Source: Crocinitomicaceae bacterium
GTDB lineage: Bacteria > Bacteroidota > Bacteroidia > Flavobacteriales_D > Sanyastnellaceae
NCBI GenBank assembly: GCA_002690915.1
Contig: NZGF01000037.1
Location: forward strand, 1-64,000
DNA length: 64,000 nucleotides
Reading direction: 5' to 3'
Shown here: positions 1 to 64,000 of the stretch, in pieces
How positions within the stretch are numbered: position 1 is the first letter of the stretch
Layout of the letters: each line of letters begins with the position of its first letter
Translations under genes and position numbers: made by a program
Notes under the pieces: model-generated
Told to the model about the DNA's origin: nothing
Databases searched by the model: none
What the model saw: only the letters and a program-made list of their open reading frames with translations

Positions 1-1390
1 CCGTGGCAGCGGTCAAGCCGTCGCCTCCGTAAGCCATGCGTTGTCCGTTTTTCCAGAATCCCCGCATGTAGTTGTAGTACTGCGCTGCCAACGTCGGTTG
101 GCCGTTGATGCCGAAGTTCCAGTTATAGTAAATGAACTTTCGCATGCCGTAGCGCTCGTTGTCGATGACACCGTCACCGTAACCGATGCCAATACCTTGG
201 TACGGGATACCAAGCGAGTCAATCGCATCGGAGAAAACCGTGGTCAGCGGGTTGTCAATGGAATCTGAATCCTGGTAGGGGCCTTCGAAAAAGTCGACCC
301 CCATAGCCGGCGGGTTCTCCCCGTAGCCTATGGAGTAGCTCGTAGGTTCATCGAACGCGTCGCCGTTGTAGCTGTAACCAAGTCCGCGTTTTACGTCCAC
401 CCCCACGTAGTCGTCCACGTGGCCACCCAGATCGCAGTCCACCCATTGCGCGAAGTAGGTTTGCGTCAAGGTTTGCGTGCCTTGGTTGATCAACACGTAG
501 TTGTAGAATTGCATATTGTTGACCTCATCGTTGGTCGAAAAGGCGAAGGCCTGCGCTCGGATTTCCATGCCAATGGGCTCCCCTTGAGACTCGGAGTGGA
601 TGTTGCCCTTGTCATTGAAAATCCAGTAGTACGTCTGGTCCCCGTACAGCGGGACCTGGTCTTCTCGGCGGCGCTCGGCGCAATCGATTTCCTGGAGAAA
701 ATCGTACCAGGGGTAGTCACCCGCTGAGGGATCGTAAAACCCATTGCCGTCGTAATCCTTGAAGGGCGAGAGGTAATAGTCTTGGTTGAGGCCAACGTTG
801 CCGTGTGCCGGGTATTCGAAAAAGTAAGATGGGATGGTGTAACCGTTCGGAAACAGCTCTTCAAGGTCGCAGTCCGGATCAGCCACACAATCAAAATACT
901 GGCGGTGACGCATGGCGTCCGCCCGCTGTGTGATGGTGAAACGATCGTACTGCTCACATGTAGTGGGGTCTACTTCCGCCGCACCGGTGTTGGTCAACGG
1001 TCCGGGCCAGAAATCATTACCTACGTTGCGGTAGCGCACGGCCGCAAGCTTGAGTTGTTGGTCTGGGCTGATGCCGCCCAACCACAGCGCTCCCCCGTAA
1101 ACCACAGAAACTCCTTCTTCCTTTGGGACCATGAAGGCTCCCTTATCGATGGCGCGGTCGTACCACAATGCCCCGGCATTTTCAATAAGGGCGCGCACGT
1201 TATTCCATTCCAAGTCCCGGAGCGCGGTGGCCGGAGCGCAGGCCTCTGCGCGGATTTCCAAGGAAGCATCAGGCTGCGCTTGCGGCACCGGAAATCCCTT
1301 TTGAAACAACGGTGCATTCGGAGTGGTATGCTGGGCCAGCAGCACACCACAGAGCAAAGCACAACACGTAAAAAGGCAGGCTTTCTTCAT
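1..1390 (-). CDS. Secreted Bacteroidota surface protein, probable T9SS cargo (3' end outside window)
   Basis: The reading frame is open from an ATG at 1390 to the window edge (463 codons), so the C-terminus is missing. Residues 1-20 form a signal peptide (KKACLFTCC, hydrophobic core, then LLAQ). The next part (NNVRALIENAGALWYDR, then GGALWLGGI, then GNDFWPGP) and the last visible part (MRGFWKNGQRMAYGGDG) match a pattern I know from large Bacteroidota proteins that end in a T9SS sorting domain. No enzymatic motif is visible and the function is unknown. The sorting domain itself is inferred, because it would lie outside the window. The downstream addA-like gene points the same way, 50 bp upstream of this start. 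Confidence 0.75.
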   Translation of the reverse strand, partial: MKKACLFTCCALLCGVLLAQHTTPNAPLFQKGFPVPQAQPDASLEIRAEACAPATALRDLEWNNVRALIENAGALWYDRAIDKGAFMVPKEEGVSVVYGGALWLGGISPDQQLKLAAVRYRNVGNDFWPGPLTNTGAAEVDPTTCEQYDRFTITQRADAMRHRQYFDCVADPDCDLEELFPNGYTIPSYFFEYPAHGNVGLNQDYYLSPFKDYDGNGFYDPSAGDYPWYDFLQEIDCAERRREDQVPLYGDQTYYWIFNDKGNIHSESQGEPIGMEIRAQAFAFSTNDEVNNMQFYNYVLINQGTQTLTQTYFAQWVDCDLGGHVDDYVGVDVKRGLGYSYNGDAFDEPTSYSIGYGENPPAMGVDFFEGPYQDSDSIDNPLTTVFSDAIDSLGIPYQGIGIGYGDGVIDNERYGMRKFIYYNWNFGINGQPTLAAQYYNYMRGFWKNGQRMAYGGDGLTAAT

Positions 1391-1441
1391 GAAATCAGGC
1401 TTGAATCAGCAAGTTAGGTAACCAACCGCAAAATCGCCCCT

Positions 1442-4400
1442 TCACGAGGCGCCGAACAGCACAGGCACATTCACAAGTTGCAGGGTCTCCGTATAAATCA
1501 ACCAGCCTTTGACAGCGTCGTTCGGATGCATCGCGCTGAGCACCTCGCAATACCCCGCCACTTGGGCCTTGTCCTTGTCGCGTTCTTTGCCGGTTTTAAA
1601 ATCGACCACGTGCCAGACCGCATCGAAGCACACCACTCGATCAGGCCGCCCCAACTCACCGTTTCCAAAGTGAACGGTACGCTCCGCGAACACTTCCGTG
1701 GCGTGCGCTTGAAAAAACCGCTTGGTATCGTCCCCGTGGAGGATGGATTCTATCAGGGTTGCGACGGAAGCGCGCTGATCTGGGGTCCACAGATTGGCGC
1801 GCTCTACACGCTCCTTCAAGTCCGGCCAATCCGCTGTGTGCTTCAACTCACCCAACAATCCGTGAACGGCGTTGCCGTGCTCTATGGGAGTCCATTGACC
1901 TTCAGAAGCAAGCGCAGCCCAATGCAACTTGGGGCGTGCAATGCGTTGACCGTACGGCTGGCCTAACGCGAGGCGCTGCACATGGTCCACTCCGACGCTC
2001 TTTTCAGCGACAGTACTCGCTTTTCGATCTGGCACCCCAACATTATCCTTCAGCGTTGCTGAATCAACGCGTTCCGGAAAGGCTTCTTGCCATCCTTTCC
2101 ACAGCAATTGCGGAAGCGTTTGAATCGCCATATCAGCCGATGGATCCTTGTCGAATTCCAACCCTATGTCCAGCCGATCCACTGCACGGGTAGCAGCCAC
2201 GTAGGCCACATTCAAGGCATCCAAAACAGTACGGTCAATTTCGGCTTGACGCTCGTGGTCCATTACCGTATCCTTTAGATCGCTGTCCCGCAACAGCGCT
2301 GTTGGCAACCCGAACCGGTCCGCATCCAACCGAACAGGGATTTCATCCTTGAACCGGTCGATTTTTTCCGGATGAATCGGCGCGATGACCACCTTGAAGT
2401 CCAAGCCTTTCGCCTTGTGGGGCGTCATGATTTGAACTGCATCTTGCGCCCCACTCACGCGGATGCTCCGTTTGTGGCCCCGACGGTCCCAGTGGGATAA
2501 AAAGTCTTTTAACGTGCCCCGACGCTGGGTCACCACTTCATGCACCAATTCCAACATGCCCTCTGTGTACGCCGGAAAACGATTGGACCAGTCGAGGGCC
2601 TCAAAACAATGGCCTACCAGCAACGTCAACGGCGCCGTCACCAGTTCCCAAGGGCGCAATTCGGGCGCCACAGCTTGAAACAAGGCACGTAAATCCATCG
2701 AACTGCGCTTGCGTTCAATGCCGTCGGACCCGAGATAAACAGTCACGGTGCGGTGGCTTCTCAGCAACTCCGCTTCAGACGCCGTGCGGTCGATGGCACA
2801 GTAGTTCTGAACGAAGGCCAGCACATGCGCAGGGTTGTCCGGATCAATTACCGAACGCAGCAGAGCCACAATCGCCAACGCGACCGGATGCCTACCCAGA
2901 TGAAGGCTTTCGGAGGTCCACGGTGTAATGCCGCAATCCATAAGGTGCTGAGCGAGGGCCGCGCCGTCCTTATTGCGGCGTAGCAACACGACGATGTCGG
3001 ATAACGAAAAATAAGCCGAAGCATCAGCAGGTTGGACGTACCGTTTAGTTCCTCCTTTATCGACGAGGGCACCTCCTGTGTGGGCTAAAATGCGTTGTAC
3101 CACCCACGCATTGCGCTGATCTTGCTTGCCGACACCCTTTTCCTGAACCAAGCAAGCCAAGTGCACGTTGCCCTGGTGCTTGGCCGTTGGTGTTTGCTGC
3201 ACATCGTCATAGACGCCTTGTAGGGATTCTGGGAGGTGGCGTTGCACGCTCGCAAACCACCGGTTGTTCCAGTCCACTATCGCTGACCCCGAGCGCCGGT
3301 TGAAATTCAATGTCGCCGGGAGGTGGGCACGCTTCAACGCTTGTGCAGCCTCGATGAGCACAGGTCCCGGATTGCCAATGAGTTTCGGCAAGGCCTCGAG
3401 CTGCTCATAGTTGCCGTTTCGCCACCGGTAGATGGCCTGTTTGCCATCGCCCACGACCATGCCCATTTCACCGAGTGAAACGAGGTGCTCAAAAAGCTGA
3501 ATCAAGTTGTGCCACTGAGTAATCGAAGTGTCCTGAAACTCATCAATGAACAGATTGCGGTACCGGTTGCCGATGCGCTCGTAGATGAACGGCGCGGGGT
3601 TGTCACGCACAATGGCCGCGATTTCGCGATTGAGGGTGGACAACAGGCGCACGTTTTTTTCCTCTTCCACGGCGGCGAGCTCGTCGCGAATTAAGCCGAG
3701 AGTTCCAATCAAACTCACACGCTGCTGCAGGTGCTCTTGGAGTTTGAACACCCGTCCCGATTCACCCTCGTAGAGTTCACGCCACGCATGTGCAGCCTGT
3801 TCTATGGCCGGAATGGCGTCTTGAATTTGTGCCGCAGTTGAATCGGAAGCTTTGGAAGACCAAAACACCGAATCCTCCAACTGAGCGGCTAGACGCTTTC
3901 CAATCGTGGCTTTTCGCCCAGATCCGTTGGCCACTCGACGAAGCCACTTGGGCAGATCGCCGTAACTGAAGTCCAAGTCTTGCAATCCGAGTGCTGCAAT
4001 CCGAGCAAGGGCCACTTGGGCGGCATCCACGGGCACCGCGCGTCGCTTGCGAAGTGCTTCGCGTTGGGTCTTGCGGAACCGCTCGAGTGCTTCTGGCGTC
4101 CATTCAGCAGGGTCCAAAGCCTGCAACGCAGCTTGCATGTTTTCCTTGGTGACCTGCTTGCTGAACGACTGCAGTTGGTGCCGGATAATGGCGTTTTTCT
4201 CTTCCTCGACCTGCTGCCTCACGAAACCTTCAAGCATGGCCGTCAACGCCTTTTCATCCGGTCTTCCAACGCGGCTGAGCAACCGTGAAATAGCCTCATC
4301 TAGCAGTGCTTCCTCATCTAATTCTATCTGAAAGTCCTCTTCCCATTGCAAATCCTTGCTAAAACTGCGCACCAAGCGGTTGACAAAACTGTCGATTGTC

Positions 4401-4735
4401 ATGACGCTAAAATCTTCGTACCGGTGCATCATGGCCTCGCCCAAGGCACGTGCCCTTCGTTCCAATTCTTCCGGTGCAATGGGGATAATTTCAAGCAACG
4501 ACCCGTGCATCGCACCCTTCCCCTCTGCCACCTCCCGGACATCGCTCAAGATACGCTCCTTCATTTCCTGCGCAGCGAGGTTGGTGAACGTAATCGCTAA
4601 GATGTGTTTGAAGTAATGCGGGTTGTTCTCCCATAGGCAGCAAGCGAGGTAATCACGCACCAAGCGGTAGGTTTTGCCTGATCCAGCGCTCGCTTTCACC
4701 ACGTGAAACCCCTTCTTCGCAAATTTGACCTCCAT
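1442..4735 (-). CDS. addA: UvrD/RecB-family ATP-dependent helicase-nuclease (AddA-like)
   Basis: 1097 residues. It probably unwinds and resects DNA ends for recombinational repair as the AddA-like half of an AddAB-type enzyme. Walker A is KASAGSGKT at about residues 14-22, Walker B is FIDEFQDTS near 400, motif V is TPHKAKGLDF and motif VI is YVAATRAVDRL. Near residue 1040, WHVVDFKTG carries the Asp and Lys of a PD-(D/E)XK nuclease. I chose the ATG at 4735 (MEVKFAKKGF) because it puts the P-loop at the usual distance from the N-terminus; an in-frame upstream start at 4771 is possible. The likely partner gene is 12.6 kb away at 17326. The symbol is by family resemblance; RecB is the alternative. 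Confidence 0.85.
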   Translation of the reverse strand: MEVKFAKKGFHVVKASAGSGKTYRLVRDYLACCLWENNPHYFKHILAITFTNLAAQEMKERILSDVREVAEGKGAMHGSLLEIIPIAPEELERRARALGEAMMHRYEDFSVMTIDSFVNRLVRSFSKDLQWEEDFQIELDEEALLDEAISRLLSRVGRPDEKALTAMLEGFVRQQVEEEKNAIIRHQLQSFSKQVTKENMQAALQALDPAEWTPEALERFRKTQREALRKRRAVPVDAAQVALARIAALGLQDLDFSYGDLPKWLRRVANGSGRKATIGKRLAAQLEDSVFWSSKASDSTAAQIQDAIPAIEQAAHAWRELYEGESGRVFKLQEHLQQRVSLIGTLGLIRDELAAVEEEKNVRLLSTLNREIAAIVRDNPAPFIYERIGNRYRNLFIDEFQDTSITQWHNLIQLFEHLVSLGEMGMVVGDGKQAIYRWRNGNYEQLEALPKLIGNPGPVLIEAAQALKRAHLPATLNFNRRSGSAIVDWNNRWFASVQRHLPESLQGVYDDVQQTPTAKHQGNVHLACLVQEKGVGKQDQRNAWVVQRILAHTGGALVDKGGTKRYVQPADASAYFSLSDIVVLLRRNKDGAALAQHLMDCGITPWTSESLHLGRHPVALAIVALLRSVIDPDNPAHVLAFVQNYCAIDRTASEAELLRSHRTVTVYLGSDGIERKRSSMDLRALFQAVAPELRPWELVTAPLTLLVGHCFEALDWSNRFPAYTEGMLELVHEVVTQRRGTLKDFLSHWDRRGHKRSIRVSGAQDAVQIMTPHKAKGLDFKVVIAPIHPEKIDRFKDEIPVRLDADRFGLPTALLRDSDLKDTVMDHERQAEIDRTVLDALNVAYVAATRAVDRLDIGLEFDKDPSADMAIQTLPQLLWKGWQEAFPERVDSATLKDNVGVPDRKASTVAEKSVGVDHVQRLALGQPYGQRIARPKLHWAALASEGQWTPIEHGNAVHGLLGELKHTADWPDLKERVERANLWTPDQRASVATLIESILHGDDTKRFFQAHATEVFAERTVHFGNGELGRPDRVVCFDAVWHVVDFKTGKERDKDKAQVAGYCEVLSAMHPNDAVKGWLIYTETLQLVNVPVLFGAS

Positions 4736-4760
4736 TTTTAGCTTATTGTGAGCGCTGTGC

Positions 4761-4783
4761 AACGTCTGCACAAATTAGACGTT
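4761..4783. promoter_or_regulatory. Inverted repeat between divergent addA-like and mbnP-like genes
   Basis: AACGTCT at 4761-4767 is mirrored by AGACGTT at 4777-4783 with a 9-bp spacer. It lies just upstream of a TACCTTTG element and inside the 77-bp divergent gap. A second overlapping repeat, GTGCA/TGCAC, spans 4758-4772. The position suits an operator for either gene. The binding protein is unknown. Confidence 0.35.
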
Positions 4784-4784
4784 A

Positions 4785-4792
4785 TACCTTTG
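4785..4792 (+). promoter_or_regulatory. -7 promoter element TACCTTTG for the mbnP-like operon
   Basis: TACCTTTG fits the Bacteroidota primary sigma consensus TAnnTTTG. It lies 20 nt upstream of the ATG at 4813. No clear -33 TTTG is visible at the ideal spacing. Confidence 0.5.
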
Positions 4793-4812
4793 ATAAACAA
4801 CGTGCAAACGCC

Positions 4813-5580
4813 ATGCTAACACGCTTACCCCTTCCCATTATTGGACTACTCGTCCTGGTCCTCACCGGCTGCGAGCGGTGCAATCCCGAGCAGCCCATCA
4901 CCTTGCCTGGTGAGGCACAGATTGACTTCGAGCTGACATGGGGCGAAGAAGCCTACGCATTGGAACAAGTCGCAACCGATCACAACGGCTACCCGATTCG
5001 CTTGGACAACTTGCAGCTTTATGTGGCTCCTGTCGCATTTCGAAGCGACGGAGAGTGGATCGAAGGTGCAGAGGTAAGTCTCATCGATTTTAGCGTGCAT
5101 GCGCAAAACATCGTAAGCAGCTTAAAAGCTGGATCTTATGATGCAGTTCGTTTTGGAATGGGCCTCCCTCCTGAAATCAACACCGATATTGATCCTGCAT
5201 CCTATCCTAACAGCCACCCCCTTAGTGTCATTGGCTCCGCGGGAATGTTCTGGACGTGGTCTTCCGGGTACATTTTTGTCAAGTACGAAGGGAAATTTGC
5301 CCTCGAAAGTGGAACTCAATTGATTGAACCGGTATCCTACCATTGCGGAACGGATATCAGCTACCGAATGGTCACCCTCGAATTGCCCGAGCCAATTGTC
5401 GTTGCTTCGGAAGAGACCACGACCCTGACGCTCACCTTGGATGCAGCGAAGGCACTCATCGGTTCGGGAGACGCCATTGACTTGGCATCGGACCCGGTCA
5501 CGCACAACGCCCAAGGGGATAGTCTGGGCGGCCGCATGATGGACCTGCTGGTGGAAGCTTGGGAAATAAACGTTGAATGA
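4813..5580 (+). CDS. MbnP-family (copper-binding type) lipoprotein
   Basis: 255 residues. A lipoprotein signal ends in VLTGC (lipidated Cys20) and the mature protein starts C-E-R-C. The body fits the MbnP family: a region near residues 144-160 (MFWTWSSGY) with two Trp (147, 149), a YHCG segment (177-179) and an NSHP His (135). In characterised MbnP proteins a Trp is oxidised to kynurenine by the di-haem enzyme MbnH and the product binds copper. The next gene is an MbnH-like di-haem protein and overlaps this stop codon (ATGA), which supports the assignment. Which Trp is modified here, and whether copper is the metal, are inference. It is likely anchored in the periplasm or outer membrane. Confidence 0.8.
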   Translation: MLTRLPLPIIGLLVLVLTGCERCNPEQPITLPGEAQIDFELTWGEEAYALEQVATDHNGYPIRLDNLQLYVAPVAFRSDGEWIEGAEVSLIDFSVHAQNIVSSLKAGSYDAVRFGMGLPPEINTDIDPASYPNSHPLSVIGSAGMFWTWSSGYIFVKYEGKFALESGTQLIEPVSYHCGTDISYRMVTLELPEPIVVASEETTTLTLTLDAAKALIGSGDAIDLASDPVTHNAQGDSLGGRMMDLLVEAWEINVE

Positions 5581-6695
5581 CCGAAGGAAAACGCATGCGA
5601 TTCGGCTTGTACATCCTGGCTATGATGGCCTTGACCGGCTGTGAGCGTTGCCAAGACGACGTGCTGCCATGTGGTACGCCAGACTGCTCACCTGTGGCCA
5701 CGCCGTATGTGCTTGAAATCCCCGCATTTTTTCCTCCGATGGATATTCCCGAGGACAATCCGCTCACCGTGGAGGGCATCGAGCTGGGGCGGCTGCTTTT
5801 CTGGGAAAAGAAATTGTCCGCAGACGAGTCCATGAGCTGCGGTTCATGCCACCTCCCATCGGCCGGATTTTCAGACCCTAACCCAATCAGTACTGGCATT
5901 ACGGGCGCTCAAGGCTTTCGCAATGCGATGGCCATCATCAACATCGGTTGGTCTCCCACCTTTTTTTGGGACGGACGGGCCTCTACCCTCGAAGAGCAAA
6001 TCCTCGAACCGGTCTCCCATCCCGATGAAATGGCTTTGCCATGGAGTGAAGCGGTGGAGCGCCTTCAGAACTCCGACGACTACCGGGCCCGTTTTGCGGT
6101 CGCCTTTGGCGATGACAACATCACCCCTGAACGCACCACAAAAGCCATTGCCCAGTTTTTGCGGACCATGGTCTCCGCGGACTCCAAATTTGATCGGTGG
6201 AGGCGCGGTGAAACGTTTTTGACGGATGCGGAATTTGCAGGCTACGAGATTTTCCTCCGCGAAGGCGGTGACCCAGAGACGACGCCAGGCGGTGAATTCG
6301 GAGGGGATTGTTTCCACTGCCACGGCGAGGCAGGGCTGCAGTTCAGCGATTATTTGTTTCGCAACAACGGCTTAGACAGCGCCTTTGCTGCCGATCCAGG
6401 TCATGCTGGAGTTACAGGAAATCCGTTGGATTCCGGCAAGTTTAAAACGCCTACGCTGAGGAACATTTCGCTCACCGGACCCTACATGCATGACGGCCGT
6501 TTCCAAACCTTGGAAGAGGTAATTGGACATTATAATTCCGGTGGAGTCCCTTCCACCACGGTGGATCCGTTCATGAAATACAGCACTGGTGGACTTCAAT
6601 TAGGCTCGGTGCAGCAAGAGCAGTTGATTGCCTTCCTGCATACCTTAACGGATACCTCTTTCACGTCCAATCCGGCATTCCAAGATCCGCATTGA
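5577..6695 (+). CDS. Di-haem cytochrome c peroxidase/MauG-family lipoprotein, MbnH-like
   Basis: 372 residues from the ATG that overlaps the upstream stop; an internal ATG at 5595 would give a tidier signal peptide. The lipobox is ALTGC (Cys22) and the mature start is again C-E-R-C. There are two haem c motifs, CGSCH (88-92) and CFHCH (245-249). A conserved FKTPTLRNISLTGPYMHDG block carries Met304, a possible axial ligand. Family members reduce peroxide or oxidise protein side chains through a bis-Fe(IV)-type state. Pairing with an MbnP-like protein suggests it modifies that partner. Export and haem attachment in the periplasm are expected. A plain cytochrome c peroxidase is the alternative. 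Confidence 0.85.
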   Translation: MTEGKRMRFGLYILAMMALTGCERCQDDVLPCGTPDCSPVATPYVLEIPAFFPPMDIPEDNPLTVEGIELGRLLFWEKKLSADESMSCGSCHLPSAGFSDPNPISTGITGAQGFRNAMAIINIGWSPTFFWDGRASTLEEQILEPVSHPDEMALPWSEAVERLQNSDDYRARFAVAFGDDNITPERTTKAIAQFLRTMVSADSKFDRWRRGETFLTDAEFAGYEIFLREGGDPETTPGGEFGGDCFHCHGEAGLQFSDYLFRNNGLDSAFAADPGHAGVTGNPLDSGKFKTPTLRNISLTGPYMHDGRFQTLEEVIGHYNSGGVPSTTVDPFMKYSTGGLQLGSVQQEQLIAFLHTLTDTSFTSNPAFQDPH

Positions 6696-7195
6696 AAGAC
6701 GATTACAAATTGCAACTGCTATGGTCGGCGCGCAACCGTAAGGCCATTCAGCGCCTGTTCGCAGGTTGGCGGCGCAAAGCCCCTAAGGACCTCGACGCAC
6801 AAGTTCACAGGGGACATGAAGCCGCTTTCAACCGTATCGATTGCCTCGTCTGCGCCAACTGCTGCAAAACAACGAGTCCCATTTTCAAAGAACGCGACAT
6901 CGTTCGCATCGCAAAACACCTGGGGATGAAGGTAGCCGACTTTTCGAGCCGGCACTTGAAACGCGACGTGGACGGCGACTGGGTCTTGAAATCGGCCCCT
7001 TGTCCATTCCTCGAGGAGGAGACCAATGCATGCCGAATCTACAGCGAGCGCCCACAGGCCTGCCGTGAATTTCCCCACACCGACCGCAAAAACATGCGCG
7101 CGATTTTGGACATCACAGAACAGAATGCGCACCTTTGCCCTGCCGTTTCCTCCGTGGTCCAATCCATCCTCAACGAGGTAAAGGCCGGTAAATAA
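6692..7195 (+). CDS. YkgJ-family cysteine cluster protein
   Basis: 167 residues. Cysteines sit as C51-x2-C54-x2-C57-C58, then C103, C113 and C123, the pattern of the YkgJ family, described as zinc- or iron-chelating. There is no signal peptide, so it should act in the cytoplasm. No ATG precedes the cluster; translation most likely starts at a TTG whose TTGA overlaps the TGA stop of the di-haem gene, so the two are translationally coupled. Being third in the MbnP/MbnH operon suggests a role in metal handling or in maturing that pair, but YkgJ proteins occur in many contexts and no reaction is known for this one. Confidence 0.75.
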   Translation: MKDDYKLQLLWSARNRKAIQRLFAGWRRKAPKDLDAQVHRGHEAAFNRIDCLVCANCCKTTSPIFKERDIVRIAKHLGMKVADFSSRHLKRDVDGDWVLKSAPCPFLEEETNACRIYSERPQACREFPHTDRKNMRAILDITEQNAHLCPAVSSVVQSILNEVKAGK

Positions 7196-7242
7196 GCATC
7201 CCGAAGTGCAACCTCGGCGGAAAACTTCCGTAAAAGCCGGGT

Positions 7243-10200
7243 ATGATCCGCTTAAATATCATATCCATTGCATTGTTTTTGGGTGCTCTTGCGCCCAATT
7301 CCATCTTCGCTCAGTGTCAGGAAATCATTGATAACGAAGGAATTGCAACATCTAATCCCACGTGGTACAACTGCAGTGCAACTGCCGCTCCGTTGAGTAT
7401 CGAGACGTCCACGTCGTGGGCTGACTTGGTTATCGATTGGGGCGATGGTAGCGCCACCGAAGCCATAGGGCCGTTCAACCCTGGTGATGCGCCAGCACTC
7501 CATATGTATACTGGAAACGCTTCGAGCTACACAGTGACGTTGGCAGAAGCCGACGGATCCTGCACGATTGAAGGGCACTACTTCGCCAGCGCTCCTGTCA
7601 GCGATTTTTGGAGCAGCGAGGTAAGTGTGTGTGAAGGAAATTCGGTTCAATTCCACCAAGAAGCCACCGGCGTGGAGTACGCCTGGAATTTTGGAGTGAA
7701 CCCCAACTACATGAACACCTCAACGGGCCACGTGAGTTTCACGTTCTCCAACCCAGGAGACTACACGGTCCAAAGCGCAATTCAATTTCCGGGCACGAAC
7801 GGTTTGTGCGCAGATACTTCGAGCATCGAGATCACCGTGTTGCCTCGTCCCGAAGTCAGCATGAATCTCTCAACTACTCAGGGGTGCGGAGCAGTTACAG
7901 TCTCTGGCGACGTAAGTGCGACTGACTCGTACTTGTATGTTTGGTCTTTCATGCCCGAACCCGCTTTCCAAGTGGGCATGCAGCTGGACCCCATCACATT
8001 TACTTCATCAGGCAACCACCCAATTGCCGTGGCAGTGACCGGAATCAACGGCTGCCAATCCTCGGCCCAGCAGTTCGTTACTGTGCATCCCGAGCCTGCA
8101 GCGGATTTCACATTCGAAGGTGCGTGCTTCGGGGAAACCACCTCCTTCTCAGATGAATCCACTTCTGACTTTGGTACCAACATTACAGGTTGGTACTGGC
8201 AGTTCGGTGACGGAAGCGTTAGCTACGAATCCAATCCAACGCACGACTACTCCTTCACAGGGGACTACAACGTGAGTTTAACAGTGACCACACCCGAATG
8301 CTCTGCTTCTACTTCACAATTTGTTGGCATCAACCCCAACCCAACCGTCGAAGCTCAAGCGGACATCTTAAGCGGTTGTTCACCCCTTGAAGTCGCTTTC
8401 AATGCAGATGCTTCACTCGCTTCCACCTTCGCATGGGAAATCGATGGCAATGGCTTGAATGGTGAAACAACAAACGCCACGCTGGAAACCGCCATTGGTG
8501 AATCCAGTGGACACACGGCTACGGTTACGGTAACCTCGGCTGTGGGCTGCACAGCGACGGATAGCATAACGGTGGATGCATTCCCGCGCGCCATTGCACA
8601 AATGGATGTTGCGGCCAATGCCGGCTGCGCGCCTTACGCGCCTTCCATTGCCAACCTCTCTGAAGGTGCAATTGCCTATGAATGGTACGCCAACGGAACT
8701 TTCGTAACGTCCAGTAACGCATGGGATGGCACCTTGCAAAATATCAACAACGCCATTGAAAGCCAGACGATTGATCTGGTGGCACATTCGGTAGAAGCAT
8801 GCAACGATACCACATCAGTGACGGTTGAAGTATACCCTGAAGCTGATTTTACGTATGCGCTTCCTAACGATACGGCTTGCTCTCCATTGGAGTTGACCAT
8901 GCCCTTCATGAATGGCGTGAACTCGTTCACTTGGAACTTTGGAGGCGGTAATACAACTACGGAACAAGCTCCGAGTATCGTTTTGGAAAACACCAATGGC
9001 GGTCTAATGGGCACTTCTATCACATTCACCGGCATATCCGTATTCGGTTGCGTAGACTCGCACACTGAAACCGTGTACGTACGTCCCCAACCTATTGCGG
9101 AATTCTCTTCGGATGCCATTGAAGGATGTGAGCCGTTGGCAGCCAACTTTGAGAACGTGTCAAGCGATGCAGACTCTTACGTTTGGAACTTCGGTAACGG
9201 AATCACCGACGACGGACCAACTGCCTCTCAGGCATTTTACACTGACGGCACCATCCAGAACTACGACATTACATTGACGGCGTATGACGACTTGGGCTGC
9301 ACCGACACCGATACATTGACGGTTATCGTTTACCCCGCCGCAGATTTCACCTTAGATCTCGTTGTGGACACCGCTTGTTCTCCCCTTGAAATGACCCTGC
9401 CAGTTGTCGAAGGCGCACAGAACATTGCTTGGGATTTCGGAGACGGCTCCAATTCAGACCAGGCCACACCCAATCACGCTTGGGAAAATACATCTGGGGG
9501 TCTTGACAACTACATAATCAGTGTTACCGGGGAAACCGAGCATGGATGCACCGGCTTAGCGGTTGATCTGATTACATTAAAGCCTCAGCCTACTGCCGGT
9601 TTCAATGCTGACACCTTCAGTGGATGCGAACCTTTGGCTTCCGCGTTCACCAGCACCAGCACCGAGGACACTGCGTTAAATTGGGACTTTGGTGACGGCA
9701 CAATCGCCACCGGTACCGACGTCAGCCACACCTTTAGCGGCATCGACACGAACACGGCATATGAAGTCACCTTGACAGCCACGCACCCCTTGGGCTGTGC
9801 CGATGTTGCCACCGCAACAGTGGACGTCTTCGCTGCGGCCGAATACACGCTAAACTTGGGTTCCGACTCGGTGTGCTCACCCTTAGAATTGACCATGCCC
9901 GTGCTGGAAGGTGCAGAGAATTTCATGTGGAATTTCGGAGACGGAACTACATCAAACGATGCAACGCCATCCCACACGTGGTTCAACGCGTCTATGGGTT
10001 TGATGACCGCTACGGTCACCTTGGAAGCGGAAACGGCCGATGGTTGTCCGGGCACTTCAGAGACCACAGTCAACATCAAACCTCAGCCGATAGCCAACTT
10101 CATGGTGGCTAACGACGAAGGGTGTGACCCATTGGTCAGCCAATTCAACAATTACAGCATCTTGGCCGATTCTTATGATTGGAACTTCGGGGACGGCACC

Positions 10201-13200
10201 ACCGGCCACGAAGAACACCCAACGCACGCTTTCGCCGCTGATGGTTCGACCACCTCATTCGAGGTGACCTTAACAGCACACGACGATTTGGGTTGCTCAG
10301 ATGTTACCACACGAGAGGTGACTGTGCATCCCGCTGCAGCATTCAGCTTGAACCTAGCATCCGACACGGTATGCTCACCCTTGCAATTGACCCTACCTGA
10401 AATTTCAGGTGCAGAAAACTTGACGTGGAACTTTGGCGACGGCACCAACGCGGCTGGCCAAAGCCCAACACACACATGGGTAAACAATGGAGAAGACTTG
10501 ATGGAGGCGATCGTTTCCTTCGAAGCAGAAACCGCCAACGGTTGTCTGGGTTCTGGATCCGCGACGGTCTACATCAAGCCACAACCGCAAGCCGATTTTA
10601 CAGCCTCCATTGAAAGCGGCTGTGCTCCATTAAGCGTTGCGTTTAGCAACATGAGCACACAGGCCGATGAATTCGCTTGGGACTTCGGAAACGGCACTTC
10701 CGCCTTTACGCCGAACACCACCGCTGAATTTGACTCAGACGGAACAGAGACAACATACACTGTCACCTTGACGGCCAGCGATGACTTGGGCTGCGTCAGC
10801 GCAACAACGCGCGAGATTACAGCGTTTCCTGCTGCTGCATTTAGCTTGACATTACCCGCAGATAGCGTTTGCTCTCCATTGGAATTGACGATGCCCATCC
10901 TCGATGGTGCTCAAGCCATCACCTGGAATTTCGGTGACGGTGCCACTGCAATTGGACAGGGGCCTACACACACCTGGGAAAACGCCGGTGGTGAATTGAT
11001 GACGGCTACGGTATCGTTCTCTGCAGAAACCGAAAACGGTTGCGTGGGATCGGCAATGACTGAAGTCAATATCAAACCACAGCCCGAGGCTATTTTTTCC
11101 GCCGATGTCAACGTCGGCTGCGAGCCTCTTGTAAGCACGTTTACGAACGTGAGCACCAACGGGGACCTGCACATCTGGAATTTTAGCGACCCTCTGGCAC
11201 CCGGTTTGGTGGACAACAATACAAACGTCCAGCACACCTTTGCTGCAGAGGCTACCGATGCCACCTCGATCTATAATGTGACCTTGCTCGCGATCGACAA
11301 CTTAGGCTGCAGCGATGAGCGCACAATAGCCATTGAAGTGAATCCTGCACCGGTATTTGAATTGACGTTGGATGCCAATGAAGCGTGCTCGCCCTTGGCT
11401 TTGACTATGCCTGAAATGACCGGTGCCACGACGACATACTGGGACTTCGGTGACGGTTCATTCTCCAATGACGCAGCACCGTCCCACTTCTGGACAAACG
11501 ACACGGATGATTTGGTAAACCACACGGTTTCATTCCAAGGGTTCAACACCTTCGGGTGCGAGGGTACGGCCGTGGCCAGCGTTAGCGTTAAGCCGCAGCC
11601 GCAGGCAGCTTTCACCATAAACGAAGAAATCGGTTGCGCTCCATTCAGTATTGAAATATCAAATGAAAGCCAATCGGCTGATGCATACGAATGGAACTAC
11701 GGAAACGGTGACGCCTTGGAAATGGCTTCACAAGATGCCTACGCCTACACTTACGCAGGGACAGAAGAACCCGTGGATTACACGTTAACCTTGACTGCTA
11801 CGCATGCCTTAGGCTGTGCAGATACCGTTACCAATGCCGTAACCGTGCTGCCCGAAGTCAATATGACCTGGATTGGAGAGACCGTCGGATGTGCTCCGTT
11901 TGAAACGGCGTTTGAATACACAGGCACCGAGGTTCCGACGATTGAATGGACACTCGACGGCACAGCGGCAGCAACGGGCAGCTCTGCAATCTTTACAATG
12001 GAAGGTGCTGAAGGCACAACAACGGCACACACCGTTGATATCCAAGCCGTTTCCGAATACGGATGTGAAGGAAGTACCGCTTTTGAAGTCACCGTCAATC
12101 CCACCCCAGTTGTGGACTTGAGCGCCTCATCTGATGTAACGTGCTCTGGTGACGCTTGGGATGTCATGTACGACGTTCAATTTGCAGACGACGTAAGCCT
12201 CACAATTAACGGTATGGGACTGAATCTGGCATCTGATCTGCAGTTCAACTCTCAAAATCCTTCTTCGCAGGATGCCATCACCACCCTTGTATTGACGGCT
12301 TCAACTAATTTAGGCTGCGCCGCTGCCATGGCGATTGAACACACTGTTCACCCGCAGGTCACAGCGAACTTTGACCTCCCAACGAGTGCCTGCACTCCGA
12401 TGGAAGTAACCTTCAACAATACGTCAATTCAGGCAACAGCTTCAACAACCTGGAGCTTCGGAGATGGCGCCACGTCGGACGCCTTGAACCCAGCACACAC
12501 CTTTGAAGCAATGGGCACCGAAGATGCACAGTACGACGTAACCCTTGTAGCCGTTAATGCTGCTGGTTGCACTGATACCACAGTTCAAGTAATCGAGGTT
12601 TGGGGCCAACCTGAAGCCGCTTTGACGCTGGTGGAAGCCGAAGGCTGCTACCCCGTTGATGTCACATTTGAAAATGCAAGTGCCGGTCATGAGTCAACAG
12701 CGTGGGCATATGGCAACGGTGAGTACAGCGCGATAGGTGATTCCATCCATACGAAGACGTTCTTCAATCCAACCAATGAATTGGTGGTTTACACCACTGA
12801 AATCACGGTCAATAATGCACACGGTTGCAACTCAACCGATGCCGTTGAAGTTGAAGTTGGACCTTACTTGAATGCTCAATTTGACTTAGTTGCGCAAGGC
12901 TGCACACCCGTTGAAGCCAACATCATCAATCAATCGGAAGGTGCAGCTTCATTTATCTGGAACTTTAACGACGGATCCGCTCCATCAAACGAAACAAACC
13001 CCACCCACACCTTTGTAAATGCTACTGGTGAAGATGTAACGTATGAAGTTGAGCTCATTGCCATGAGTGCATATGGATGCACGGATACCATCGCCGTGGG
13101 TGTTGAAGTCTACGTCGCTCCCAATGCAGAATTCACGGTCAGCCCCGCCATTCAAACGTACCCGAATACCACGGTTGGCATCAATAACTTGAGTACCGCC

Positions 13201-14172
13201 TCTTCGAGTGCAATCCAGCACTGGAGCTTTGGTGACGGCGCTCAAATCGCTGCTGATCAACCCATTTTCCACACCTACGGCTCGTGGGGTTCGTATAACG
13301 TTACGCTATTGGTCGACAATGGATACTGTGCAGACGCGCACACTGAAGTAATCACCATTCTGTCACCAAATCCGGTGGCGAGCTTCACAGGCAGCGGCAG
13401 TGGTTGCGCGCCTTTGGCTGTGGATTTCGAAAACCACTCCAGCCACGGAGCGCAGTACATCTGGGATTTTGATGACGATGTCATGACCTCGGAAGATTCA
13501 CCCACCCACGTCTTCGCCCGTCCCGGTGTATACAACGTATCGTTGACCGTCATCGGCCACGAAGGCCAGGAAGAGCAGATCGTTCAGTACGGTGCCGTTG
13601 AAGTGTTCCCGTCGGCTTCTGCTGCCTTCGTGAACAGCCCAACAGAAGTCATCGTGCCGGACCAACCTGTCGACTTTGTCAACTTGTCTGAAATGGACGC
13701 AACGGAGTTCTTCTGGGACTTCGGAGATGGCCAGTTCAGCACAGAAAAGGATCCCATCCACTACTACACCGAGCCCGGTATCTACACCGTAAGCTTGACA
13801 GCAAACAATAGCTTTGACTGCCCAACTACATACACGTTGGAACACGCAGTTGAGGCGACAGTCGGAGGGTTCATGGAATTCCCAACGGCGTTCACTCCCA
13901 ACACCGGAGGTTCGAACGGCGGCTACTATGACCCCAACGCTTTGGACAACGACATATTCCACCCCCATCACATGGGTATCGTAGACTACGAGTTGGTCAT
14001 CTTCAACAAGTGGGGAGAATTGATCTTCCGCTCTACTGACCCTTACGTCGGCTGGGACGGCTACTTCCAAGGCAACATTGTTCGACAGGATGTGTATGCA
14101 TGGAAAGCATCCGCAACCTTCAGCAGTGGATACCGTACCACCCAAGCAGGGGATGTAACCCTCATCAAATAA
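7243..14172 (+). CDS. Giant PKD-repeat adhesin with type B T9SS/gliding C-terminal domain
   Basis: 2309 residues. A signal peptide (IISIALFLGALAPNSIFAQ) is followed by about 25 PKD-like modules, recognised by repeated WNFGDG, WDFGDG and C-x-PL motifs. The last ~95 residues (FMEFPTAFTPN, then YELVIFNKWGELIF, then WDGYFQG, then VYAWKA) form the gliding motility-associated, type B sorting domain. The protein is therefore expected to leave through the T9SS and sit on the surface, perhaps as a SprB-like adhesin. The PorP/SprF-family gene 6 nt downstream fits the known cargo-SprF pairing. Modules 3-14 form a regular two-domain array, listed separately. The ligand is unknown. Confidence 0.9.
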   Translation: MIRLNIISIALFLGALAPNSIFAQCQEIIDNEGIATSNPTWYNCSATAAPLSIETSTSWADLVIDWGDGSATEAIGPFNPGDAPALHMYTGNASSYTVTLAEADGSCTIEGHYFASAPVSDFWSSEVSVCEGNSVQFHQEATGVEYAWNFGVNPNYMNTSTGHVSFTFSNPGDYTVQSAIQFPGTNGLCADTSSIEITVLPRPEVSMNLSTTQGCGAVTVSGDVSATDSYLYVWSFMPEPAFQVGMQLDPITFTSSGNHPIAVAVTGINGCQSSAQQFVTVHPEPAADFTFEGACFGETTSFSDESTSDFGTNITGWYWQFGDGSVSYESNPTHDYSFTGDYNVSLTVTTPECSASTSQFVGINPNPTVEAQADILSGCSPLEVAFNADASLASTFAWEIDGNGLNGETTNATLETAIGESSGHTATVTVTSAVGCTATDSITVDAFPRAIAQMDVAANAGCAPYAPSIANLSEGAIAYEWYANGTFVTSSNAWDGTLQNINNAIESQTIDLVAHSVEACNDTTSVTVEVYPEADFTYALPNDTACSPLELTMPFMNGVNSFTWNFGGGNTTTEQAPSIVLENTNGGLMGTSITFTGISVFGCVDSHTETVYVRPQPIAEFSSDAIEGCEPLAANFENVSSDADSYVWNFGNGITDDGPTASQAFYTDGTIQNYDITLTAYDDLGCTDTDTLTVIVYPAADFTLDLVVDTACSPLEMTLPVVEGAQNIAWDFGDGSNSDQATPNHAWENTSGGLDNYIISVTGETEHGCTGLAVDLITLKPQPTAGFNADTFSGCEPLASAFTSTSTEDTALNWDFGDGTIATGTDVSHTFSGIDTNTAYEVTLTATHPLGCADVATATVDVFAAAEYTLNLGSDSVCSPLELTMPVLEGAENFMWNFGDGTTSNDATPSHTWFNASMGLMTATVTLEAETADGCPGTSETTVNIKPQPIANFMVANDEGCDPLVSQFNNYSILADSYDWNFGDGTTGHEEHPTHAFAADGSTTSFEVTLTAHDDLGCSDVTTREVTVHPAAAFSLNLASDTVCSPLQLTLPEISGAENLTWNFGDGTNAAGQSPTHTWVNNGEDLMEAIVSFEAETANGCLGSGSATVYIKPQPQADFTASIESGCAPLSVAFSNMSTQADEFAWDFGNGTSAFTPNTTAEFDSDGTETTYTVTLTASDDLGCVSATTREITAFPAAAFSLTLPADSVCSPLELTMPILDGAQAITWNFGDGATAIGQGPTHTWENAGGELMTATVSFSAETENGCVGSAMTEVNIKPQPEAIFSADVNVGCEPLVSTFTNVSTNGDLHIWNFSDPLAPGLVDNNTNVQHTFAAEATDATSIYNVTLLAIDNLGCSDERTIAIEVNPAPVFELTLDANEACSPLALTMPEMTGATTTYWDFGDGSFSNDAAPSHFWTNDTDDLVNHTVSFQGFNTFGCEGTAVASVSVKPQPQAAFTINEEIGCAPFSIEISNESQSADAYEWNYGNGDALEMASQDAYAYTYAGTEEPVDYTLTLTATHALGCADTVTNAVTVLPEVNMTWIGETVGCAPFETAFEYTGTEVPTIEWTLDGTAAATGSSAIFTMEGAEGTTTAHTVDIQAVSEYGCEGSTAFEVTVNPTPVVDLSASSDVTCSGDAWDVMYDVQFADDVSLTINGMGLNLASDLQFNSQNPSSQDAITTLVLTASTNLGCAAAMAIEHTVHPQVTANFDLPTSACTPMEVTFNNTSIQATASTTWSFGDGATSDALNPAHTFEAMGTEDAQYDVTLVAVNAAGCTDTTVQVIEVWGQPEAALTLVEAEGCYPVDVTFENASAGHESTAWAYGNGEYSAIGDSIHTKTFFNPTNELVVYTTEITVNNAHGCNSTDAVEVEVGPYLNAQFDLVAQGCTPVEANIINQSEGAASFIWNFNDGSAPSNETNPTHTFVNATGEDVTYEVELIAMSAYGCTDTIAVGVEVYVAPNAEFTVSPAIQTYPNTTVGINNLSTASSSAIQHWSFGDGAQIAADQPIFHTYGSWGSYNVTLLVDNGYCADAHTEVITILSPNPVASFTGSGSGCAPLAVDFENHSSHGAQYIWDFDDDVMTSEDSPTHVFARPGVYNVSLTVIGHEGQEEQIVQYGAVEVFPSASAAFVNSPTEVIVPDQPVDFVNLSEMDATEFFWDFGDGQFSTEKDPIHYYTEPGIYTVSLTANNSFDCPTTYTLEHAVEATVGGFMEFPTAFTPNTGGSNGGYYDPNALDNDIFHPHHMGIVDYELVIFNKWGELIFRSTDPYVGWDGYFQGNIVRQDVYAWKASATFSSGYRTTQAGDVTLIK
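8842..11857 (+). repeat. Six tandem ~500-bp two-domain (A-B) PKD supra-repeats
   Basis: Within the adhesin gene, starts recur at about 8842, 9340, 9837, 10335, 10834 and 11348. Each unit holds an A module (ACSPLELTMP, WNFGDG, an ETANGC-like end, IKPQP) followed by a B module (GCEPL or GCAPL, WNFGDG, LTAxDDLGC). Spacing stays near 498 bp for four steps, then about 505-515. Copies have diverged, so this is an old coding duplication. Confidence 0.8.
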
Positions 14173-14178
14173 ACCGAA

Positions 14179-15207
14179 ATGAAGCACTTGAAAATCTCCT
14201 CAGCTATGAAAGCGATTTGCACACTTATCATCGCATTGGGCTTGTCTTTCGGGCAAGCGTGGAGCCAGGACCTGCGTTACACGCAGTACAATGCGATTCC
14301 TACTAGCATCAATCCTGCCTTTGCCGGTTCCCTCGATGAGGCGCGACTTGCAACGGTGTACCGAAACCAGTGGGCAGCAATGCCCGGTGCGTACGTCGGC
14401 TGGCACGTTGCAGCCGATTGGTACAACCGCAACCTGAACAGCGGATTCGGAATCCTAATGAGCCAAGAAGAAGCGGGTGCAGGTGGATTAAATACCACCC
14501 GGATTGCTGGACAGTATGCCTATGAAATTCCACTTGGCAACGGCTGGCGCTTACGCCCAGCTCTGCAAGCCGCTTGGGCCAACCGCTCGATTGACATGAC
14601 GCAATTGACTTTTGGTGACCAACTCATCCGCGGTCCCCAAGTGAGCACCATCGAGGACCGCCCGAGCGTCTCCCGTCACTATTTTGACTTTGCCACGGGC
14701 TTCTTGCTCACCGGAAGGTACACGTGGCTTGGCTGTTCATTTGATCACTTGAACAATCCGAACGAGAGCTTGAACCCTACGTACATTGATCCGATGGACA
14801 TTAAAACTTCCGTTCACGGCGGATGGCGCATGCCCATTGTTGACTTCATTCGCAACAAGCACCACGGCGACCTCATTGTGGCCTTCAATTACATGGCACA
14901 GGGGGGATTTGACCAACTCGACTTGGGCATCTACTACGACACCAAGCCTTTAAGCTTCGGATTGTGGTACCAAGGATTGCCTTTTGGCCACACCATCGAA
15001 GGCGGTACGGACATTGACGCCGTGAGCGCGATTGTCGGGTACGGCCAAGACAACTGGAAGGTGGGGTACAGCTACGATATCACCTTAAGCACCTTAGGCT
15101 TGTCCACCACGGGCGGAAGCCACGAATTGGTTCTCTCATACACTTGGCAGACAAAGCAACGGAAGCGACCCCAGTCGCCTCGTTACTTGCCGTGCCCAAT
15201 ATTCTGA
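14179..15207 (+). CDS. PorP/SprF-family type IX secretion membrane protein
   Basis: 342 residues. A signal peptide (TLIIALGLSFGQAWSQ) is followed by the family start DLRYTQYNAIPTSINPAFAG and barrel-like alternating strands. PorP/SprF proteins are outer-membrane factors; SprF is needed for secretion of the SprB adhesin in gliding flavobacteria, and PorP is a core T9SS-associated protein. The gene begins 6 nt after the stop of the PKD adhesin, so it is probably co-transcribed and serves that cargo. Translation may start at 14179 or at the ATG at 14206, which gives a more compact signal peptide. Confidence 0.9.
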   Translation: MKHLKISSAMKAICTLIIALGLSFGQAWSQDLRYTQYNAIPTSINPAFAGSLDEARLATVYRNQWAAMPGAYVGWHVAADWYNRNLNSGFGILMSQEEAGAGGLNTTRIAGQYAYEIPLGNGWRLRPALQAAWANRSIDMTQLTFGDQLIRGPQVSTIEDRPSVSRHYFDFATGFLLTGRYTWLGCSFDHLNNPNESLNPTYIDPMDIKTSVHGGWRMPIVDFIRNKHHGDLIVAFNYMAQGGFDQLDLGIYYDTKPLSFGLWYQGLPFGHTIEGGTDIDAVSAIVGYGQDNWKVGYSYDITLSTLGLSTTGGSHELVLSYTWQTKQRKRPQSPRYLPCPIF

Positions 15208-15264
15208 TAGTTAAGCGGATCAGAATAGCAAATGCCCACCCAACTCCTACCCAGGGGTTGGGTG
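15201..15264. terminator. Two hairpins between convergent porP/sprF-like and murB genes
   Basis: ATTCTGAT (15201-15208) pairs with ATCAGAAT (15219-15226) and includes the stop codon of the plus-strand gene. CACCCAAC (15237-15244) pairs with GTTGGGTG (15257-15264). Neither has a strong T-tract, so factor-independent termination is uncertain, but the convergent position fits a bidirectional end. Confidence 0.45.
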
Positions 15265-15271
15265 CGTGCGT

Positions 15272-16579
15272 TTACAACCCAATCTGATTGACCTCCGGTT
15301 CCAGCCGTACGCCATATTTACCCTCGACATCTTCCATGATGTCAAGCGCGAGCGCCCAAATCTCAGCCCCGGTTGCTCCGCCGTAATTCACGAGAACTAG
15401 AGCCTGTCCATCGTGCACCCCACAAGTCCCTCGGCGGTGTCCTTTCCAGCCGGCACGATCAATAAGCCAACCTGCTGCAAGTTTAACCCTTCCCTCCGGT
15501 GCTGGATAATGCGCCACTTCAGGATGATTGCGTTGGATCCGTTCAAAGGCATCTCTTGAGACTACGGGGTTCTTAAAGAAACTCCCAGCGTTGCCAATTT
15601 CACTCGGGTCAGGTAGCTTCGATTGGCGGATCGTTATGACAGCTTCGGCTACCTGCCTGTGGGTCGTGTCGTGGTCCCCACCGCGGGATTGTAGTTCTGA
15701 TTGAATCGCACCATACTGGGTGTTCAACGGTGCCGTTCGCTCCAAACTAAATGCAACCCGCACAATGACCCACTTGTCTTTCTCCGCTTGCTTGAACACA
15801 CTATCGCGGTAGCCAAATGCACAGCGTTTGGAATCGAAACGCTCCAACGCACCCGTATCCCGGTGAATGGCTTCCAACCACGCGAATCGGTCCTTGACCT
15901 CGACGCCGTAGGCCCCAATGTTTTGCATGGGCGAAGCACCGACCGAACCCGGAATCAATGCGAGGTTTTCCAGGCCGTTCCAACCGGCATCTAAGGCATG
16001 CATAACCCACCCGTGCCAAGACTCGCCTGCACCAACCACCACCTCCACGGCATCGCCGTCGTCCGCAATTTTCTGCACGCCACGGATGTTCATGTGGAGC
16101 ATCCGCCCTGCCCAATCTTGGTGCATCAGAAGGTTGGAACCTCCACCGAGCACCATCAGAGGTAACTCCACTCGGTCCTGTAGCGCCCACCGAACGTCGG
16201 CATCGCTGGCCATTTCAGCCAAGCACTGCGCATGCGCAGCCGCTCCAAACGTAGTCAACGGACCCACAGGAGCCTCCTCTCGCCAAGAGGAAGGCGTCGG
16301 TGGCCAAGGCGTCCGGCCCGGTGCAGGATCCGCCGATGTCACCGACCGTTCGCTACGCAGTTGCTCCCACGCGTCCGCAGTTAAGATGCGGACGGGGTCC
16401 TCGCCTTGGAGCAGTTCGGTGACCCACTGGTAACGCGGATAGTCGGATGCAAAATGCTGGTGCATCACCCAATTGCTCTTCCCCATGGGCTGCCACTCCG
16501 TGACGTGCTTCGGGCCCTCTATTACATAGAGGTTCTGGGCGCCTTCCAGCTTCCGAAATTGGGGGAAATCCATGCTCAT
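15272..16579 (-). CDS. murB: UDP-N-acetylmuramate dehydrogenase MurB with N-terminal extra domain
   Basis: 435 residues, against about 340 for MurB of this type. MurB starts at about residue 104 (VGPLTTFGAAAHAQ) and carries the FAD-binding LGGGSNLL, PGSVGASPMQNIGAYG, the NAGSFFKNP serine and the C-terminal LEPEVNQIG glutamate. It reduces UDP-GlcNAc-enolpyruvate to UDP-MurNAc in the cytoplasm. Residues 1-80 (FRKLEGAQNLYVIEG, then MHQHFASDYPRYQW) look like a small stand-alone Bacteroidota domain joined by a Pro-rich linker. No ATG lies between the linker and the MurB core, so a fusion is likely; a GTG near residue 80 is a possible internal start. Confidence 0.9.
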   Translation of the reverse strand: MSMDFPQFRKLEGAQNLYVIEGPKHVTEWQPMGKSNWVMHQHFASDYPRYQWVTELLQGEDPVRILTADAWEQLRSERSVTSADPAPGRTPWPPTPSSWREEAPVGPLTTFGAAAHAQCLAEMASDADVRWALQDRVELPLMVLGGGSNLLMHQDWAGRMLHMNIRGVQKIADDGDAVEVVVGAGESWHGWVMHALDAGWNGLENLALIPGSVGASPMQNIGAYGVEVKDRFAWLEAIHRDTGALERFDSKRCAFGYRDSVFKQAEKDKWVIVRVAFSLERTAPLNTQYGAIQSELQSRGGDHDTTHRQVAEAVITIRQSKLPDPSEIGNAGSFFKNPVVSRDAFERIQRNHPEVAHYPAPEGRVKLAAGWLIDRAGWKGHRRGTCGVHDGQALVLVNYGGATGAEIWALALDIMEDVEGKYGVRLEPEVNQIGL

Positions 16580-16633
16580 TTTTCACCTGCAATTTCGGAG
16601 GACGTGCGAAACAAAGCGGCCCCTGGTGCGTTG

Positions 16634-16641
16634 TATTTTTG
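16634..16641 (+). promoter_or_regulatory. -7 promoter element TATTTTTG upstream of the TPR gene
   Basis: Matches TAnnTTTG and lies 23 nt before the ATG at 16665, in the 85-bp divergent gap with murB. Confidence 0.4.
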
Positions 16642-16664
16642 AACAGCCTTAATTGCACTGTACC

Positions 16665-17312
16665 ATGCCCGATTCCAGCCGCACCCCCGCATCCCCGAAA
16701 GGCCACTTGCTCGTCCACCAGGCGCGGGCCTCTGCGGAGGCGAGCCAGTGGCAAAGTGCCTTAGTCGCTTTTGATGAAGCAGAGCACACCAACCCCGATT
16801 GGGGACACGATCCGGACTTTTTAAACGACCGGGCCGTGGCACTGTTCCACAACGACCGCGCACACGAGAGCATGGTGCTCCTTGACAAGGCCATAAACCT
16901 GCAGCCCCATTACGGTTACAGGTATGCCGCTCGCGGGTGGATGAAGCAGGCCTTGCGGGACATCAACGGGGCGATTTCAGACTACGAAAAAGCCGTGGAA
17001 CTGGATCCGGAAGATGCCATCACCTTGAACAACCTGGGATTGCTGGAGGAACAACTTTTTCGCATGCAATCGGCCAAAGAACGATTCGCCGCGGCCGATG
17101 CCATGGACCGGATCTTGGACGAATCGTCCATCCCCAAGGAATCTCACCCTGCACTAGGCAGCACATCACCGTCGGCTCCCTCGGCGCAACCGACCCCGCT
17201 CTCCCTAGGAACAAATAACCCGTGGGCTGAAGTCGCGCGGGCCTTGTTTACGCAAGACGGGCGAAAAGAATTCCTTGACTTCATCCGCAATGGGTTTAAA
17301 TTGAAGGGCTGA
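16665..17312 (+). CDS. Tetratricopeptide repeat protein
   Basis: 215 residues from the ATG (PDSSRTPASPKG). About three TPR motifs follow, for example WQSALVAFDEAEHTNPD, SMVLLDKAINLQPHYGYRY and AISDYEKAVELDPEDAITLNNLG. After residue ~150 comes a Ser/Pro-rich linker, then a short C-terminal helix (WAEVARALFTQDGRKEFLDF). There is no signal peptide, so it is likely a cytoplasmic scaffold. It sits 13 nt upstream of the addB-like gene and is probably co-transcribed with it. A start four codons upstream (TTG) is possible but less likely. The partner protein is unknown. Confidence 0.75.
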   Translation: MPDSSRTPASPKGHLLVHQARASAEASQWQSALVAFDEAEHTNPDWGHDPDFLNDRAVALFHNDRAHESMVLLDKAINLQPHYGYRYAARGWMKQALRDINGAISDYEKAVELDPEDAITLNNLGLLEEQLFRMQSAKERFAAADAMDRILDESSIPKESHPALGSTSPSAPSAQPTPLSLGTNNPWAEVARALFTQDGRKEFLDFIRNGFKLKG

Positions 17313-17325
17313 AACGCAACGCTGT

Positions 17326-20139
17326 TTGACTACTCTGCCCTCCTTTCTCACCCAACTCGCTCAACAGGTCATCGATCATCCACACCCGGAACGGTGTTTG
17401 GTCATCCTGCCCAGCCAGCGGGCGGTACGTAAATTTGAACGGAGCTATGCGGCCCTAATGCACGGCCCCGGTTGGTTGCCGACAGTTCACACCCTCGGCG
17501 TGGCGATTCAGCAGGACACTGCGGGGGTTCCCTTGGATGGCATGGAAGGGCTGGCACTGCTGTACAGCCTTTGGAAAGAGCTGCCCACTGCGGTGGACCG
17601 CGGACCACGCACGTTCGAAGCTTTCATGCCTTGGGGCCGAATTGCACTGCGCGATTTCAATGAAATTGACCAGCATCTGCTCGACGCCCAGTCCGTGTTC
17701 CAAAACCTCTGTGACATCGAGGGCATCGAGGACTGGAGCTTCGGCGATCCGGAGACTCTAAAACCTGGGCAACAGGCCTTCTTGCGGCAGTACATGCAAT
17801 TGGGGCCTTTGTATGCGGCTTTTACATCGGCGCTGGCAAGCCGAAAGCAAGGCTATGGCGGGTTGTTGGCGCGCCAAGCGGCTGCCGTCCCCATCGCAAA
17901 CGACTATGCTCACGTTTTCATCGGCGGGATGAGCGCGCTCACACCAGCGGAAACGCAATTTCTCAAGAGATACGAGCGGGCCGACCGATTAACGTGGGCG
18001 TGGGACGGTGATGCGAGCTACGTCGAACACGACGCTATCGAGGCGGGAGTGTTCATCCGGGAGCAGATGCGTGAACGCGGAGCTTCTTCATCGGCGTTGC
18101 CCCGTCGCCTGTCCCAAGAACCGCCCACCTTGCACCGCGTCAATTGCAGCAGCGTGGTGACCGAATGCCAATACATCCGGGAGACCATTGCCGCTTTGAG
18201 CAAGGAGGAATTGGCGCGAACGGCCGTCGTTCTGCCCGATGGCAGCCAATTGCCGCTTTTGCTCCAATCGCTCCCTGAAGGCCTTCAAAAAAATTACAAT
18301 GTCACCATGGGCTTGGCGTGGTCGGAGTCGCCGGCCAACAGTTTTCTCCGAACAGCTCATCGATTGGTTCAACGCAAACGCACGTCCTGGCACCACGATG
18401 AAATTCGGCAAGCCTTGAGCGAGCCCCTTTTGCACGCTTGCTATTCCGATGTGGGTTTTCACGAAGACGCCACGCGGATTTTGAACCGGATGGCCGCCAA
18501 CAAATGGGCTTGGGTGTCACTGAAGCAATTGGCCGAGCTGTCCAGCGGTCCCGTGTACGCCTTCTTCGACGCACTGAAACCTTTGCTCACTGAGGAGGTC
18601 CCTGCGTTCCTTTCGGCCTTGGCGACATGGGTTCAGGGGTTGAGCGTTGAACTGGGACCTGAAGAAGAAGGCGACCCGTGGACACGCATCGGCTGGGAAA
18701 AAGTGGCGCAATGTACCGGGCTCATTCGACGGTTTCAGGCCAACCACAGCATCCTGTCCACGCCAGAGGAAGCCTGGAGCTTGTTGTTCAACAGTCTGCA
18801 ATCCGAGCGGATTGATTTGTTAGGTGAACCCGAAGAAGGGCTCCAAATCATGGGGTTAATCGAATCGCGTGCATTGGACTACGATCGGATTTTCCTGATG
18901 GATTGCAACGAAGGCACCCTTCCCAAGTCCTCTCCGCCAGAGAGCTTTATCCCATTCGACTTGCGGCACATGTGGGGGCTGCCCAGCCGTCACCAGCGCG
19001 AGGCCATCTATGCCTATTACACCTATCGACTAATGAACCGGTCGAAGGAACTCCATTTCCTATTCCGCGGCCAAGATGAAGCTGCAGAACCCAGTCGGTA
19101 CTTGCTTCAATTTGAACGCTCTTTTCGCCCGAATGGGAAGGATCTGCTTCCCTTAAAGCAGGTTAATGTGCACAGCGCCCTTCCTGGGAAACGCCCGGAA
19201 ATCCGGCCGTTAGAGTGGACCCCTTGGGCTCAAACCAAGCTCATTGAATGGGCAAATCGCGGCATAAGTCCCTCGGCCTGGAACACCTTCATGGCGTGCA
19301 AACGGGACTTCTATTACAAGTACATTTTGCGCTTGCACGAGCAAGACGAGTTCGAAGACGAAATGACCGCGAGCACCTTCGGCACCATTGTGCACAAAGT
19401 CCTGGAGGACGGATTCAAGGCTTTGAAGAACCGGGCACTAAAATCCGAGGACCTCGAAACCTTAATCCAAAACATCCGACCCTTACTCCACACTTCAGTA
19501 GAAGAAGAATACAGCTTGGCGTTAACAGAAAGCGGCGAGAATTACCTGCATTTTGCCATTGCTGAGGCCACATTACGCAAGCTAATTAACGTTGAACTTA
19601 TGGAATTGAAGGGCGAAAAAGTACGCACGGTAACTGCCGTTGAAGCCGAATTGAACCACGCCTTTGGCATCGACGGCAGTCCCTTCTCAACGTTACGGCT
19701 GCACGGCAAGGCCGACCGCATCGACTTGGAAGGCGGCGAGGTGGTAGTCACCGACTACAAGACGGGATCCGTTAAAGAATCGGAATTGACCCTCAAAGGC
19801 GACTGGCTTGAACACCTTGCCCAAGGTAAATCGTCTAAAGCGCTGCAGCTCTTGATTTACTCCGCCATCGCCTTGGAAACCCTCGGGCCCAACCAAGGGC
19901 CGCTGGCATCGGTGCAATCGGGCATCCGTTCTGGCAAGAATGCGCGCGAGGGGTTGATGAAATTGAAAATCGACGGACGCGACCGCATCACGCGGGAGGA
20001 TGCAGGTCAACTGCTGGACTGGCTGGTGCAACAACTAGAAGCGCTGCACAGCTCCACCCGCGGCCTGGAACACGAAACCGAAGCGCGGTTTTGTGCGTAT
20101 TGCACGGTATTGGACCCCTTACCTACGTATTACAACTGA
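17326..20139 (+). CDS. addB: PD-(D/E)XK nuclease family protein, AddB-like
   Basis: 937 residues. The N-terminal half resembles an inactive helicase fold (CLVILPSQRAVRKFERSY), and the C-terminal nuclease has VVTDYKTG near residue 808. A Cys at ~656 (ACKRDFYYKY) and FCAYC near 922 match three of the four cysteines that bind the 4Fe-4S cluster in AddB; the last is absent because the protein ends soon after (DPLPTYYN). It is the likely partner of the AddA-like protein in break processing. The start is a TTG at 17326; the next in-frame Met is about 44 residues in, inside conserved sequence, so TTG is preferred. Confidence 0.8.
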   Translation: MTTLPSFLTQLAQQVIDHPHPERCLVILPSQRAVRKFERSYAALMHGPGWLPTVHTLGVAIQQDTAGVPLDGMEGLALLYSLWKELPTAVDRGPRTFEAFMPWGRIALRDFNEIDQHLLDAQSVFQNLCDIEGIEDWSFGDPETLKPGQQAFLRQYMQLGPLYAAFTSALASRKQGYGGLLARQAAAVPIANDYAHVFIGGMSALTPAETQFLKRYERADRLTWAWDGDASYVEHDAIEAGVFIREQMRERGASSSALPRRLSQEPPTLHRVNCSSVVTECQYIRETIAALSKEELARTAVVLPDGSQLPLLLQSLPEGLQKNYNVTMGLAWSESPANSFLRTAHRLVQRKRTSWHHDEIRQALSEPLLHACYSDVGFHEDATRILNRMAANKWAWVSLKQLAELSSGPVYAFFDALKPLLTEEVPAFLSALATWVQGLSVELGPEEEGDPWTRIGWEKVAQCTGLIRRFQANHSILSTPEEAWSLLFNSLQSERIDLLGEPEEGLQIMGLIESRALDYDRIFLMDCNEGTLPKSSPPESFIPFDLRHMWGLPSRHQREAIYAYYTYRLMNRSKELHFLFRGQDEAAEPSRYLLQFERSFRPNGKDLLPLKQVNVHSALPGKRPEIRPLEWTPWAQTKLIEWANRGISPSAWNTFMACKRDFYYKYILRLHEQDEFEDEMTASTFGTIVHKVLEDGFKALKNRALKSEDLETLIQNIRPLLHTSVEEEYSLALTESGENYLHFAIAEATLRKLINVELMELKGEKVRTVTAVEAELNHAFGIDGSPFSTLRLHGKADRIDLEGGEVVVTDYKTGSVKESELTLKGDWLEHLAQGKSSKALQLLIYSAIALETLGPNQGPLASVQSGIRSGKNAREGLMKLKIDGRDRITREDAGQLLDWLVQQLEALHSSTRGLEHETEARFCAYCTVLDPLPTYYN

Positions 20140-20142
20140 TCA

Positions 20143-21621
20143 ATGGGCGTCATAGCTAAACAATCCGGATTTGCAGCCATCGCGCTCGGCGCAGGGATGG
20201 TCTTCGGTGCTTTGAACAACATCGTGGTGCTGCCCCGCGCGTTTGAAGGCAACGAAGTGATCTGGGGATTGGTGCGCATCATGACATCGTGGGGCATGAT
20301 CTGCGCGGCCATATCCACCCTTGGTGCACCGGGTGCCATCCTTCGGTTTCTGCATCGCTATGATGAAGGTGAACGCGAAAAAAGCTTGAATTCCATTCTC
20401 GCCATCGCCGCTTTCGGTGTGCTCGCCACATTGACCATCCTCTGGAAATGGGGCGAAAGCTGGATTGTATGGCTGGACCCGGACAAGGGAGAGTTGTTGT
20501 CGCAAAACGTCCATTGGTTCATCGTAATAGTCGCCATCATGAGCGCTTTACATGTCTTCCGGGCATTGCTTACATGGAAGCTTCGGACGGCCTTCATCGC
20601 TTGGGTGGACGACCTCTGGCAAAAAACGAGCTACTTCATTCTCGGCGCACTCCTGCTCTTTGATTGGGTATCGCTCAATGCGTTTGTACCGTTATACATC
20701 GCCTCCTACGGCGTCTCCTTCCTCCTCATGGGTAGCGCAAGCTTGGGGGCGTTTAAAGGCCTCTCCAAAGGATTCAATCGCAGCGATCTACCTCGCTTTG
20801 CGGAATTCAGTGCCTTCAGGCTTTTCTCCGGCGGCGCCGTGATCATCGCCACCCAATTGGACTACATCATGGTGGGTAAGTTTCTAGGACTGGAAGAAGT
20901 TCCCGTTTATACACTCGGGTTTTTCATGGGCTCTGTGGTGGCCCTGCCTCAGCGCGCAACGGGTAGCATCATCCGAGGCATCGTTGCGGAAAAAATCAAC
21001 CGCGATGATCATGCAAGTATTGGTCAGCTAAGCAAGAATTCAGCACGGGTCAATTTTTTACTCATGGGTGCCCTCATGGCTGGTATATGGGCGGGTTTCG
21101 ATCCACTGCAGCAGTTGTTGCCCCCTAAGTACCAAGGACTTGAACTGGTCTTTTTATGCATTGCAGGCGCTCAATTGATTTCGGGGTTGAACGTCAGCAA
21201 CAACAGCCACCTCGGCTACAGTCAGCATTACCGAATCACATTGCCGGTCAATCTAGCGTTGATCGTGGTCACTGCTGCCATGAACTACTTGTTCCTGGTC
21301 GTCCTCAAATGGGGCCTGGCTGGAGCTGCATTGGCCACGTTGGGCACTTTCGTATGGAACAACGGATGGCGCCTGCTCATTGTCCACCGTAAGTTTGGCG
21401 TGCACCCATTTACCTGGTCCATTCCAGTAATGTCAGGGATTGCCACTGCGTCTGCAATGCTTTTCCATTGGAGCGCAGGAACCATGGGTCTACACCCGCT
21501 GATTGAGGCGGTTGCGCAAGGAGCATTCGCCACTGGCACGTGCTTTACGGCGTGCTATGCCTTAGGATACTTTCCGGAATTGCGGGATGGCCTTCGGCAG
21601 CGGTTATCCTGGTGGCCCTAA
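20143..21621 (+). CDS. Polysaccharide/lipopolysaccharide flippase (MOP superfamily, Wzx-like)
   Basis: 492 residues with about 12-14 predicted membrane segments spread over the whole length, starting with SGFAAIALGAGMVFGALNNIVV. The layout and the mid-protein segment (FRLFSGGAVIIATQLDYIMVG) match oligosaccharide flippases of the MATE/MOP type, which move lipid-linked saccharides across the inner membrane. The ATG lies 3 nt after the addB-like stop, so it is in the same transcript. No glycosyltransferase lies nearby, so the substrate cannot be guessed. It ends 6 nt from the convergent DUF2147 gene. Confidence 0.85.
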   Translation: MGVIAKQSGFAAIALGAGMVFGALNNIVVLPRAFEGNEVIWGLVRIMTSWGMICAAISTLGAPGAILRFLHRYDEGEREKSLNSILAIAAFGVLATLTILWKWGESWIVWLDPDKGELLSQNVHWFIVIVAIMSALHVFRALLTWKLRTAFIAWVDDLWQKTSYFILGALLLFDWVSLNAFVPLYIASYGVSFLLMGSASLGAFKGLSKGFNRSDLPRFAEFSAFRLFSGGAVIIATQLDYIMVGKFLGLEEVPVYTLGFFMGSVVALPQRATGSIIRGIVAEKINRDDHASIGQLSKNSARVNFLLMGALMAGIWAGFDPLQQLLPPKYQGLELVFLCIAGAQLISGLNVSNNSHLGYSQHYRITLPVNLALIVVTAAMNYLFLVVLKWGLAGAALATLGTFVWNNGWRLLIVHRKFGVHPFTWSIPVMSGIATASAMLFHWSAGTMGLHPLIEAVAQGAFATGTCFTACYALGYFPELRDGLRQRLSWWP

Positions 21622-21627
21622 TCGGAC

Positions 21628-22065
21628 TTATTTCTGCCGGAGCCAAGTCTGCGTGCGGAACAAGAAGAAGATGTACCCACGGACTTTCAATTCGTCCATG
21701 TTGTCTTCCTCCAGCCACATTTCACAGTCGTAGATTTTGCCATTCTTGGGATCACAAATTGTACCGTCTTCCCATTCCATTTCTCCTTCCACACGCACCA
21801 TGTCCCGGACAATCTCCATGCCCAATGCAGGCTGGTCTTTGCGGTCGTCCTCGCACTTATCGCAAATGGGGTTCTGGTCCTCCTCTGGCAAACGGAACAG
21901 CTCAATGACCTGACCGTATAACTTCCCGTCACGTTCAGTGATTTCCACCACGCTTTTGATGCGCCCCGTTTCATCGTCGATGGTCTTCCACTTTCCCAAA
22001 ACGGGATTCTGAGCAAAAGAAGAAGCGGCAACTAGGGCCAGAGCCAGGGTCAATAGGTATTTCAT
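21628..22065 (-). CDS. DUF2147 domain secreted protein
   Basis: 145 residues. A signal peptide (LLTLALALVAASSFAQ) is followed by NPVLGKWKTIDDETG, the opening of the DUF2147 family, and ends in GYIFFLFRTQTWLR, also typical. A CDKCEDD segment (C-x2-C) and CDPKNGKIYDCEMW lie between. It is a small predicted periplasmic lipocalin-like beta protein of unknown role. Its ATG overlaps the stop of the upstream YihY-type gene by 4 nt (ATGA), so the two are coupled. Confidence 0.85.
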   Translation of the reverse strand: MKYLLTLALALVAASSFAQNPVLGKWKTIDDETGRIKSVVEITERDGKLYGQVIELFRLPEEDQNPICDKCEDDRKDQPALGMEIVRDMVRVEGEMEWEDGTICDPKNGKIYDCEMWLEEDNMDELKVRGYIFFLFRTQTWLRQK

Positions 22066-23033
22066 GATGAATGGGTTTCCAGTTGTTTTTCAGCATCCAT
22101 CCGCACACGGTTAATGGCTGCATTCAGTTCGAAGCCCAATAATAAAATGGAACTGTTGGAATTCAACCACAAAAGAGTGATCAATAACGTTCCAAGCGAA
22201 CCGTACAAGGAATTGTACGATGCAAACTGGTCAATGAACCACGAAAACGTGAACGTCAAAACCACGAATAGCGCTGTTGTCCCTGTGGCCCCAATCGACC
22301 ACCACACCCAAGGATGAGACGAGCGGTCGCCCACATTGTACAGAATTGTGACGGCGACATAAATCAACCCAAATGAGAGCAGCCAACGCGCACCGGTCAC
22401 CAAAGGAATATTGATGCCTTCCAGCCACCCCCTTGCTTCGGCCCAGTTCAGTACATCCCCCGCAAATCCAATCATAAATACAGCAAGCACGAGCAAGATT
22501 GACAGCACCAATAGAAGACCGATGGACAGCAGACGAAAGACCATCCAATTCTGTTGCGGACCTGCCGAATGCGCACTTTGTCCGAACCCAAGCAGAATAG
22601 CATTGACGCTATTAGAAGCGTAAAACAGCAACAACACCACCCCCACAGATAGGAGCGTTCCCTGCCGTTGGACTATAAGATCGGATACCGTCGACTCAAA
22701 GAGCTCGATGGCCTGTTTGGGAAAAAACTGTTCAAGGCTGAGCAAGACCTCTTCGGTCTCAAGCGGAGTGTACGGAATGATGCTCAAAAGCAATATCATC
22801 GCCGGGAAAAAAGCCACAAATAAGCGAAAGCTAATGGCCGCTGCGCGGGTCGAAACAGAGCCGTTAACCAACCCCAGAAAAAAGAACCGGCTCACATCGT
22901 AAACGTTCATGGACTCGTCTTTCCACGGACGAATATTTCGCAACGCGCGGCGCGCTCGATCGAAGACCTTGTTTTGCTGGATCCACCGGAAAAACGGCCG
23001 GTCCGGGACCATCTGCGGTTCCAAATCAGCCAT
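22062..23033 (-). CDS. YihY/BrkB-family inner membrane protein
   Basis: 323 residues. A basic N-terminal tail of about 60 residues is followed by the family signature (STRAAAISFRLFVAFFPAMILLL) and about six membrane helices. The C-terminal segment YGSLGTLLITLLWLNSNS matches the conserved YihY/BrkB end. The family was once called ribonuclease BN, which is now thought wrong; its role is unsettled. The start overlaps nadC by 8 nt, and the stop overlaps the DUF2147 start, so nadC, yihY and DUF2147 form one operon. Confidence 0.9.
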   Translation of the reverse strand: MADLEPQMVPDRPFFRWIQQNKVFDRARRALRNIRPWKDESMNVYDVSRFFFLGLVNGSVSTRAAAISFRLFVAFFPAMILLLSIIPYTPLETEEVLLSLEQFFPKQAIELFESTVSDLIVQRQGTLLSVGVVLLLFYASNSVNAILLGFGQSAHSAGPQQNWMVFRLLSIGLLLVLSILLVLAVFMIGFAGDVLNWAEARGWLEGINIPLVTGARWLLSFGLIYVAVTILYNVGDRSSHPWVWWSIGATGTTALFVVLTFTFSWFIDQFASYNSLYGSLGTLLITLLWLNSNSSILLLGFELNAAINRVRMDAEKQLETHSS

Positions 23034-23913
23034 TGAAAAATGTTGCCGATTTCAAACTAAAATCCATGCCCTTGACGCTGTGCGTGATCCAGCCCATGCT
23101 GACGAAATCAACGCCCGCCTCAGCATAGGCCCTGGCATTGTCTGGTGTAATGCCCCCAGACGCCTCCAACGGGATGGTTCCGCCCCATCGTTCGACCATA
23201 GCTGCCGCCTGATCCGGAGTGTGGTTGTCCAGCAGTAGCCGATTGACGAGCACCGAACCGTCTGGTTTTTTCCACGCTGCACGCGCGGCCATAGCTGCAT
23301 CTGCTTCATCCGCATCACGCACCTCCACCACAACCGGTACATTGGAATTCTTGGCCGTCAAGTACCTGGCGACGTTCTCCAAGGCCTGCGCCATGGACCC
23401 CGCGTAATCGACGTGGTTGTCCTTGACCAAAATCATATCGTAAAGGCCCATGCGGTGGTTGGTCCCTCCGCCCATTCGAACGGCCATCTTCTCAAACTCC
23501 CGCAGGCCTGGAGTGGTCTTACGGGTGTCAAGCACAGTACACTTCGTGCCTGCAAACGACGCTAGGATGGCCGATGTCCTGGATGCAATGCCGCTCATCC
23601 GCTGGATGAAGTTCAAAGCCAACCGCTCTCCAATCAAGATGCTCTTGGCAGAGCCTGAGACCCGAAGGACACGCTGACCGGCCGTCACTGCATCGCCGTC
23701 AGCAGCCAGCAGTTCACATGTCAATGACGCATCCACCACCCCAAAGACGAATTGGGCCACCTCCAATCCGGCAACCACGCCGTCCTCTTTCGCCATGATG
23801 AAGCCCTCCTGCGATAAGTTATTCGGCAGGGAGGATTCCGACGTGCAGTCCCCCGATCCCAAGTCCTCTTCCAAAGCGAAGTGGATCAACTGCTCCATTG
23901 ATTGTGAAATCAT
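23026..23913 (-). CDS. nadC: Nicotinate-nucleotide diphosphorylase (carboxylating)
   Basis: 295 residues. NadC turns quinolinate and PRPP into nicotinate mononucleotide in de novo NAD synthesis. Visible motifs: EEDLGSGDCTS at the N-terminus, TRKTTPGLREFEKMAV, GGGTNHRMGLYDMILVKDNH and LEASGGI, all core to the active site. I chose the ATG at 23913 because a longer in-frame start at 23946 would run into the divergent rlmH gene and past the likely promoter; an ATG at 23898 is also possible. First gene of the nadC-yihY-DUF2147 operon. Confidence 0.95.
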   Translation of the reverse strand: MISQSMEQLIHFALEEDLGSGDCTSESSLPNNLSQEGFIMAKEDGVVAGLEVAQFVFGVVDASLTCELLAADGDAVTAGQRVLRVSGSAKSILIGERLALNFIQRMSGIASRTSAILASFAGTKCTVLDTRKTTPGLREFEKMAVRMGGGTNHRMGLYDMILVKDNHVDYAGSMAQALENVARYLTAKNSNVPVVVEVRDADEADAAMAARAAWKKPDGSVLVNRLLLDNHTPDQAAAMVERWGGTIPLEASGGITPDNARAYAEAGVDFVSMGWITHSVKGMDFSLKSATFFNG

Positions 23914-23917
23914 GCAG

Positions 23918-23925
23918 CGAAGATA
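23918..23925 (-). promoter_or_regulatory. Start-proximal -7-like element TATCTTCG for nadC
   Basis: On the minus strand TATCTTCG, one base off TAnnTTTG, ends 4 nt before the nadC ATG. The same octamer sits 5 nt before the gene at 41711. If used, the mRNA would be leaderless or nearly so. Confidence 0.35.
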
Positions 23926-23928
23926 GAA

Positions 23929-23936
23929 TACCTTTG
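23929..23936 (+). promoter_or_regulatory. Start-proximal -7 element TACCTTTG for rlmH
   Basis: Exact TAnnTTTG match ending 4 nt before the GTG start at 23941. Transcription would begin close to the start codon, which implies a leaderless mRNA. Confidence 0.5.
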
Positions 23937-23940
23937 CTTC

Positions 23941-24417
23941 GTGCAAATCACGTTATTGGCCATTGGAAAAACGCAATCCCGCTGGATTGAGGAAGGCACC
24001 CTGATTTACGTAAACCGCATGCGCCATTACGGCAAGTTCGAGTTCATCGAGACGCCCGATGCCAAACTGAAACAAAGTAAAAAAGACTCAGAAGCAGTCA
24101 GAGAAGCGGAAGCCACCATTCTGGATAAATTCATCGGTGGAGTTGACCACCTCATCCTACTTGACGAAAAAGGGAAATCCATGGGATCCCTGGCATTTTC
24201 GAAATACCTCCAAAACCTGCAAAACCGGGGACTACGGCACGTGATGTTCGTCATTGGCGGCCCCTACGGATTCGCACCGCGTATCCGCTCAAAGGCCCAT
24301 GCGTTTATGAGCCTCGGACCCATGACGTTTTCACACCAAATGATTAGGCCCTTCGCCGCGGAACAGATTTACCGGGCGCATACAATTCTAAAGGGCGAAC
24401 CGTACCACCACGAATAA
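23941..24417 (+). CDS. rlmH: 23S rRNA (pseudouridine1915-N3)-methyltransferase
   Basis: 158 residues, the usual RlmH length. It methylates pseudouridine 1915 in helix 69 of 23S rRNA using SAM. The knotted SPOUT fold motifs are visible: LDEKGKSMGSLAFS, FVIGGPYGFAPRIR (SAM-binding GGPxG) and the C-terminal LGPMTFSHQMIRPFAAEQIYR with final YHHE. The start is GTG (QITLLAIGKTQ follows), with no ATG nearby. Divergent from nadC with 27 bp between start codons. Confidence 0.97.
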   Translation: MQITLLAIGKTQSRWIEEGTLIYVNRMRHYGKFEFIETPDAKLKQSKKDSEAVREAEATILDKFIGGVDHLILLDEKGKSMGSLAFSKYLQNLQNRGLRHVMFVIGGPYGFAPRIRSKAHAFMSLGPMTFSHQMIRPFAAEQIYRAHTILKGEPYHHE

Positions 24418-24418
24418 A

Positions 24419-24448
24419 AAAGGCCCGACCAGATTCGGTCGAGCCTTT
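24419..24448. terminator. Bidirectional intrinsic terminator between rlmH and atpC
   Basis: AAAGGCCCGACC (24419-24430) pairs with GGTCGAGCCTTT (24437-24448) around a 6-nt loop, with one mismatch or wobble. On the minus strand the stem is followed by a run of six T (atpC end). On the plus strand it starts right after the rlmH stop. Confidence 0.85.
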
Positions 24449-24467
24449 CGCTTTTCATTTTTTCAGT

Positions 24468-24701
24468 TTACGCAGCGAGCACAGTCACCACGTTGTTTAG
24501 CACCTCAACCGTACCGCCCTTTACTGCGAAACGCTCTTCTTTGCCTTCAGTGCGCACCAACACCTCGCCGGTTTGCAACGTGGTAATCAAAGCCGCATGG
24601 CGGTCCATGATGCCCATGCTGCCATCGGAACCAGGCAGACCAACGTACTCAGCTTCTCCACTGAACAAGGTAGCGTCGGGGGTGAGAATGTGTACCGTCA
24701 T
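24468..24701 (-). CDS. atpC: F0F1 ATP synthase epsilon subunit, short form
   Basis: 77 residues. It holds only the N-terminal beta-sandwich (TVHILTPDATLFSGEAEYVGLPGSDGSMGI is read in parts: ILTPD, GLPGSDGSMGIM, HAALIT) and lacks the C-terminal two-helix inhibitory domain of longer epsilon subunits. Short forms are common in this phylum. It couples the rotor stalk to F1. It starts 10 nt after the atpD stop. The other ATP synthase genes are not in the window. Confidence 0.95.
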   Translation of the reverse strand: MTVHILTPDATLFSGEAEYVGLPGSDGSMGIMDRHAALITTLQTGEVLVRTEGKEERFAVKGGTVEVLNNVVTVLAA

Positions 24702-24711
24702 GGTTGTGCTG

Positions 24712-26226
<1,515 letters not shown>

Positions 26227-26246
26227 TTAGCCATTTAAATTCGGCG

Positions 26247-26254
26247 CAAAAGTA
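26247..26254 (-). promoter_or_regulatory. atpD promoter: TACTTTTG with upstream TTG
   Basis: TACTTTTG on the minus strand (26254 to 26247) with TTG at 26278-26276, 21 nt upstream, close to the Bacteroidota -33/-7 layout. The leader to the ATG at 26211 is about 30 nt. Confidence 0.6.
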
Positions 26255-26280
26255 CAAGGAAATCCGTGATATTACCAACC

Positions 26281-26288
26281 TATCTTTG
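26281..26288 (+). promoter_or_regulatory. Start-proximal -7 element TATCTTTG for ribF
   Basis: Exact TAnnTTTG match ending 5 nt before the GTG start at 26294; predicts a leaderless mRNA. It lies in the divergent gap with atpD. Confidence 0.5.
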
Positions 26289-26293
26289 CAAAA

Positions 26294-27253
26294 GTGAAAG
26301 TCCATTTCAACACGCGCGATTTCTCGACGGAAGCCCCGGTGGTATTGACCATTGGAACCTTTGATGGGGTCCATGTCGGGCACCGTGCAGTCCTTGGACT
26401 GTTAAAAACTCGTGCAGCTGAACTCAAGGGTGAATCCGTACTCTTGACCTTCCATCCGCACCCCCGTACAGTCCTTCATCCAGAGCACCACCAGCTGCAA
26501 TTGCTGAACACCATTGATGAGCGTCAGGCGCTGCTCAAACGCGCCAAACTCGACCACCTCATCGTTCATCCATTCACCGAGGAGCTTTCGCGCATGACAC
26601 CGCTGGAGTATGTGAGGGAGCTTTTTGCAGAAGGGATTGGACCTTCCGTTGTTATCGTAGGGTATGACCATCGTTTTGGCCGCAACCGAGAAGGTTCATT
26701 CGAGAGCCTGACCAACCTGGGCAAGGTCTTCGGCTTCGAGGTGGAAGAGCTTCCCGCACTCACGGTTGAGGACACCCGAGTCAGCTCCACCAAAGTCCGA
26801 GAGGCGATTGCCGGTGGCGACATGGCCCTTGCCCGGAAGTGGTTAGGCCATCCCTATCCGTTCACCGGTCGCGTCGTTCGCGGAGAACAACTGGGCCGCA
26901 AGCTCGGCTTCCCCACGGCCAATCTCGTATGCGAGGAGCCTCTCAAGCGCCGGCCAGGACGCGGGGTGTACGCCGTTTGGGCGCGCATCGCTAATGCAGG
27001 AGATTGGCAACCGGCGATGGTCAATGTGGGCACCCGGCCGACCGTGCAGCACGATGGCGTCACCGAAACCATGGAAGTTCACCTGCTCGAAGGCGGCCGG
27101 CAGTGTTACGACGAAACGATGGAGTTATTGTTCATGGAACGATTGAGGGATGAAATGGTATTTGAAGGCCTGAAGGCTCTCCAAGGCCAGTTGCAACACG
27201 ATGCCCTAAAGGCGCGTTCTATCTTAGCAACTGAGCCTATACCGGTGCCATGA
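26294..27253 (+). CDS. ribF: Bifunctional riboflavin kinase / FAD synthetase
   Basis: 319 residues, the usual length. The N-terminal FMN adenylyltransferase has TIGTFDGVHVGH and GYDHRFGRNREG, with SSTKVREAI (the ISSTxIR motif). The C-terminal flavokinase has GRVVRGEQLGRKLGFPTANL, GVYAVWA and VNVGTRPT. It makes FMN then FAD from riboflavin in the cytosol. The start is GTG (KVHFNTRDFSTEAPV follows). The downstream LRR gene overlaps its stop by 4 nt (ATGA). Confidence 0.97.
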   Translation: MKVHFNTRDFSTEAPVVLTIGTFDGVHVGHRAVLGLLKTRAAELKGESVLLTFHPHPRTVLHPEHHQLQLLNTIDERQALLKRAKLDHLIVHPFTEELSRMTPLEYVRELFAEGIGPSVVIVGYDHRFGRNREGSFESLTNLGKVFGFEVEELPALTVEDTRVSSTKVREAIAGGDMALARKWLGHPYPFTGRVVRGEQLGRKLGFPTANLVCEEPLKRRPGRGVYAVWARIANAGDWQPAMVNVGTRPTVQHDGVTETMEVHLLEGGRQCYDETMELLFMERLRDEMVFEGLKALQGQLQHDALKARSILATEPIPVP

Positions 27254-27867
27254 TTCGATTCACACTTTTTTCTTTTGTGTTGCTCATGCTCTTCTTCTGC
27301 GGACAAGATGCAGCTGCGCAATCCGTGGATTGGCGATCTGCTCCGGTGTACACCAGCGTCGAAAGTGCCAAATCTGCGCGTGCCGCAGGGCAGCCGGTGT
27401 ACCGCATTGACCTGACCAAAAAACGCCTCCGCACCTTGCCTCCCGAATTGATCGAATGGACCGAATTGAGAGAGGTAATAATCGATCGAAACAAGCTTAC
27501 CCGCATCGATGAGGACCTATCCGGTTGGGCATTCCTCGAACGTTTTTCGGCTGTGTCCAACGCCCTCGAGGCATTCCCAGCGTCGTCGATGACTTGGGCC
27601 GCAATACGCGAATTCGATTTGGGAGACAATGTGATTGACTCCATTCCGTTGGACATTGACGAGCTCAGTGAATTGCGCACGCTGAACTTATGGTCCAATG
27701 TCATTGCACACTACCCGGCCAGCCTGGGAGACCTGACCAAACTCGAGACCATTGACCTCCAGTACAACGACATGACACTGGAAGAGCAGGAGCTTCTGAA
27801 GTCGTGGCTCCCGCTTTCGGTCTCCATAAATTTTTCGGCGCCGTGCCGGTGCGATTTTGATGAGTGA
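27250..27867 (+). CDS. Secreted leucine-rich repeat protein
   Basis: 205 residues. A signal peptide (FSFVLLMLFFCGQDAAAQ) is followed by about five or six LRR units, for example IDLTKKRLRTLPPELIEWTE, LREVIIDRNKLTRIDEDL and LRTLNLWSNVIAHYPASL. The C-terminus is Cys-containing (PCRCDFDE). Probably periplasmic or surface-attached by an unknown route; no T9SS domain is seen. Coupled to ribF upstream and overlapping pnuC downstream by 8 nt, so it is part of a ribF-LRR-pnuC-kinase operon. The binding partner is unknown. Confidence 0.8.
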   Translation: MIRFTLFSFVLLMLFFCGQDAAAQSVDWRSAPVYTSVESAKSARAAGQPVYRIDLTKKRLRTLPPELIEWTELREVIIDRNKLTRIDEDLSGWAFLERFSAVSNALEAFPASSMTWAAIREFDLGDNVIDSIPLDIDELSELRTLNLWSNVIAHYPASLGDLTKLETIDLQYNDMTLEEQELLKSWLPLSVSINFSAPCRCDFDE

Positions 27868-28417
27868 GACGCAACATCCATGGCACAGGTGGGGAGAACC
27901 CGCAGCCGTCGCTCTGAACATCGCCTACACGCTCGGTTACCAAGCGGGCGAAGCGTGGGCGTTCCCAGCTGGAGGCCTAGGTTCCGCCTTCTTTCTGCTC
28001 ATCTGCTGGCAACGGCAACTGAAGTTGGAGGCCTTCCTCTGGCTGTATTACATAGGCGCGGCCATCTACGGAGCCTGGGCGGTACAATCCGCCTGGCCTG
28101 ATCCCCTTCCCACAGCATCCCTCGAAGCGCATGCGCTTTCCATCGGTTTGGGAATCATAGCATGGTGGGTGCTCAGTCGATGTTTTCAGGATAAAAGCTG
28201 GAAGCCCCGACTCGACGCTTTTACCACCGTCGGAAGCTTGGTCGCCACATATTGGATGCTCCAATTCGTACACGCCAACTGGCTTTATTGGATAGTCGTA
28301 AATTCCGTTTCCGTCTTTCTGTACTCCAGTCGCGGACTGAAATGGGGAACCGGGTTGTTCATCCTCTACACCCTGCTCGCACTCGAGGGGTGGTTCAATA
28401 TCATTCCTCAGCTGTGA
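27860..28417 (+). CDS. pnuC: PnuC-family nicotinamide riboside transporter
   Basis: 185 residues from the ATG at 27860; a TTG one codon earlier is possible. It has about seven hydrophobic segments. The conserved PnuC end is visible: NWLYWIVVNSVSVFLYSSRG, where the WxxN core lines the substrate site in PnuC structures. PnuC proteins take up nicotinamide riboside by facilitated diffusion, and flux is driven by phosphorylation inside. The next gene, overlapping the stop as GTGA, is a NadR-type kinase, which fits this substrate rather than the thiamine or riboflavin used by PnuT or PnuX relatives. Confidence 0.88.
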   Translation: MSETQHPWHRWGEPAAVALNIAYTLGYQAGEAWAFPAGGLGSAFFLLICWQRQLKLEAFLWLYYIGAAIYGAWAVQSAWPDPLPTASLEAHALSIGLGIIAWWVLSRCFQDKSWKPRLDAFTTVGSLVATYWMLQFVHANWLYWIVVNSVSVFLYSSRGLKWGTGLFILYTLLALEGWFNIIPQL

Positions 28418-28962
28418 AAGCGTCTCCCGTCATACGCATTGCCATCACCGGCGTGGAGTCGACTGGAAAATCCACCCTGACCGAGGCGTTGTCAGCCCAA
28501 TTGGGCGGAGTGGCCGTCCATGAATGTGCCCGCTACGACGCGGAGGTCATTAGCGGAAAAGCGACGTTGGCGACGCTGGAAAGACTGGCTCGGGAGCAAG
28601 CGCAGGCATGTGAGTCAGCAGTGATGCAAGCGATGGCAAATGGAGCGGCATGTGTGATTTCGGATACGGATGCTCTTGTACTCAAATTGTGGGGTGAGCA
28701 AGCATATGACCAGCGACCAGTGGGCCTTGAAAGATTGGAGAAGTGGTCCGACCTTACCCTTCTTTGCGCCCCAACGATTCCTTGGGAGGCCGATTCGCTC
28801 AGGTCGATGCCCCGCCTTGAAGACAGGCAGGCCTTGCACGCCTCCTACCTCGATGCGGTTACCAAATTGCCTGCCCACGCCGTTATAGACGCAACAACGC
28901 ATGAAAAAAGGCTCGACCAAGCGGTGCGAGCCTTTCAAAATTTTGCAATCAACCGGCGCTAG
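28414..28962 (+). CDS. AAA-type kinase of the NadR C-terminal (ribosylnicotinamide kinase) kind
   Basis: 182 residues from the GTG that overlaps the pnuC stop; longer in-frame starts lie inside pnuC and are rejected. The P-loop is GVESTGKST at residues 13-21, the form seen in NadR. ARYDAEVI and SDTDALVLKLWGEQ follow, as in the kinase domain. It lacks the NMN adenylyltransferase and DNA-binding domains of full NadR. It probably phosphorylates nicotinamide riboside brought in by PnuC. Its last 4 nt overlap the convergent tonB gene, and its 3' end encodes a hairpin on the other strand. Confidence 0.82.
   Translation: MKASPVIRIAITGVESTGKSTLTEALSAQLGGVAVHECARYDAEVISGKATLATLERLAREQAQACESAVMQAMANGAACVISDTDALVLKLWGEQAYDQRPVGLERLEKWSDLTLLCAPTIPWEADSLRSMPRLEDRQALHASYLDAVTKLPAHAVIDATTHEKRLDQAVRAFQNFAINRR
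28903..28935 (-). terminator. tonB terminator embedded antisense in the kinase gene
   Basis: AAAGGCTCG and CGAGCCTTT (28907-28915 and 28927-28935) form a perfect 9-bp stem with an 11-nt loop. On the minus strand the stem is followed by a run of six T, 24 nt after the tonB stop. It lies fully inside the plus-strand coding sequence. Confidence 0.8.
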
Positions 28963-29660
28963 CGGATGATGAATTTTACGGGGATGGTATATTGAACGCT
29001 CACCGCTTTGCCGCGTTGTTCGCCCGGCTCAAAGGTGGGTAAGCTTTCGACCACTCGGATTGCCTCGGCGTCCAAACGCGAATCCACTTCACGCAGCACG
29101 CGCACGTCTTTCACCTTGCCGTTCTTACCGACAACAAAGTAAACGAAGACAGTGCCTTGAATTCCAGCGTCCTTTGCGATCGGCGGGTACTTGGTGTTTT
29201 TGGAAACGTATCTGATAATCTCCAACTGCGTGCATTGGTGGCGTTCATCACCACGCAACTTCTTGCAGTCGCCCATCGCCGGCATGTTCTCGACAATCAT
29301 GAACGGCACGTCCTCTTCCTCTTCTTCGTAATCCTCGATGATTTCGATTTCGGTATCCTCGTCCAATTCGATGTCCTCGATCTCCAACTCTTCTTCAATT
29401 TCCTCCTCGTCATCTACGATTTCGATTACCGTCGTTTGCTGAGGTGGTGGTGGTGGTGGCGGCGGCTGGACGACGTTAACTGGAATCTCCTCATCTTCGA
29501 GAAGGTCTGCTTCGAAGTCGATGCCACGCGTAATGGCAACATCGTAAGACGTCCAAGCCAATGCACTGAGCAACAATGAAAGCGAAGCCACAAAGCCAAT
29601 GGCTTTCCAGGCGCCGCGCTTATCTTCCAAGTTTGCTTCAGGAGTTTTTCTGCTGAGCAT
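28959..29660 (-). CDS. tonB: TonB-family energy transducer
   Basis: 233 residues. One N-terminal membrane helix (AIGFVASLSLLLSALAWTSY), a run of eight Pro near residue 71, a long acidic linker (many Glu and Asp, residues ~80-130), then the TonB C-terminal domain (KYPPIAKDAGIQGTVFVYFVV, later LPTFEPGEQRGKAVSVQYTIPV). It passes proton-motive energy from ExbBD to outer-membrane receptors. The acidic linker replaces the Lys-Pro linker of enterobacteria and is usual in this phylum. exbBD is not in the window. Confidence 0.92.
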   Translation of the reverse strand: MLSRKTPEANLEDKRGAWKAIGFVASLSLLLSALAWTSYDVAITRGIDFEADLLEDEEIPVNVVQPPPPPPPPQQTTVIEIVDDEEEIEEELEIEDIELDEDTEIEIIEDYEEEEEDVPFMIVENMPAMGDCKKLRGDERHQCTQLEIIRYVSKNTKYPPIAKDAGIQGTVFVYFVVGKNGKVKDVRVLREVDSRLDAEAIRVVESLPTFEPGEQRGKAVSVQYTIPVKFIIR

Positions 29661-29679
29661 GAGTTAAATAATTGGACCT

Positions 29680-29687
29680 CAAAATTA
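29680..29687 (-). promoter_or_regulatory. -7 promoter element TAATTTTG for tonB
   Basis: TAATTTTG on the minus strand, 19 nt upstream of the tonB ATG, in the 77-bp gap after vanZ. It suggests tonB has its own promoter. Confidence 0.5.
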
Positions 29688-29737
29688 CATCAAGAAACGC
29701 ATTCCGAGGAAGTTTTAACGCGTTAACCTTCGGCACG

Positions 29738-30145
29738 TTAGTTCCAACAGCCGTAGACGCCGCGAAAAGCTAACCGCCCAGCGAACACGCCCACACCATC
29801 CGCGAGGATGTCACCCCAGCTGGACTCCCGGCCCACGAACCACACATGCTGTGCAAATTCCAGGCCAATTCCGTACAACAACAAGGCCAAGCCAGCATAC
29901 CATTTGTACTTGCGGATGACTCCCTTTTTACCCAGCGCTACGAAGACGCTACAAGACAAGACAGCGAACATGAACAAGTGCACGAGTTTGTCTACGTGCA
30001 ACAAGTCCCACAAGGTTTCTTGAGGCAGTTCGGTGCCTGGGATGGCGTGCAAACCTAAGATAAGTGATGCCCATGTCAGGGGCATCACAACGTGTCTAAG
30101 CTGCACCTCTCGACTGATACCGCTATCATTGAGGTCGCCTCGCAT
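29738..30145 (-). CDS. VanZ-family membrane protein
   Basis: 135 residues with four hydrophobic segments. VanZ-type features: HVDKLVHLFMFAVLS and the C-terminal ESSWGDILADGVGVFAG. Role unknown; VanZ gives low-level teicoplanin resistance in enterococci, but the family is broad. It starts 6 nt after gcvH and is the last gene of the maeB-ruvA-sprA-gcvH-vanZ run. Confidence 0.85.
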   Translation of the reverse strand: MRGDLNDSGISREVQLRHVVMPLTWASLILGLHAIPGTELPQETLWDLLHVDKLVHLFMFAVLSCSVFVALGKKGVIRKYKWYAGLALLLYGIGLEFAQHVWFVGRESSWGDILADGVGVFAGRLAFRGVYGCWN

Positions 30146-30151
30146 CGTTCG

Positions 30152-30529
30152 TCAGCCTATCAATTCGGTGTACCCTTCATGGGACATCAATGCCGCCACG
30201 TCATCGGTATTTTCGACACGCATTTTGATGATCCATCCGTCGCCATAAGGATCGCTGTTCACCGACTCCGGACTGTCGTCAAGGGCTTCGTTGAATTCGA
30301 TGACTTCACCAGCGATAGGTGCAAACATATCGATCACTGTTTTCACAGCTTCAATAGTGCCAAACACCTCGTCTGCTGCTACCGTTTCATCGACCGTATC
30401 GACTTCGATGAATACAATGTCACCAAGCTCACCTTGCGCATAGTCCGTAATTCCAATGGTGGCAACTTCTCCTTCCAAGCGAACCCACTCGTGTTCCTTG
30501 GTGTAACGTAAATCGTTGGGGATATTCAT
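30152..30529 (-). CDS. gcvH: Glycine cleavage system H protein
   Basis: 125 residues. The lipoyl-accepting Lys63 sits in FGTIEAVKTVIDMFAP, and the N-terminus (YTKEHEWVRLEG) is standard. It carries the aminomethyl group between the P and T proteins; it may also serve as a lipoate carrier. Its start is 3 nt after the sprA stop. P, T and L proteins are not in the window. Confidence 0.96.
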   Translation of the reverse strand: MNIPNDLRYTKEHEWVRLEGEVATIGITDYAQGELGDIVFIEVDTVDETVAADEVFGTIEAVKTVIDMFAPIAGEVIEFNEALDDSPESVNSDPYGDGWIIKMRVENTDDVAALMSHEGYTELIG

Positions 30530-30532
30530 AGC

Positions 30533-33500
30533 CTATTGATTCAAGTTGAAGCGCAAAGCTACTCCAGAACGGATATTCGACGTTGCAAAAGAAGTAGATA
30601 TGTATGGGTTCGTGATCTGGTGGTCATAGAATGCGCGCATCGTCAATTTATCAGACACTTCAAGGTCTGCTGACATCTTAATCGAGACGAGCTTTTGGCC
30701 TGCCGTGACCTGATTTTGTCGCTCTACCATCTTACGGATGATGGTGCGGTTATCCCGGATATTCACGTCAGCACGGAGCACGAGATCAGTCTCCTTGAGC
30801 ATCTTAACCGGCAGCTTGCCATACGTTTTAATAAACGGATTGGGTACGTCCTTAAACTTATATCCAAACCCGATAACGAGGCCTTCACTCTTGGTCTCCG
30901 TGATCTGGTAGTTGGTCAAACCAAAAGCCACGTTGCGGTCGCGTTTGAGTTCCACCTTGATTTGCGGTTCGTTTTCTCCTTCAGTTTTGATGGTCATGTC
31001 CACACCAATCAACGGAGACAACTGCTCGCTCAGGCTCACGACGTTAAACTGGCGCTCTGAAATGTAATTGCCAAATTCGCTTTGATCGATGGCTGTTGGC
31101 AACCCATTCCCATTTTCGGCGTAATTGAGGTTGGTTACGTAGTTCGTGGTCAGTGTTGAGCGGTAGCTGTGATTCAAATTGAAGCGCTTAAAGTACTGCT
31201 TGAAGAATTCGCTCTTAGTCAAGCCGTCGTAACTCACTCGCCAATTCGGAGCTACCGGAGTATTGAACACATCAAGCGGCACTTCTTGTGGATCGTAGCC
31301 CAGGTAAGCTGCGACAAACGCCGGAATAGTAACGTCTTGACTTGTGCCACCAAAACCCGGATAATAGCCTGTATTTTCCGGTTCATCAAGCTGGTAATTC
31401 ACTTCGTTCAAACGCTGGGAAACAATGATGCGATGCGTGGTAAGGAACGAATCCCACAGTTCCGAATTGAACTCGTCTTCCACATCGTCCTTTGCGAATG
31501 CGGTATTCCAGCTCATCACAGTTGCAGAAAATTGTCCTGTTTCATTCGGAGAATCATAGACAAAATCATTCAGCTGGTCATCGAATCGGAAAAAGCTTGT
31601 GTAATTCTGATTAATGCTGCGATTGGCCGTAAGCTCGATTTTTAAATATTTAATGGGCTCCAGGTTCGCTCGCACGTTAAACGTCTCCTGATACGTCTGG
31701 CTGTACTGTTGGTTCTGCAAGGGCAACTCAACCAACCAACCGTTTTCAGCTGCTTCAATGGCAAAGTCACGCACTTGCACACCCTGCCAGTTCGTATTTT
31801 GGTGTCCCAACACGAAAAGTGGACCCGGTGCCAAAAGCTGCTCGTCCATGCCGACGAAACGAGCGGACCTGCCATAACCGGGCAAAAGCATTCCTTCATT
31901 TCGAGTGAACGTTCCCGATACGTTTTGAACACTCGCAATCAAGCGCACCAGCGTGGCCAGCGGATTAATCTCCAGCTTCACCTTCTCTTCCTCCTCGGCA
32001 TTGCCAAAACCATCTCTGTCCTCGTTGCGAATTTCATTTCGAGTCGGGGCGCGGCGCGGTGGGTTCAACAAGTCCTTAACCCCGGGAATTTTCTTGTACA
32101 AATTCGCAAAGTTGGCCTGCGCATTCAGGCTTAAATTCCGTGAATTCTGTATGGTAGCGCCAAGTGAATCCTGCGAGAATGGCGCCCGATCCCAGCGGTA
32201 AGAGCCCTGATACCGAATGTCACTGGAGATAAAATTGACGATTGGTAGCTTGTCAAACGGCAACTTATAGCTTCCGGTGACGTTGTGATTGTAAGTCGTT
32301 ATTTCGCCAGCATTCTGCAGGTTGACCAAAACCGAATCCTTGTAACTCTGGTAAGCCTCGGGATCCTCCCGGTTGATCTCCCCAGCGGGCTCTCCAACCA
32401 ATGCTTGTGCTTGGCCGGTGTAATCAAACTTCAAGGCTTTTGTCAAATCATATTTGAGGGCATAGTTGCGCGCCCACTGCCATGTCTTCATCACCTGGGT
32501 GTTGATCAGCAGGTTGGTCTCGATGCCCAATAGCTCCTCCGTATTGTTGCGCACACGACTCGTTTCGTAAATACGGTTCATCTGCGTACCCACGGTAAAT
32601 TGTTTTGGAAGCAGGTAAAAATTAAAGTCAGCTAACCACTTGAGCGCATCGAATTTCCTGATGAAGCCGATTTTTCGGAACGGTGCAAAGTTTTTTGGGG
32701 AGTGGGAGAAATTGTAATTCAAGCCACCCCGATATTCTCGATTGATCTGGTACTCAATATTGATATCGCGATTGAAAGATTCGATGTAACTGAAATTCGC
32801 CGAGAAATTTCCGGGATCCAAGAGCTTCAGCAGACCGAAGTTTATTCCTCCGTCACCACCACGGGCAGAACCTCCACCACGGGCAGAGCCACCGCCACGG
32901 GCAGAGCCACCGCCACGGGCAGATCCCATGTCAACATTCGTATCCGGCAGGCCTTCGCCTTTATCTCCTCCTTTGCCACCCTTACCGTCTCCCCCCCTTC
33001 GTCCTCCAGCTTCCGCTCCTCCGCGGTCGCGGTTGCGGTCACGTGAACCTCCGCCGCCCGAACCAAATTGCGGATCGATTTTGATGTTCGAGAAGTTTAT
33101 AGACTTCAGCTGATTTACCGTTTGGGCATTGTTTTGCCTATCATCAGAGAGTCCCTGTTGCTCGGCCATTTCGATGTCCGGAGATAGCGGATCAAACTGG
33201 GGCGTTGAAACTTCTTGCGAGTAGCCCAGGTACATCGGCAACGTCACGCCTAGTTTCTTAGGTAACAACTTGCCCAGTTGCAGGGTCCCTGAAGCGTCTA
33301 TGGCCTGAATGGTCTCCCGCTGGCGTTCCTGGATGCGCTGCTCCAATCCCCCGAACCCAGGCGTAGACATATTCGCCGCAACACTTACGTTCCCGAGATC
33401 GGCCAATTTGGCATTCATCTGAGCAGTAACAGCCCATCCGCCTTCTTGGTTGAAGTCGGCCAGCCGCATTTCGTTCACCCACACGACACTGCACTTGTCT

Positions 33501-36500
33501 AGCCCGTCGTCGTCTGAATCAAAAGCGTTGTCATCCTTGTCCGGGTTGCGAACGCCTACCATGACCATGACAACGTTAGCTAGGTTCGGATTCCCTTTGA
33601 CGGCGAGGCGGGCGTTGTACTCAGAATCTAGCCCCTCGTATTCCTCGAAAAGAGGAAAACCGGCAGGCCGCTCAACCTTCAAATTCTGCAGCTTGCGGAA
33701 TTCTATATCGATGTTGTTTTCGTTCGGCCATATCAAATCTTCATCCCCGGTATTCCAAGGCGTAACCGTCATCGGAATTTCGTACTCGTAATAGTTATTT
33801 TCGAAATCGTTGCCCAAGCGAATGAAGCACGTCAAGTCGTCATCGTTGAGCGGCGTCCCATCGGGTCCAGCTTCGGCGTGAACGTACATCCGAAGGCGTT
33901 TGTACATCCGCATGTCATAGTTGATGTTGCGGTATGCTCCGCGGGCATCCCCATCTTTCAGCCCGCACACGGCCATCTCCAGGGATTGCTCGTTCAACCG
34001 GCGTTGATTGGCCGTCCCCACATCTATTTCTCGGATGATGCCCGGTGGCGTCACGTAGGGAACCGGTTCACGGTTTCCGTTTTCCTCGATGTTGACGGCA
34101 CTGATCGCAAATGACGTCGAAGAAGGGTCATCCGGCTCCACCTCCTGCGGTCCAGCCAACGACTCAAGGTAGCGGCGCCATTCGCCACGGATCAACTCAA
34201 GCCGTGCAAAGCGCAACGTAGCTGGCTCCGTCCAGCCTTTCATGAACATGCGGATGAAGCGGATGGAGCGGAAGTCCGTAATGCCACCGATTCGGTTGTC
34301 AAATTCACGCACGGGGATTTTGAACTGATACCACCGAATCGTTCGGTCCTGGTCATCCGCCGTCGTCACAACTTGCTCAAACGTATCCGTGATGTAGTTG
34401 CTTCCAATGTTGAATTCGCCCAAATCTTGTGGGCGGAGGGAAACTTTGTATTGGAAGTAGCTCTCAATCGTCGAGAGGGTAATGTCCTGGTTGATGTCCT
34501 CCGTATTGGGGATGGTTGTGGAGGTAATGGGGTATCCATCCGGGGATCCTGTGTTCGAGTTGTTTTCGTATCCGTTGAATCGTTCGTATCGCTGCAGGAT
34601 AGTTTCGTCGTTGGCCTGAGCCTCAGCGTTACGGAAGTAGCGAAAGTTATCTGCAGAGGGGTCGCTTACAATTTCTGAGTACGCATCAGGGGTGACCCAA
34701 TCAACAATGTCTGAAAGCCAATCAGAGAAGAACTCTTGCTCTTGAGCATCCGGCATTCCATCGAGGCCAACGTCCTGCAATTCATAGTCTCCGGACGTAT
34801 TGTCGAACGCATTGACAACGTTGAATGTGATGGGGTCCGGGTAGACACCCCAAACGCCTTCCAACGTCGGTAAATCTGTGTTGTTCGCCGAAGGCAATCC
34901 GTTCTCGTAGGACAACTGGCTATCATTGAGGACGTCCTCTGATACGTTCCCGAGGTTGATATAGAAATCCCCTCCAGTGAAGTTTTCCGAATCTTCGTTG
35001 AACGGATCCATCAGCCAAAATTGGAGGTATTCGATGTTGGCCATCTCAAAGTCAGTGGTGGTCAGAGCTCGCTGAATTCCGCCCCAACGACTGCTTGGAT
35101 CCGCCAAGGCCCCATCGACCGTCAAACCGGCGGAAATACCGTCTGCACCCTCAGGTGTCTCATAGTTATACTGCCCCCTGTCTTCGGGACGGAATGTCAA
35201 ATCCAGCGTAGGAATGTTAGGCGGGGTACCGGTGGGCAATTCCCGGTTCGGGAACACCTCGCCCTCAAGAACTTCCCGCGTGCGGTGGTCGCTTTTGATT
35301 TCGGCACTTACCTGCCCGTCTTGCAAGCCTGAACCGCGAAAAAACTGCGGGTCGACGGTATACCAGCTCAGCGCTGCACGGTTGTAGTTGTAGATCAAGC
35401 TGTCCTCCGCGTTTCCTTCGGGGAAGAGACTGGTCTGAAGTTTGGGTGTGGAGGCGAGAAACCAACGATTGACCGATCGGATGTCAATGGCCGATTGGCT
35501 GCCTTCGAAGTCATCGATGTAGGCGTTCCCGTCTTGGCCAATGGCCCTGCTGTGACCGGGAATCAAATACGCTGCTTCTGCGGCAATGTCAATGCTCGAA
35601 CCCGCACTGGTCTCATAGAACGGTAACGCATCCACCAATTCGGTTAGAAATTGACTTTCCGCCTGGTAACTGAAATCGGCTCCCACAATGGAGTTATTCA
35701 CGGGCTCGTTGCCGATGTTTACCTTCTGGGTGAGCGGACGTTCACGTAAGTTGAGCATCGTCGCTCCCATGTTGAAGCGATCGCCAATAGCATAGTCAAA
35801 CCGCGTACCGATCATCGTTTTGGTCTGGATGCTGAAGAGTGAATTGCTCTCCAGTGACACTTTGATGTTACGGCCCGACTCCAGGAGCCCGTCATTGATG
35901 ATTCGCACACGGCCCAGTTGGTAATCGACCGTGTAGTCTTGGTTTTCGATTAAACGAACACCGCCGGCCGTAACTGTAACCGACCCTTCTGGGATGTTCA
36001 TGGCCTGCAGGGCAATCTCACTGCTCGTTTGGCTCTGGAACTCTCCCTTAATGCTGAAGCGGTTGAGCGAGGGAATTTGCTGCGCCGCGGTCTTAGTGCT
36101 GTCATAAAGCGGCTGGAAAACGATGCTCTCGATTAGGTTTGCAGCAAGATCCGGGTCTTCCACGCGTTCCTCAATCTCCTGGGCCAAATTAGATCCAAAG
36201 GGCTCCGCCGATGGGAAGAAAATCCGGCCGTTCTGACTGTGAATAGTCCCGCCCATGGTAGCCGCGTTATCCACGAAATCGAAGACCCCATCAGGCTGAA
36301 CCATGCCATTAATGTCCAAGCGGTCCATGCCCAACAATTGGAGGAGCAAGGTGCCATCTAGCGGGTTACGTGGGATGTAATTCAGATCTACCCCCGTCGC
36401 AGGGTCATTGTACCAGATATTAAGTCGGAAGTTTTCTTCGCTGAGCCCAAACGCCTGCATGGAGTAGACGTTTTTCATCATGATTTTCCAAAGGGGAGCC

Positions 36501-38029
36501 TGGTCTCCATTGCTCAGGCGAAGCTGGGTGATGCTCGACTTGAGCATTTTCAGCATGAGTGCGTCGGGCGCAACGTAGCCATCCTGCGAAATTGTCCCTA
36601 CTTGGTAGGTCTCTCCACCAAGCGTGTATTCATAAGCAACGGCCAACACCTCAGCATTGTTAAGCGCCTGGCGCAGCGAGATGAAGCCAAGCCGCGCGTT
36701 GTACGTGAATTCCGTTGGCGCCAACTTCCGTGCGTTCCCCACCCGCTCGTAGTGTATGCCTTGAGTCAGCCCCAAACCCATGCCCGCGATGGCCCCGTTG
36801 GCACCAGTAAAACCAAGTACGTTCGGGTTGGTGACCATCATGTCAAACAGCTGGTTGTTCGCGTTGGTAGGATTGCGCTGTGCCGTGACGGAATCTCCAA
36901 CAAGGGTCTGGACAGGCAGATTCGTCGACACGTAGTCGGGATGCTCCCCCAAGTCGGTAAATCCAATGACATTACGCACGTCCTGGGTGTTGGCCTGCGT
37001 GTTGACGACCCACACCTCGATTCGGGTAATGTTGACGCCAGAGTTCGGCACAGGTAAGCTCTGCATCGCCACGTCGTATTGGTCGAGGAAGTACTGCGAG
37101 AGGAAATAGTGGCGATTCGCTTCGTAGTCGTCTGCGCGGATGTTGAATTCCTGGGTTTGGGCACCCCCTTCCACTTCGATTTCTTTCCGCTCGCCTTTTT
37201 GCTGTGAGAATACTGTCGTATTGAAAAGTCGGCCCCATTGAGTCTCCATCTTCACACCAAACAAACTCTGGCTGCCAGTAATGAGCGTTCCCGGGAGGGG
37301 CATGGAGATGTGCCCCGCTTCAAAATTCTTCAAGATGTCGTCCTCTTCGCCCTGAAAGCCGATGTTCATCTGGTTCTCAAAGTCGAACAGCGCTTCCGTA
37401 TTGTAGTTCGTTCCGAGATCGATTTTATCACCGATTTTTCCGCCGATATTCAGCTGAATACGCTGGTCAAAATCAAACGTAGTGATGCGGCGTTGACGTT
37501 CGGGAATTCGGGGGTTTTCAGTATCGGAGATGTTGACACCAAAAGTGAGTTCGGCTGAACCCTGTGGTTTGATCTCAATTTCGTTACTGCCAAAGATGGT
37601 CTCAAAGAGCTCGCTGTCCACCGTCAACTTAGGAGCGAAGGCGCGTTCCGCTTCATCGTCCTCGGTCTGAAGATCATTCCAGTATTCTGATAAGTTGCCG
37701 GTGATGTCGTAATCGAGGTATTCATCAAGTGTCAAAAACGTTGTTGGTCGGTACAACATCGTGTCACCAATGCGCTGCTGGATGCTGTACAGGCCCGTGG
37801 TCTCGTCAAAAACCACCTCGTACGTAAAGTTCTCAGGCCAAGCAAAATCGAATCCATCCGGGCTTTCCGATGGGTTGTATTGGTCCTCTCCTCCAAAGGG
37901 AAAGGGAAGGACTATAGGAAGCGAATCATTTGTCGTTTCCACATTGGTTTGAGCCCCAACGCCCGAAAGCAAAGAAAGCCCCAGTGCAAGGGCAAGAATC
38001 TGCGAAAAACGACGCTTCTTAAACTTCAT
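30533..38029 (-). CDS. sprA: Cell surface protein SprA, T9SS outer-membrane translocon
   Basis: 2498 residues, the size of SprA/Sov. SprA forms a very large outer-membrane barrel through which T9SS cargo leaves. A signal peptide (SQILALALGLSLLSGVGAQ) is followed by SprA features: PEKQRRITTF-like start (here PERQRRITTFDF), RMFMKGWTEPATLRFARLEL, VWVNEMRLADF and the final FNLNQ-type strand (SGVALRFNLNQ). The ATG at 38029 overlaps the ruvA stop (TGATG). Around residues 1660-1730 it carries a Gly/Arg/Ser-rich low-complexity stretch with four SARGGG units. Operon: maeB-ruvA-sprA-gcvH-vanZ. Confidence 0.95.
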   Translation of the reverse strand: MKFKKRRFSQILALALGLSLLSGVGAQTNVETTNDSLPIVLPFPFGGEDQYNPSESPDGFDFAWPENFTYEVVFDETTGLYSIQQRIGDTMLYRPTTFLTLDEYLDYDITGNLSEYWNDLQTEDDEAERAFAPKLTVDSELFETIFGSNEIEIKPQGSAELTFGVNISDTENPRIPERQRRITTFDFDQRIQLNIGGKIGDKIDLGTNYNTEALFDFENQMNIGFQGEEDDILKNFEAGHISMPLPGTLITGSQSLFGVKMETQWGRLFNTTVFSQQKGERKEIEVEGGAQTQEFNIRADDYEANRHYFLSQYFLDQYDVAMQSLPVPNSGVNITRIEVWVVNTQANTQDVRNVIGFTDLGEHPDYVSTNLPVQTLVGDSVTAQRNPTNANNQLFDMMVTNPNVLGFTGANGAIAGMGLGLTQGIHYERVGNARKLAPTEFTYNARLGFISLRQALNNAEVLAVAYEYTLGGETYQVGTISQDGYVAPDALMLKMLKSSITQLRLSNGDQAPLWKIMMKNVYSMQAFGLSEENFRLNIWYNDPATGVDLNYIPRNPLDGTLLLQLLGMDRLDINGMVQPDGVFDFVDNAATMGGTIHSQNGRIFFPSAEPFGSNLAQEIEERVEDPDLAANLIESIVFQPLYDSTKTAAQQIPSLNRFSIKGEFQSQTSSEIALQAMNIPEGSVTVTAGGVRLIENQDYTVDYQLGRVRIINDGLLESGRNIKVSLESNSLFSIQTKTMIGTRFDYAIGDRFNMGATMLNLRERPLTQKVNIGNEPVNNSIVGADFSYQAESQFLTELVDALPFYETSAGSSIDIAAEAAYLIPGHSRAIGQDGNAYIDDFEGSQSAIDIRSVNRWFLASTPKLQTSLFPEGNAEDSLIYNYNRAALSWYTVDPQFFRGSGLQDGQVSAEIKSDHRTREVLEGEVFPNRELPTGTPPNIPTLDLTFRPEDRGQYNYETPEGADGISAGLTVDGALADPSSRWGGIQRALTTTDFEMANIEYLQFWLMDPFNEDSENFTGGDFYINLGNVSEDVLNDSQLSYENGLPSANNTDLPTLEGVWGVYPDPITFNVVNAFDNTSGDYELQDVGLDGMPDAQEQEFFSDWLSDIVDWVTPDAYSEIVSDPSADNFRYFRNAEAQANDETILQRYERFNGYENNSNTGSPDGYPITSTTIPNTEDINQDITLSTIESYFQYKVSLRPQDLGEFNIGSNYITDTFEQVVTTADDQDRTIRWYQFKIPVREFDNRIGGITDFRSIRFIRMFMKGWTEPATLRFARLELIRGEWRRYLESLAGPQEVEPDDPSSTSFAISAVNIEENGNREPVPYVTPPGIIREIDVGTANQRRLNEQSLEMAVCGLKDGDARGAYRNINYDMRMYKRLRMYVHAEAGPDGTPLNDDDLTCFIRLGNDFENNYYEYEIPMTVTPWNTGDEDLIWPNENNIDIEFRKLQNLKVERPAGFPLFEEYEGLDSEYNARLAVKGNPNLANVVMVMVGVRNPDKDDNAFDSDDDGLDKCSVVWVNEMRLADFNQEGGWAVTAQMNAKLADLGNVSVAANMSTPGFGGLEQRIQERQRETIQAIDASGTLQLGKLLPKKLGVTLPMYLGYSQEVSTPQFDPLSPDIEMAEQQGLSDDRQNNAQTVNQLKSINFSNIKIDPQFGSGGGGSRDRNRDRGGAEAGGRRGGDGKGGKGGDKGEGLPDTNVDMGSARGGGSARGGGSARGGGSARGGDGGINFGLLKLLDPGNFSANFSYIESFNRDINIEYQINREYRGGLNYNFSHSPKNFAPFRKIGFIRKFDALKWLADFNFYLLPKQFTVGTQMNRIYETSRVRNNTEELLGIETNLLINTQVMKTWQWARNYALKYDLTKALKFDYTGQAQALVGEPAGEINREDPEAYQSYKDSVLVNLQNAGEITTYNHNVTGSYKLPFDKLPIVNFISSDIRYQGSYRWDRAPFSQDSLGATIQNSRNLSLNAQANFANLYKKIPGVKDLLNPPRRAPTRNEIRNEDRDGFGNAEEEEKVKLEINPLATLVRLIASVQNVSGTFTRNEGMLLPGYGRSARFVGMDEQLLAPGPLFVLGHQNTNWQGVQVRDFAIEAAENGWLVELPLQNQQYSQTYQETFNVRANLEPIKYLKIELTANRSINQNYTSFFRFDDQLNDFVYDSPNETGQFSATVMSWNTAFAKDDVEDEFNSELWDSFLTTHRIIVSQRLNEVNYQLDEPENTGYYPGFGGTSQDVTIPAFVAAYLGYDPQEVPLDVFNTPVAPNWRVSYDGLTKSEFFKQYFKRFNLNHSYRSTLTTNYVTNLNYAENGNGLPTAIDQSEFGNYISERQFNVVSLSEQLSPLIGVDMTIKTEGENEPQIKVELKRDRNVAFGLTNYQITETKSEGLVIGFGYKFKDVPNPFIKTYGKLPVKMLKETDLVLRADVNIRDNRTIIRKMVERQNQVTAGQKLVSIKMSADLEVSDKLTMRAFYDHQITNPYISTSFATSNIRSGVALRFNLNQ
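32861..32927 (-). repeat. 18-bp tandem repeat in sprA encoding Ser-Ala-Arg-Gly-Gly-Gly
   Basis: Units at 32861-32878, 32879-32896 and 32897-32914 plus a partial fourth to 32927. The second and third are identical; the first differs by three bases. The units keep the frame and sit inside a longer Gly/Arg/Asp/Lys-rich region (about 32840-33070). Confidence 0.9.
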
Positions 38030-38625
38030 CACAACCTTTTCAAAGCGTGTTTGATTAAGTCCTCAACCGCAGTCATATCGGGTGAATCCTTCATTATTTG
38101 GTCCAGTGTTTTCTCACAACGGGCCCGGTCGAAACCAAGGGTCGTGAGCGCAATTAACGCCTCTTGCTGCGAATTATTGTATCCGCCCTGCAATCCACTG
38201 GAAGATGGCATGGCCGGTATATCGATGGCGCCCAACTTGTCCTGCAAATCAATGATTATCCGCTGGGCTGTTTTCGATCCAATCCCTTTGACGCTCTTCA
38301 TGGCATTGACATCGCCGGATTGAATCGCTTGTGCTGCCTGGTCTACATTCATTGCACTCAAAATCATTCGAGCCGTGCTAGCGCCCACACCACTCACACC
38401 GAGCAGTAACAGGAACATGCTGCGTTCCTCAGGCCTACTGAATCCATACAACAGCTGCGCGTCCTCCCGAACGACCAGATGAGTGTGCAACTGGACTTTT
38501 TCATCGTTCCCCAATTGCTCAAAGGTGTTTAGGCTAATGTGCACTTGGTAACCTACCCCACCGCATTCAACAACGGCATACGTTGGCGTCTTCTCTACTA
38601 ATTTTCCAAGCAGGTGATGAATCAT
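38029..38625 (-). CDS. ruvA: Holliday junction branch migration protein RuvA
   Basis: 198 residues, normal length. The N-terminal OB fold has GVGYQVHIS, the helix-hairpin-helix region has LLGVSGVGASTARMILS and VKGIGSKTAQRIIIDL, and the C-terminal domain III that contacts RuvB is present (EALIALTTLGFDRARCEKTL). RuvA binds the four-way junction and loads RuvB. Its ATG overlaps the maeB stop (ATGA). ruvB is not adjacent; its 3' end appears at the far edge of this window. Confidence 0.97.
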   Translation of the reverse strand: MIHHLLGKLVEKTPTYAVVECGGVGYQVHISLNTFEQLGNDEKVQLHTHLVVREDAQLLYGFSRPEERSMFLLLLGVSGVGASTARMILSAMNVDQAAQAIQSGDVNAMKSVKGIGSKTAQRIIIDLQDKLGAIDIPAMPSSSGLQGGYNNSQQEALIALTTLGFDRARCEKTLDQIMKDSPDMTAVEDLIKHALKRL

Positions 38626-40895
38626 GTGTTGCTTTTGATTTGTGCATCCACAACGGCTAAACGTACCATGTCGTGTATCTCACGGACGGAAGATCCCATT
38701 TGCAATACGTGAAACGATTGGCGCATGCCTAGAAGCACCGGACCTTGCACCTCTACACCTGCCATCTCCTGCAGCAACTTGTACGCGATGTTCCCAGACG
38801 CAAGGCTCGGAAAAATCAACGTGTTCACGCGCTTCTTGTGTAGCGTGGAGAATGGGAACGAATCCGAGAGTAACTCATCATTCAAGGCAAAGTTGGCTTG
38901 AATCTCTCCGTCAACAATCAAGTCAGGATGACGTTCTTTCAAAATGCGCGTGGCTACCGCCATTTTCTCGGCATCCACCCCGCCGGCCGAGCCGAAGTTG
39001 GAATAGCTAAGCAAAGCGATGCGAGGTACGATGCGAAGGTTCCGGACAGCTTGTGCAGTCAATGCTGCGATGGATGCAATCTCTTCTGCCGTGGGGTTCA
39101 AGTTCACGGTCGTATCTGCAAAGAACATCGGACCGCGCTTAGTCTCGAGGATATACATGCCGGCCACTTTGTCCACCTCATCGGATTTGCCTATGACCTG
39201 TAACGCCGGACGGATGACACTCGGGTATGTTCTCGTCAACCCACTGATCAGCGCATCGGCAAGGCCGGTGCGGACCATCATGGCACCGTAGTAGTTTCGC
39301 TGACGCATTAGACGCTCTCCCTCACGAGAAGTGAGACCATGGCGCATGCGAAGTTGGAAAAACTCTTCCCCAAAGGTCTTCCTTCGCTCCAATTCTTCAT
39401 CGGAGCGGGGATTGATGACTTCAACTCCGTTCAACTCCAAGCTGTGCTCTTCAATCAAACCTTCTATTACGGACCGCCTGCCTAGCAAAATTGGTTGAGC
39501 GATGCCTTCTTCCAAGGCCTGTTCAGCAGCCTTGAGGACACGGTAATGGTCAGCCTCGGCAAACACCACGCGCTTAGGCGACTTCTTGGCACGATCGGCA
39601 ATGGTCCGGGCAAATCCCGTGTCATAGCCAATTCGGTCGAGTAACGCCTTGCGGTAAGCGTCCCAGTCTTTAATCTCGAGCTGAGCAACGCCAGATTCCA
39701 TGGCCGCTTTTGCCACAGCAGGAGCGACGTAGGTAATGAGGCGTGGATCCAAAGGCTTGGGAATGATAAGGTCACGACCAAACACAAACGACTGATTGCC
39801 GTACGCTTCCGACACCTCATCGGGTACGTTTTCTTTGGCCAAGTCGGCGATTGCGCGCACCGCCTCTAACTTCATGGCATCATTGATGGCTGTCGCGCGC
39901 ACATCCAAGGCACCGCGAAAGATGAAGGGAAACCCCAGCACATTGTTGACCTGGTTGGGATGATCGGAGCGGCCAGTCGCCATGATGATGTCATCACGGA
40001 CTTCCATTGCCGCACTGTACCCGATTTCCGGTTCGGGATTGGCCAAGGCAAACACAATGGGGTTTTTAGCCATGCCAGCTACCATGGCCGGTTCAACCAG
40101 CCCGCCTTTGCTCAAACCCAAAAACACGTCAGCGTCCTTCATGGCCGCTTCCAACGAATCAAAACGGCGGTCATTGGCATACCGCTGCTTTGAAGCATCA
40201 AGTCCTTCTCGTCCGGTATTCACGTGGCCCCTGCTATCGAATACGTCTACCTGGCTGGAGGACATGCCCAATTGCTCATACAAGTCCAGGCAGCTCATGG
40301 CGGCTGCTCCAGCTCCGCTGACCACAATGCGAATGTCCTGAATGGATTTCTCGGCCAATTCCAGAGCATTCAATAACGCTGCCGCAGAAATGATGGCCGT
40401 TCCGTGTTGGTCGTCGTGCATCACGGGGATATCCAACTCCGCCTTCAACCGGCGTTCAATTTCAAATGCCTCAGGGGCTTTAATGTCCTCAAGATTAATG
40501 CCACCAAACGTTGGTGCAATGGCCTTGACGGTGGCAATGAACTGCTCCGGATCACTGGCGTCCACTTCGATATCGAACACATCTATGTCGGCGAACACTT
40601 TGAACAGCACGCCTTTTCCTTCCATTACCGGCTTGCTTGCCTCTGGACCAATGTCGCCCAATCCAAGCACGGCAGTACCGTTGGTGATGACCGCGACCAA
40701 ATTTCCTTTCGCCGTGTAGTTGTAAACTTCCTCTTTATTGTCCGCGATGGCTTTGCAAGGCTCAGCAACGCCAGGACTGTACGCCAAGGCTAGGTCCTTT
40801 TGCGAACTGTACGGCTTCGTGGGAAGCACTTCAATCTTCCCTTTTCGGCCTCTGCTGTGGTAATCCAGCGCTTCACGTTTGCTTGATGAGTTCAT
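38622..40895 (-). CDS. maeB: NADP-dependent malic enzyme fused to a phosphotransacetylase-like domain
   Basis: 757 residues, the size of MaeB. The malic enzyme part (about 1-430) has LAYSPGVAEPCKAI, VMEGKGVLFKVFADIDVFDIE, HDDQHGTAIISAAALLNALE and the NAD(P)-binding VVSGAGAAAMSCL. The C-terminal part (about 430-757) resembles phosphate acetyltransferase (VFAEADHYRVLKAAEQA, later SYSNFGSAGG and DGEIQANFAL); in MaeB proteins this part is regulatory. It converts malate to pyruvate and CO2 with NADPH. First gene of the run leading into sprA. Confidence 0.95.
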   Translation of the reverse strand: MNSSSKREALDYHSRGRKGKIEVLPTKPYSSQKDLALAYSPGVAEPCKAIADNKEEVYNYTAKGNLVAVITNGTAVLGLGDIGPEASKPVMEGKGVLFKVFADIDVFDIEVDASDPEQFIATVKAIAPTFGGINLEDIKAPEAFEIERRLKAELDIPVMHDDQHGTAIISAAALLNALELAEKSIQDIRIVVSGAGAAAMSCLDLYEQLGMSSSQVDVFDSRGHVNTGREGLDASKQRYANDRRFDSLEAAMKDADVFLGLSKGGLVEPAMVAGMAKNPIVFALANPEPEIGYSAAMEVRDDIIMATGRSDHPNQVNNVLGFPFIFRGALDVRATAINDAMKLEAVRAIADLAKENVPDEVSEAYGNQSFVFGRDLIIPKPLDPRLITYVAPAVAKAAMESGVAQLEIKDWDAYRKALLDRIGYDTGFARTIADRAKKSPKRVVFAEADHYRVLKAAEQALEEGIAQPILLGRRSVIEGLIEEHSLELNGVEVINPRSDEELERRKTFGEEFFQLRMRHGLTSREGERLMRQRNYYGAMMVRTGLADALISGLTRTYPSVIRPALQVIGKSDEVDKVAGMYILETKRGPMFFADTTVNLNPTAEEIASIAALTAQAVRNLRIVPRIALLSYSNFGSAGGVDAEKMAVATRILKERHPDLIVDGEIQANFALNDELLSDSFPFSTLHKKRVNTLIFPSLASGNIAYKLLQEMAGVEVQGPVLLGMRQSFHVLQMGSSVREIHDMVRLAVVDAQIKSNT

Positions 40896-40943
40896 CCGTA
40901 GCGGTTCGGGTTAGCGGACGGAAAAAATGACGTTAGCGCCAGG

Positions 40944-41711
40944 TTATTGGACCAAAAATTGTTTCCCAACACGATCACCAGCAGGTGTCGTGAGGGATAA
41001 AATGTACATCCCCGCTGGGTATTCTGCGGCATCGATGTAGACAACACCCTGTTGTGCACGGAGGGTTTGTTGTTTAATCAATTGACCTGCAGCGTTGTGA
41101 ATGGTAAATTCAGCACGAGAAGCTCCATTCAATTGGTAGGGAAATGAAGAAAGACCCCTCACCGGTTGCGGGAAAATCGGCGATGCCTCGATGGTTGATT
41201 CGGCTATGTTCAGCGCGCAGTTTTCCGCGTCCAAGCAATACAAAACTTGCTGGCAAGCGCCCGCAGCAACATCCCCTGCGGGATGGAAGCAATATTCGAA
41301 GGCCGTGACACCGGCAACATCAGCAGGGTAGTAATCTGCAATGAAAGTCGTGTCCGTTTCATTGGGAAAGAGCTCAACCAAGTATCCTTCTGTCGAGAAC
41401 GAGCTGTATTGCCCGTACGGATAGCACAAAGGTCCCCAGCAAAAGCGGTCGTATGCGCCCGGCGCGTCTGCGTCATAAGGCAAGTTGTAGGGGCTGACCA
41501 ATTGGATGATGTTCCGCGTGACCATCAAGCTTAATGTATCCTCGGTGAGGTTGGTCACGTCCCAATGCAAAGCAATTTCTTCGTTTTCTGGATCGTCCAG
41601 CGCACCCTCAAAAACTTCAATTGCATTGACCAACGTTGGCTGCGCCCACGAAGCGGCAGGGCTCATCACCGCACTAAGCAGAACTGTAAAAAACAGCGTT
41701 TTCATCTTCAT
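40944..41711 (-). CDS. Secreted protein with T9SS type A sorting domain
   Basis: 255 residues from the ATG at 41711 (KMKTLFFTVLLSAVMSPAASWAQ). A longer in-frame start at 41762 would hide the signal peptide. The body is a beta-rich domain with an NEEIALHWDVTNLTED segment and several Cys (FCWGPLCYPYG, YCFHP, CQQVLYCLDAENC). The last ~80 residues (SPIFPQPV, then FTIHNAAGQLIKQQTL, then AGMYILSLTT) are a T9SS type A sorting domain. Function unknown; no homologue named. Confidence 0.82.
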   Translation of the reverse strand: MKMKTLFFTVLLSAVMSPAASWAQPTLVNAIEVFEGALDDPENEEIALHWDVTNLTEDTLSLMVTRNIIQLVSPYNLPYDADAPGAYDRFCWGPLCYPYGQYSSFSTEGYLVELFPNETDTTFIADYYPADVAGVTAFEYCFHPAGDVAAGACQQVLYCLDAENCALNIAESTIEASPIFPQPVRGLSSFPYQLNGASRAEFTIHNAAGQLIKQQTLRAQQGVVYIDAAEYPAGMYILSLTTPAGDRVGKQFLVQ

Positions 41712-41716
41712 AAGGG

Positions 41717-41724
41717 CGAAGATA
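41717..41724 (-). promoter_or_regulatory. Start-proximal -7-like element TATCTTCG
   Basis: The octamer TATCTTCG on the minus strand ends 5 nt before the ATG at 41711, the same arrangement as at nadC. It is one base off TAnnTTTG. Confidence 0.35.
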
Positions 41725-41818
41725 CCGAGATTGGCGTGGAATTTGTCTCTACAGGGATACAAGCTTTAATGAGTTTCCGTTTAATTTGGCTCCGCAAGAA
41801 TTGAAACACCCCTCCACC

Positions 41819-42316
41819 ATGAACCGATTCCAATCGTTCCTGCTTCTTACCTGCCTGCTCGCCCTGGGCCTTGGGACTTCTTTTTCCCAATCCCTTCCGG
41901 CGGTGCAATTGAAAAACCTCGAAGGGGAAACCGTCTCCACCGGCGACTTGGCCGAGGAAGGGCAACCCACACTGATTTGCTTCTGGGCTACTTGGTGCAG
42001 CCCTTGCAAACGCGAATTAAACAACTACGCTGAACTCTACGAAGAGTGGCAAGAAGAAACCGGAGTGAATATCATTGCCGTGAGCATCGACGACCAGCGA
42101 AGCATCCGCCGCGTAGCGCCATACGTGAATAGCGTTCTTTGGGATTACGAGGTGTTGCTTGATCCCAACAAAGACTTTGCCCGTGCAATGCAAGTGGTCA
42201 ATGTTCCGCACACGTTTTTGGTCAATGGCGAAGGCAAAATTGTCTGGCAACATAACAACTATGCAGACGGTGACGAGGAAGAGGTGTACGAGGAACTCAT
42301 GAAACTCGTCGAATGA
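41819..42316 (+). CDS. TlpA-like thioredoxin-fold protein
   Basis: 165 residues from the ATG at 41819. Signal peptide (FLLLTCLLALGLGTSFSQ), then a thioredoxin fold with FWATWCSPCKREL (Cys60, Cys63) and the cis-Pro segment NVPHTFLVNGEG. It probably reduces or swaps disulfides in the periplasm. The next gene (DUF6029) overlaps its stop by 4 nt (ATGA), so the two are made together. Confidence 0.9.
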   Translation: MNRFQSFLLLTCLLALGLGTSFSQSLPAVQLKNLEGETVSTGDLAEEGQPTLICFWATWCSPCKRELNNYAELYEEWQEETGVNIIAVSIDDQRSIRRVAPYVNSVLWDYEVLLDPNKDFARAMQVVNVPHTFLVNGEGKIVWQHNNYADGDEEEVYEELMKLVE

Positions 42317-43998
42317 GGCGTATCACCTTCCTATCCATAGTTGCATTGTGCTTGAGCGGAACAGCCTGGAGCCAAGGCGGTGAAGCTGAATCCGGAACAG
42401 TTACTGGAAATGTGCAGATGCTCTGGCAGTCCTACAGCGAGGACCCAGCGATAGGAGCCATTGTGCCCCCCGAAAAGACAGGGTTCAATGCCTTCGGTAA
42501 CCTCATCTACAACCAAGGCGGCTTCTCAGCCGGCTTACGTTACGAATCCTACCTCTCGGCCGTGCTCGGATTTCCGGGGCGATTCAAAGGGAGCGGAGTG
42601 GGCTACCGGTTTGCGCGGTATGCCGATCCCACCGGGAAAGTCGACTTCACCGTGGGCAATTTTTACGAGCAATTCGGCAGCGGCATTGTGCTGCGGGCCT
42701 ACGAAGAACGAGCGCTGGGCATCGACAATGCGCTGGATGGCGTTCGGCTCATCCTGCGTCCGGTCGACGGCATCGAGGTAAAGGCCTTGTATGGTCGGCA
42801 GCGTTTGGATTTCGACAGCCGCCTCATCAACGGACCCGGCACTGTACGAGCGGTGGACGGCACGGTCGACCTGAACTACCTGCTCGCGGAGCAAGGCGGC
42901 ACCGATTGGAAAACCAAGGTGACCTTGGGGGCGAGTTTCGTAAGCAAATTCCAATCCGGCGAGACCATCTCCAAAGACTCCCTGTTGCTGACGCTGCCGG
43001 AAAACGTGGGCGCCTGGTCGTACCGGCTTGATGCCCTCCGTGGCGGCTGGTCTGCAGGCATCGAATACGCCGGCAAAATCAATGACCCCAACGCGGACAA
43101 CGGCTACATCTACCGCAACGGCGAGGCCCTTTTGCTGAATTTGGGCTACACCCAACGCGGGCTCGGTATCAGCTTGAGCGCGAAAACCGTGGACAACATG
43201 AGTTTCCGTTCGGACCGCGACGTGCTCCTCTTCGATTTGCCCATCAACTACATTCCTGCGATTACGCAGCAGCATACGTACAACCTGGCAGCCACGTTGT
43301 ACCCGTATGCCACCGTCATATCAGGTGAGTCCAGCGCCAGTGCTGAGGTCTTTTACAGCATCCCCAAGGGCACCGCGCTCGGCGGAAAGTACGGCACCAA
43401 AATCAGCGCCAACTTTGCCGCTGCCAATGATTTGGATACCACCAACCTCGCCGGTGTCGAAGGCCTTGTGAACGGCTACGAACGAAACTCTTGGGGCTTC
43501 GGCCCCACCAAATTCGTGCGGGACTTTAACGTGCAAGTCAGCCGCAAAGAATCGAAGAAATTCAAGTGGAAGTACACCTACTACAACTTCCAATTCAACA
43601 CCCTCGCGACGCCAGTGACCACGACGTTCAAAGGCATCGTCTACGCGGATATTCACGTCCTCGAGACGCAAATCAAAACGCGGAAACGCGAGAGCCTCCG
43701 TACGGAGTTTCAAGCGCTATTTACCGAACAAGACAAGGGCGATTGGGCCACCGTTGTGGCCGAATACACCTGGAGCCCGCACTGGTTTGCTAGCATCATC
43801 GACCAGTACAACTTTGGTAACCCAGACGAAAGCGCTCGGGTGCATTACCTGTACGCCGCTGTCGGACGCATTGACGGGCCGCATCGACTGTCCGTTGGTT
43901 ACGGAAAACGCCGGGAAGGCATCTTCTGCATCGGCGGAGTCTGCCGTGCCGTTCCAGCTTCAAATGGGTTTGAGTTGAATTTCTCTTCGAGTTTCTAA
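42313..43998 (+). CDS. DUF6029 family outer-membrane protein
   Basis: 561 residues. Signal peptide (FLSIVALCLSGTAWSQ), then family features: GNVQMLWQSY, NQGGFSAGLRYESYL, GRFKGSGVGYRFARY, FYEQFGSGIVLRAYEERALG and IDNALDGVRL. Regular alternating strands and a terminal Phe (FSSSF) suggest an outer-membrane barrel. Function unknown. Coupled to the TlpA-like gene. In Bacteroidota I recall this family near thioredoxin-like and Omp28 genes, as here. Confidence 0.85.
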   Translation: MRRITFLSIVALCLSGTAWSQGGEAESGTVTGNVQMLWQSYSEDPAIGAIVPPEKTGFNAFGNLIYNQGGFSAGLRYESYLSAVLGFPGRFKGSGVGYRFARYADPTGKVDFTVGNFYEQFGSGIVLRAYEERALGIDNALDGVRLILRPVDGIEVKALYGRQRLDFDSRLINGPGTVRAVDGTVDLNYLLAEQGGTDWKTKVTLGASFVSKFQSGETISKDSLLLTLPENVGAWSYRLDALRGGWSAGIEYAGKINDPNADNGYIYRNGEALLLNLGYTQRGLGISLSAKTVDNMSFRSDRDVLLFDLPINYIPAITQQHTYNLAATLYPYATVISGESSASAEVFYSIPKGTALGGKYGTKISANFAAANDLDTTNLAGVEGLVNGYERNSWGFGPTKFVRDFNVQVSRKESKKFKWKYTYYNFQFNTLATPVTTTFKGIVYADIHVLETQIKTRKRESLRTEFQALFTEQDKGDWATVVAEYTWSPHWFASIIDQYNFGNPDESARVHYLYAAVGRIDGPHRLSVGYGKRREGIFCIGGVCRAVPASNGFELNFSSSF

Positions 43999-44018
43999 CG
44001 AAATATGCCGTAATACCC

Positions 44019-44026
44019 TATTTTTG
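44019..44026 (+). promoter_or_regulatory. -7 promoter element TATTTTTG
   Basis: TAnnTTTG match 41 nt upstream of the ATG at 44068, in the gap after the DUF6029 gene; gives a leader of about 36 nt. Confidence 0.45.
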
Positions 44027-44067
44027 AGGACTTAGTGAGAAAAAAACAAACCAAATCGTTAATTAAT

Positions 44068-45543
44068 ATGAAGCACATTTACGCCTTGATCGCTGCTCTA
44101 ATGGTCGGAACAGCATCTTTCGCGCAGTTACCTGACGGTAGCATCGCGCCCGACTTCACCGCCACGGACATCAATGGCGTGGAGCACAACCTCTACGACC
44201 TTCTCGACGAAGGGAAGAAAGTCATTTTGGATTTCTCCGCAACTTGGTGTGGTCCATGTTGGAGCTATCACACCGCTGGAGTTTTTGAAGAGCTCAATGA
44301 GCAATACGGGCCGGAGGGCACAGATGAGCTGCGTATATTTTATCTCGAGTCCGACGATACCACTACCGACGCTGATCTAAACGGAACGGGGACTGCTACT
44401 CAAGGCGATTGGGTCACAGGAACATCGTACACGATTGTTGACAACGCAGGTTCAATTTTCGATGAGTACTCGAATGCTTACTACCCAACCATCTACACGG
44501 TGTGTCCAAACCGCATTTTGACAGAATCAGGGCAAGTAGATGCATCAACACACTACTCCATCTTCTCTGCAAACGATTGCGCGGCGGCATCTCTTCCGAA
44601 TGATCCCGCATTGCTCAGTTACACAGGTGGCACTACTGCATGCCCTGGCGAGCCAGTCAACATGTCAGTTGATATGATGAACTTAGGGATTACCAACCTG
44701 CAGTATGCAACCATTGACGTCATGGTCGGTGCCAACTCCGTACTCTCATACGACTGGAGTGGAGACCTCGATACCTATGGTATTGCAAGCGTAGACCTTG
44801 GAACAGCATCCTTTGATGCAGACACAGATTTCACCATTGAAATCACTTCAGCCGATGATAACGACGCCAACAACTCTTCTGACGGAGCCGTTGAGCTTGC
44901 GACGGAAGGAACTTCCTTGATCCACGTTGAAATCATGGTGGACAACTGGCCACAAGAAATTGGGTGGTCAATCACCGATGATATGGGCAACGTTGTTGAA
45001 GAGGTAGCTGAAGGTGAAATTGCGGGTGCTGAAGGTGACGAATTCGAGTGGTGGGTTAGCGTACCTGCTACCGGCTGTTACACATTCAATATTTCGGATG
45101 CTTACGGAGACGGCATCAACGGAACCATCTGGGGTTCAATTGATGGTTACTGCACCGTGAAGTCATACAACGACGATATCGTCTATGTCAGCACCATCTA
45201 TGACTACAACGGTTCATACAGCTATGAAACTGAGTCTGCTGGCATGAGTGTAACATCGATGACAGTGGGCGTTGAAGAGCAGACGCTCAGCGATGTTACT
45301 CGCGTATTCCCGAATCCATTCGTTGACCAAACGAATATGCAGTTCACCACGTCCGAGGCTGCTGAGGCCTCACTGGTTGTTTACAACCTCGTCGGTGAGC
45401 AGGTCATCAACGACAACTTGGGAACATTGCCAGCCGGTGAGCACAACCACGTATTGGACTTCAATGGCGTGACCGCAGGCATCTACTTAGTGACATTGAA
45501 CGCAGGAGGCCAGACCACAACCATGCGTGTGACTTTGAAGTAA
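44068..45543 (+). CDS. T9SS-exported protein with thioredoxin/AhpC-like domain (paralogue 1)
   Basis: 491 residues from the ATG at 44068 (KHIYALIAALMVGTASFAQ). The thioredoxin-like domain starts at PDGSIAPDFTATDING and has FSATWCGPCWSYH (Cys61, Cys64); further on YTVCPNRIL carries another Cys shared with its paralogue. Middle beta domains follow, including a GCYTFNISDAYGDGING segment. The last ~80 residues (VFPNPFVDQTNMQFTT, then LVVYNLVGEQVI, then AGIYLVTL) are a T9SS type A sorting domain. A thiol-redox protein exported to the surface is the simplest reading; the substrate is unknown. An upstream start at 44035 is in frame but hides the signal peptide. Confidence 0.88.
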   Translation: MKHIYALIAALMVGTASFAQLPDGSIAPDFTATDINGVEHNLYDLLDEGKKVILDFSATWCGPCWSYHTAGVFEELNEQYGPEGTDELRIFYLESDDTTTDADLNGTGTATQGDWVTGTSYTIVDNAGSIFDEYSNAYYPTIYTVCPNRILTESGQVDASTHYSIFSANDCAAASLPNDPALLSYTGGTTACPGEPVNMSVDMMNLGITNLQYATIDVMVGANSVLSYDWSGDLDTYGIASVDLGTASFDADTDFTIEITSADDNDANNSSDGAVELATEGTSLIHVEIMVDNWPQEIGWSITDDMGNVVEEVAEGEIAGAEGDEFEWWVSVPATGCYTFNISDAYGDGINGTIWGSIDGYCTVKSYNDDIVYVSTIYDYNGSYSYETESAGMSVTSMTVGVEEQTLSDVTRVFPNPFVDQTNMQFTTSEAAEASLVVYNLVGEQVINDNLGTLPAGEHNHVLDFNGVTAGIYLVTLNAGGQTTTMRVTLK

Positions 45544-45569
45544 CCGCTTCACAACAACTAAAATTGCGA

Positions 45570-45604
45570 AATCCGCACCTCCTTCCTGAGGGTGCGGATT
45601 TTTC
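45570..45604 (+). terminator. Intrinsic terminator between the two thioredoxin-like T9SS genes
   Basis: AATCCGCACC pairs with GGTGCGGATT around a CTCCTTCCTGAG-type loop, followed by five T. It lies 26 nt after the stop and separates the paralogues into different transcripts. Confidence 0.85.
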
Positions 45605-45648
45605 GTTTAAAAAGGTGCATATTCACATTCTCAACCACTGCTTAAGCC

Positions 45649-47085
45649 ATGAAACACCTGCTCGCCGCCCTTGCACTTGCTATCTCTTCCATCGGATTCA
45701 GTCAACTCCCGAATGGAAGCGTAGCACCTGATTTCACAATCACCGACATCGAAGGTGAGGAACACAACCTCTACAGCTACCTCGACTCTGGCTATGCCGT
45801 CATCATTGATTTTTCGGCAACGTGGTGTGGTCCATGCTGGAATTACCACACGAGCGGTGTATTCGAGGAAATTTATGAAGCCCATGGACCGGATGGGACG
45901 AACGAGGTGCGCATCCTCTTCGTTGAGTCCGACAATAGCACCACAGACGACGACCTCCACGGAATCGGCACAAATACCTGGGGCGATTGGACTGCAGGCG
46001 TCGAATACCCCATTGCGGACAACGGAGGCAGCATTTTCGATTTGTATCAGTGCTCCTTCTACCCCACCATTTTCACGGTGTGCCCCAACCGCATCATCCA
46101 ACAAACTGGACAAGCCACAGCTGAAGGCCACATCAATTTCTTCCAATCCGGTTCGTGCGCACCAGCGACGATGCCCAATGACGTGAGTCTGCTGCAATAC
46201 CTAGGGCCCAACCGCACATGCCCCGAAACCCCGACTCCACTTTCGGTCAAGGTCATGAACCAAGGCACCGCGCCCTTGACAGCCTTCACCCTGACAGCGA
46301 GTACCTTGTTCGGTGCGGAACTCATCACCTACGATTGGACCGGGAACCTCGACACGTACGAAATGGAGATTGTCGAATTGGGCGAAACCATCTTCCCTTC
46401 GACGTCGATGTTCTTTATTGAGGTCACCTCTGAAGACGACTTCGATGGCAACAACAGCGTCTCTGAAACCATGAATCTCACTAGTGAAATAGCCACGTCA
46501 CTGGTTCGCGTGAGTTTCACCACGGACAACATGCCCGGCGACAACCGCTGGGACATCACAGACGGCGCAGGCGACGTGGTGGCGAGCACCGCCTATGGCG
46601 ACATGACCGAAAACCAAACCGAATACGAATGGTGGGTCAACCTGGGCACAACCGGATGCTACAATTTTACCGTCTACGATCAACTTGGAAACGGTGGCAA
46701 CATCGAATGCGATATCAGTACCTTCAACGAAGATGGCGTCAACATCAACACCATCTTCACGGTCAACAACAACGGCAATTGGACGGCCCTGAACAAAGGG
46801 TTCCTGGTCAATGAGGTCAATATGAATATTGGAGAGCAATTCGCTTTACCCATCTCAGCCTACCCAAATCCGACCAATGGCCTCCTTACCCTACAAGGCC
46901 TAAGCTCCTCGACCAACCAACGCGTCGAGATTCGCGACGCACAAGGGAAGCTAATCTTCAGCCAGCTGCGTCCAGCGACAGGTGCCTCTTGGGTACTCGA
47001 CCTCAACACACTGAACAACGGGCTGTATATCCTCACCGTCATAGACGGTGACCGCCGCTTCACCGAATCCATTGTACGCTCCTGA
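45649..47085 (+). CDS. T9SS-exported protein with thioredoxin/AhpC-like domain (paralogue 2)
   Basis: 478 residues. Same layout as the gene upstream: signal peptide, PNGSVAPDFTITDIEGEEHN, FSATWCGPCWNYH (Cys60, Cys63), FTVCPNRII, middle beta domains with an EYEWWVNLGTTGCYNFTVYD segment, and a T9SS type A end (SAYPNPTNGLLTL, then VEIRDAQGKLIF, then NGLYILTVI). Clearly a tandem duplicate that has diverged. It begins an operon with the Omp28 and PorT-like genes: the next ATG shares one base with its stop. Confidence 0.88.
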   Translation: MKHLLAALALAISSIGFSQLPNGSVAPDFTITDIEGEEHNLYSYLDSGYAVIIDFSATWCGPCWNYHTSGVFEEIYEAHGPDGTNEVRILFVESDNSTTDDDLHGIGTNTWGDWTAGVEYPIADNGGSIFDLYQCSFYPTIFTVCPNRIIQQTGQATAEGHINFFQSGSCAPATMPNDVSLLQYLGPNRTCPETPTPLSVKVMNQGTAPLTAFTLTASTLFGAELITYDWTGNLDTYEMEIVELGETIFPSTSMFFIEVTSEDDFDGNNSVSETMNLTSEIATSLVRVSFTTDNMPGDNRWDITDGAGDVVASTAYGDMTENQTEYEWWVNLGTTGCYNFTVYDQLGNGGNIECDISTFNEDGVNINTIFTVNNNGNWTALNKGFLVNEVNMNIGEQFALPISAYPNPTNGLLTLQGLSSSTNQRVEIRDAQGKLIFSQLRPATGASWVLDLNTLNNGLYILTVIDGDRRFTESIVRS

Positions 47086-47960
47086 TGGCTTGGCATCTAC
47101 ACTTTCTTCCCCTCATCGGCGCTGCGGCACTTATTCTTTCGGGCTGCGACGAACTGGATGATCCCGTCATCCCCGTTACTACGAACTACTTGGAAGCTGT
47201 CTACGGACCGGCTCCGTCGTTTGAGCCGCTCGCTCAGAACGATGCCGTCAAGCGGGTGCTGGTGGAAGACTTCACGGCGCACCAATGCGGCAATTGCCCT
47301 GCCGCCGCCATCATTGCCGAGGACATGGTGGCGAATTATGAGGGTAAGATTAGCGCGCTGGCCATCCATGCAGGCAACCTGGCGAATACCGACGACGATT
47401 ACTTCAATACGGATTGGACGACAGAAGAAGGCGATCTATTCTGGGATCAATTGGATTTCCAAGCAAATCCCGTGGGCCGAATAAATCGGATAAACGGCGT
47501 AGGTTCATTCTGGGCCCCGGCGCAGTGGGAGGAAAAGGCAGTAGAGGAGATGAACCTGGCCCCCATTCTCGGTCTCCAGTACGATTACGAATGGGTCCCC
47601 GCGAACGGACACTTGAACCTACACCTGCACGGAACCTTTTACGATGACGTCTCAGGGCCCATCCAAGTGGCTTGGCTCATCTTGGAGTCCCACATCTTCG
47701 ATTACCAGTTGGATTATTCCGCCGACCCTGAAGTAGTCGCCGATTATGAATTTAACCATGTCCTCCGGGGTTCGGTTCACGGCGCCTTAGGCCTCGGATT
47801 TGGTGATGTCGCAGGGGGAGCATCCACCGGCGATGTGGCCACCCAATCGGCAACCTTCTCTTGGAACGAGTCGTGGGTGATTGAAAACGCCACGGTGCTG
47901 GCGGTGGTCTCCGATGCAAACGGCTACGTACTGAACGTCGCTGAAATCCACATGAACTAA
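47085..47960 (+). CDS. Omp28-related lipoprotein with CxxC
   Basis: 291 residues. A lipobox (ALILSGC, Cys21) and then the Omp28 signature VLVEDFTAHQCGNCPAAA with Cys68 and Cys71, a thioredoxin-like CxxC. The following IIAEDMVANYEGKISALAIHAG also fits. Omp28 was named from Porphyromonas; its role is not settled, though the fold suggests thiol chemistry. One-base overlaps (TGATG and TAATG) join it to the genes on both sides. Confidence 0.87.
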   Translation: MAWHLHFLPLIGAAALILSGCDELDDPVIPVTTNYLEAVYGPAPSFEPLAQNDAVKRVLVEDFTAHQCGNCPAAAIIAEDMVANYEGKISALAIHAGNLANTDDDYFNTDWTTEEGDLFWDQLDFQANPVGRINRINGVGSFWAPAQWEEKAVEEMNLAPILGLQYDYEWVPANGHLNLHLHGTFYDDVSGPIQVAWLILESHIFDYQLDYSADPEVVADYEFNHVLRGSVHGALGLGFGDVAGGASTGDVATQSATFSWNESWVIENATVLAVVSDANGYVLNVAEIHMN

Positions 47961-48592
47961 TGCGGGCCATCGCATCCTGGATCGTCGGCTTGATACTCGT
48001 ATGTGTGCCATGCTCAGCCGCTGAGGCGCAAGGAGATCCCTTGCGGTTTTCGGCTCGACTGCATGGTGGATTTTCGGCCACGCAAGTGCACGGTGATCAA
48101 ATCTCAGGCTTCAACAAATTTGGCCTCTGCGCCGGCGCGACTATTGACATACGGCGTTCGGAACGGCAAGGCGTCCAGTGGGGTATTTTGTACACCCAGA
48201 AGGGCAGCCGCCGGGTTCCCGACACCAAGAATGGCGACTACAATTCCTGGCGGTACCGCTTCACTTACATCGATCTGCCTTTAATCCGTGCATGGAATCC
48301 TGCACCCGATTGGTGGTGGGGTGTGGGCATTCAGCCCAGCGTGCTCGTCTCAGCAGAGGAGGACTTTTACGGCAATGGGTACAGCGAACTTAGCTACCTC
48401 AAACTGAATACCGTCGACGTCGGAGGCGTGCTGCAGGCAGGATACGCCGTGTCGGAGGCATCCGCCGTGGAAGTTCGGCTGTCGCAAAGCCTCTTGCCCA
48501 TCAGCGAACGCCCCGATCAGCCCGTACAGCGCTGGGATAATTTCATGATGAACATGGCCATCCAATGGATGGTCACGTGGCGCTTAGGCTAA
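47960..48592 (+). CDS. PorT-family outer-membrane beta-barrel protein
   Basis: 210 residues. Signal peptide (SWIVGLILVCVPCSAAEAQ), then ARLHGGFSATQVHGDQISGFNKFG, the opening of the PorT-like barrel family (OMP_b-brl_2), and about eight alternating strands ending in MAIQWMVTWRLG. It is last in the paralogue 2-Omp28 operon. Its stop is 2 nt from that of the convergent propeller gene. True PorT acts in the T9SS, but many family members do not, so function is left open. Confidence 0.8.
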   Translation: MRAIASWIVGLILVCVPCSAAEAQGDPLRFSARLHGGFSATQVHGDQISGFNKFGLCAGATIDIRRSERQGVQWGILYTQKGSRRVPDTKNGDYNSWRYRFTYIDLPLIRAWNPAPDWWWGVGIQPSVLVSAEEDFYGNGYSELSYLKLNTVDVGGVLQAGYAVSEASAVEVRLSQSLLPISERPDQPVQRWDNFMMNMAIQWMVTWRLG

Positions 48593-48594
48593 CC

Positions 48595-51500
48595 CTACTG
48601 CTTCCCTGTGCCCTCGTAGATACGGGAGGGCGACCGGTCAACGGCCTCAGCTGCCTCGAGCCATTCCAACCACAAGCCCTCCTGAATCGCCTTCACTTCC
48701 TCAGCGAAAGCTTTCCCTTCATCGCGGAGGCGCTCCAAGGCTCGCTGCGCATTGCCGCCTGGTGCGTCGGTACCTCCCGTTACGGAGAAGGCCGTCCACA
48801 GGATGGAATTCAATCGTTCGGTCACACTGCCCGTCCCTTTGTAATCCCGCGGCTGGTAGTAGACCTCTTCGATGCGCGTCAGTTCGCCGTCCAACGAATC
48901 CGCCAAAGCCGTCGCATCTTCTTTGAGCGAGTCCGGAATCCACTTCAAATCATCTTTGACGGTACCCATCGTGGTCAACATGCGCTGAACCTCGTTCATG
49001 GCCTCCACAATCGGCTTGGCGGCTTTCATGGCGATGCGCTGGTGCAAATTCCGCGCTTCATGGGCCTGTCGGTTGTAAGGCACACGCGGATCCGGGTAAA
49101 CGGTCACCGGCGTTGAGCTGGAATGATCGCCCAAGTTCATGGCAAGGGTGTACGTTCCGGGTAACACGTCCGGTCCACCTCCGCTGGGCTGGTCCTTCTT
49201 CTCCTTCAACTCACGCTGAGGCCAATCCATGCCGTTGGTATCGAAGCGCCAGCGCATGGTTTGAATGCCCCCATCAGCAGTGAGCGCTCCGTTGCGCAGC
49301 GTATCGCCTTCGGTATTTAAAATGCTCCATGCCAAATCATCTTTTCCGTAGGCCTCAGCCGTATCCGGGTGGACATAAAATTGGACCCGCGCTCCACCGC
49401 CGTAATTCGCTCCACTCCAGTAGTGATCGGCCGGGAAACGAGCACCTGCATGGCGCCGAAAATTCACCTGATAAGCATCGGGGATGGCAAACAATCGCAA
49501 GCTTTCCTCCATGAGTCCGTTGCCTTCTGCCGCGAGCGAACGCAATGGCGCCAAATCGTCAATGACATATGCAGCTCTACCAAACGTACCCAAAATCAAG
49601 TCTCCGTCGCGCGGATGGATGACCATGTCACGCACCGGAACCGAGGGCACTTCGTGTGCCCAGCGTTTCCAATTCGCCCCGCGGTCAAAGCTCACAAACA
49701 ACCCTTCCTCTGTTCCCAAGAACAACAAAGAAGGCACTTCCGGATCTTGCACTACGCTCAGCACGTGCCCAGTCACCTCACCGCCTTCTAGCACCAAACG
49801 CACCCAGGACGCACCGCCATCGGTGGTGCGGTACAAGTACGGTTGCCAATTGTTACGCCGGTAATCGTTGACCACAACATACACCTCATCGGCATCGTGA
49901 GGGCTCACGTGAATCTGCGGAATCCAAGCTCCTTGAGGAAACCGCTTGATGCTCGCCGCGTGGTCCGTCCACGACGCGCCATCATCGGTAGTGTGCTGGA
50001 TGCGGCCGTCATCCGTGCCGACCCAGACTTCCCCGCTGCGCAACGGATTGGGGGCAATGCAGAGGATGGTGCAATGATTTTCGGCCTTCGTCGCATCGAT
50101 GGTCAAGCCTCCGGATTCAGCTTGATTTTGCTTTTCCGGATTGTTGGTTGTCAGGTCTGGACTCTTAACAGCCCACGTGTTCCCGCGGTCAGCACTGTGG
50201 TGCAAGAATTGGGACCCAAAGTAGACACCGTTGGCGTCGAACGGATCGGCAGCAATAGCCGCGTTCCACGCGAACCGCAGGGCAGTAGTGTCCTGCTGAA
50301 TCGGCTGAATCGACGTCCCGTCCCCGTTGCGCAAATCGATGCGCGAAAGACCGCCGCCTTGGTACATAGCGTACGCGGTGTTCAGGTCTTGTGGGGCAGG
50401 CAAGACATCAAACCCATCGCCGAATAAGATTTCCTGCCAGTCTTCGTTTCGGATGCCTCCCACGTGCCACACCTCACTGGGGCCTACCCACGAACCGTTG
50501 TCCTGCATCCCACCATATATGCGATATGGAACGGCATCGTCTACACTGATGTGGTAAAATTGACCGAGCGGAAGATTGTTAACGAACGACCAGGTCACAC
50601 CGCCATCGCGGCTGATGTTCAAACCTCCATCGTTGCCGTCGATGAGGAAATCCGGGTCATCAGGGTGGATGTAAAACGCGTGGTGATCTGGGTGCACCCC
50701 GCTGTACGGCAGGATGGTTCGGAAGGTCTTGCCACCATCCTCACTGAGGTCCACCATGGAGTAGAGGTTGAACAATCGCCTCTCATCCGAGGGATCAGCG
50801 TAGATGTCAGCATAATAAAACGGTCGATTTCCCACCTGCTTTCCCTGAATGAGCGACCAATTCAGTCCGCCATCATTGGAATGGTAAAGACCTGTCTCGC
50901 TCGATTCAATCAGGGCATAGACGATGTCCGGATTGGCTGCACTGATGGTCAAGCCGATGCGGCCCAGCTCGCCGGCGGGAAGCCCTTCGTCTTCGGTCAG
51001 CTGTTTCCAATTGTCGCCGCCGTCGTGGGTGATGTACAAGCCACTGCCTTCCCCACCACTGGTGAAGAACCACGGTTCCCGTCGGTGCGACCACAGTGCA
51101 GCGATGAGTTTATCGGGATTCGAAGGGTCGATAATCATATCAGCCACCCCGGTGCGCTCATCGATGTAAAGTTGATGGGTCCACGTCTTACCGCCATCGG
51201 TAGTTTTGTAAATACCCCGGTTTGGGCTGTCACCCCACGCAGTACCGATGGCACCGACCCAAACTGTTTGGTGGTCGGTGGGGTGCACGATGATGCGGTG
51301 GATGTTGCGCGTGTCCTCCAGACCCATCAATTCCCAGCTGGAGCCGCCGTCAATGCTGCGGTACACCCCGCGGCCACTGGAATGCGAATTGCGCGGATTG
51401 CCTTCACCCGTCCCCACCCAAATGACATCGGGATTTGACGGAGCAATGGCCAAGGCTCCGATGCTTTGGGTCGCTTCATCGTCGAAGAGCGGCTCCCATT

Positions 51501-51735
51501 CCACACCGGCCGTAACCGAACGCCAGAGGCCGCCGCTCGCCGTTCCGATGTAGATGACTTCAGGACGGTCCCGTTGAACATCAATCGCAGTCACTCGCCC
51601 ACTCATGGCGCCCGGACCGATGTGGCGAACGTTCATGCCTTCGATGATGGCGTCTACATCTTGCGCTTGCGAGGGACTAAACCCCGCAGCCAATACGAGC
51701 AATACGCTCCATATTTTGAATTTCATGGTGTGCAT
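48595..51735 (-). CDS. Secreted Asp-box (BNR/VPS10-like) beta-propeller protein
   Basis: 1046 residues. Signal peptide (FKIWSVLLVLAAGFSPSQAQ), then GPGAMSGRVTAIDV and about ten Asp-box motifs (SIDGGSSW, TTDGGKTW, THDGGDNW, SNDGGLNW, SRDGGVTW, TTDDGASW and others), likely two propellers as in sortilin- or xyloglucanase-like proteins. A beta domain (about 760-880) and a helical C-terminal domain (KAAKPIVEAMNEVQRML) follow. No T9SS domain or catalytic set is evident. The ATG at 51735 shares one base with the LEA14-type gene stop; a second ATG at 51726 gives a cleaner signal peptide. Confidence 0.82.
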   Translation of the reverse strand: MHTMKFKIWSVLLVLAAGFSPSQAQDVDAIIEGMNVRHIGPGAMSGRVTAIDVQRDRPEVIYIGTASGGLWRSVTAGVEWEPLFDDEATQSIGALAIAPSNPDVIWVGTGEGNPRNSHSSGRGVYRSIDGGSSWELMGLEDTRNIHRIIVHPTDHQTVWVGAIGTAWGDSPNRGIYKTTDGGKTWTHQLYIDERTGVADMIIDPSNPDKLIAALWSHRREPWFFTSGGEGSGLYITHDGGDNWKQLTEDEGLPAGELGRIGLTISAANPDIVYALIESSETGLYHSNDGGLNWSLIQGKQVGNRPFYYADIYADPSDERRLFNLYSMVDLSEDGGKTFRTILPYSGVHPDHHAFYIHPDDPDFLIDGNDGGLNISRDGGVTWSFVNNLPLGQFYHISVDDAVPYRIYGGMQDNGSWVGPSEVWHVGGIRNEDWQEILFGDGFDVLPAPQDLNTAYAMYQGGGLSRIDLRNGDGTSIQPIQQDTTALRFAWNAAIAADPFDANGVYFGSQFLHHSADRGNTWAVKSPDLTTNNPEKQNQAESGGLTIDATKAENHCTILCIAPNPLRSGEVWVGTDDGRIQHTTDDGASWTDHAASIKRFPQGAWIPQIHVSPHDADEVYVVVNDYRRNNWQPYLYRTTDGGASWVRLVLEGGEVTGHVLSVVQDPEVPSLLFLGTEEGLFVSFDRGANWKRWAHEVPSVPVRDMVIHPRDGDLILGTFGRAAYVIDDLAPLRSLAAEGNGLMEESLRLFAIPDAYQVNFRRHAGARFPADHYWSGANYGGGARVQFYVHPDTAEAYGKDDLAWSILNTEGDTLRNGALTADGGIQTMRWRFDTNGMDWPQRELKEKKDQPSGGGPDVLPGTYTLAMNLGDHSSSTPVTVYPDPRVPYNRQAHEARNLHQRIAMKAAKPIVEAMNEVQRMLTTMGTVKDDLKWIPDSLKEDATALADSLDGELTRIEEVYYQPRDYKGTGSVTERLNSILWTAFSVTGGTDAPGGNAQRALERLRDEGKAFAEEVKAIQEGLWLEWLEAAEAVDRSPSRIYEGTGKQ

Positions 51736-52187
51736 CACAATTGAATCTTTATGTTCTGTTTTGAATCCACAGGGATGCCAACGGCGATGCCCAGTGCACT
51801 TCCTGTCACTTCTCCTTTTACGCTGACCTCGAGTTCATCCCCCGCAATGAAACGCACCAAATTAGCCTCCAAAATTGACAATAGCGCAGACGCATCTGCT
51901 TGGACTGTAAGCCGCAATATTTGATTCGGACCTTTCGGAATGGACTGAGCGTAAGGCAATTGGACTTGCCCAACCACTTTCCCACGAATGGCCAACTGCA
52001 CGTCTACCGATTCAGCAGCAATGGCTATCGGATTGGGATTGTTCACCACAAGGGCCAACTCACCTCCTATGCCTCCTCGACCAATGGACAGCTCGCCCAA
52101 TCCGTCTACGCGAACGACCTCAACCGGCTGCAACGCCGCACAGCCGATGAGGGTTACCAAACTCAGGCAGGCGAAAATGCCCCTCAT
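51735..52187 (-). CDS. LEA type 2 (LEA14-like) lipoprotein
   Basis: 150 residues. Lipobox VTLIGC (Cys16). The domain carries LALVVNNPNPIAIAAESVDV and later IPKGPNQILRLTVQADASAL, the conserved core of LEA14-type folds (fibronectin-like). Members are found in stress or envelope roles, with no known reaction. It starts over the M20 peptidase stop (ATGA) and ends over the propeller gene start. Confidence 0.82.
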   Translation of the reverse strand: MRGIFACLSLVTLIGCAALQPVEVVRVDGLGELSIGRGGIGGELALVVNNPNPIAIAAESVDVQLAIRGKVVGQVQLPYAQSIPKGPNQILRLTVQADASALLSILEANLVRFIAGDELEVSVKGEVTGSALGIAVGIPVDSKQNIKIQL

Positions 52188-53584
52188 CCCTCTGCGCTCA
52201 AACGCGCGAAATGCTCGTGGAACAATGGAATGGTCTCAATCCCTTTGAAGTAATTGAACACCCCATAGTGTTCGTTAGGGGAATGGATGGCATCGCTATC
52301 CAAGCCAAATCCCATCAGCACCGTTTTGAGCCCCAATATGCGTTCGAAGCTCGAGACGATGGGAATCGATCCGCCTCCACGGAATGGCACCGGCTTGCGG
52401 CCAAATGTCGCTTCCATGGCTGCCGACGCGGCTCGATATGCCAGGGAGTCAGTGGGCGTGACCGCTGCTTCGCCGCCGTGCATCGGCGTGACCTTGACTT
52501 TTACCGAGGGTGGAGCAATGGCCTCGAAGTGCCGCGTGAACAAGGAAGTAATCTTTTCAGAGTCTTGGTGAGGCACCAAGCGCATGGAGATTTTGGCCGT
52601 AGCCTTACTGGCGATGACCGTCTTAGCACCGTCGCCGGTGTACCCGCCCCACATGCCATTCACATCCAATGTAGGTCGGATGCTCATGCGCTCAGGAGCA
52701 GTGTATCCTTTCTCTCCTTCCACGGCACCAATGTCGATGCTATTCTTGTATTCGTCTTCGCTGAACGGCGCTTCGGCCATGGCGTCTCGCTCATCACGCG
52801 ACAACTCCACCACGTCATCGTAAAAACCGTCCACCGTAATGCGTTGGTCTTCGTCTTTCAGCGATGCAATCATCTCGCACAAAATGTTAATAGGGTTAGG
52901 AGCAGCACCTCCGTACAATCCCGAATGCAAATCGCGATTGGGCCCAGTAACTTCAACCTCCACGTAGCTCAACCCGCGCAAACCAACTGTGATGGAGGGT
53001 ACGTCGTTGGCAATGATACCGGTGTCGCTGACGAGCACGATGTCTGCGGCGATTTTTTCCCTGTGGGTTTCTAGGAATGTATCCAAGTGCTCAGAACCCA
53101 CTTCCTCTTCGCCTTCGATCATAAACTTGACGTTGCAGTGCAGGGCATTGCTTTGAACCATTGCCTCAAGGGCCTTCACGTGCATGAAGAATTGACCCTT
53201 ATCATCGCATGCTCCACGAGCAAAAACGGCACCTTCAGGGTGGATCTCGGTCTTCTTGATCACGGGCTCAAAGGCGGGTGAATCCCACAGTTCGAGCGGA
53301 TCCGCCGGTTGCACGTCGTAGTGGCCGTAGACCAATACTGTCGGCGCATCGGACCCCACCATTTTCTCACCGTACACCACCGGATATCCTTCCGTCGGGA
53401 TGATCTCCACGTTTTCGCCTCCTGCCGCTTCGAGTTGCCTTGCCACGAGTTCTGCACATTTATGCACATCCCCAGCAAACGCTGGATCAGCAGAAACGGA
53501 TGGAATTCGAAGCAATTCAAAAAGCTCTTCGAGGAAACGATCGCGGTTGGATTCGATGTAGGGCTGGCAAGCAGACATGGTCAT
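52184..53584 (-). CDS. M20-family dipeptidase
   Basis: 466 residues. Zinc peptidase motifs: VLVYGHYDVQPADP (first His and catalytic Asp), RGACDDKGQFFMH (bridging Asp), IEGEEEVGSEHL (general-base Glu and ligand Glu) and SDTGI. The dimerisation domain starts near SVEVEVTGPNRDLHSG-like sequence (here YVEVEVTGPNRDLHSGLYGG). The C-terminal ligand His is in DSDAIHSPNEHYG. There is no signal peptide, so it acts in the cytosol on small peptides. Starts at 53584 and 53578 are both possible. Confidence 0.93.
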   Translation of the reverse strand: MTMSACQPYIESNRDRFLEELFELLRIPSVSADPAFAGDVHKCAELVARQLEAAGGENVEIIPTEGYPVVYGEKMVGSDAPTVLVYGHYDVQPADPLELWDSPAFEPVIKKTEIHPEGAVFARGACDDKGQFFMHVKALEAMVQSNALHCNVKFMIEGEEEVGSEHLDTFLETHREKIAADIVLVSDTGIIANDVPSITVGLRGLSYVEVEVTGPNRDLHSGLYGGAAPNPINILCEMIASLKDEDQRITVDGFYDDVVELSRDERDAMAEAPFSEDEYKNSIDIGAVEGEKGYTAPERMSIRPTLDVNGMWGGYTGDGAKTVIASKATAKISMRLVPHQDSEKITSLFTRHFEAIAPPSVKVKVTPMHGGEAAVTPTDSLAYRAASAAMEATFGRKPVPFRGGGSIPIVSSFERILGLKTVLMGFGLDSDAIHSPNEHYGVFNYFKGIETIPLFHEHFARLSAEG

Positions 53585-53684
53585 ATATTTTGGTTGAATC
53601 AGTTACGAATTTAAGCCAACTCAAGTTGTACCCCATGGGCAAAGGCTCAAGCGACTTGAGGAGCAGAATCGGTGACCGGCGCGC

Positions 53685-53692
53685 TATATTTG
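53685..53692 (+). promoter_or_regulatory. Start-proximal -7 element TATATTTG for proline dehydrogenase
   Basis: Exact TAnnTTTG match ending 6 nt before the ATG at 53699; predicts a very short or absent leader. It also argues against the in-frame GTG at 53672 as start. Confidence 0.45.
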
Positions 53693-53698
53693 TTGGTG

Positions 53699-54889
53699 AT
53701 GGCCAACCAACCACAAACGCCCGATTTTGAGGACACGAAGCGCGCGTTCGCCCACCTCAGTAAGCGGGAATTGAGGCGGGCCTTGATCTTGTTTCAAACC
53801 GTGGGCAACATCCGAATGGTGCGCATTGGCAAAGCGTTGATGCAATTAGCACATGCCCTCCGCATTCCGGTAGGTTGGGCCATTCGCCCTACGGTCTACA
53901 GCCACTTCTGCGGTGGAGAAACCATTGCGGAATGTGAGGAAACCGTAGCCACGCTCGCCCACAATCACGTCCACACCATCTTAGACTACAGCGCGGAGGG
54001 CAAGGAACAAGAAGCGGACCTGAACGCAACGCAACAGCGCATTATCGAAGGAATTGAAGCCACCCAAGGAGATGACCGTCACGGATTTTCAGTGTTTAAA
54101 GTGAGCGGTGTGGCCGCCACAGCGTTGCTGCAAAAGGCCGCCGAAAACCCCGAACAGCTGACCGAGGCAGAGTCCCAAGCTTGGGAACGCGTCAAGGCGC
54201 GTGTAGATGCCTTATGCAGTCGCGCTGCTGCCCTCGGTACCCCGATCTTCATCGATGCAGAGGAGACATGGTTGCAAGGCGCCATCGATTCGCTGGCTTT
54301 GGATCAAATGCAAAAGCATAATACCGAACGAGCATTGGTCTTCAATACGCTTCAGCTCTACCGTCACGACCGCTTGGCCTACTTGCAGGCTCTGACCCAT
54401 CGGGCCGCTGAGGAAGGATGGCACCTCGGGGTCAAACTCGTTCGTGGAGCGTACATGGAAAAAGAACGCGAACGAGCCGAGGAGCGAGGCTATCCCTCGC
54501 CCATCCAACCCAGCAAGGCTGATACTGACAGGGATTTCAACGCCGCCATTCAGTGGTGCGTACAGCACATTAACCGCGTAGCATTTTGTTCAGGGAGCCA
54601 CAACGAGGTGAGCAATGCGCTTTTGGCGCAGTGCCTCGCAGAAGCAGGCATATCCGCTGACGACCCCCGCGTGTGGTCTGCTCAGCTCTTAGGTATGAGC
54701 GACCACATAAGCTTCAACCTATCGCAATCCGGGTTGAACGTGGCGAAGTACGTGCCGTTCGGACCCATTCGCGAGACCATCCCCTACCTCATCCGGCGTG
54801 CAGAAGAAAATTCTTCCGTCGCTGGGCAAACCTCACGGGAATTGGAACTTATTCGGCGCGAAGTGCAACGCCGGAAACAATCGGCATAA
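53699..54889 (+). CDS. Proline dehydrogenase
   Basis: 396 residues from the ATG at 53699. It is the FAD-dependent first step of proline breakdown, giving pyrroline-5-carboxylate. Motifs: HTILDYSAEG, FIDAEETWLQ, KLVRGAYMEKER and FCSGSHNE, and the C-terminal PYLIRRAEENSSVAGQ with the paired Arg that bind the substrate carboxylate. Stand-alone rather than fused to the P5C dehydrogenase as in PutA. No neighbour obviously shares the pathway. Confidence 0.95.
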   Translation: MANQPQTPDFEDTKRAFAHLSKRELRRALILFQTVGNIRMVRIGKALMQLAHALRIPVGWAIRPTVYSHFCGGETIAECEETVATLAHNHVHTILDYSAEGKEQEADLNATQQRIIEGIEATQGDDRHGFSVFKVSGVAATALLQKAAENPEQLTEAESQAWERVKARVDALCSRAAALGTPIFIDAEETWLQGAIDSLALDQMQKHNTERALVFNTLQLYRHDRLAYLQALTHRAAEEGWHLGVKLVRGAYMEKERERAEERGYPSPIQPSKADTDRDFNAAIQWCVQHINRVAFCSGSHNEVSNALLAQCLAEAGISADDPRVWSAQLLGMSDHISFNLSQSGLNVAKYVPFGPIRETIPYLIRRAEENSSVAGQTSRELELIRREVQRRKQSA

Positions 54890-55038
54890 GGCTTTCAATG
54901 TGATGCTCAAGCCGGATCTATAATGACACGGCATGCTCAGGCACAATCCAGCCTGGCTCGTGGCCACGACAGCTGAGGTTTTCAGCGCGTGGTGCACGCC
55001 GACACTGGCCATGCATTCTTCACTCATTAGGTACCGGT

Positions 55039-56982
55039 TTACCCTTTGACCCAGCGGATGCTCTGCTGCCGCTGCTCAAACACCAAATGCAACAAGTACG
55101 TCCCCGCCGCTAAATCGTTGACAGCATGGCCCTCCAACACCTCATCCACCTGCAATTCGCGAATGAGACGACCGCTTACATCTAACAGTCGCACCGCCAC
55201 GGGCTGTTCCGTCCCTGCGGGAATGAGACGCAACCGATCACCGGCCACCACAGGGTTAGGCGCCACGCGCCAGTCACTGGCATCCGGATCGAACCCCGGC
55301 CATCCAGTAGTTGTCTTGCTGGCGACCACGACCGGCGTCCGGTCAGCAGCATTGTACATGCCTTCGAAAGTCGCAATGCGCTCGCTTTGATCGGAGAATT
55401 CAAACAAGGCATCCACCCAGCGAGCAGGAACGGCTTGGTAGTGCAGGCGCACCGCGGCCTCGACACGTCCGGCCTCAGAGCCGGTTAAGATGCGGTACAC
55501 CAAACGGTCAGTGCCAGATCCTTCTTCTCCGTTCCGGTGGTTAAAGTCCTCGTCAACAATCGCCATGGGGCCCACCTGAACGGTGTCGTAAACCGGGTGC
55601 AAGGCCGAGAAGCCGCGGGGCACCAAGCGGTTATCCTTTAGAATGACATCGGCGCGTTCCAACACTTGGGTGTTCGCTCCTGCAACATCGCCCATGACCA
55701 ACTCGTAAATCTGCACTTGATCCTCAGCGTTGATCTCATTCCAGTGCGGCTCATAATCCTCGTTCCGCCCAAAAATTCCGTCGTTCTCCGACCATCGACC
55801 GCTGTGGAATAGCGTGTCCGTGCCGCCATCTGTTAGAATGAACTCCAAGAACGCCACCCGTGCCGGGTAACCACTTGGGAATTTATGCCCCGCCAAGTTT
55901 TCGACTTCCACCTCAAATACCCATTCCCCAGGGGCCGAGGCCAACTGATGAACGCTCAAGCGGGCCGTTTCCCTCTGCAGGGAAGCCACCGTGCGAGCAA
56001 TCGTGGAATCGAATTGCGTGGGGGAGGCGCTCAAACTCAGTTGGACGGCGTTGTCGCGCATTAACTTCAACATGAAAGCATTGCCGCCGACCAAGTGGTG
56101 TTTGCCAAAGCGTTGTGGAAATAGCCAGTTCGGTTGTGTGGCGGCTATGGCCCCGCCCTCAACCAGCGGCATATGGCAGGTTTGGCACTGCACATTTTCT
56201 GCATTAAACGCCGAGTTGACCCACTCCAAATAGGTCGTCTGCTCAAAAAAGACATTGCCGGTCTCCTCGCCTTCGAGGTCCTGAGTATGCGTGTACAAGG
56301 AATGGCAGCTCGCACAAACCTCGCTCCTGCGCATGTGTTCGCCGTAGGCCGGAATGAAGCCCGTCTGGCCACTCATGAGGCCGTCCCACGGATTCTCGAA
56401 ACCACCCCAAGCGACATTTTCTTCGTTGATGGGCAAATCGCCATTGTGCCGGCCGGCCAAACCGACATCGTCGATGCTGTGGCAACCTGTGCATCCCACG
56501 CCGTCCAAGCCCAGTTCATCGTCCAGCAAATCCTCCATCGTGTAGCCATTGGGTCCCACTTTGCCCGTCATGTGCGCCTCGTGGTATCCCTGAGGTGCAT
56601 GGCAGGCCGTGCACAGGTTTTCGATGGACTCGCGGTGCGTGGGGTTGATCAAACCCTCGTGGTCAACTTTGGCCTGCCAAAAAGGGTCCCGGGCGCTATT
56701 CGCCATCAGAGTCGCTTGCCAATCCGTGACAGGGCTAACGGTCGCGCCGTTTTCGTCCACCAACGCATGGCCATCGGGGTCAGGGGCATGGCAATTGACA
56801 CAGTTGCCCGAACCGGTGAAATACACCCCTTCCTCTGTGCAGAGTTCCCCCATTCGCCAGCGCGTCCACTCGGCATCGTCTTTACCAAACCGATGGTGTG
56901 GATCCTGTGCACCGGTCAGCAGCTGCCCGAAACCGAGGGCCACCAGAGGCACGAAAAGGGCGATGTACGTTCTACGAAGCAT
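55039..56982 (-). CDS. Pentahaem c-type cytochrome with T9SS type A sorting domain
   Basis: 647 residues. Signal peptide (IALFVPLVALGFGQLLTGAQ). Five haem motifs: CVNCH (61-65), CTACH (124-128), CTGCH (164-168), CASCH (223-227) and CQTCH (266-270). A beta-rich part follows (residues ~330-550), with AGHKFPSGYPARVAFLEF, seen in other multihaem proteins. The last ~90 residues (WRVAPNPVVAGDRLRLIP, then VRLLDVSGRLIREL, then AGTYLLHLVF) are a T9SS type A sorting domain, so it should end on the cell surface or be released. It probably passes electrons. Divergent from a PQQ dehydrogenase with 46 bp between. Confidence 0.88.
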   Translation of the reverse strand: MLRRTYIALFVPLVALGFGQLLTGAQDPHHRFGKDDAEWTRWRMGELCTEEGVYFTGSGNCVNCHAPDPDGHALVDENGATVSPVTDWQATLMANSARDPFWQAKVDHEGLINPTHRESIENLCTACHAPQGYHEAHMTGKVGPNGYTMEDLLDDELGLDGVGCTGCHSIDDVGLAGRHNGDLPINEENVAWGGFENPWDGLMSGQTGFIPAYGEHMRRSEVCASCHSLYTHTQDLEGEETGNVFFEQTTYLEWVNSAFNAENVQCQTCHMPLVEGGAIAATQPNWLFPQRFGKHHLVGGNAFMLKLMRDNAVQLSLSASPTQFDSTIARTVASLQRETARLSVHQLASAPGEWVFEVEVENLAGHKFPSGYPARVAFLEFILTDGGTDTLFHSGRWSENDGIFGRNEDYEPHWNEINAEDQVQIYELVMGDVAGANTQVLERADVILKDNRLVPRGFSALHPVYDTVQVGPMAIVDEDFNHRNGEEGSGTDRLVYRILTGSEAGRVEAAVRLHYQAVPARWVDALFEFSDQSERIATFEGMYNAADRTPVVVASKTTTGWPGFDPDASDWRVAPNPVVAGDRLRLIPAGTEQPVAVRLLDVSGRLIRELQVDEVLEGHAVNDLAAGTYLLHLVFEQRQQSIRWVKG

Positions 56983-56995
56983 AAAGAGCGGATGG

Positions 56996-57003
56996 TATCT
57001 TTG
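56996..57003 (+). promoter_or_regulatory. -7 promoter element TATCTTTG for the PQQ dehydrogenase gene
   Basis: TAnnTTTG match, 25 nt before the ATG at 57029, within the 46-bp divergent gap. Confidence 0.5.
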
Positions 57004-57028
57004 CTAAGTTAGCCTGCAAAGTAGATTC

Positions 57029-58603
57029 ATGCCTTCACATTATACCCTTCATCGCCACGGACGTTCCGCGCTAATTGCCATTGTTGCCATTTTCTTTGCG
57101 TGTGCGGGCTTCGGCCAGTCCACCGCTCCGGAAGCGATTGTGGGCGAGCGGCTGATTCCCGCCGAGTGGCCCGTTGCTGTTCGGCCTGCCTCGCATGCCG
57201 AGGATGAAGCCAACCTCCTCATCATCTGCCATAGTGGGTTGGTCATTTGGTACGACGAAGAAACAGGAGAAATCCGGGAGGAGCCCTTTTTGGATTTGAG
57301 TTCGACCGGATTGGACCTATGCGATTACGGCATCATGAGCGAACAGGGGTTGAATGACCTCATCCTTGACCCCGACTTTGAAAACAACGGCTTGTTTTAC
57401 GTCATTTACAACGGCTACCGGCCAGACGGCACAGGAACCTTCATCGATGAACGGCTCGTGTGCTTTGGCACCAACGCCGACCGCACTGCAGCCGATACAG
57501 ACACATGGTCCGAAGTACTTGAGCTTGAGCAGCCGGCCCGCGGACACAATGGCGGTCAGCTCCATTTTGGCCCGCTAGACGGCTACCTCTACATCAGCAC
57601 AGGTGACGGTGGCGGCACAGGAACCGGTGAAGCAGGCGGCGGAAGTGATGGGGACGACCACGGCCCCATCGGAAACGGACAAAACCTCGAAACCTTGCTA
57701 GGCAAGTTGTTGCGCATTGATGTGAACGGCCTCGACCCATACACCATTCCCGAAGACAACCCCTTCGTGGGCAACCCGGAGGCGCTCGATGAAATTTGGG
57801 CCTACGGACTTCGGAACCCTTGGCGTTGGAGTTTCGACCGCTTGACCGGTGACAAATTCATCGGCGACGTCGGTGAGGTCGATTGGGAAGAAATAAGCAT
57901 GGAATCGGCCGAATCGGCCGGTGGGCTAAACTTCGGATGGCGGCTGATGGAAGGCCCCATGTGCTATGAGCCTGTGGTGGATTGCGACCCCGACGGGACA
58001 CTCGAATTGCCCATTTTCTCCTACCCCCACGAAAACGGCTGGTGCTCGGTCATCGGCGGGTACCGCTACCGCGGCAGCGAAATCCCCACCTTGTACGGTA
58101 GCTATGTTTTTACCGACGCGTGCGGTTTCAATGATGTCAAATTCTGGTCTCTGACCGAACAGGCAGACGGTACGTGGTTGGATGCACCACTAGACATTCA
58201 AGTACCGGATGGCTTCGTTCCGTGGGACGAGACGCGGTTTGCCTTCAGTGAAAACAACCGCGGAGAACTCTACCTCTGCACGCGCCTGAACATTTATAAA
58301 TTAATTTACGATCCGGCCGACCAGTCCAGCGGGGAAGAATTGTCGGAAGTTTTGCTGTTTGCACCAAACCCGGTTGTGACCGGGAACGATGTCATCCTCG
58401 ACATGGGTGCCAGCACTTTCCTGACCTACTTGCGCATAACGGATATAAGCGGTAGGCTGGTCCATGATGTGGAGCTCGCGGGAGTAGAAGCCCCTTATAC
58501 TTGGAACACTGCTGGCATGACAGAGGGAACTTTCATCATTGAAGCTTGGAGTGCTGGAAATCCCGAACCGATTCGCGGCAAGTTGAGCGTTATTCACCCA
58601 TAA
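57029..58603 (+). CDS. PQQ-dependent sugar dehydrogenase with T9SS type A sorting domain
   Basis: 524 residues. Signal peptide (SALIAIVAIFFACAGFGQ). The six-bladed propeller of the soluble glucose dehydrogenase/Asd family: GLNDLILDPDFENNGLFYV, ARGHNGGQLHFGP with likely catalytic His173, LYISTGDGG, YGLRNPWRWSFD and GDVGEVDWEEIS. The last ~85 residues (LLFAPNPVVTGNDVIL, then LRITDISGRLVHDV, then TEGTFIIEAWSAG) form the T9SS sorting domain. It should oxidise a sugar or similar alcohol at the cell surface if PQQ is available; no pqq synthesis genes are in the window. It overlaps the convergent gene by 14 nt. Confidence 0.9.
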   Translation: MPSHYTLHRHGRSALIAIVAIFFACAGFGQSTAPEAIVGERLIPAEWPVAVRPASHAEDEANLLIICHSGLVIWYDEETGEIREEPFLDLSSTGLDLCDYGIMSEQGLNDLILDPDFENNGLFYVIYNGYRPDGTGTFIDERLVCFGTNADRTAADTDTWSEVLELEQPARGHNGGQLHFGPLDGYLYISTGDGGGTGTGEAGGGSDGDDHGPIGNGQNLETLLGKLLRIDVNGLDPYTIPEDNPFVGNPEALDEIWAYGLRNPWRWSFDRLTGDKFIGDVGEVDWEEISMESAESAGGLNFGWRLMEGPMCYEPVVDCDPDGTLELPIFSYPHENGWCSVIGGYRYRGSEIPTLYGSYVFTDACGFNDVKFWSLTEQADGTWLDAPLDIQVPDGFVPWDETRFAFSENNRGELYLCTRLNIYKLIYDPADQSSGEELSEVLLFAPNPVVTGNDVILDMGASTFLTYLRITDISGRLVHDVELAGVEAPYTWNTAGMTEGTFIIEAWSAGNPEPIRGKLSVIHP

Positions 58604-58997
58604 CACAAGGGCAGTTTCCGGCCTCTCGCACGACAACCATCCCCACGGATGCAGTGCGTTCGGAAAAACACACCGTCAGCGATGTGAAGGGACAATCTTC
58701 CTGCATCTCAAAGAGGTAACACGGACGTTCCCCTCGGGCGGTGCTTTTTGACCAATTGATATCTGCTGCGAGCAGCCATCGCAACAACTGGGGTCCGTCT
58801 GCCCGGGTTAGGCCATCACAATCCATAAGGCATTGCAGGTGCGCATCGGGCTGAATCCCCTCTAGCTGCATACGGGCTTTGATGCGCTTGCCGGGTAACC
58901 AGTCATTGCAGCTGCGGCCACTGAAAAAAAGCGCGCTTAAGATGACGCCGATGATGACACCGATGCCATAGCGCAGGAATCGTTGACGAATATTCAC
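58590..58997 (-). CDS. Small membrane-anchored conserved hypothetical protein
   Basis: 135 residues from a GTG at 58997 (NIRQRFLRYGIGVIIGVIL follows). One N-terminal membrane helix, then SGRSCNDWLPGKRIKARM and a Cys-rich soluble part (CLMDCDGL, CYLFEMQEDCPF, NCPCVMGE). I recall similar short Bacteroidota proteins with a CNWLPN-type motif, but no function. The GTG is preferred over an upstream ATG at 59015 because a TACTTTTG promoter element lies between them. The 3' end overlaps the PQQ dehydrogenase gene by 14 nt. Confidence 0.68.
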   Translation of the reverse strand: MNIRQRFLRYGIGVIIGVILSALFFSGRSCNDWLPGKRIKARMQLEGIQPDAHLQCLMDCDGLTRADGPQLLRWLLAADINWSKSTARGERPCYLFEMQEDCPFTSLTVCFSERTASVGMVVVREAGNCPCVMGE

Positions 58998-59001
58998 GAC
59001 C

Positions 59002-59009
59002 CAAAAGTA
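59002..59009 (-). promoter_or_regulatory. Start-proximal -7 element TACTTTTG
   Basis: TAnnTTTG match on the minus strand, ending 4 nt before the GTG at 58997, inside the longer ORF; it sets the start choice. Confidence 0.5.
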
Positions 59010-59040
59010 CGACACGCCGCAACCGAGGCTGCTTGCGTTG

Positions 59041-59048
59041 TAATTTTA
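59041..59048 (+). promoter_or_regulatory. Weak -7-like element TAATTTTA before the ABC operon
   Basis: One base off TAnnTTTG, ending 6 nt before the ATG at 59055; same start-proximal layout as at rlmH and ribF. Confidence 0.3.
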
Positions 59049-59054
59049 GGGCAA

Positions 59055-59705
59055 ATGCTCCGCACCACCAACCTCGCATTCCGTTACGAGGAGGACAGTC
59101 CGCTGCTGACCTTCCCAGATGTCGAGTGCCCCGCTCTTGGACAGCTACTTCTCTTGGGCGAGTCGGGATGCGGTAAAACGACCCTGCTGCACCTTCTCTG
59201 TGGCATGCTTCAGCCCGCGCAAGGCACCGTGCAAATCAACGGCCAAGCGTTGGACCGGATGAACGAGGCCGAACGTGACGCTTTTCGCGGCCAAAACGTC
59301 GGAATCGTATTTCAAAAATCGCACTTCCTCCAAAGCCTGACGGTATTGGAAAATTTAGCAATGCCAGCCTTTCTGAATGGAGCGACATTAGATAAGCACG
59401 AAGGCATCCACATGCTGGAGCAATTGGGTATTGCGCACAAAGCCCACAGCCGTCCACGCGATTTGAGCACCGGTGAACAGCAACGCGCCGGAATCGCCCG
59501 GGCTCTGATACACCGGCCTTCCCTCGTGTTAGCTGATGAACCTACCAGCGCCCTCGACGACGGCAGCACGGAAGCCGTCATTGGCCTCCTCGAAGCGCAG
59601 GTCTCTGCAGCTGGGGCGACGCTTGTCATCGTCACCCACGATCAGCGGCTCAAGGACCGCTTTGAAAACCGCCTTGTTCTCACCGCCCAATACCCGTCGG
59701 TATGA
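59055..59705 (+). CDS. ABC transporter ATP-binding protein (LolD/MacB type)
   Basis: 216 residues from the ATG at 59055; an in-frame start at 58983 would cross the promoter region. Walker A is GESGCGKTT (35-43), the signature is LSTGEQQRAGIARAL, and Walker B is LVLADEPTSALDD. Family: ATPases that serve FtsX-type permeases for lipoprotein release, efflux or related mechanical work. The permease gene overlaps its stop by 4 nt (ATGA). Confidence 0.92.
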   Translation: MLRTTNLAFRYEEDSPLLTFPDVECPALGQLLLLGESGCGKTTLLHLLCGMLQPAQGTVQINGQALDRMNEAERDAFRGQNVGIVFQKSHFLQSLTVLENLAMPAFLNGATLDKHEGIHMLEQLGIAHKAHSRPRDLSTGEQQRAGIARALIHRPSLVLADEPTSALDDGSTEAVIGLLEAQVSAAGATLVIVTHDQRLKDRFENRLVLTAQYPSV

Positions 59706-60892
59706 AATTGAATTGGCTGTACATAGCGTGGCGCAACGTGGGACTCAAGAAACTACAAACGACCCTGAGCTTGGTGCTCCTGGCTTTTGGCGTGGGGCTT
59801 GTCAGCTTGCTCATGCTTTGCGAAAAACAACTGAGCGAAACGTTTGACCGCAACATTGAAGACATCGATTTGGTGCTCGGTGCGAAAGGCAGTCCGTTGC
59901 AATTGATATTGGCTAACGTGTACCACGTTGACGCCCCGACCGGCAACATTCGGCTCAGTGATGCCGAAAAGGTCATGCGCCACCCGTACATCGCCGAAGG
60001 CATCCCTTTGGCCTACGGAGACAACTACCGCGGATACCGCATCGTGGGCAGCACAGAAGCGTATACCGGACATTACGGCGCAACCGTGGCAGAGGGCCGA
60101 GAAGTCGAGGGAAGTTTTGAAGTTCTCGTGGGCGACAAGGTGGCAGAAGCTACAGGTCTCAAGGTCGGAGACGAGTTTTTCAGCGCACACGGCTTGCAAG
60201 ACGAAACGGACGTACACGCCGACAAAGTTTTCCGCGTGGTCGGTCGCTTGGAACCCAGCGGCACCGTACTGGACCAGCTGCTGCTCTGCACCATCTCAAC
60301 AATCTGGGAAGTGCACGAAGGGCACGGTGAAGCTGTCGCGCCTGAAGACCGAGAAATCACTGCGGTGTTGCTCAAGAAGCGCAATCCGCTCGCCGTCTTG
60401 ACCATTCCAAATACCATCCGAGATACAAACATGCAAGTGGCTCTGCCCTCTATTGAGATCAACCGCTTAACGCAGAATTTCGGCATCGGCATGAACACAC
60501 TGCGAGCCATTGCCTTACTCATCATGCTCATCAGCTTTGCGAGCATATTCATTTCGGTATATGACAACTTACTCGCGCGGAGGTATGAACTCGCTTTGAT
60601 GCGTACGATGGGCGGATCACGAGGAGGTTTGTTCTTACTGCTTCTGCTCGAAGGCGGTCTACTAAGTATCGGCGGCTCGCTTTTCGGATTGGTTCTGAGC
60701 CGCCTCGGATTGGTAGCCTTGGCGAAATTACTGGAGGATAAATTCCGCTACGATTGGAGCAACATCAGTTTGATGCCAGAAGAAACGGTCCTCATTGGAT
60801 TGGCTATCTTTGTCGGGTTGATTGCGGCTTCCATTCCCGGCATCTCCGCCGTCCGCATTGACACTTCACGCACATTATCTGAAGCCCAATGA
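59702..60892 (+). CDS. FtsX/MacB-type ABC transporter permease
   Basis: 396 residues. An N-terminal helix (TLSLVLLAFGVGLVSLLML), a large periplasmic domain (residues ~40-260; IEDIDLVLGAKGSPLQLIL), then three helices near the end with the FtsX signature YDNLLARRYELALMRTMGGS. Such permeases transmit ATPase motion to the periplasm (LolCE, MacB) rather than move small ions through a channel. The third gene overlaps its stop (ATGA), so the three proteins likely form one complex. Confidence 0.9.
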   Translation: MKLNWLYIAWRNVGLKKLQTTLSLVLLAFGVGLVSLLMLCEKQLSETFDRNIEDIDLVLGAKGSPLQLILANVYHVDAPTGNIRLSDAEKVMRHPYIAEGIPLAYGDNYRGYRIVGSTEAYTGHYGATVAEGREVEGSFEVLVGDKVAEATGLKVGDEFFSAHGLQDETDVHADKVFRVVGRLEPSGTVLDQLLLCTISTIWEVHEGHGEAVAPEDREITAVLLKKRNPLAVLTIPNTIRDTNMQVALPSIEINRLTQNFGIGMNTLRAIALLIMLISFASIFISVYDNLLARRYELALMRTMGGSRGGLFLLLLLEGGLLSIGGSLFGLVLSRLGLVALAKLLEDKFRYDWSNISLMPEETVLIGLAIFVGLIAASIPGISAVRIDTSRTLSEAQ

Positions 60893-61482
60893 GCTCGAAA
60901 CCCGCTCGCATTTCATTGCCACAGTTCAAGTCCAATTGGTGGATGGTAATCATGGGAGTTGTTGCCTTGAGCGCGTTAGACCTGAGCTCCTATTGCCACC
61001 CTTCTGAAGAGGGCGAGCGTGCTTACACGGCAATCAAAGCAGCGGGTATGCTTCCCGACATCCGCATTGCAGCTTCTGGTGCTGGCGAAGCTGAAGACTA
61101 CGCAGAATTGACGTGGCGCGTGCTCGAAGACGTGGACTTTAAGGACGTCTATATCGAGGAGCTTGATGCCTACTATTGGAAACCCACATTCGGTGACATC
61201 GTCAACGGGTTAGAAGGCAAAGAAGTGCACATCACGGGATACATGATTCCCGTGGATTTAGATGAGGATTTTTACGTCTTGAGCCGGTATCCGTTTGCCA
61301 ATTGCTTCTTCTGCGGAGGGGCCGGACCTGAATCGGTCATTGACCTGCGCTTCGAGGGTAAATCACCACGGGTATACCAGACCGACGAACGGCTGACGTT
61401 TGCCGGAAAATTCCGCTTGAATGCGGACGACGTATACCAGATGAATTACATCCTCGACGGCGCCGTCGAGCACACGCCTTAA
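60889..61482 (+). CDS. DUF3299-like membrane-anchored protein of the ABC operon
   Basis: 197 residues. An N-terminal hydrophobic segment (WWMVIMGVVALSALDLSSY) anchors or exports it. Residues 98-150 (PTFGDIVNGLEGKEVHITGYM, then ANCFFCGGAGPESVIDL with Cys139 and Cys142) resemble the DUF3299 domain, where a similar Cys-rich loop is conserved. DUF3299 proteins are known beside FtsX-type ABC genes, including zinc-starvation (Zrg-type) operons in Vibrio, from memory. It may be the extracytoplasmic partner of this transporter. The 3' end overlaps the trhO gene by 4 nt, convergent. Confidence 0.72.
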   Translation: MSSKPARISLPQFKSNWWMVIMGVVALSALDLSSYCHPSEEGERAYTAIKAAGMLPDIRIAASGAGEAEDYAELTWRVLEDVDFKDVYIEELDAYYWKPTFGDIVNGLEGKEVHITGYMIPVDLDEDFYVLSRYPFANCFFCGGAGPESVIDLRFEGKSPRVYQTDERLTFAGKFRLNADDVYQMNYILDGAVEHTP

Positions 61483-62522
61483 TCGTCAGAATCTTCTGAG
61501 TGCCCGCTGATTCCAAGGCGTCCCTTGTTGAAGATATGTGCGCTATCTTTTTTTCCTTTTCTCAATTCCCGCTGCTCGTCTTCGGGCAGGAGATTGATTT
61601 CTTGGCACCGCTCACCGCAGGCACCCTCGTACTTCTCTGCACACGATGGGCATTGAATGAACAAGAGGTTACAGCCCACATTTGAGCAATTGGTATGCGC
61701 ATCGCAGGAAGCACCACATTGGTGGCACTGGGCGATCACATCATCTGTAATTCGCTCAGCTAGGCGTTCATCGAATACGAAATTTTTGCCAATAAAACGG
61801 TTTTCGAGCCCCTGCTCGCGGACCTGACGAGTATATTCTATGATGCCGCCATTGAGTTGGTGTACGTTGGGGAAGCCCTTGTGCTTCAGCCACGCGGATG
61901 CCTTTTCGCAGCGGATGCCCCCGGTGCAGTACATCACGATGTTTCTGTCTTCTTGCCCTTGTAGCATGTTCTCGACCAGCTCAATCTCCTCGCGGAAGGT
62001 GTCCACGTCCGGCGTGATAGCGCCTTTGAATTGACCCACCTCACTTTCGTAATGGTTCCGCATATCGATCAGGATAGTGTCCTCTTTATCCGTAAGCTCA
62101 TTGAACGATTCCGCGTCTAAGTGTACGCCTGTTTCACAGACGTCGAATGCCTCGTCATTCAGTCCGTCCGCTACAATTTTATCACGCACCTTGATAGTCA
62201 ACTTGAAGAAGGAATTGCCCTCATCGACGGTATAATTGAGCCGGATACCATCGAGAAATGAAATGCTGTACAGGTGAGATTGAAAATCCTCAAGCCGGTC
62301 TGTGGGCACGGAAATTTGCGCATTGATGCCCTCGTGCGCCACATACGTGCGGCCCATAACACCGAATTGATTCCAGTGGTAGAATAAGTAGTCGCGAAAG
62401 AAGGCGGGGTTCAGGATGCGCGCATACTTATAGAAGGAAATCGTTGTTCGGCGATCCTCATTCGCTTGCATGCGCTCCAAGAGCACCTTCCGGTCGACCA
62501 AATTGCGCAATTGTTGCTTCAT
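61479..62522 (-). CDS. trhO: tRNA uridine(34) hydroxylase, rhodanese-related
   Basis: 347 residues from the ATG at 62522; five more codons upstream are in frame. TrhO (YceA) helps make 5-hydroxyuridine at tRNA position 34. The N-terminal acylphosphatase-like domain (TYVAHEGINAQISVP) precedes a rhodanese domain with VMYCTGGIRCEKASAWL (catalytic Cys199) and GGIIEYTRQV. A C-terminal Cys-rich zinc-type part follows (CHQCGASCDAHTNCSNVGC). Cytosolic. Confidence 0.95.
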   Translation of the reverse strand: MKQQLRNLVDRKVLLERMQANEDRRTTISFYKYARILNPAFFRDYLFYHWNQFGVMGRTYVAHEGINAQISVPTDRLEDFQSHLYSISFLDGIRLNYTVDEGNSFFKLTIKVRDKIVADGLNDEAFDVCETGVHLDAESFNELTDKEDTILIDMRNHYESEVGQFKGAITPDVDTFREEIELVENMLQGQEDRNIVMYCTGGIRCEKASAWLKHKGFPNVHQLNGGIIEYTRQVREQGLENRFIGKNFVFDERLAERITDDVIAQCHQCGASCDAHTNCSNVGCNLLFIQCPSCAEKYEGACGERCQEINLLPEDEQRELRKGKKDSAHIFNKGRLGISGHSEDSDD

Positions 62523-62650
62523 GCGATTACAAGTCACAGTGCCTCTCCAGCGCGGAGGGTCAAAAAGTTTAACGTTTATAAAGGTACGATATCGGCAATT
62601 GCAGCGTTACTTATGGGATTGAAACTGCCAAACTCGACAATGACCCGAGC

Positions 62651-62842
62651 ATGCTTAGCCTTTGTAAGAACGTCCTTCTCCGTGTGAGCTCCAACAAGAA
62701 ACTCTTCGCCCGAGAACTCCGAAAATCCATCAAGCACCTCACCGGTGATGACCTCAGGCACTTGAAAACCTGGTGCACCGAACGCTTCCGGCAACACGCC
62801 GAAGTCATCGAGTCGGCTTTCCTTCCGTACCCGGCAATTTGA
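62651..62842 (+). CDS. Small conserved-looking protein
   Basis: 63 residues. The pattern RVSSNKKLFARELRKSIKHL followed by DDLRHLKTWCTERF resembles short uncharacterised Bacteroidota proteins that I recall with an LFxKELxKxxxxL and WC-x3-F layout. It is basic and helical, without signal peptide. No clear promoter. The last 38 nt overlap the convergent queG gene. The match is from memory and the ORF is short, so it may be spurious. Confidence 0.5.
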   Translation: MLSLCKNVLLRVSSNKKLFARELRKSIKHLTGDDLRHLKTWCTERFRQHAEVIESAFLPYPAI

Positions 62843-63773
62843 ATGCCGCCTGCACGTTTCGCATCAAGCCTTCGTAGCCCGTTCGCTTGACCGCAGTCCC
62901 TCTGAAAACACCATGAAAAACCTCCTCGGTCATTTCCTCCCAATCCGAACGCTTCATCCCTAGCAATTCCGGATGTGGAGCGAATTGAGGCTCTTTGTGG
63001 GGCGTGGCGTGACGGTTCCATGGGCAGACCTCTTGGCACACATCGCACCCAAATACCCAAGGAGCTAAATGCTGGTGGACTGGCTCGGGAATGGCTCCAC
63101 GCAATTCAATGGTGAAATAACTGATGCACTTCGAACCGTTCACTACCCCTGATTGAATGATGGCGCCAGTAGGGCACGCATCGATACACCGGGTACACGT
63201 TCCGCAGTGATCCCCGGTCGGGACATCGGGCTCTAAATCGACGTCGATGATCAGTTCGGCGATGAAGAAATAACTGCCCATGCGCTGATTGAGCAAGAGG
63301 CTGTTTTTCCCAACCCACCCCAAACCACCTTTGGCCGCCCACGCCCGTTCGTGCACCGGTGCGGAATCCACAAATACCCGTCCGTCTATTTCACCCCACT
63401 CCTGCTGGGCCCACTTCATCAATTCTTTCAGTTTCCACTTGATGACGTAGTGGTAGTCTTGCCCGTAAGCGTAGCGCGCCACGCGCGGTGCCTTCGGATC
63501 GACGGGCTCGGCATCGGTGTGGTAATTATACAGCAGGGAGACAACAGATTTTGCGCCCGGAACCAACTTTCGCGGGTCCAGCCGCTTGTCCACGTTGCGG
63601 GCCAAATAGCCCATTTCACCGTGATAATCCCGGCGCAACCACTCCTCAAGCCGGTCAGCCTCCTCCTCCAAAAAACCAGCCTGTGAAACGCCTACGGCAT
63701 CGAATCCCAATGCATTGGCCTCGCGAACCAATGCGCGTTTCCGGTCTTGTGCCCTGTGCTCGCGTTTACCCAT
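62805..63773 (-). CDS. queG: Epoxyqueuosine reductase
   Basis: 322 residues, the usual length. QueG reduces epoxyqueuosine to queuosine in tRNA, using cobalamin and two 4Fe-4S clusters. Cluster motifs CGTCTRCIDACP and CDVCQEVCPWN are intact. The N-terminal LGFDAVGVSQAGFLEEE and the VHERAWAAKGGLGWVGKNS segment match the family. It starts 2 nt after the ruvB stop and is likely co-transcribed with it. Confidence 0.97.
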   Translation of the reverse strand: MGKREHRAQDRKRALVREANALGFDAVGVSQAGFLEEEADRLEEWLRRDYHGEMGYLARNVDKRLDPRKLVPGAKSVVSLLYNYHTDAEPVDPKAPRVARYAYGQDYHYVIKWKLKELMKWAQQEWGEIDGRVFVDSAPVHERAWAAKGGLGWVGKNSLLLNQRMGSYFFIAELIIDVDLEPDVPTGDHCGTCTRCIDACPTGAIIQSGVVNGSKCISYFTIELRGAIPEPVHQHLAPWVFGCDVCQEVCPWNRHATPHKEPQFAPHPELLGMKRSDWEEMTEEVFHGVFRGTAVKRTGYEGLMRNVQAAFKLPGTEGKPTR

Positions 63774-63775
63774 GG

Positions 63776-64000
63776 TCAGCCCCCGAACAAGGTGTCCGAC
63801 TGCCCCTGCGGGGTGCGGCCAAGGTGCGCATAGGCAGCGGCAGTAGCCTGACGACCGCGCGGGGTCCGCACAAGCAACCCCTGTTGAATCAAATATGGCT
63901 CGTACACCTCCTCCAAAGTGCCAGGATTCTCACCAATTGCAGTCGCAATCGTAGATGCACCAACAGGACCGCCTTTGAACTTATCAATGAGCGCTGTGAG
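63776..64000 (-). CDS. ruvB: RuvB C-terminal end (5' part outside window)
   Basis: 74 codons plus stop. The winged-helix C-terminus of the Holliday junction helicase is recognisable: [33 protein letters not shown] and [16 protein letters not shown]. The catalytic AAA+ part lies beyond the window edge. queG follows after 2 nt. ruvA is 25 kb away, in the sprA operon. Confidence 0.95.

Follow-up and report, generated by a model that had tools for sequence, protein, structure and literature searches.

In many Bacteroidota three kinds of gene stay together: one for a thioredoxin of the periplasm, one for a large pore of the outer membrane that has two cysteines of its own, and one for a thioredoxin at the surface. 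Their products look like the parts of one undescribed machine that deals with reducing power on the outside of the cell. The conserved core of the arrangement is TlpA-DUF6029-Omp28. At the level of sequence it was shown that a TlpA orthologue, a DUF6029 protein with an invariant Cys pair and a protein of the Omp28/HBP35 type co-occur, mostly as neighbours, and they constitute an envelope redox module that is real, widespread and, apparently, undescribed. We tentatively propose a dedicated thiol-disulfide module built around the outer-membrane barrel, with a reducing relay across that barrel, a proposal which we consider plausible but somewhat short of probable. The module gives a functional frame to both DUF6029 and Omp28: linkage, one gene fusion and the presence/absence distribution associate the barrel with an HBP35-like thioredoxin and a TlpA of its own. 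It also makes it testable whether Gram-negative cells are able to deliver reducing power beyond the outer membrane.

The gene cluster in the window

The window, i.e. the whole analysed stretch of 64,000 nucleotides from a Crocinitomicaceae bacterium, is annotated with six genes at 41819-48592, all on the + strand, with stop/start overlaps at 42313 (end of the TlpA gene and start of the DUF6029 gene), 47085 and 47960. Profile matches confirmed the original prediction that this segment encodes a TlpA protein (WCSPC), DUF6029, two T9SS-tailed WCGPC proteins, Omp28 (CGNC) and a further barrel. The clustering is more than chance, because it recurs across the phylum.

The first gene (41819..42316; 165 aa) encodes a TlpA-type thioredoxin-fold protein with the active cysteines 60 and 63 in WCSPC (DNA 41996-42007). 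The protein passes the Pfam model AhpC-TSA (E 1.9e-24; 86.4 bits, cut-off 26) and stays under the cut-offs of the named NCBIfam models (ResA, DsbE, TlpA), the best of which was ResA with 81.6 of the 170 bits; it is therefore TlpA-like and not a named equivalog. Its motifs characterize it as a putative TlpA/ResA-like extracytoplasmic thioredoxin, probably periplasmic and with a predicted disulfide reductase activity.

The DUF6029 protein (42313..43998; 561 aa) matches PF19494 over its full length (E 2.8e-159; 531.7 bits, cut-off 27; profile positions 3-538 of 538), and candidates for the family were found in at least 590 stretches of one collection. In our reading of the AF2 model (mean pLDDT 92.2, pTM 0.85) it would form a barrel of 24 strands. 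VIA-align matched the model to usher-like pores (Z 17.7) and to OprD-type porins and AlgE, where the porin matches (Z 14-17, rmsd about 6) reflect a shared barrel only; absence from the VIA lists was not counted as evidence. The Foldseek matches include the copper receptor OprC and, at rank 18, chain B of the Mtr complex, which we take to be MtrB. A search by sequence yielded no convincing solved relative, the best match (E 0.7) being a ribosomal protein.

Outside the signal peptide the barrel has only two cysteines, C539 and C544, arranged as C-x4-C in the stretch C539-I-G-G-V-C544-R (DNA 43927..43946, + strand) between the last two strands. Counterparts of both are present in 99 of the 101 loci, the two misses being cut by a contig end, and the loop that carries them is the most conserved one of the protein. 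The topology of the model predicts that this last hairpin faces outward. Within its own genome DUF6029 is the only match of the motif inside a barrel protein. Two other matches at the DNA level were rejected, as no listed frame shows the motif in a barrel protein; at one of these sites CCGGICR is read in a short frame that overlaps a longer gene.

The following two genes encode relatives of one another (41.7% identical over 494 columns by blastp), referred to as T9a (44068..45543; 491 aa) and T9b (45649..47085; 478 aa), each with a thioredoxin-like WCGPC domain (Cys 61 and 64 in T9a) and a T9SS type A sorting domain. By its Pfam score the thioredoxin-like part of T9a is just above the cut-off (Redoxin, E 2.6e-6, 27.7 of 26.6 bits) and that of T9b just below it (AhpC-TSA, E 1.9e-5, 25.0 of 26 bits). 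Both match Por_Secre_tail (E 5.9e-11 and 7.2e-12, respectively; Pfam). They are putative T9SS type A cargo, predicted to reside at the surface, because the sorting domain TIGR04183 scores above its cut-off of 23 bits (42.7 for T9a, 44.0 for T9b) and SprA_N is present in their own genome. A possible hairpin at 45569-45601, noted by eye, may separate the two genes; a scan with loops of up to 8 bases did not return it. The T9SS thioredoxins that had been foreseen are thus present in the window, but they do not belong to the core: long forms (420-620 aa, WCxPC) occur at positions -4 to +5 in 45 of 200 loci, and they are accessory to the module.

The Omp28 lipoprotein (47085..47960; 291 aa) passes PF11551 (63.7 bits, cut-off 34.9), of which it is the only match in its own genome, and stays under the cut-off of NCBIfam NF033782 (103.8 of 150 bits). 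Its AF2 model (pLDDT 95.2) combines a thioredoxin fold with a beta-sandwich. The lipobox Cys 21, assigned by reading, is followed by DELDD and is invariant in 71 aligned sequences, as is the CxxC, here CGNC with Cys 68 and 71. Of the 135 Omp28 proteins at position +1, 89 show a lipobox, and in 87 of the 89 an acidic residue stands no more than five positions from its Cys, a count taken on these proteins only. Acidic residues near the lipoprotein Cys have been described as surface-export signals (PMC5080379), and the protein is probably a surface lipoprotein. A candidate selenocysteine was rejected, as the TGA flagged in one homologue (G090) is not at the CxxC, and the frame runs intact through CIPC to an ordinary stop. 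Likewise, Omp28 and T9a could not be joined as one full-length family: hhalign aligned only 41 columns around the CxxC (probability 72%), and the two therefore share a thioredoxin motif and are not shown to be one family.

The last gene (47960..48592; 210 aa) encodes a small outer-membrane barrel. Instead of a specific 'PorT-type' assignment only the general family OMP_b-brl_2 was passed (PF13568, 52.1 bits), next to a weak TDE1717 match. Its CVPC (Cys 15 and 18) falls, by reading, within the signal peptide, and it was rejected as a redox member since this leaves it no redox pair. Using a narrow custom model, relatives were found at -4 to +5 of DUF6029 in 38 of the 120 loci of one set and in 30 of the 80 of another, which overlaps the first, and a role in the module is doubtful.

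Linkage of the core genes across genomes

In 100 of 119 genomes (including one fusion, in G349, set by hand) DUF6029 has a TlpA-type gene no more than three genes away; an Omp28 or long T9a-type neighbour occurs in 104, and both in 90, which represent 29 of the 34 families. The expectation that the genes behave as a unit and recur together in other genomes is supported by these counts. The custom HMMs were seeded by likeness to the genes of the window and sought in the same loci, so that the Pfam/NCBIfam neighbour tallies serve as an independent check. In the Pfam tally of 101 loci (15 lacking a same-strand upstream and 10 a same-strand downstream neighbour, and with the downstream gene of the window excluded), AhpC-TSA/Redoxin was found in 78 of 86 upstream and Omp28 in 61 of 90 downstream neighbours. 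The presence/absence distribution over 394 genomes, which exclude the window's own, gave Omp28 in 75 of the 97 genomes with DUF6029 versus 7 of the 297 others (Fisher p 8e-52, without correction for phylogeny).

Several properties of the samples bear on these numbers. The G-set and the named set of loci, which includes Hymenobacter and Fluviicola, share genomes (e.g. L163 and L094), and G101 was counted twice as a locus, so that 120 loci correspond to 119 genomes. L247 was dropped from the linkage counts as it has no DUF6029 frame under the custom model; L248 was kept though its DUF6029 match is weak and below the cut-off. A contig end was scored as a miss. The gene calling, a simple custom choice of ORFs, overlooked a TlpA beside DUF6029 in G386 that was found by a later search, and in L090, L119 and L125 the TlpA frame is over-long and fell outside the limit of 260 aa set in the 119-genome count.

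The TlpA is a dedicated partner of DUF6029. In 25 genomes, all DUF6029-positive, the best genome-wide TlpA match was determined. It is the neighbour of DUF6029 or fused to it in 12 of 12 genomes; in 13 further ones it adjoins DUF6029 in two, and a strong orthologue lies elsewhere in 11 (E 1.8e-64 to 2.3e-50). Twelve of these 13 had been picked for having no counted TlpA beside DUF6029, and the locus of the thirteenth, G438, was unread beforehand. The fusion consists of one 667-aa frame in a genome that is 99% complete, in which a WCVPC domain precedes the barrel; a second signal peptide was not seen in the frame. A monophyletic origin of the module TlpAs was not accepted: they fall on one side of a branch, yet its support is only 71/45. 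The conservation of the CxxC pairs, also part of the original prediction, held, as WCxxC is kept in all 167 TlpA-type genes at position -1 of DUF6029, besides the invariant pair of Omp28. The invariant Cys pair of the barrel, the dedication of the TlpA and the fusion were not part of that prediction, and as a whole the earlier interpretation is partly supported.

Against the proposed module, the arrangement varies between families. In f44 the TlpA gene is unlinked to DUF6029 in all eight genomes. Nineteen distant relatives in f35 have no Omp28 at the Pfam level; in eight of the nine f35 loci that were read, however, the barrel is still preceded by a WCKPC gene and followed by a CxxC gene that matches the T9a model. 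The covariation between TlpA 64 and DUF6029 538 ranked from 1 to 397 among 58,671 to 74,965 pairs, depending on the settings, and mostly represents a clade split. No clear preference of TlpA or Omp28 for a side of the barrel emerged from covariation.

A possible relay and its alternatives

As a single mechanism, a relay that carries reducing equivalents across the outer membrane explains the module best, and it is a serious candidate whose chances we put a little below even; both the passage of reductant through the barrel and the direction of electron flow are deduced. DsbD in the inner membrane would recharge TlpA, which may dock on the periplasmic mouth of the barrel or inside this mouth and pass reducing equivalents to C539/C544. 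From there they could go on to Omp28 or to the T9SS thioredoxins on the outside, and these in turn would reduce the disulfides of surface proteins or isomerise them. That the proteins occupy different envelope layers, as foreseen, is borne out as a prediction from signals and models. In its specific form, a dithiol relay via or at a 24-strand, Cys-gated barrel towards lipid- or T9SS-anchored surface thioredoxins, the mechanism is possible, with doubt outweighing belief. What speaks against it is that the barrel has a single Cys pair, at the outer end by topology, and a route of TlpA to that pair finds no support. One DsbD_TM match is present in the own genome. Next to DUF6029, on its downstream side, a DsbD gene was seen once, in G267, and beyond this the fetched loci gave just one weak match, a frame of 155 aa.

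The topology problem is removed if TlpA meets the hairpin in the periplasm before the barrel is inserted. The assembly of LptD depends on disulfide rearrangement and on LptE. Analogously, C539-C544 could be a structural or switching disulfide, TlpA its reductant or isomerase prior to insertion and Omp28 a partner lipoprotein, while the barrel itself would do something else. A dedicated TlpA that can be fused to the barrel is in line with this explanation, and the covariation of TlpA 64 with DUF6029 538 would, weakly, fit a direct contact. Nevertheless, it accounts neither for the thioredoxin nature and the invariant CxxC of the third partner nor for the T9SS-exported thioredoxins alongside, and a lone Cys pair should presumably need no isomerase. 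We consider it unlikely, although by no means far-fetched.

Slightly less likely is a reductive import, in which Omp28, T9a and T9b would reduce or strip a ligand (haem, copper or a disulfide compound), the barrel would admit it and TlpA would finish the reduction. The Omp28 model resembles HBP35, which has been reported to bind hemin and to support growth on little hemin (PMC2907840), and the barrel matches OprC, OprD-type porins and AlgE. However, the porin matches extend to the barrel shape only, and among the 25 Pfam families listed no ligand-specific family recurs at -1/+1, a weak point, as the tally covers the immediate neighbours alone.

That the proteins, as a set held by the barrel, isomerise the disulfides of T9SS cargo at the surface seems improbable as a separate explanation, but such a role is compatible with the relay, as its use. 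SprA_N is present in 96 of the 97 genomes with DUF6029 versus 206 of the 297 others; sprA is found a few genes off, both in the window and, among the loci listed, in others from the same family and order; and the window has two T9SS-tailed thioredoxins. Conversely, 206 of the 302 SprA-positive genomes lack DUF6029, and one genome (G287) has DUF6029 without SprA; the island is therefore neither needed for the T9SS nor wholly bound to it. A role of DUF6029 as capsule or slime porin is very improbable: many of 28 homologues of a plug-less Wzi barrel are described as strongly similar to DUF6029 by HHpred (PMC9603273), but the conserved neighbours at -1/+1 are thioredoxin-fold proteins instead of export genes, and the invariant Cys pair would be left unexplained.

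Comparison with known redox systems

No described system of this make-up was found among the literature matches listed, as the original prediction had supposed. The structure closest to the Omp28 model is that of the Porphyromonas gingivalis protein HBP35 (PDB 5y1a), which likewise joins a thioredoxin domain to a beta-sandwich; the alignment covers 218 residues with Z 22.9, rmsd 2.5 A and 16% identity, and a profile match gave E 1.6e-8. HBP35 is a surface protein, a location that is predicted for Omp28; however, it is exported by the T9SS with a C-terminal domain, whereas in the Omp28 of the window a lipobox is present and a search for Por_Secre_tail gave no match at E 1 (Pfam, NCBIfam). Omp28 is therefore built like HBP35 without being filed as HBP35. 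Recombinant HBP35 reduces insulin, and in the available part of that report its gene is described as a 1.1-kb transcript and not as a member of a barrel module (PMC2907840). A domain of the Omp28 family itself (PDB 2r2c) matches with Z 10.3 and 24% identity; the records compared for this family (PF11551) attach neither a barrel partner nor a role to it.

The relays of DsbD with TlpA, ResA or CcmG share with the module a TlpA-type WCxPC protein, the DsbD_TM match in the own genome and the single nearby DsbD. To our knowledge, the known Dsb-type relays, these included, end in the periplasm, whereas the partner in the module is an outer-membrane barrel with a Cys pair, together with a predicted surface thioredoxin. 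Surface thioredoxin-family lipoproteins with a redox partner have been described as Etrx1/Etrx2 in Streptococcus pneumoniae (PMC3914529), but this Gram-positive host has no outer membrane to cross.

MtrCAB, a porin complex, is reported to conduct electrons through the outer membrane (PMC5971433). It works by chains of haems, and the haem motif CXXCH is absent at the Cys pairs of TlpA (WCSPCK), DUF6029 and Omp28 (CGNCP); the barrel match of DUF6029 represents a shared shape only. If the proposed relay exists, it would provide Bacteroidota with controlled reducing power on the cell surface and constitute a thiol counterpart of such porin-cytochrome conduits.

Composition and conservation of the gene island

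A comparison of the window annotation with family searches showed that positions 41819-48592 are filled by six genes on the plus strand, which encode a TlpA of 165 aa with a WCSPC motif (41819-42316), the 561-aa outer-membrane barrel DUF6029 (PF19494; 42313-43998), two thioredoxin-like, T9SS-tailed proteins with WCGPC (T9a, 44068-45543, and T9b, 45649-47085), an Omp28 lipoprotein with CGNC (47085-47960) and a small barrel of 210 aa (OMP_b-brl_2; 47960-48592). Stop and start codons overlap for TlpA/DUF6029, T9b/Omp28 and Omp28/small barrel. Gene calls and family matches thus bear out the six-gene thiol-redox island of the original prediction. The divergent gene ahead of it (40944-41762) encodes a protein of about 257 aa with a T9SS sorting domain (TIGR04183, 31.0 bits; cut-off 23) and is also found beside the module elsewhere in the genus and the family. 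The T9SS translocon gene sprA (30533-38032) lies with ruvA and maeB shortly ahead of the module, an arrangement that recurs in further loci at genus, family and order level. On the other side lies the gene of a 1047-aa protein (48595-51738), which we take to be a putative sortilin/BNR-repeat protein and which several relatives in the family also encode past the module. The window comes from a draft genome of 2.39 Mb (84.9% complete), and the closest named locus among the matches listed is from an uncultured Flavobacteriales bacterium (DUF6029 86% identical).

The comparison covered 200 loci in which a DUF6029 frame was called; 120 come from the genomes drawn for comparison and 80 are named, and the two sets overlap. 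The first 101 loci include 86 same-strand upstream neighbours, 78 of which match AhpC-TSA/Redoxin, and 91 same-strand downstream neighbours; among the 90 of the latter that were scanned (the window's own was excluded) 61 match Omp28 and 17 AhpC-TSA, and the NCBIfam Omp28 lipoprotein model matches 62. According to models built in this analysis, a same-strand thioredoxin-fold gene directly precedes DUF6029 in 95/120 loci (80 TlpA; 15 fit the T9a thioredoxin model better) and in 72/80 named loci, and an Omp28 or T9a-type gene directly follows it in 92/120 and 78/80, respectively. Counted by genome and within three genes of DUF6029, a TlpA-type gene is found in 100 of 119 and an Omp28 or long T9a-type gene in 104; both partners occur in 90 (29 of 34 families). 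The module parts remain together even with altered order or strand: TlpA may be located behind Omp28 (loci L071, L074, L085), and either TlpA (L134-L137) or Omp28 (L105-L107) may be divergent. In the most distant relatives, family f35, 8 of 9 loci consist of a WCKPC gene, the barrel and a CxxC gene; CPHC, CTHC, CSHC or CPLC genes replace Omp28 after the barrel in L157, L246 and L249-L254, two of them in tandem in seven of these eight loci.

Profile searches yielded PF19494 matches in 57 of 60 relatives and in 98 of the 395 genomes sampled across the phylum (the window's genome counted in both), and at least 590 of the 593 candidate stretches listed in the named collection encode a DUF6029 relative. 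Omp28 is present in 75 of 97 DUF6029-positive genomes versus 7 of 297 negative ones (Fisher p 8e-52, kinship ignored), and in 75 of 78 positives once 19 distant f35 relatives are removed; five of the seven matches in negative genomes are weak (E 7.9e-4 to 1.9e-6). For SprA the numbers are 96/97 versus 206/297. Genomes G213 and G437 have a strong Omp28 and lack a DUF6029 match. G049 has, besides an intact DUF6029 on a different contig, another copy broken into four pieces (C3:213886-215559), and G237 has two full-length copies (C59 and C96), each next to an Omp28 match.

TlpA as a partner of the barrel

The TlpA of the module is a dedicated partner of DUF6029. A genome-wide search with the window's TlpA gave as its best match, in 12 of 12 genomes, the gene that adjoins DUF6029 (in G349, the part fused with the barrel), and the lead over the next is usually large (2.9e-69 versus 1.2e-14 in G025; smaller in G169, 3.3e-16 versus 1.6e-10). 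In 13 further genomes TlpA is adjacent in two and a strong orthologue is located elsewhere in 11, so that the linkage is sometimes lost and both genes retained; in family f44 the two are unlinked in 8 of 8 genomes. Besides T9a and T9b, the window's genome encodes six further matches to TlpA, these six unlinked (23-37% identity). In a tree, 27 module TlpAs separate from 21 paralogues with weak support (71/45). The fusion in G349 (L114:8439-10442) is a single open frame of 667 aa, in which a leader is followed by a thioredoxin domain with WCVPC and then by the barrel, and TlpA and barrel matches are contiguous; inspection of the frame did not reveal a second hydrophobic leader ahead of the barrel. 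As the contig measures 3.15 Mb in a genome of three contigs an assembly join is unlikely, yet this is one genome.

The Cys pair of the barrel and the proposed relay

An invariant pair, C539-x4-C544, which the original prediction had missed, is present in DUF6029 in 99 of 101 loci, the remaining two being truncated by a contig end. The motif is mostly CxGG[VI]CR, with different middles in distant relatives, and besides the pair no column with at least 15 Cys was found in the alignment of the 101 loci. C-x-G-G-[VI]-C-R near the C-terminus is found in 77/77 named proteins checked, although it was part of one of the two patterns used to find them. The model of the window's DUF6029 (pLDDT 92.2, pTM 0.85) reads as a barrel of 24 strands. 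Both ends of such barrels usually lie in the periplasm; if so here, the Cys pair would reside outside, in the loop that joins the final two strands. This is the most conserved DUF6029 loop (3.81 and 3.09 bits). Conservation is higher in outward loops than in periplasmic turns (p 0.003 in the wide set, p 0.053 in the named set), and outward loops and strands do not differ in it (p 0.23 and 0.37).

The module combines a dedicated TlpA, a Cys-paired barrel and an HBP35-like thioredoxin, which probably occupy different envelope layers. The relay from periplasm to cell surface by four CxxC proteins and the barrels, as proposed originally, is partly supported and gains from the Cys pair, the G349 fusion and the presence/absence profile. 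In the proposed mechanism TlpA would be reduced by DsbD and would in turn reduce the barrel pair, which could then serve Omp28 or the T9SS thioredoxins outside. The window's genome has one DsbD_TM match, and in G267 a DsbD gene (L106:6861-9014) lies directly 3' of DUF6029 on the same strand, the called frames overlapping. The weak point of the relay is distance, with the barrel pair outside, TlpA inside and no further Cys in the barrel. It might be bridged if TlpA entered the lumen, if the hairpin folded inward or if exchange preceded insertion. The last option corresponds to the rival explanation by assembly. The residue that follows the TlpA CxxC and the one that precedes C539 covary in a manner that is suggestive at most: the pair ranks 3 by mutual information, 6 of 60,125 when changes shared on a tree are counted, and 1 to 397 across eight other settings.

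Comparison with known systems

Among the literature matches listed, from a library with few subscription papers, no module of this kind was found. DUF6029 is mentioned in one paper of that library, as a possible polysaccharide porin (PMC9603273). The solved folds nearest to its model are the ushers FimD (Z 17.7, rmsd 4.5 A) and PapC (Z 17.1, rmsd 4.9 A), a likeness that suggests a wide barrel and falls short of proving kinship.

The Omp28 of the window has three Cys, lipid Cys 21 and the CGNC pair, and the Cys at these positions are all invariant in 71 sequences. The Omp28-type proteins encoded directly after DUF6029 have a CxxC within residues 21-140 in 135/135 cases and a lipobox in 89/135. 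An acidic residue lies within five residues of the Cys in 87/89 and at least two do so in 75/89, a count that covers these 89 proteins and no other lipoproteins. Acidic residues near the lipid Cys are described in PMC5080379 as the core of a surface-export signal. The Omp28 model (pLDDT 95.2) consists of a thioredoxin fold plus a beta-sandwich and is nearest to HBP35 (Z 22.9), followed by 2axo (Z 17.0) and the Omp28 structure 2r2c (Z 10.3). HBP35 of P. gingivalis is a surface protein with Cys-pair-dependent thioredoxin activity and hemin binding (PMC2907840).
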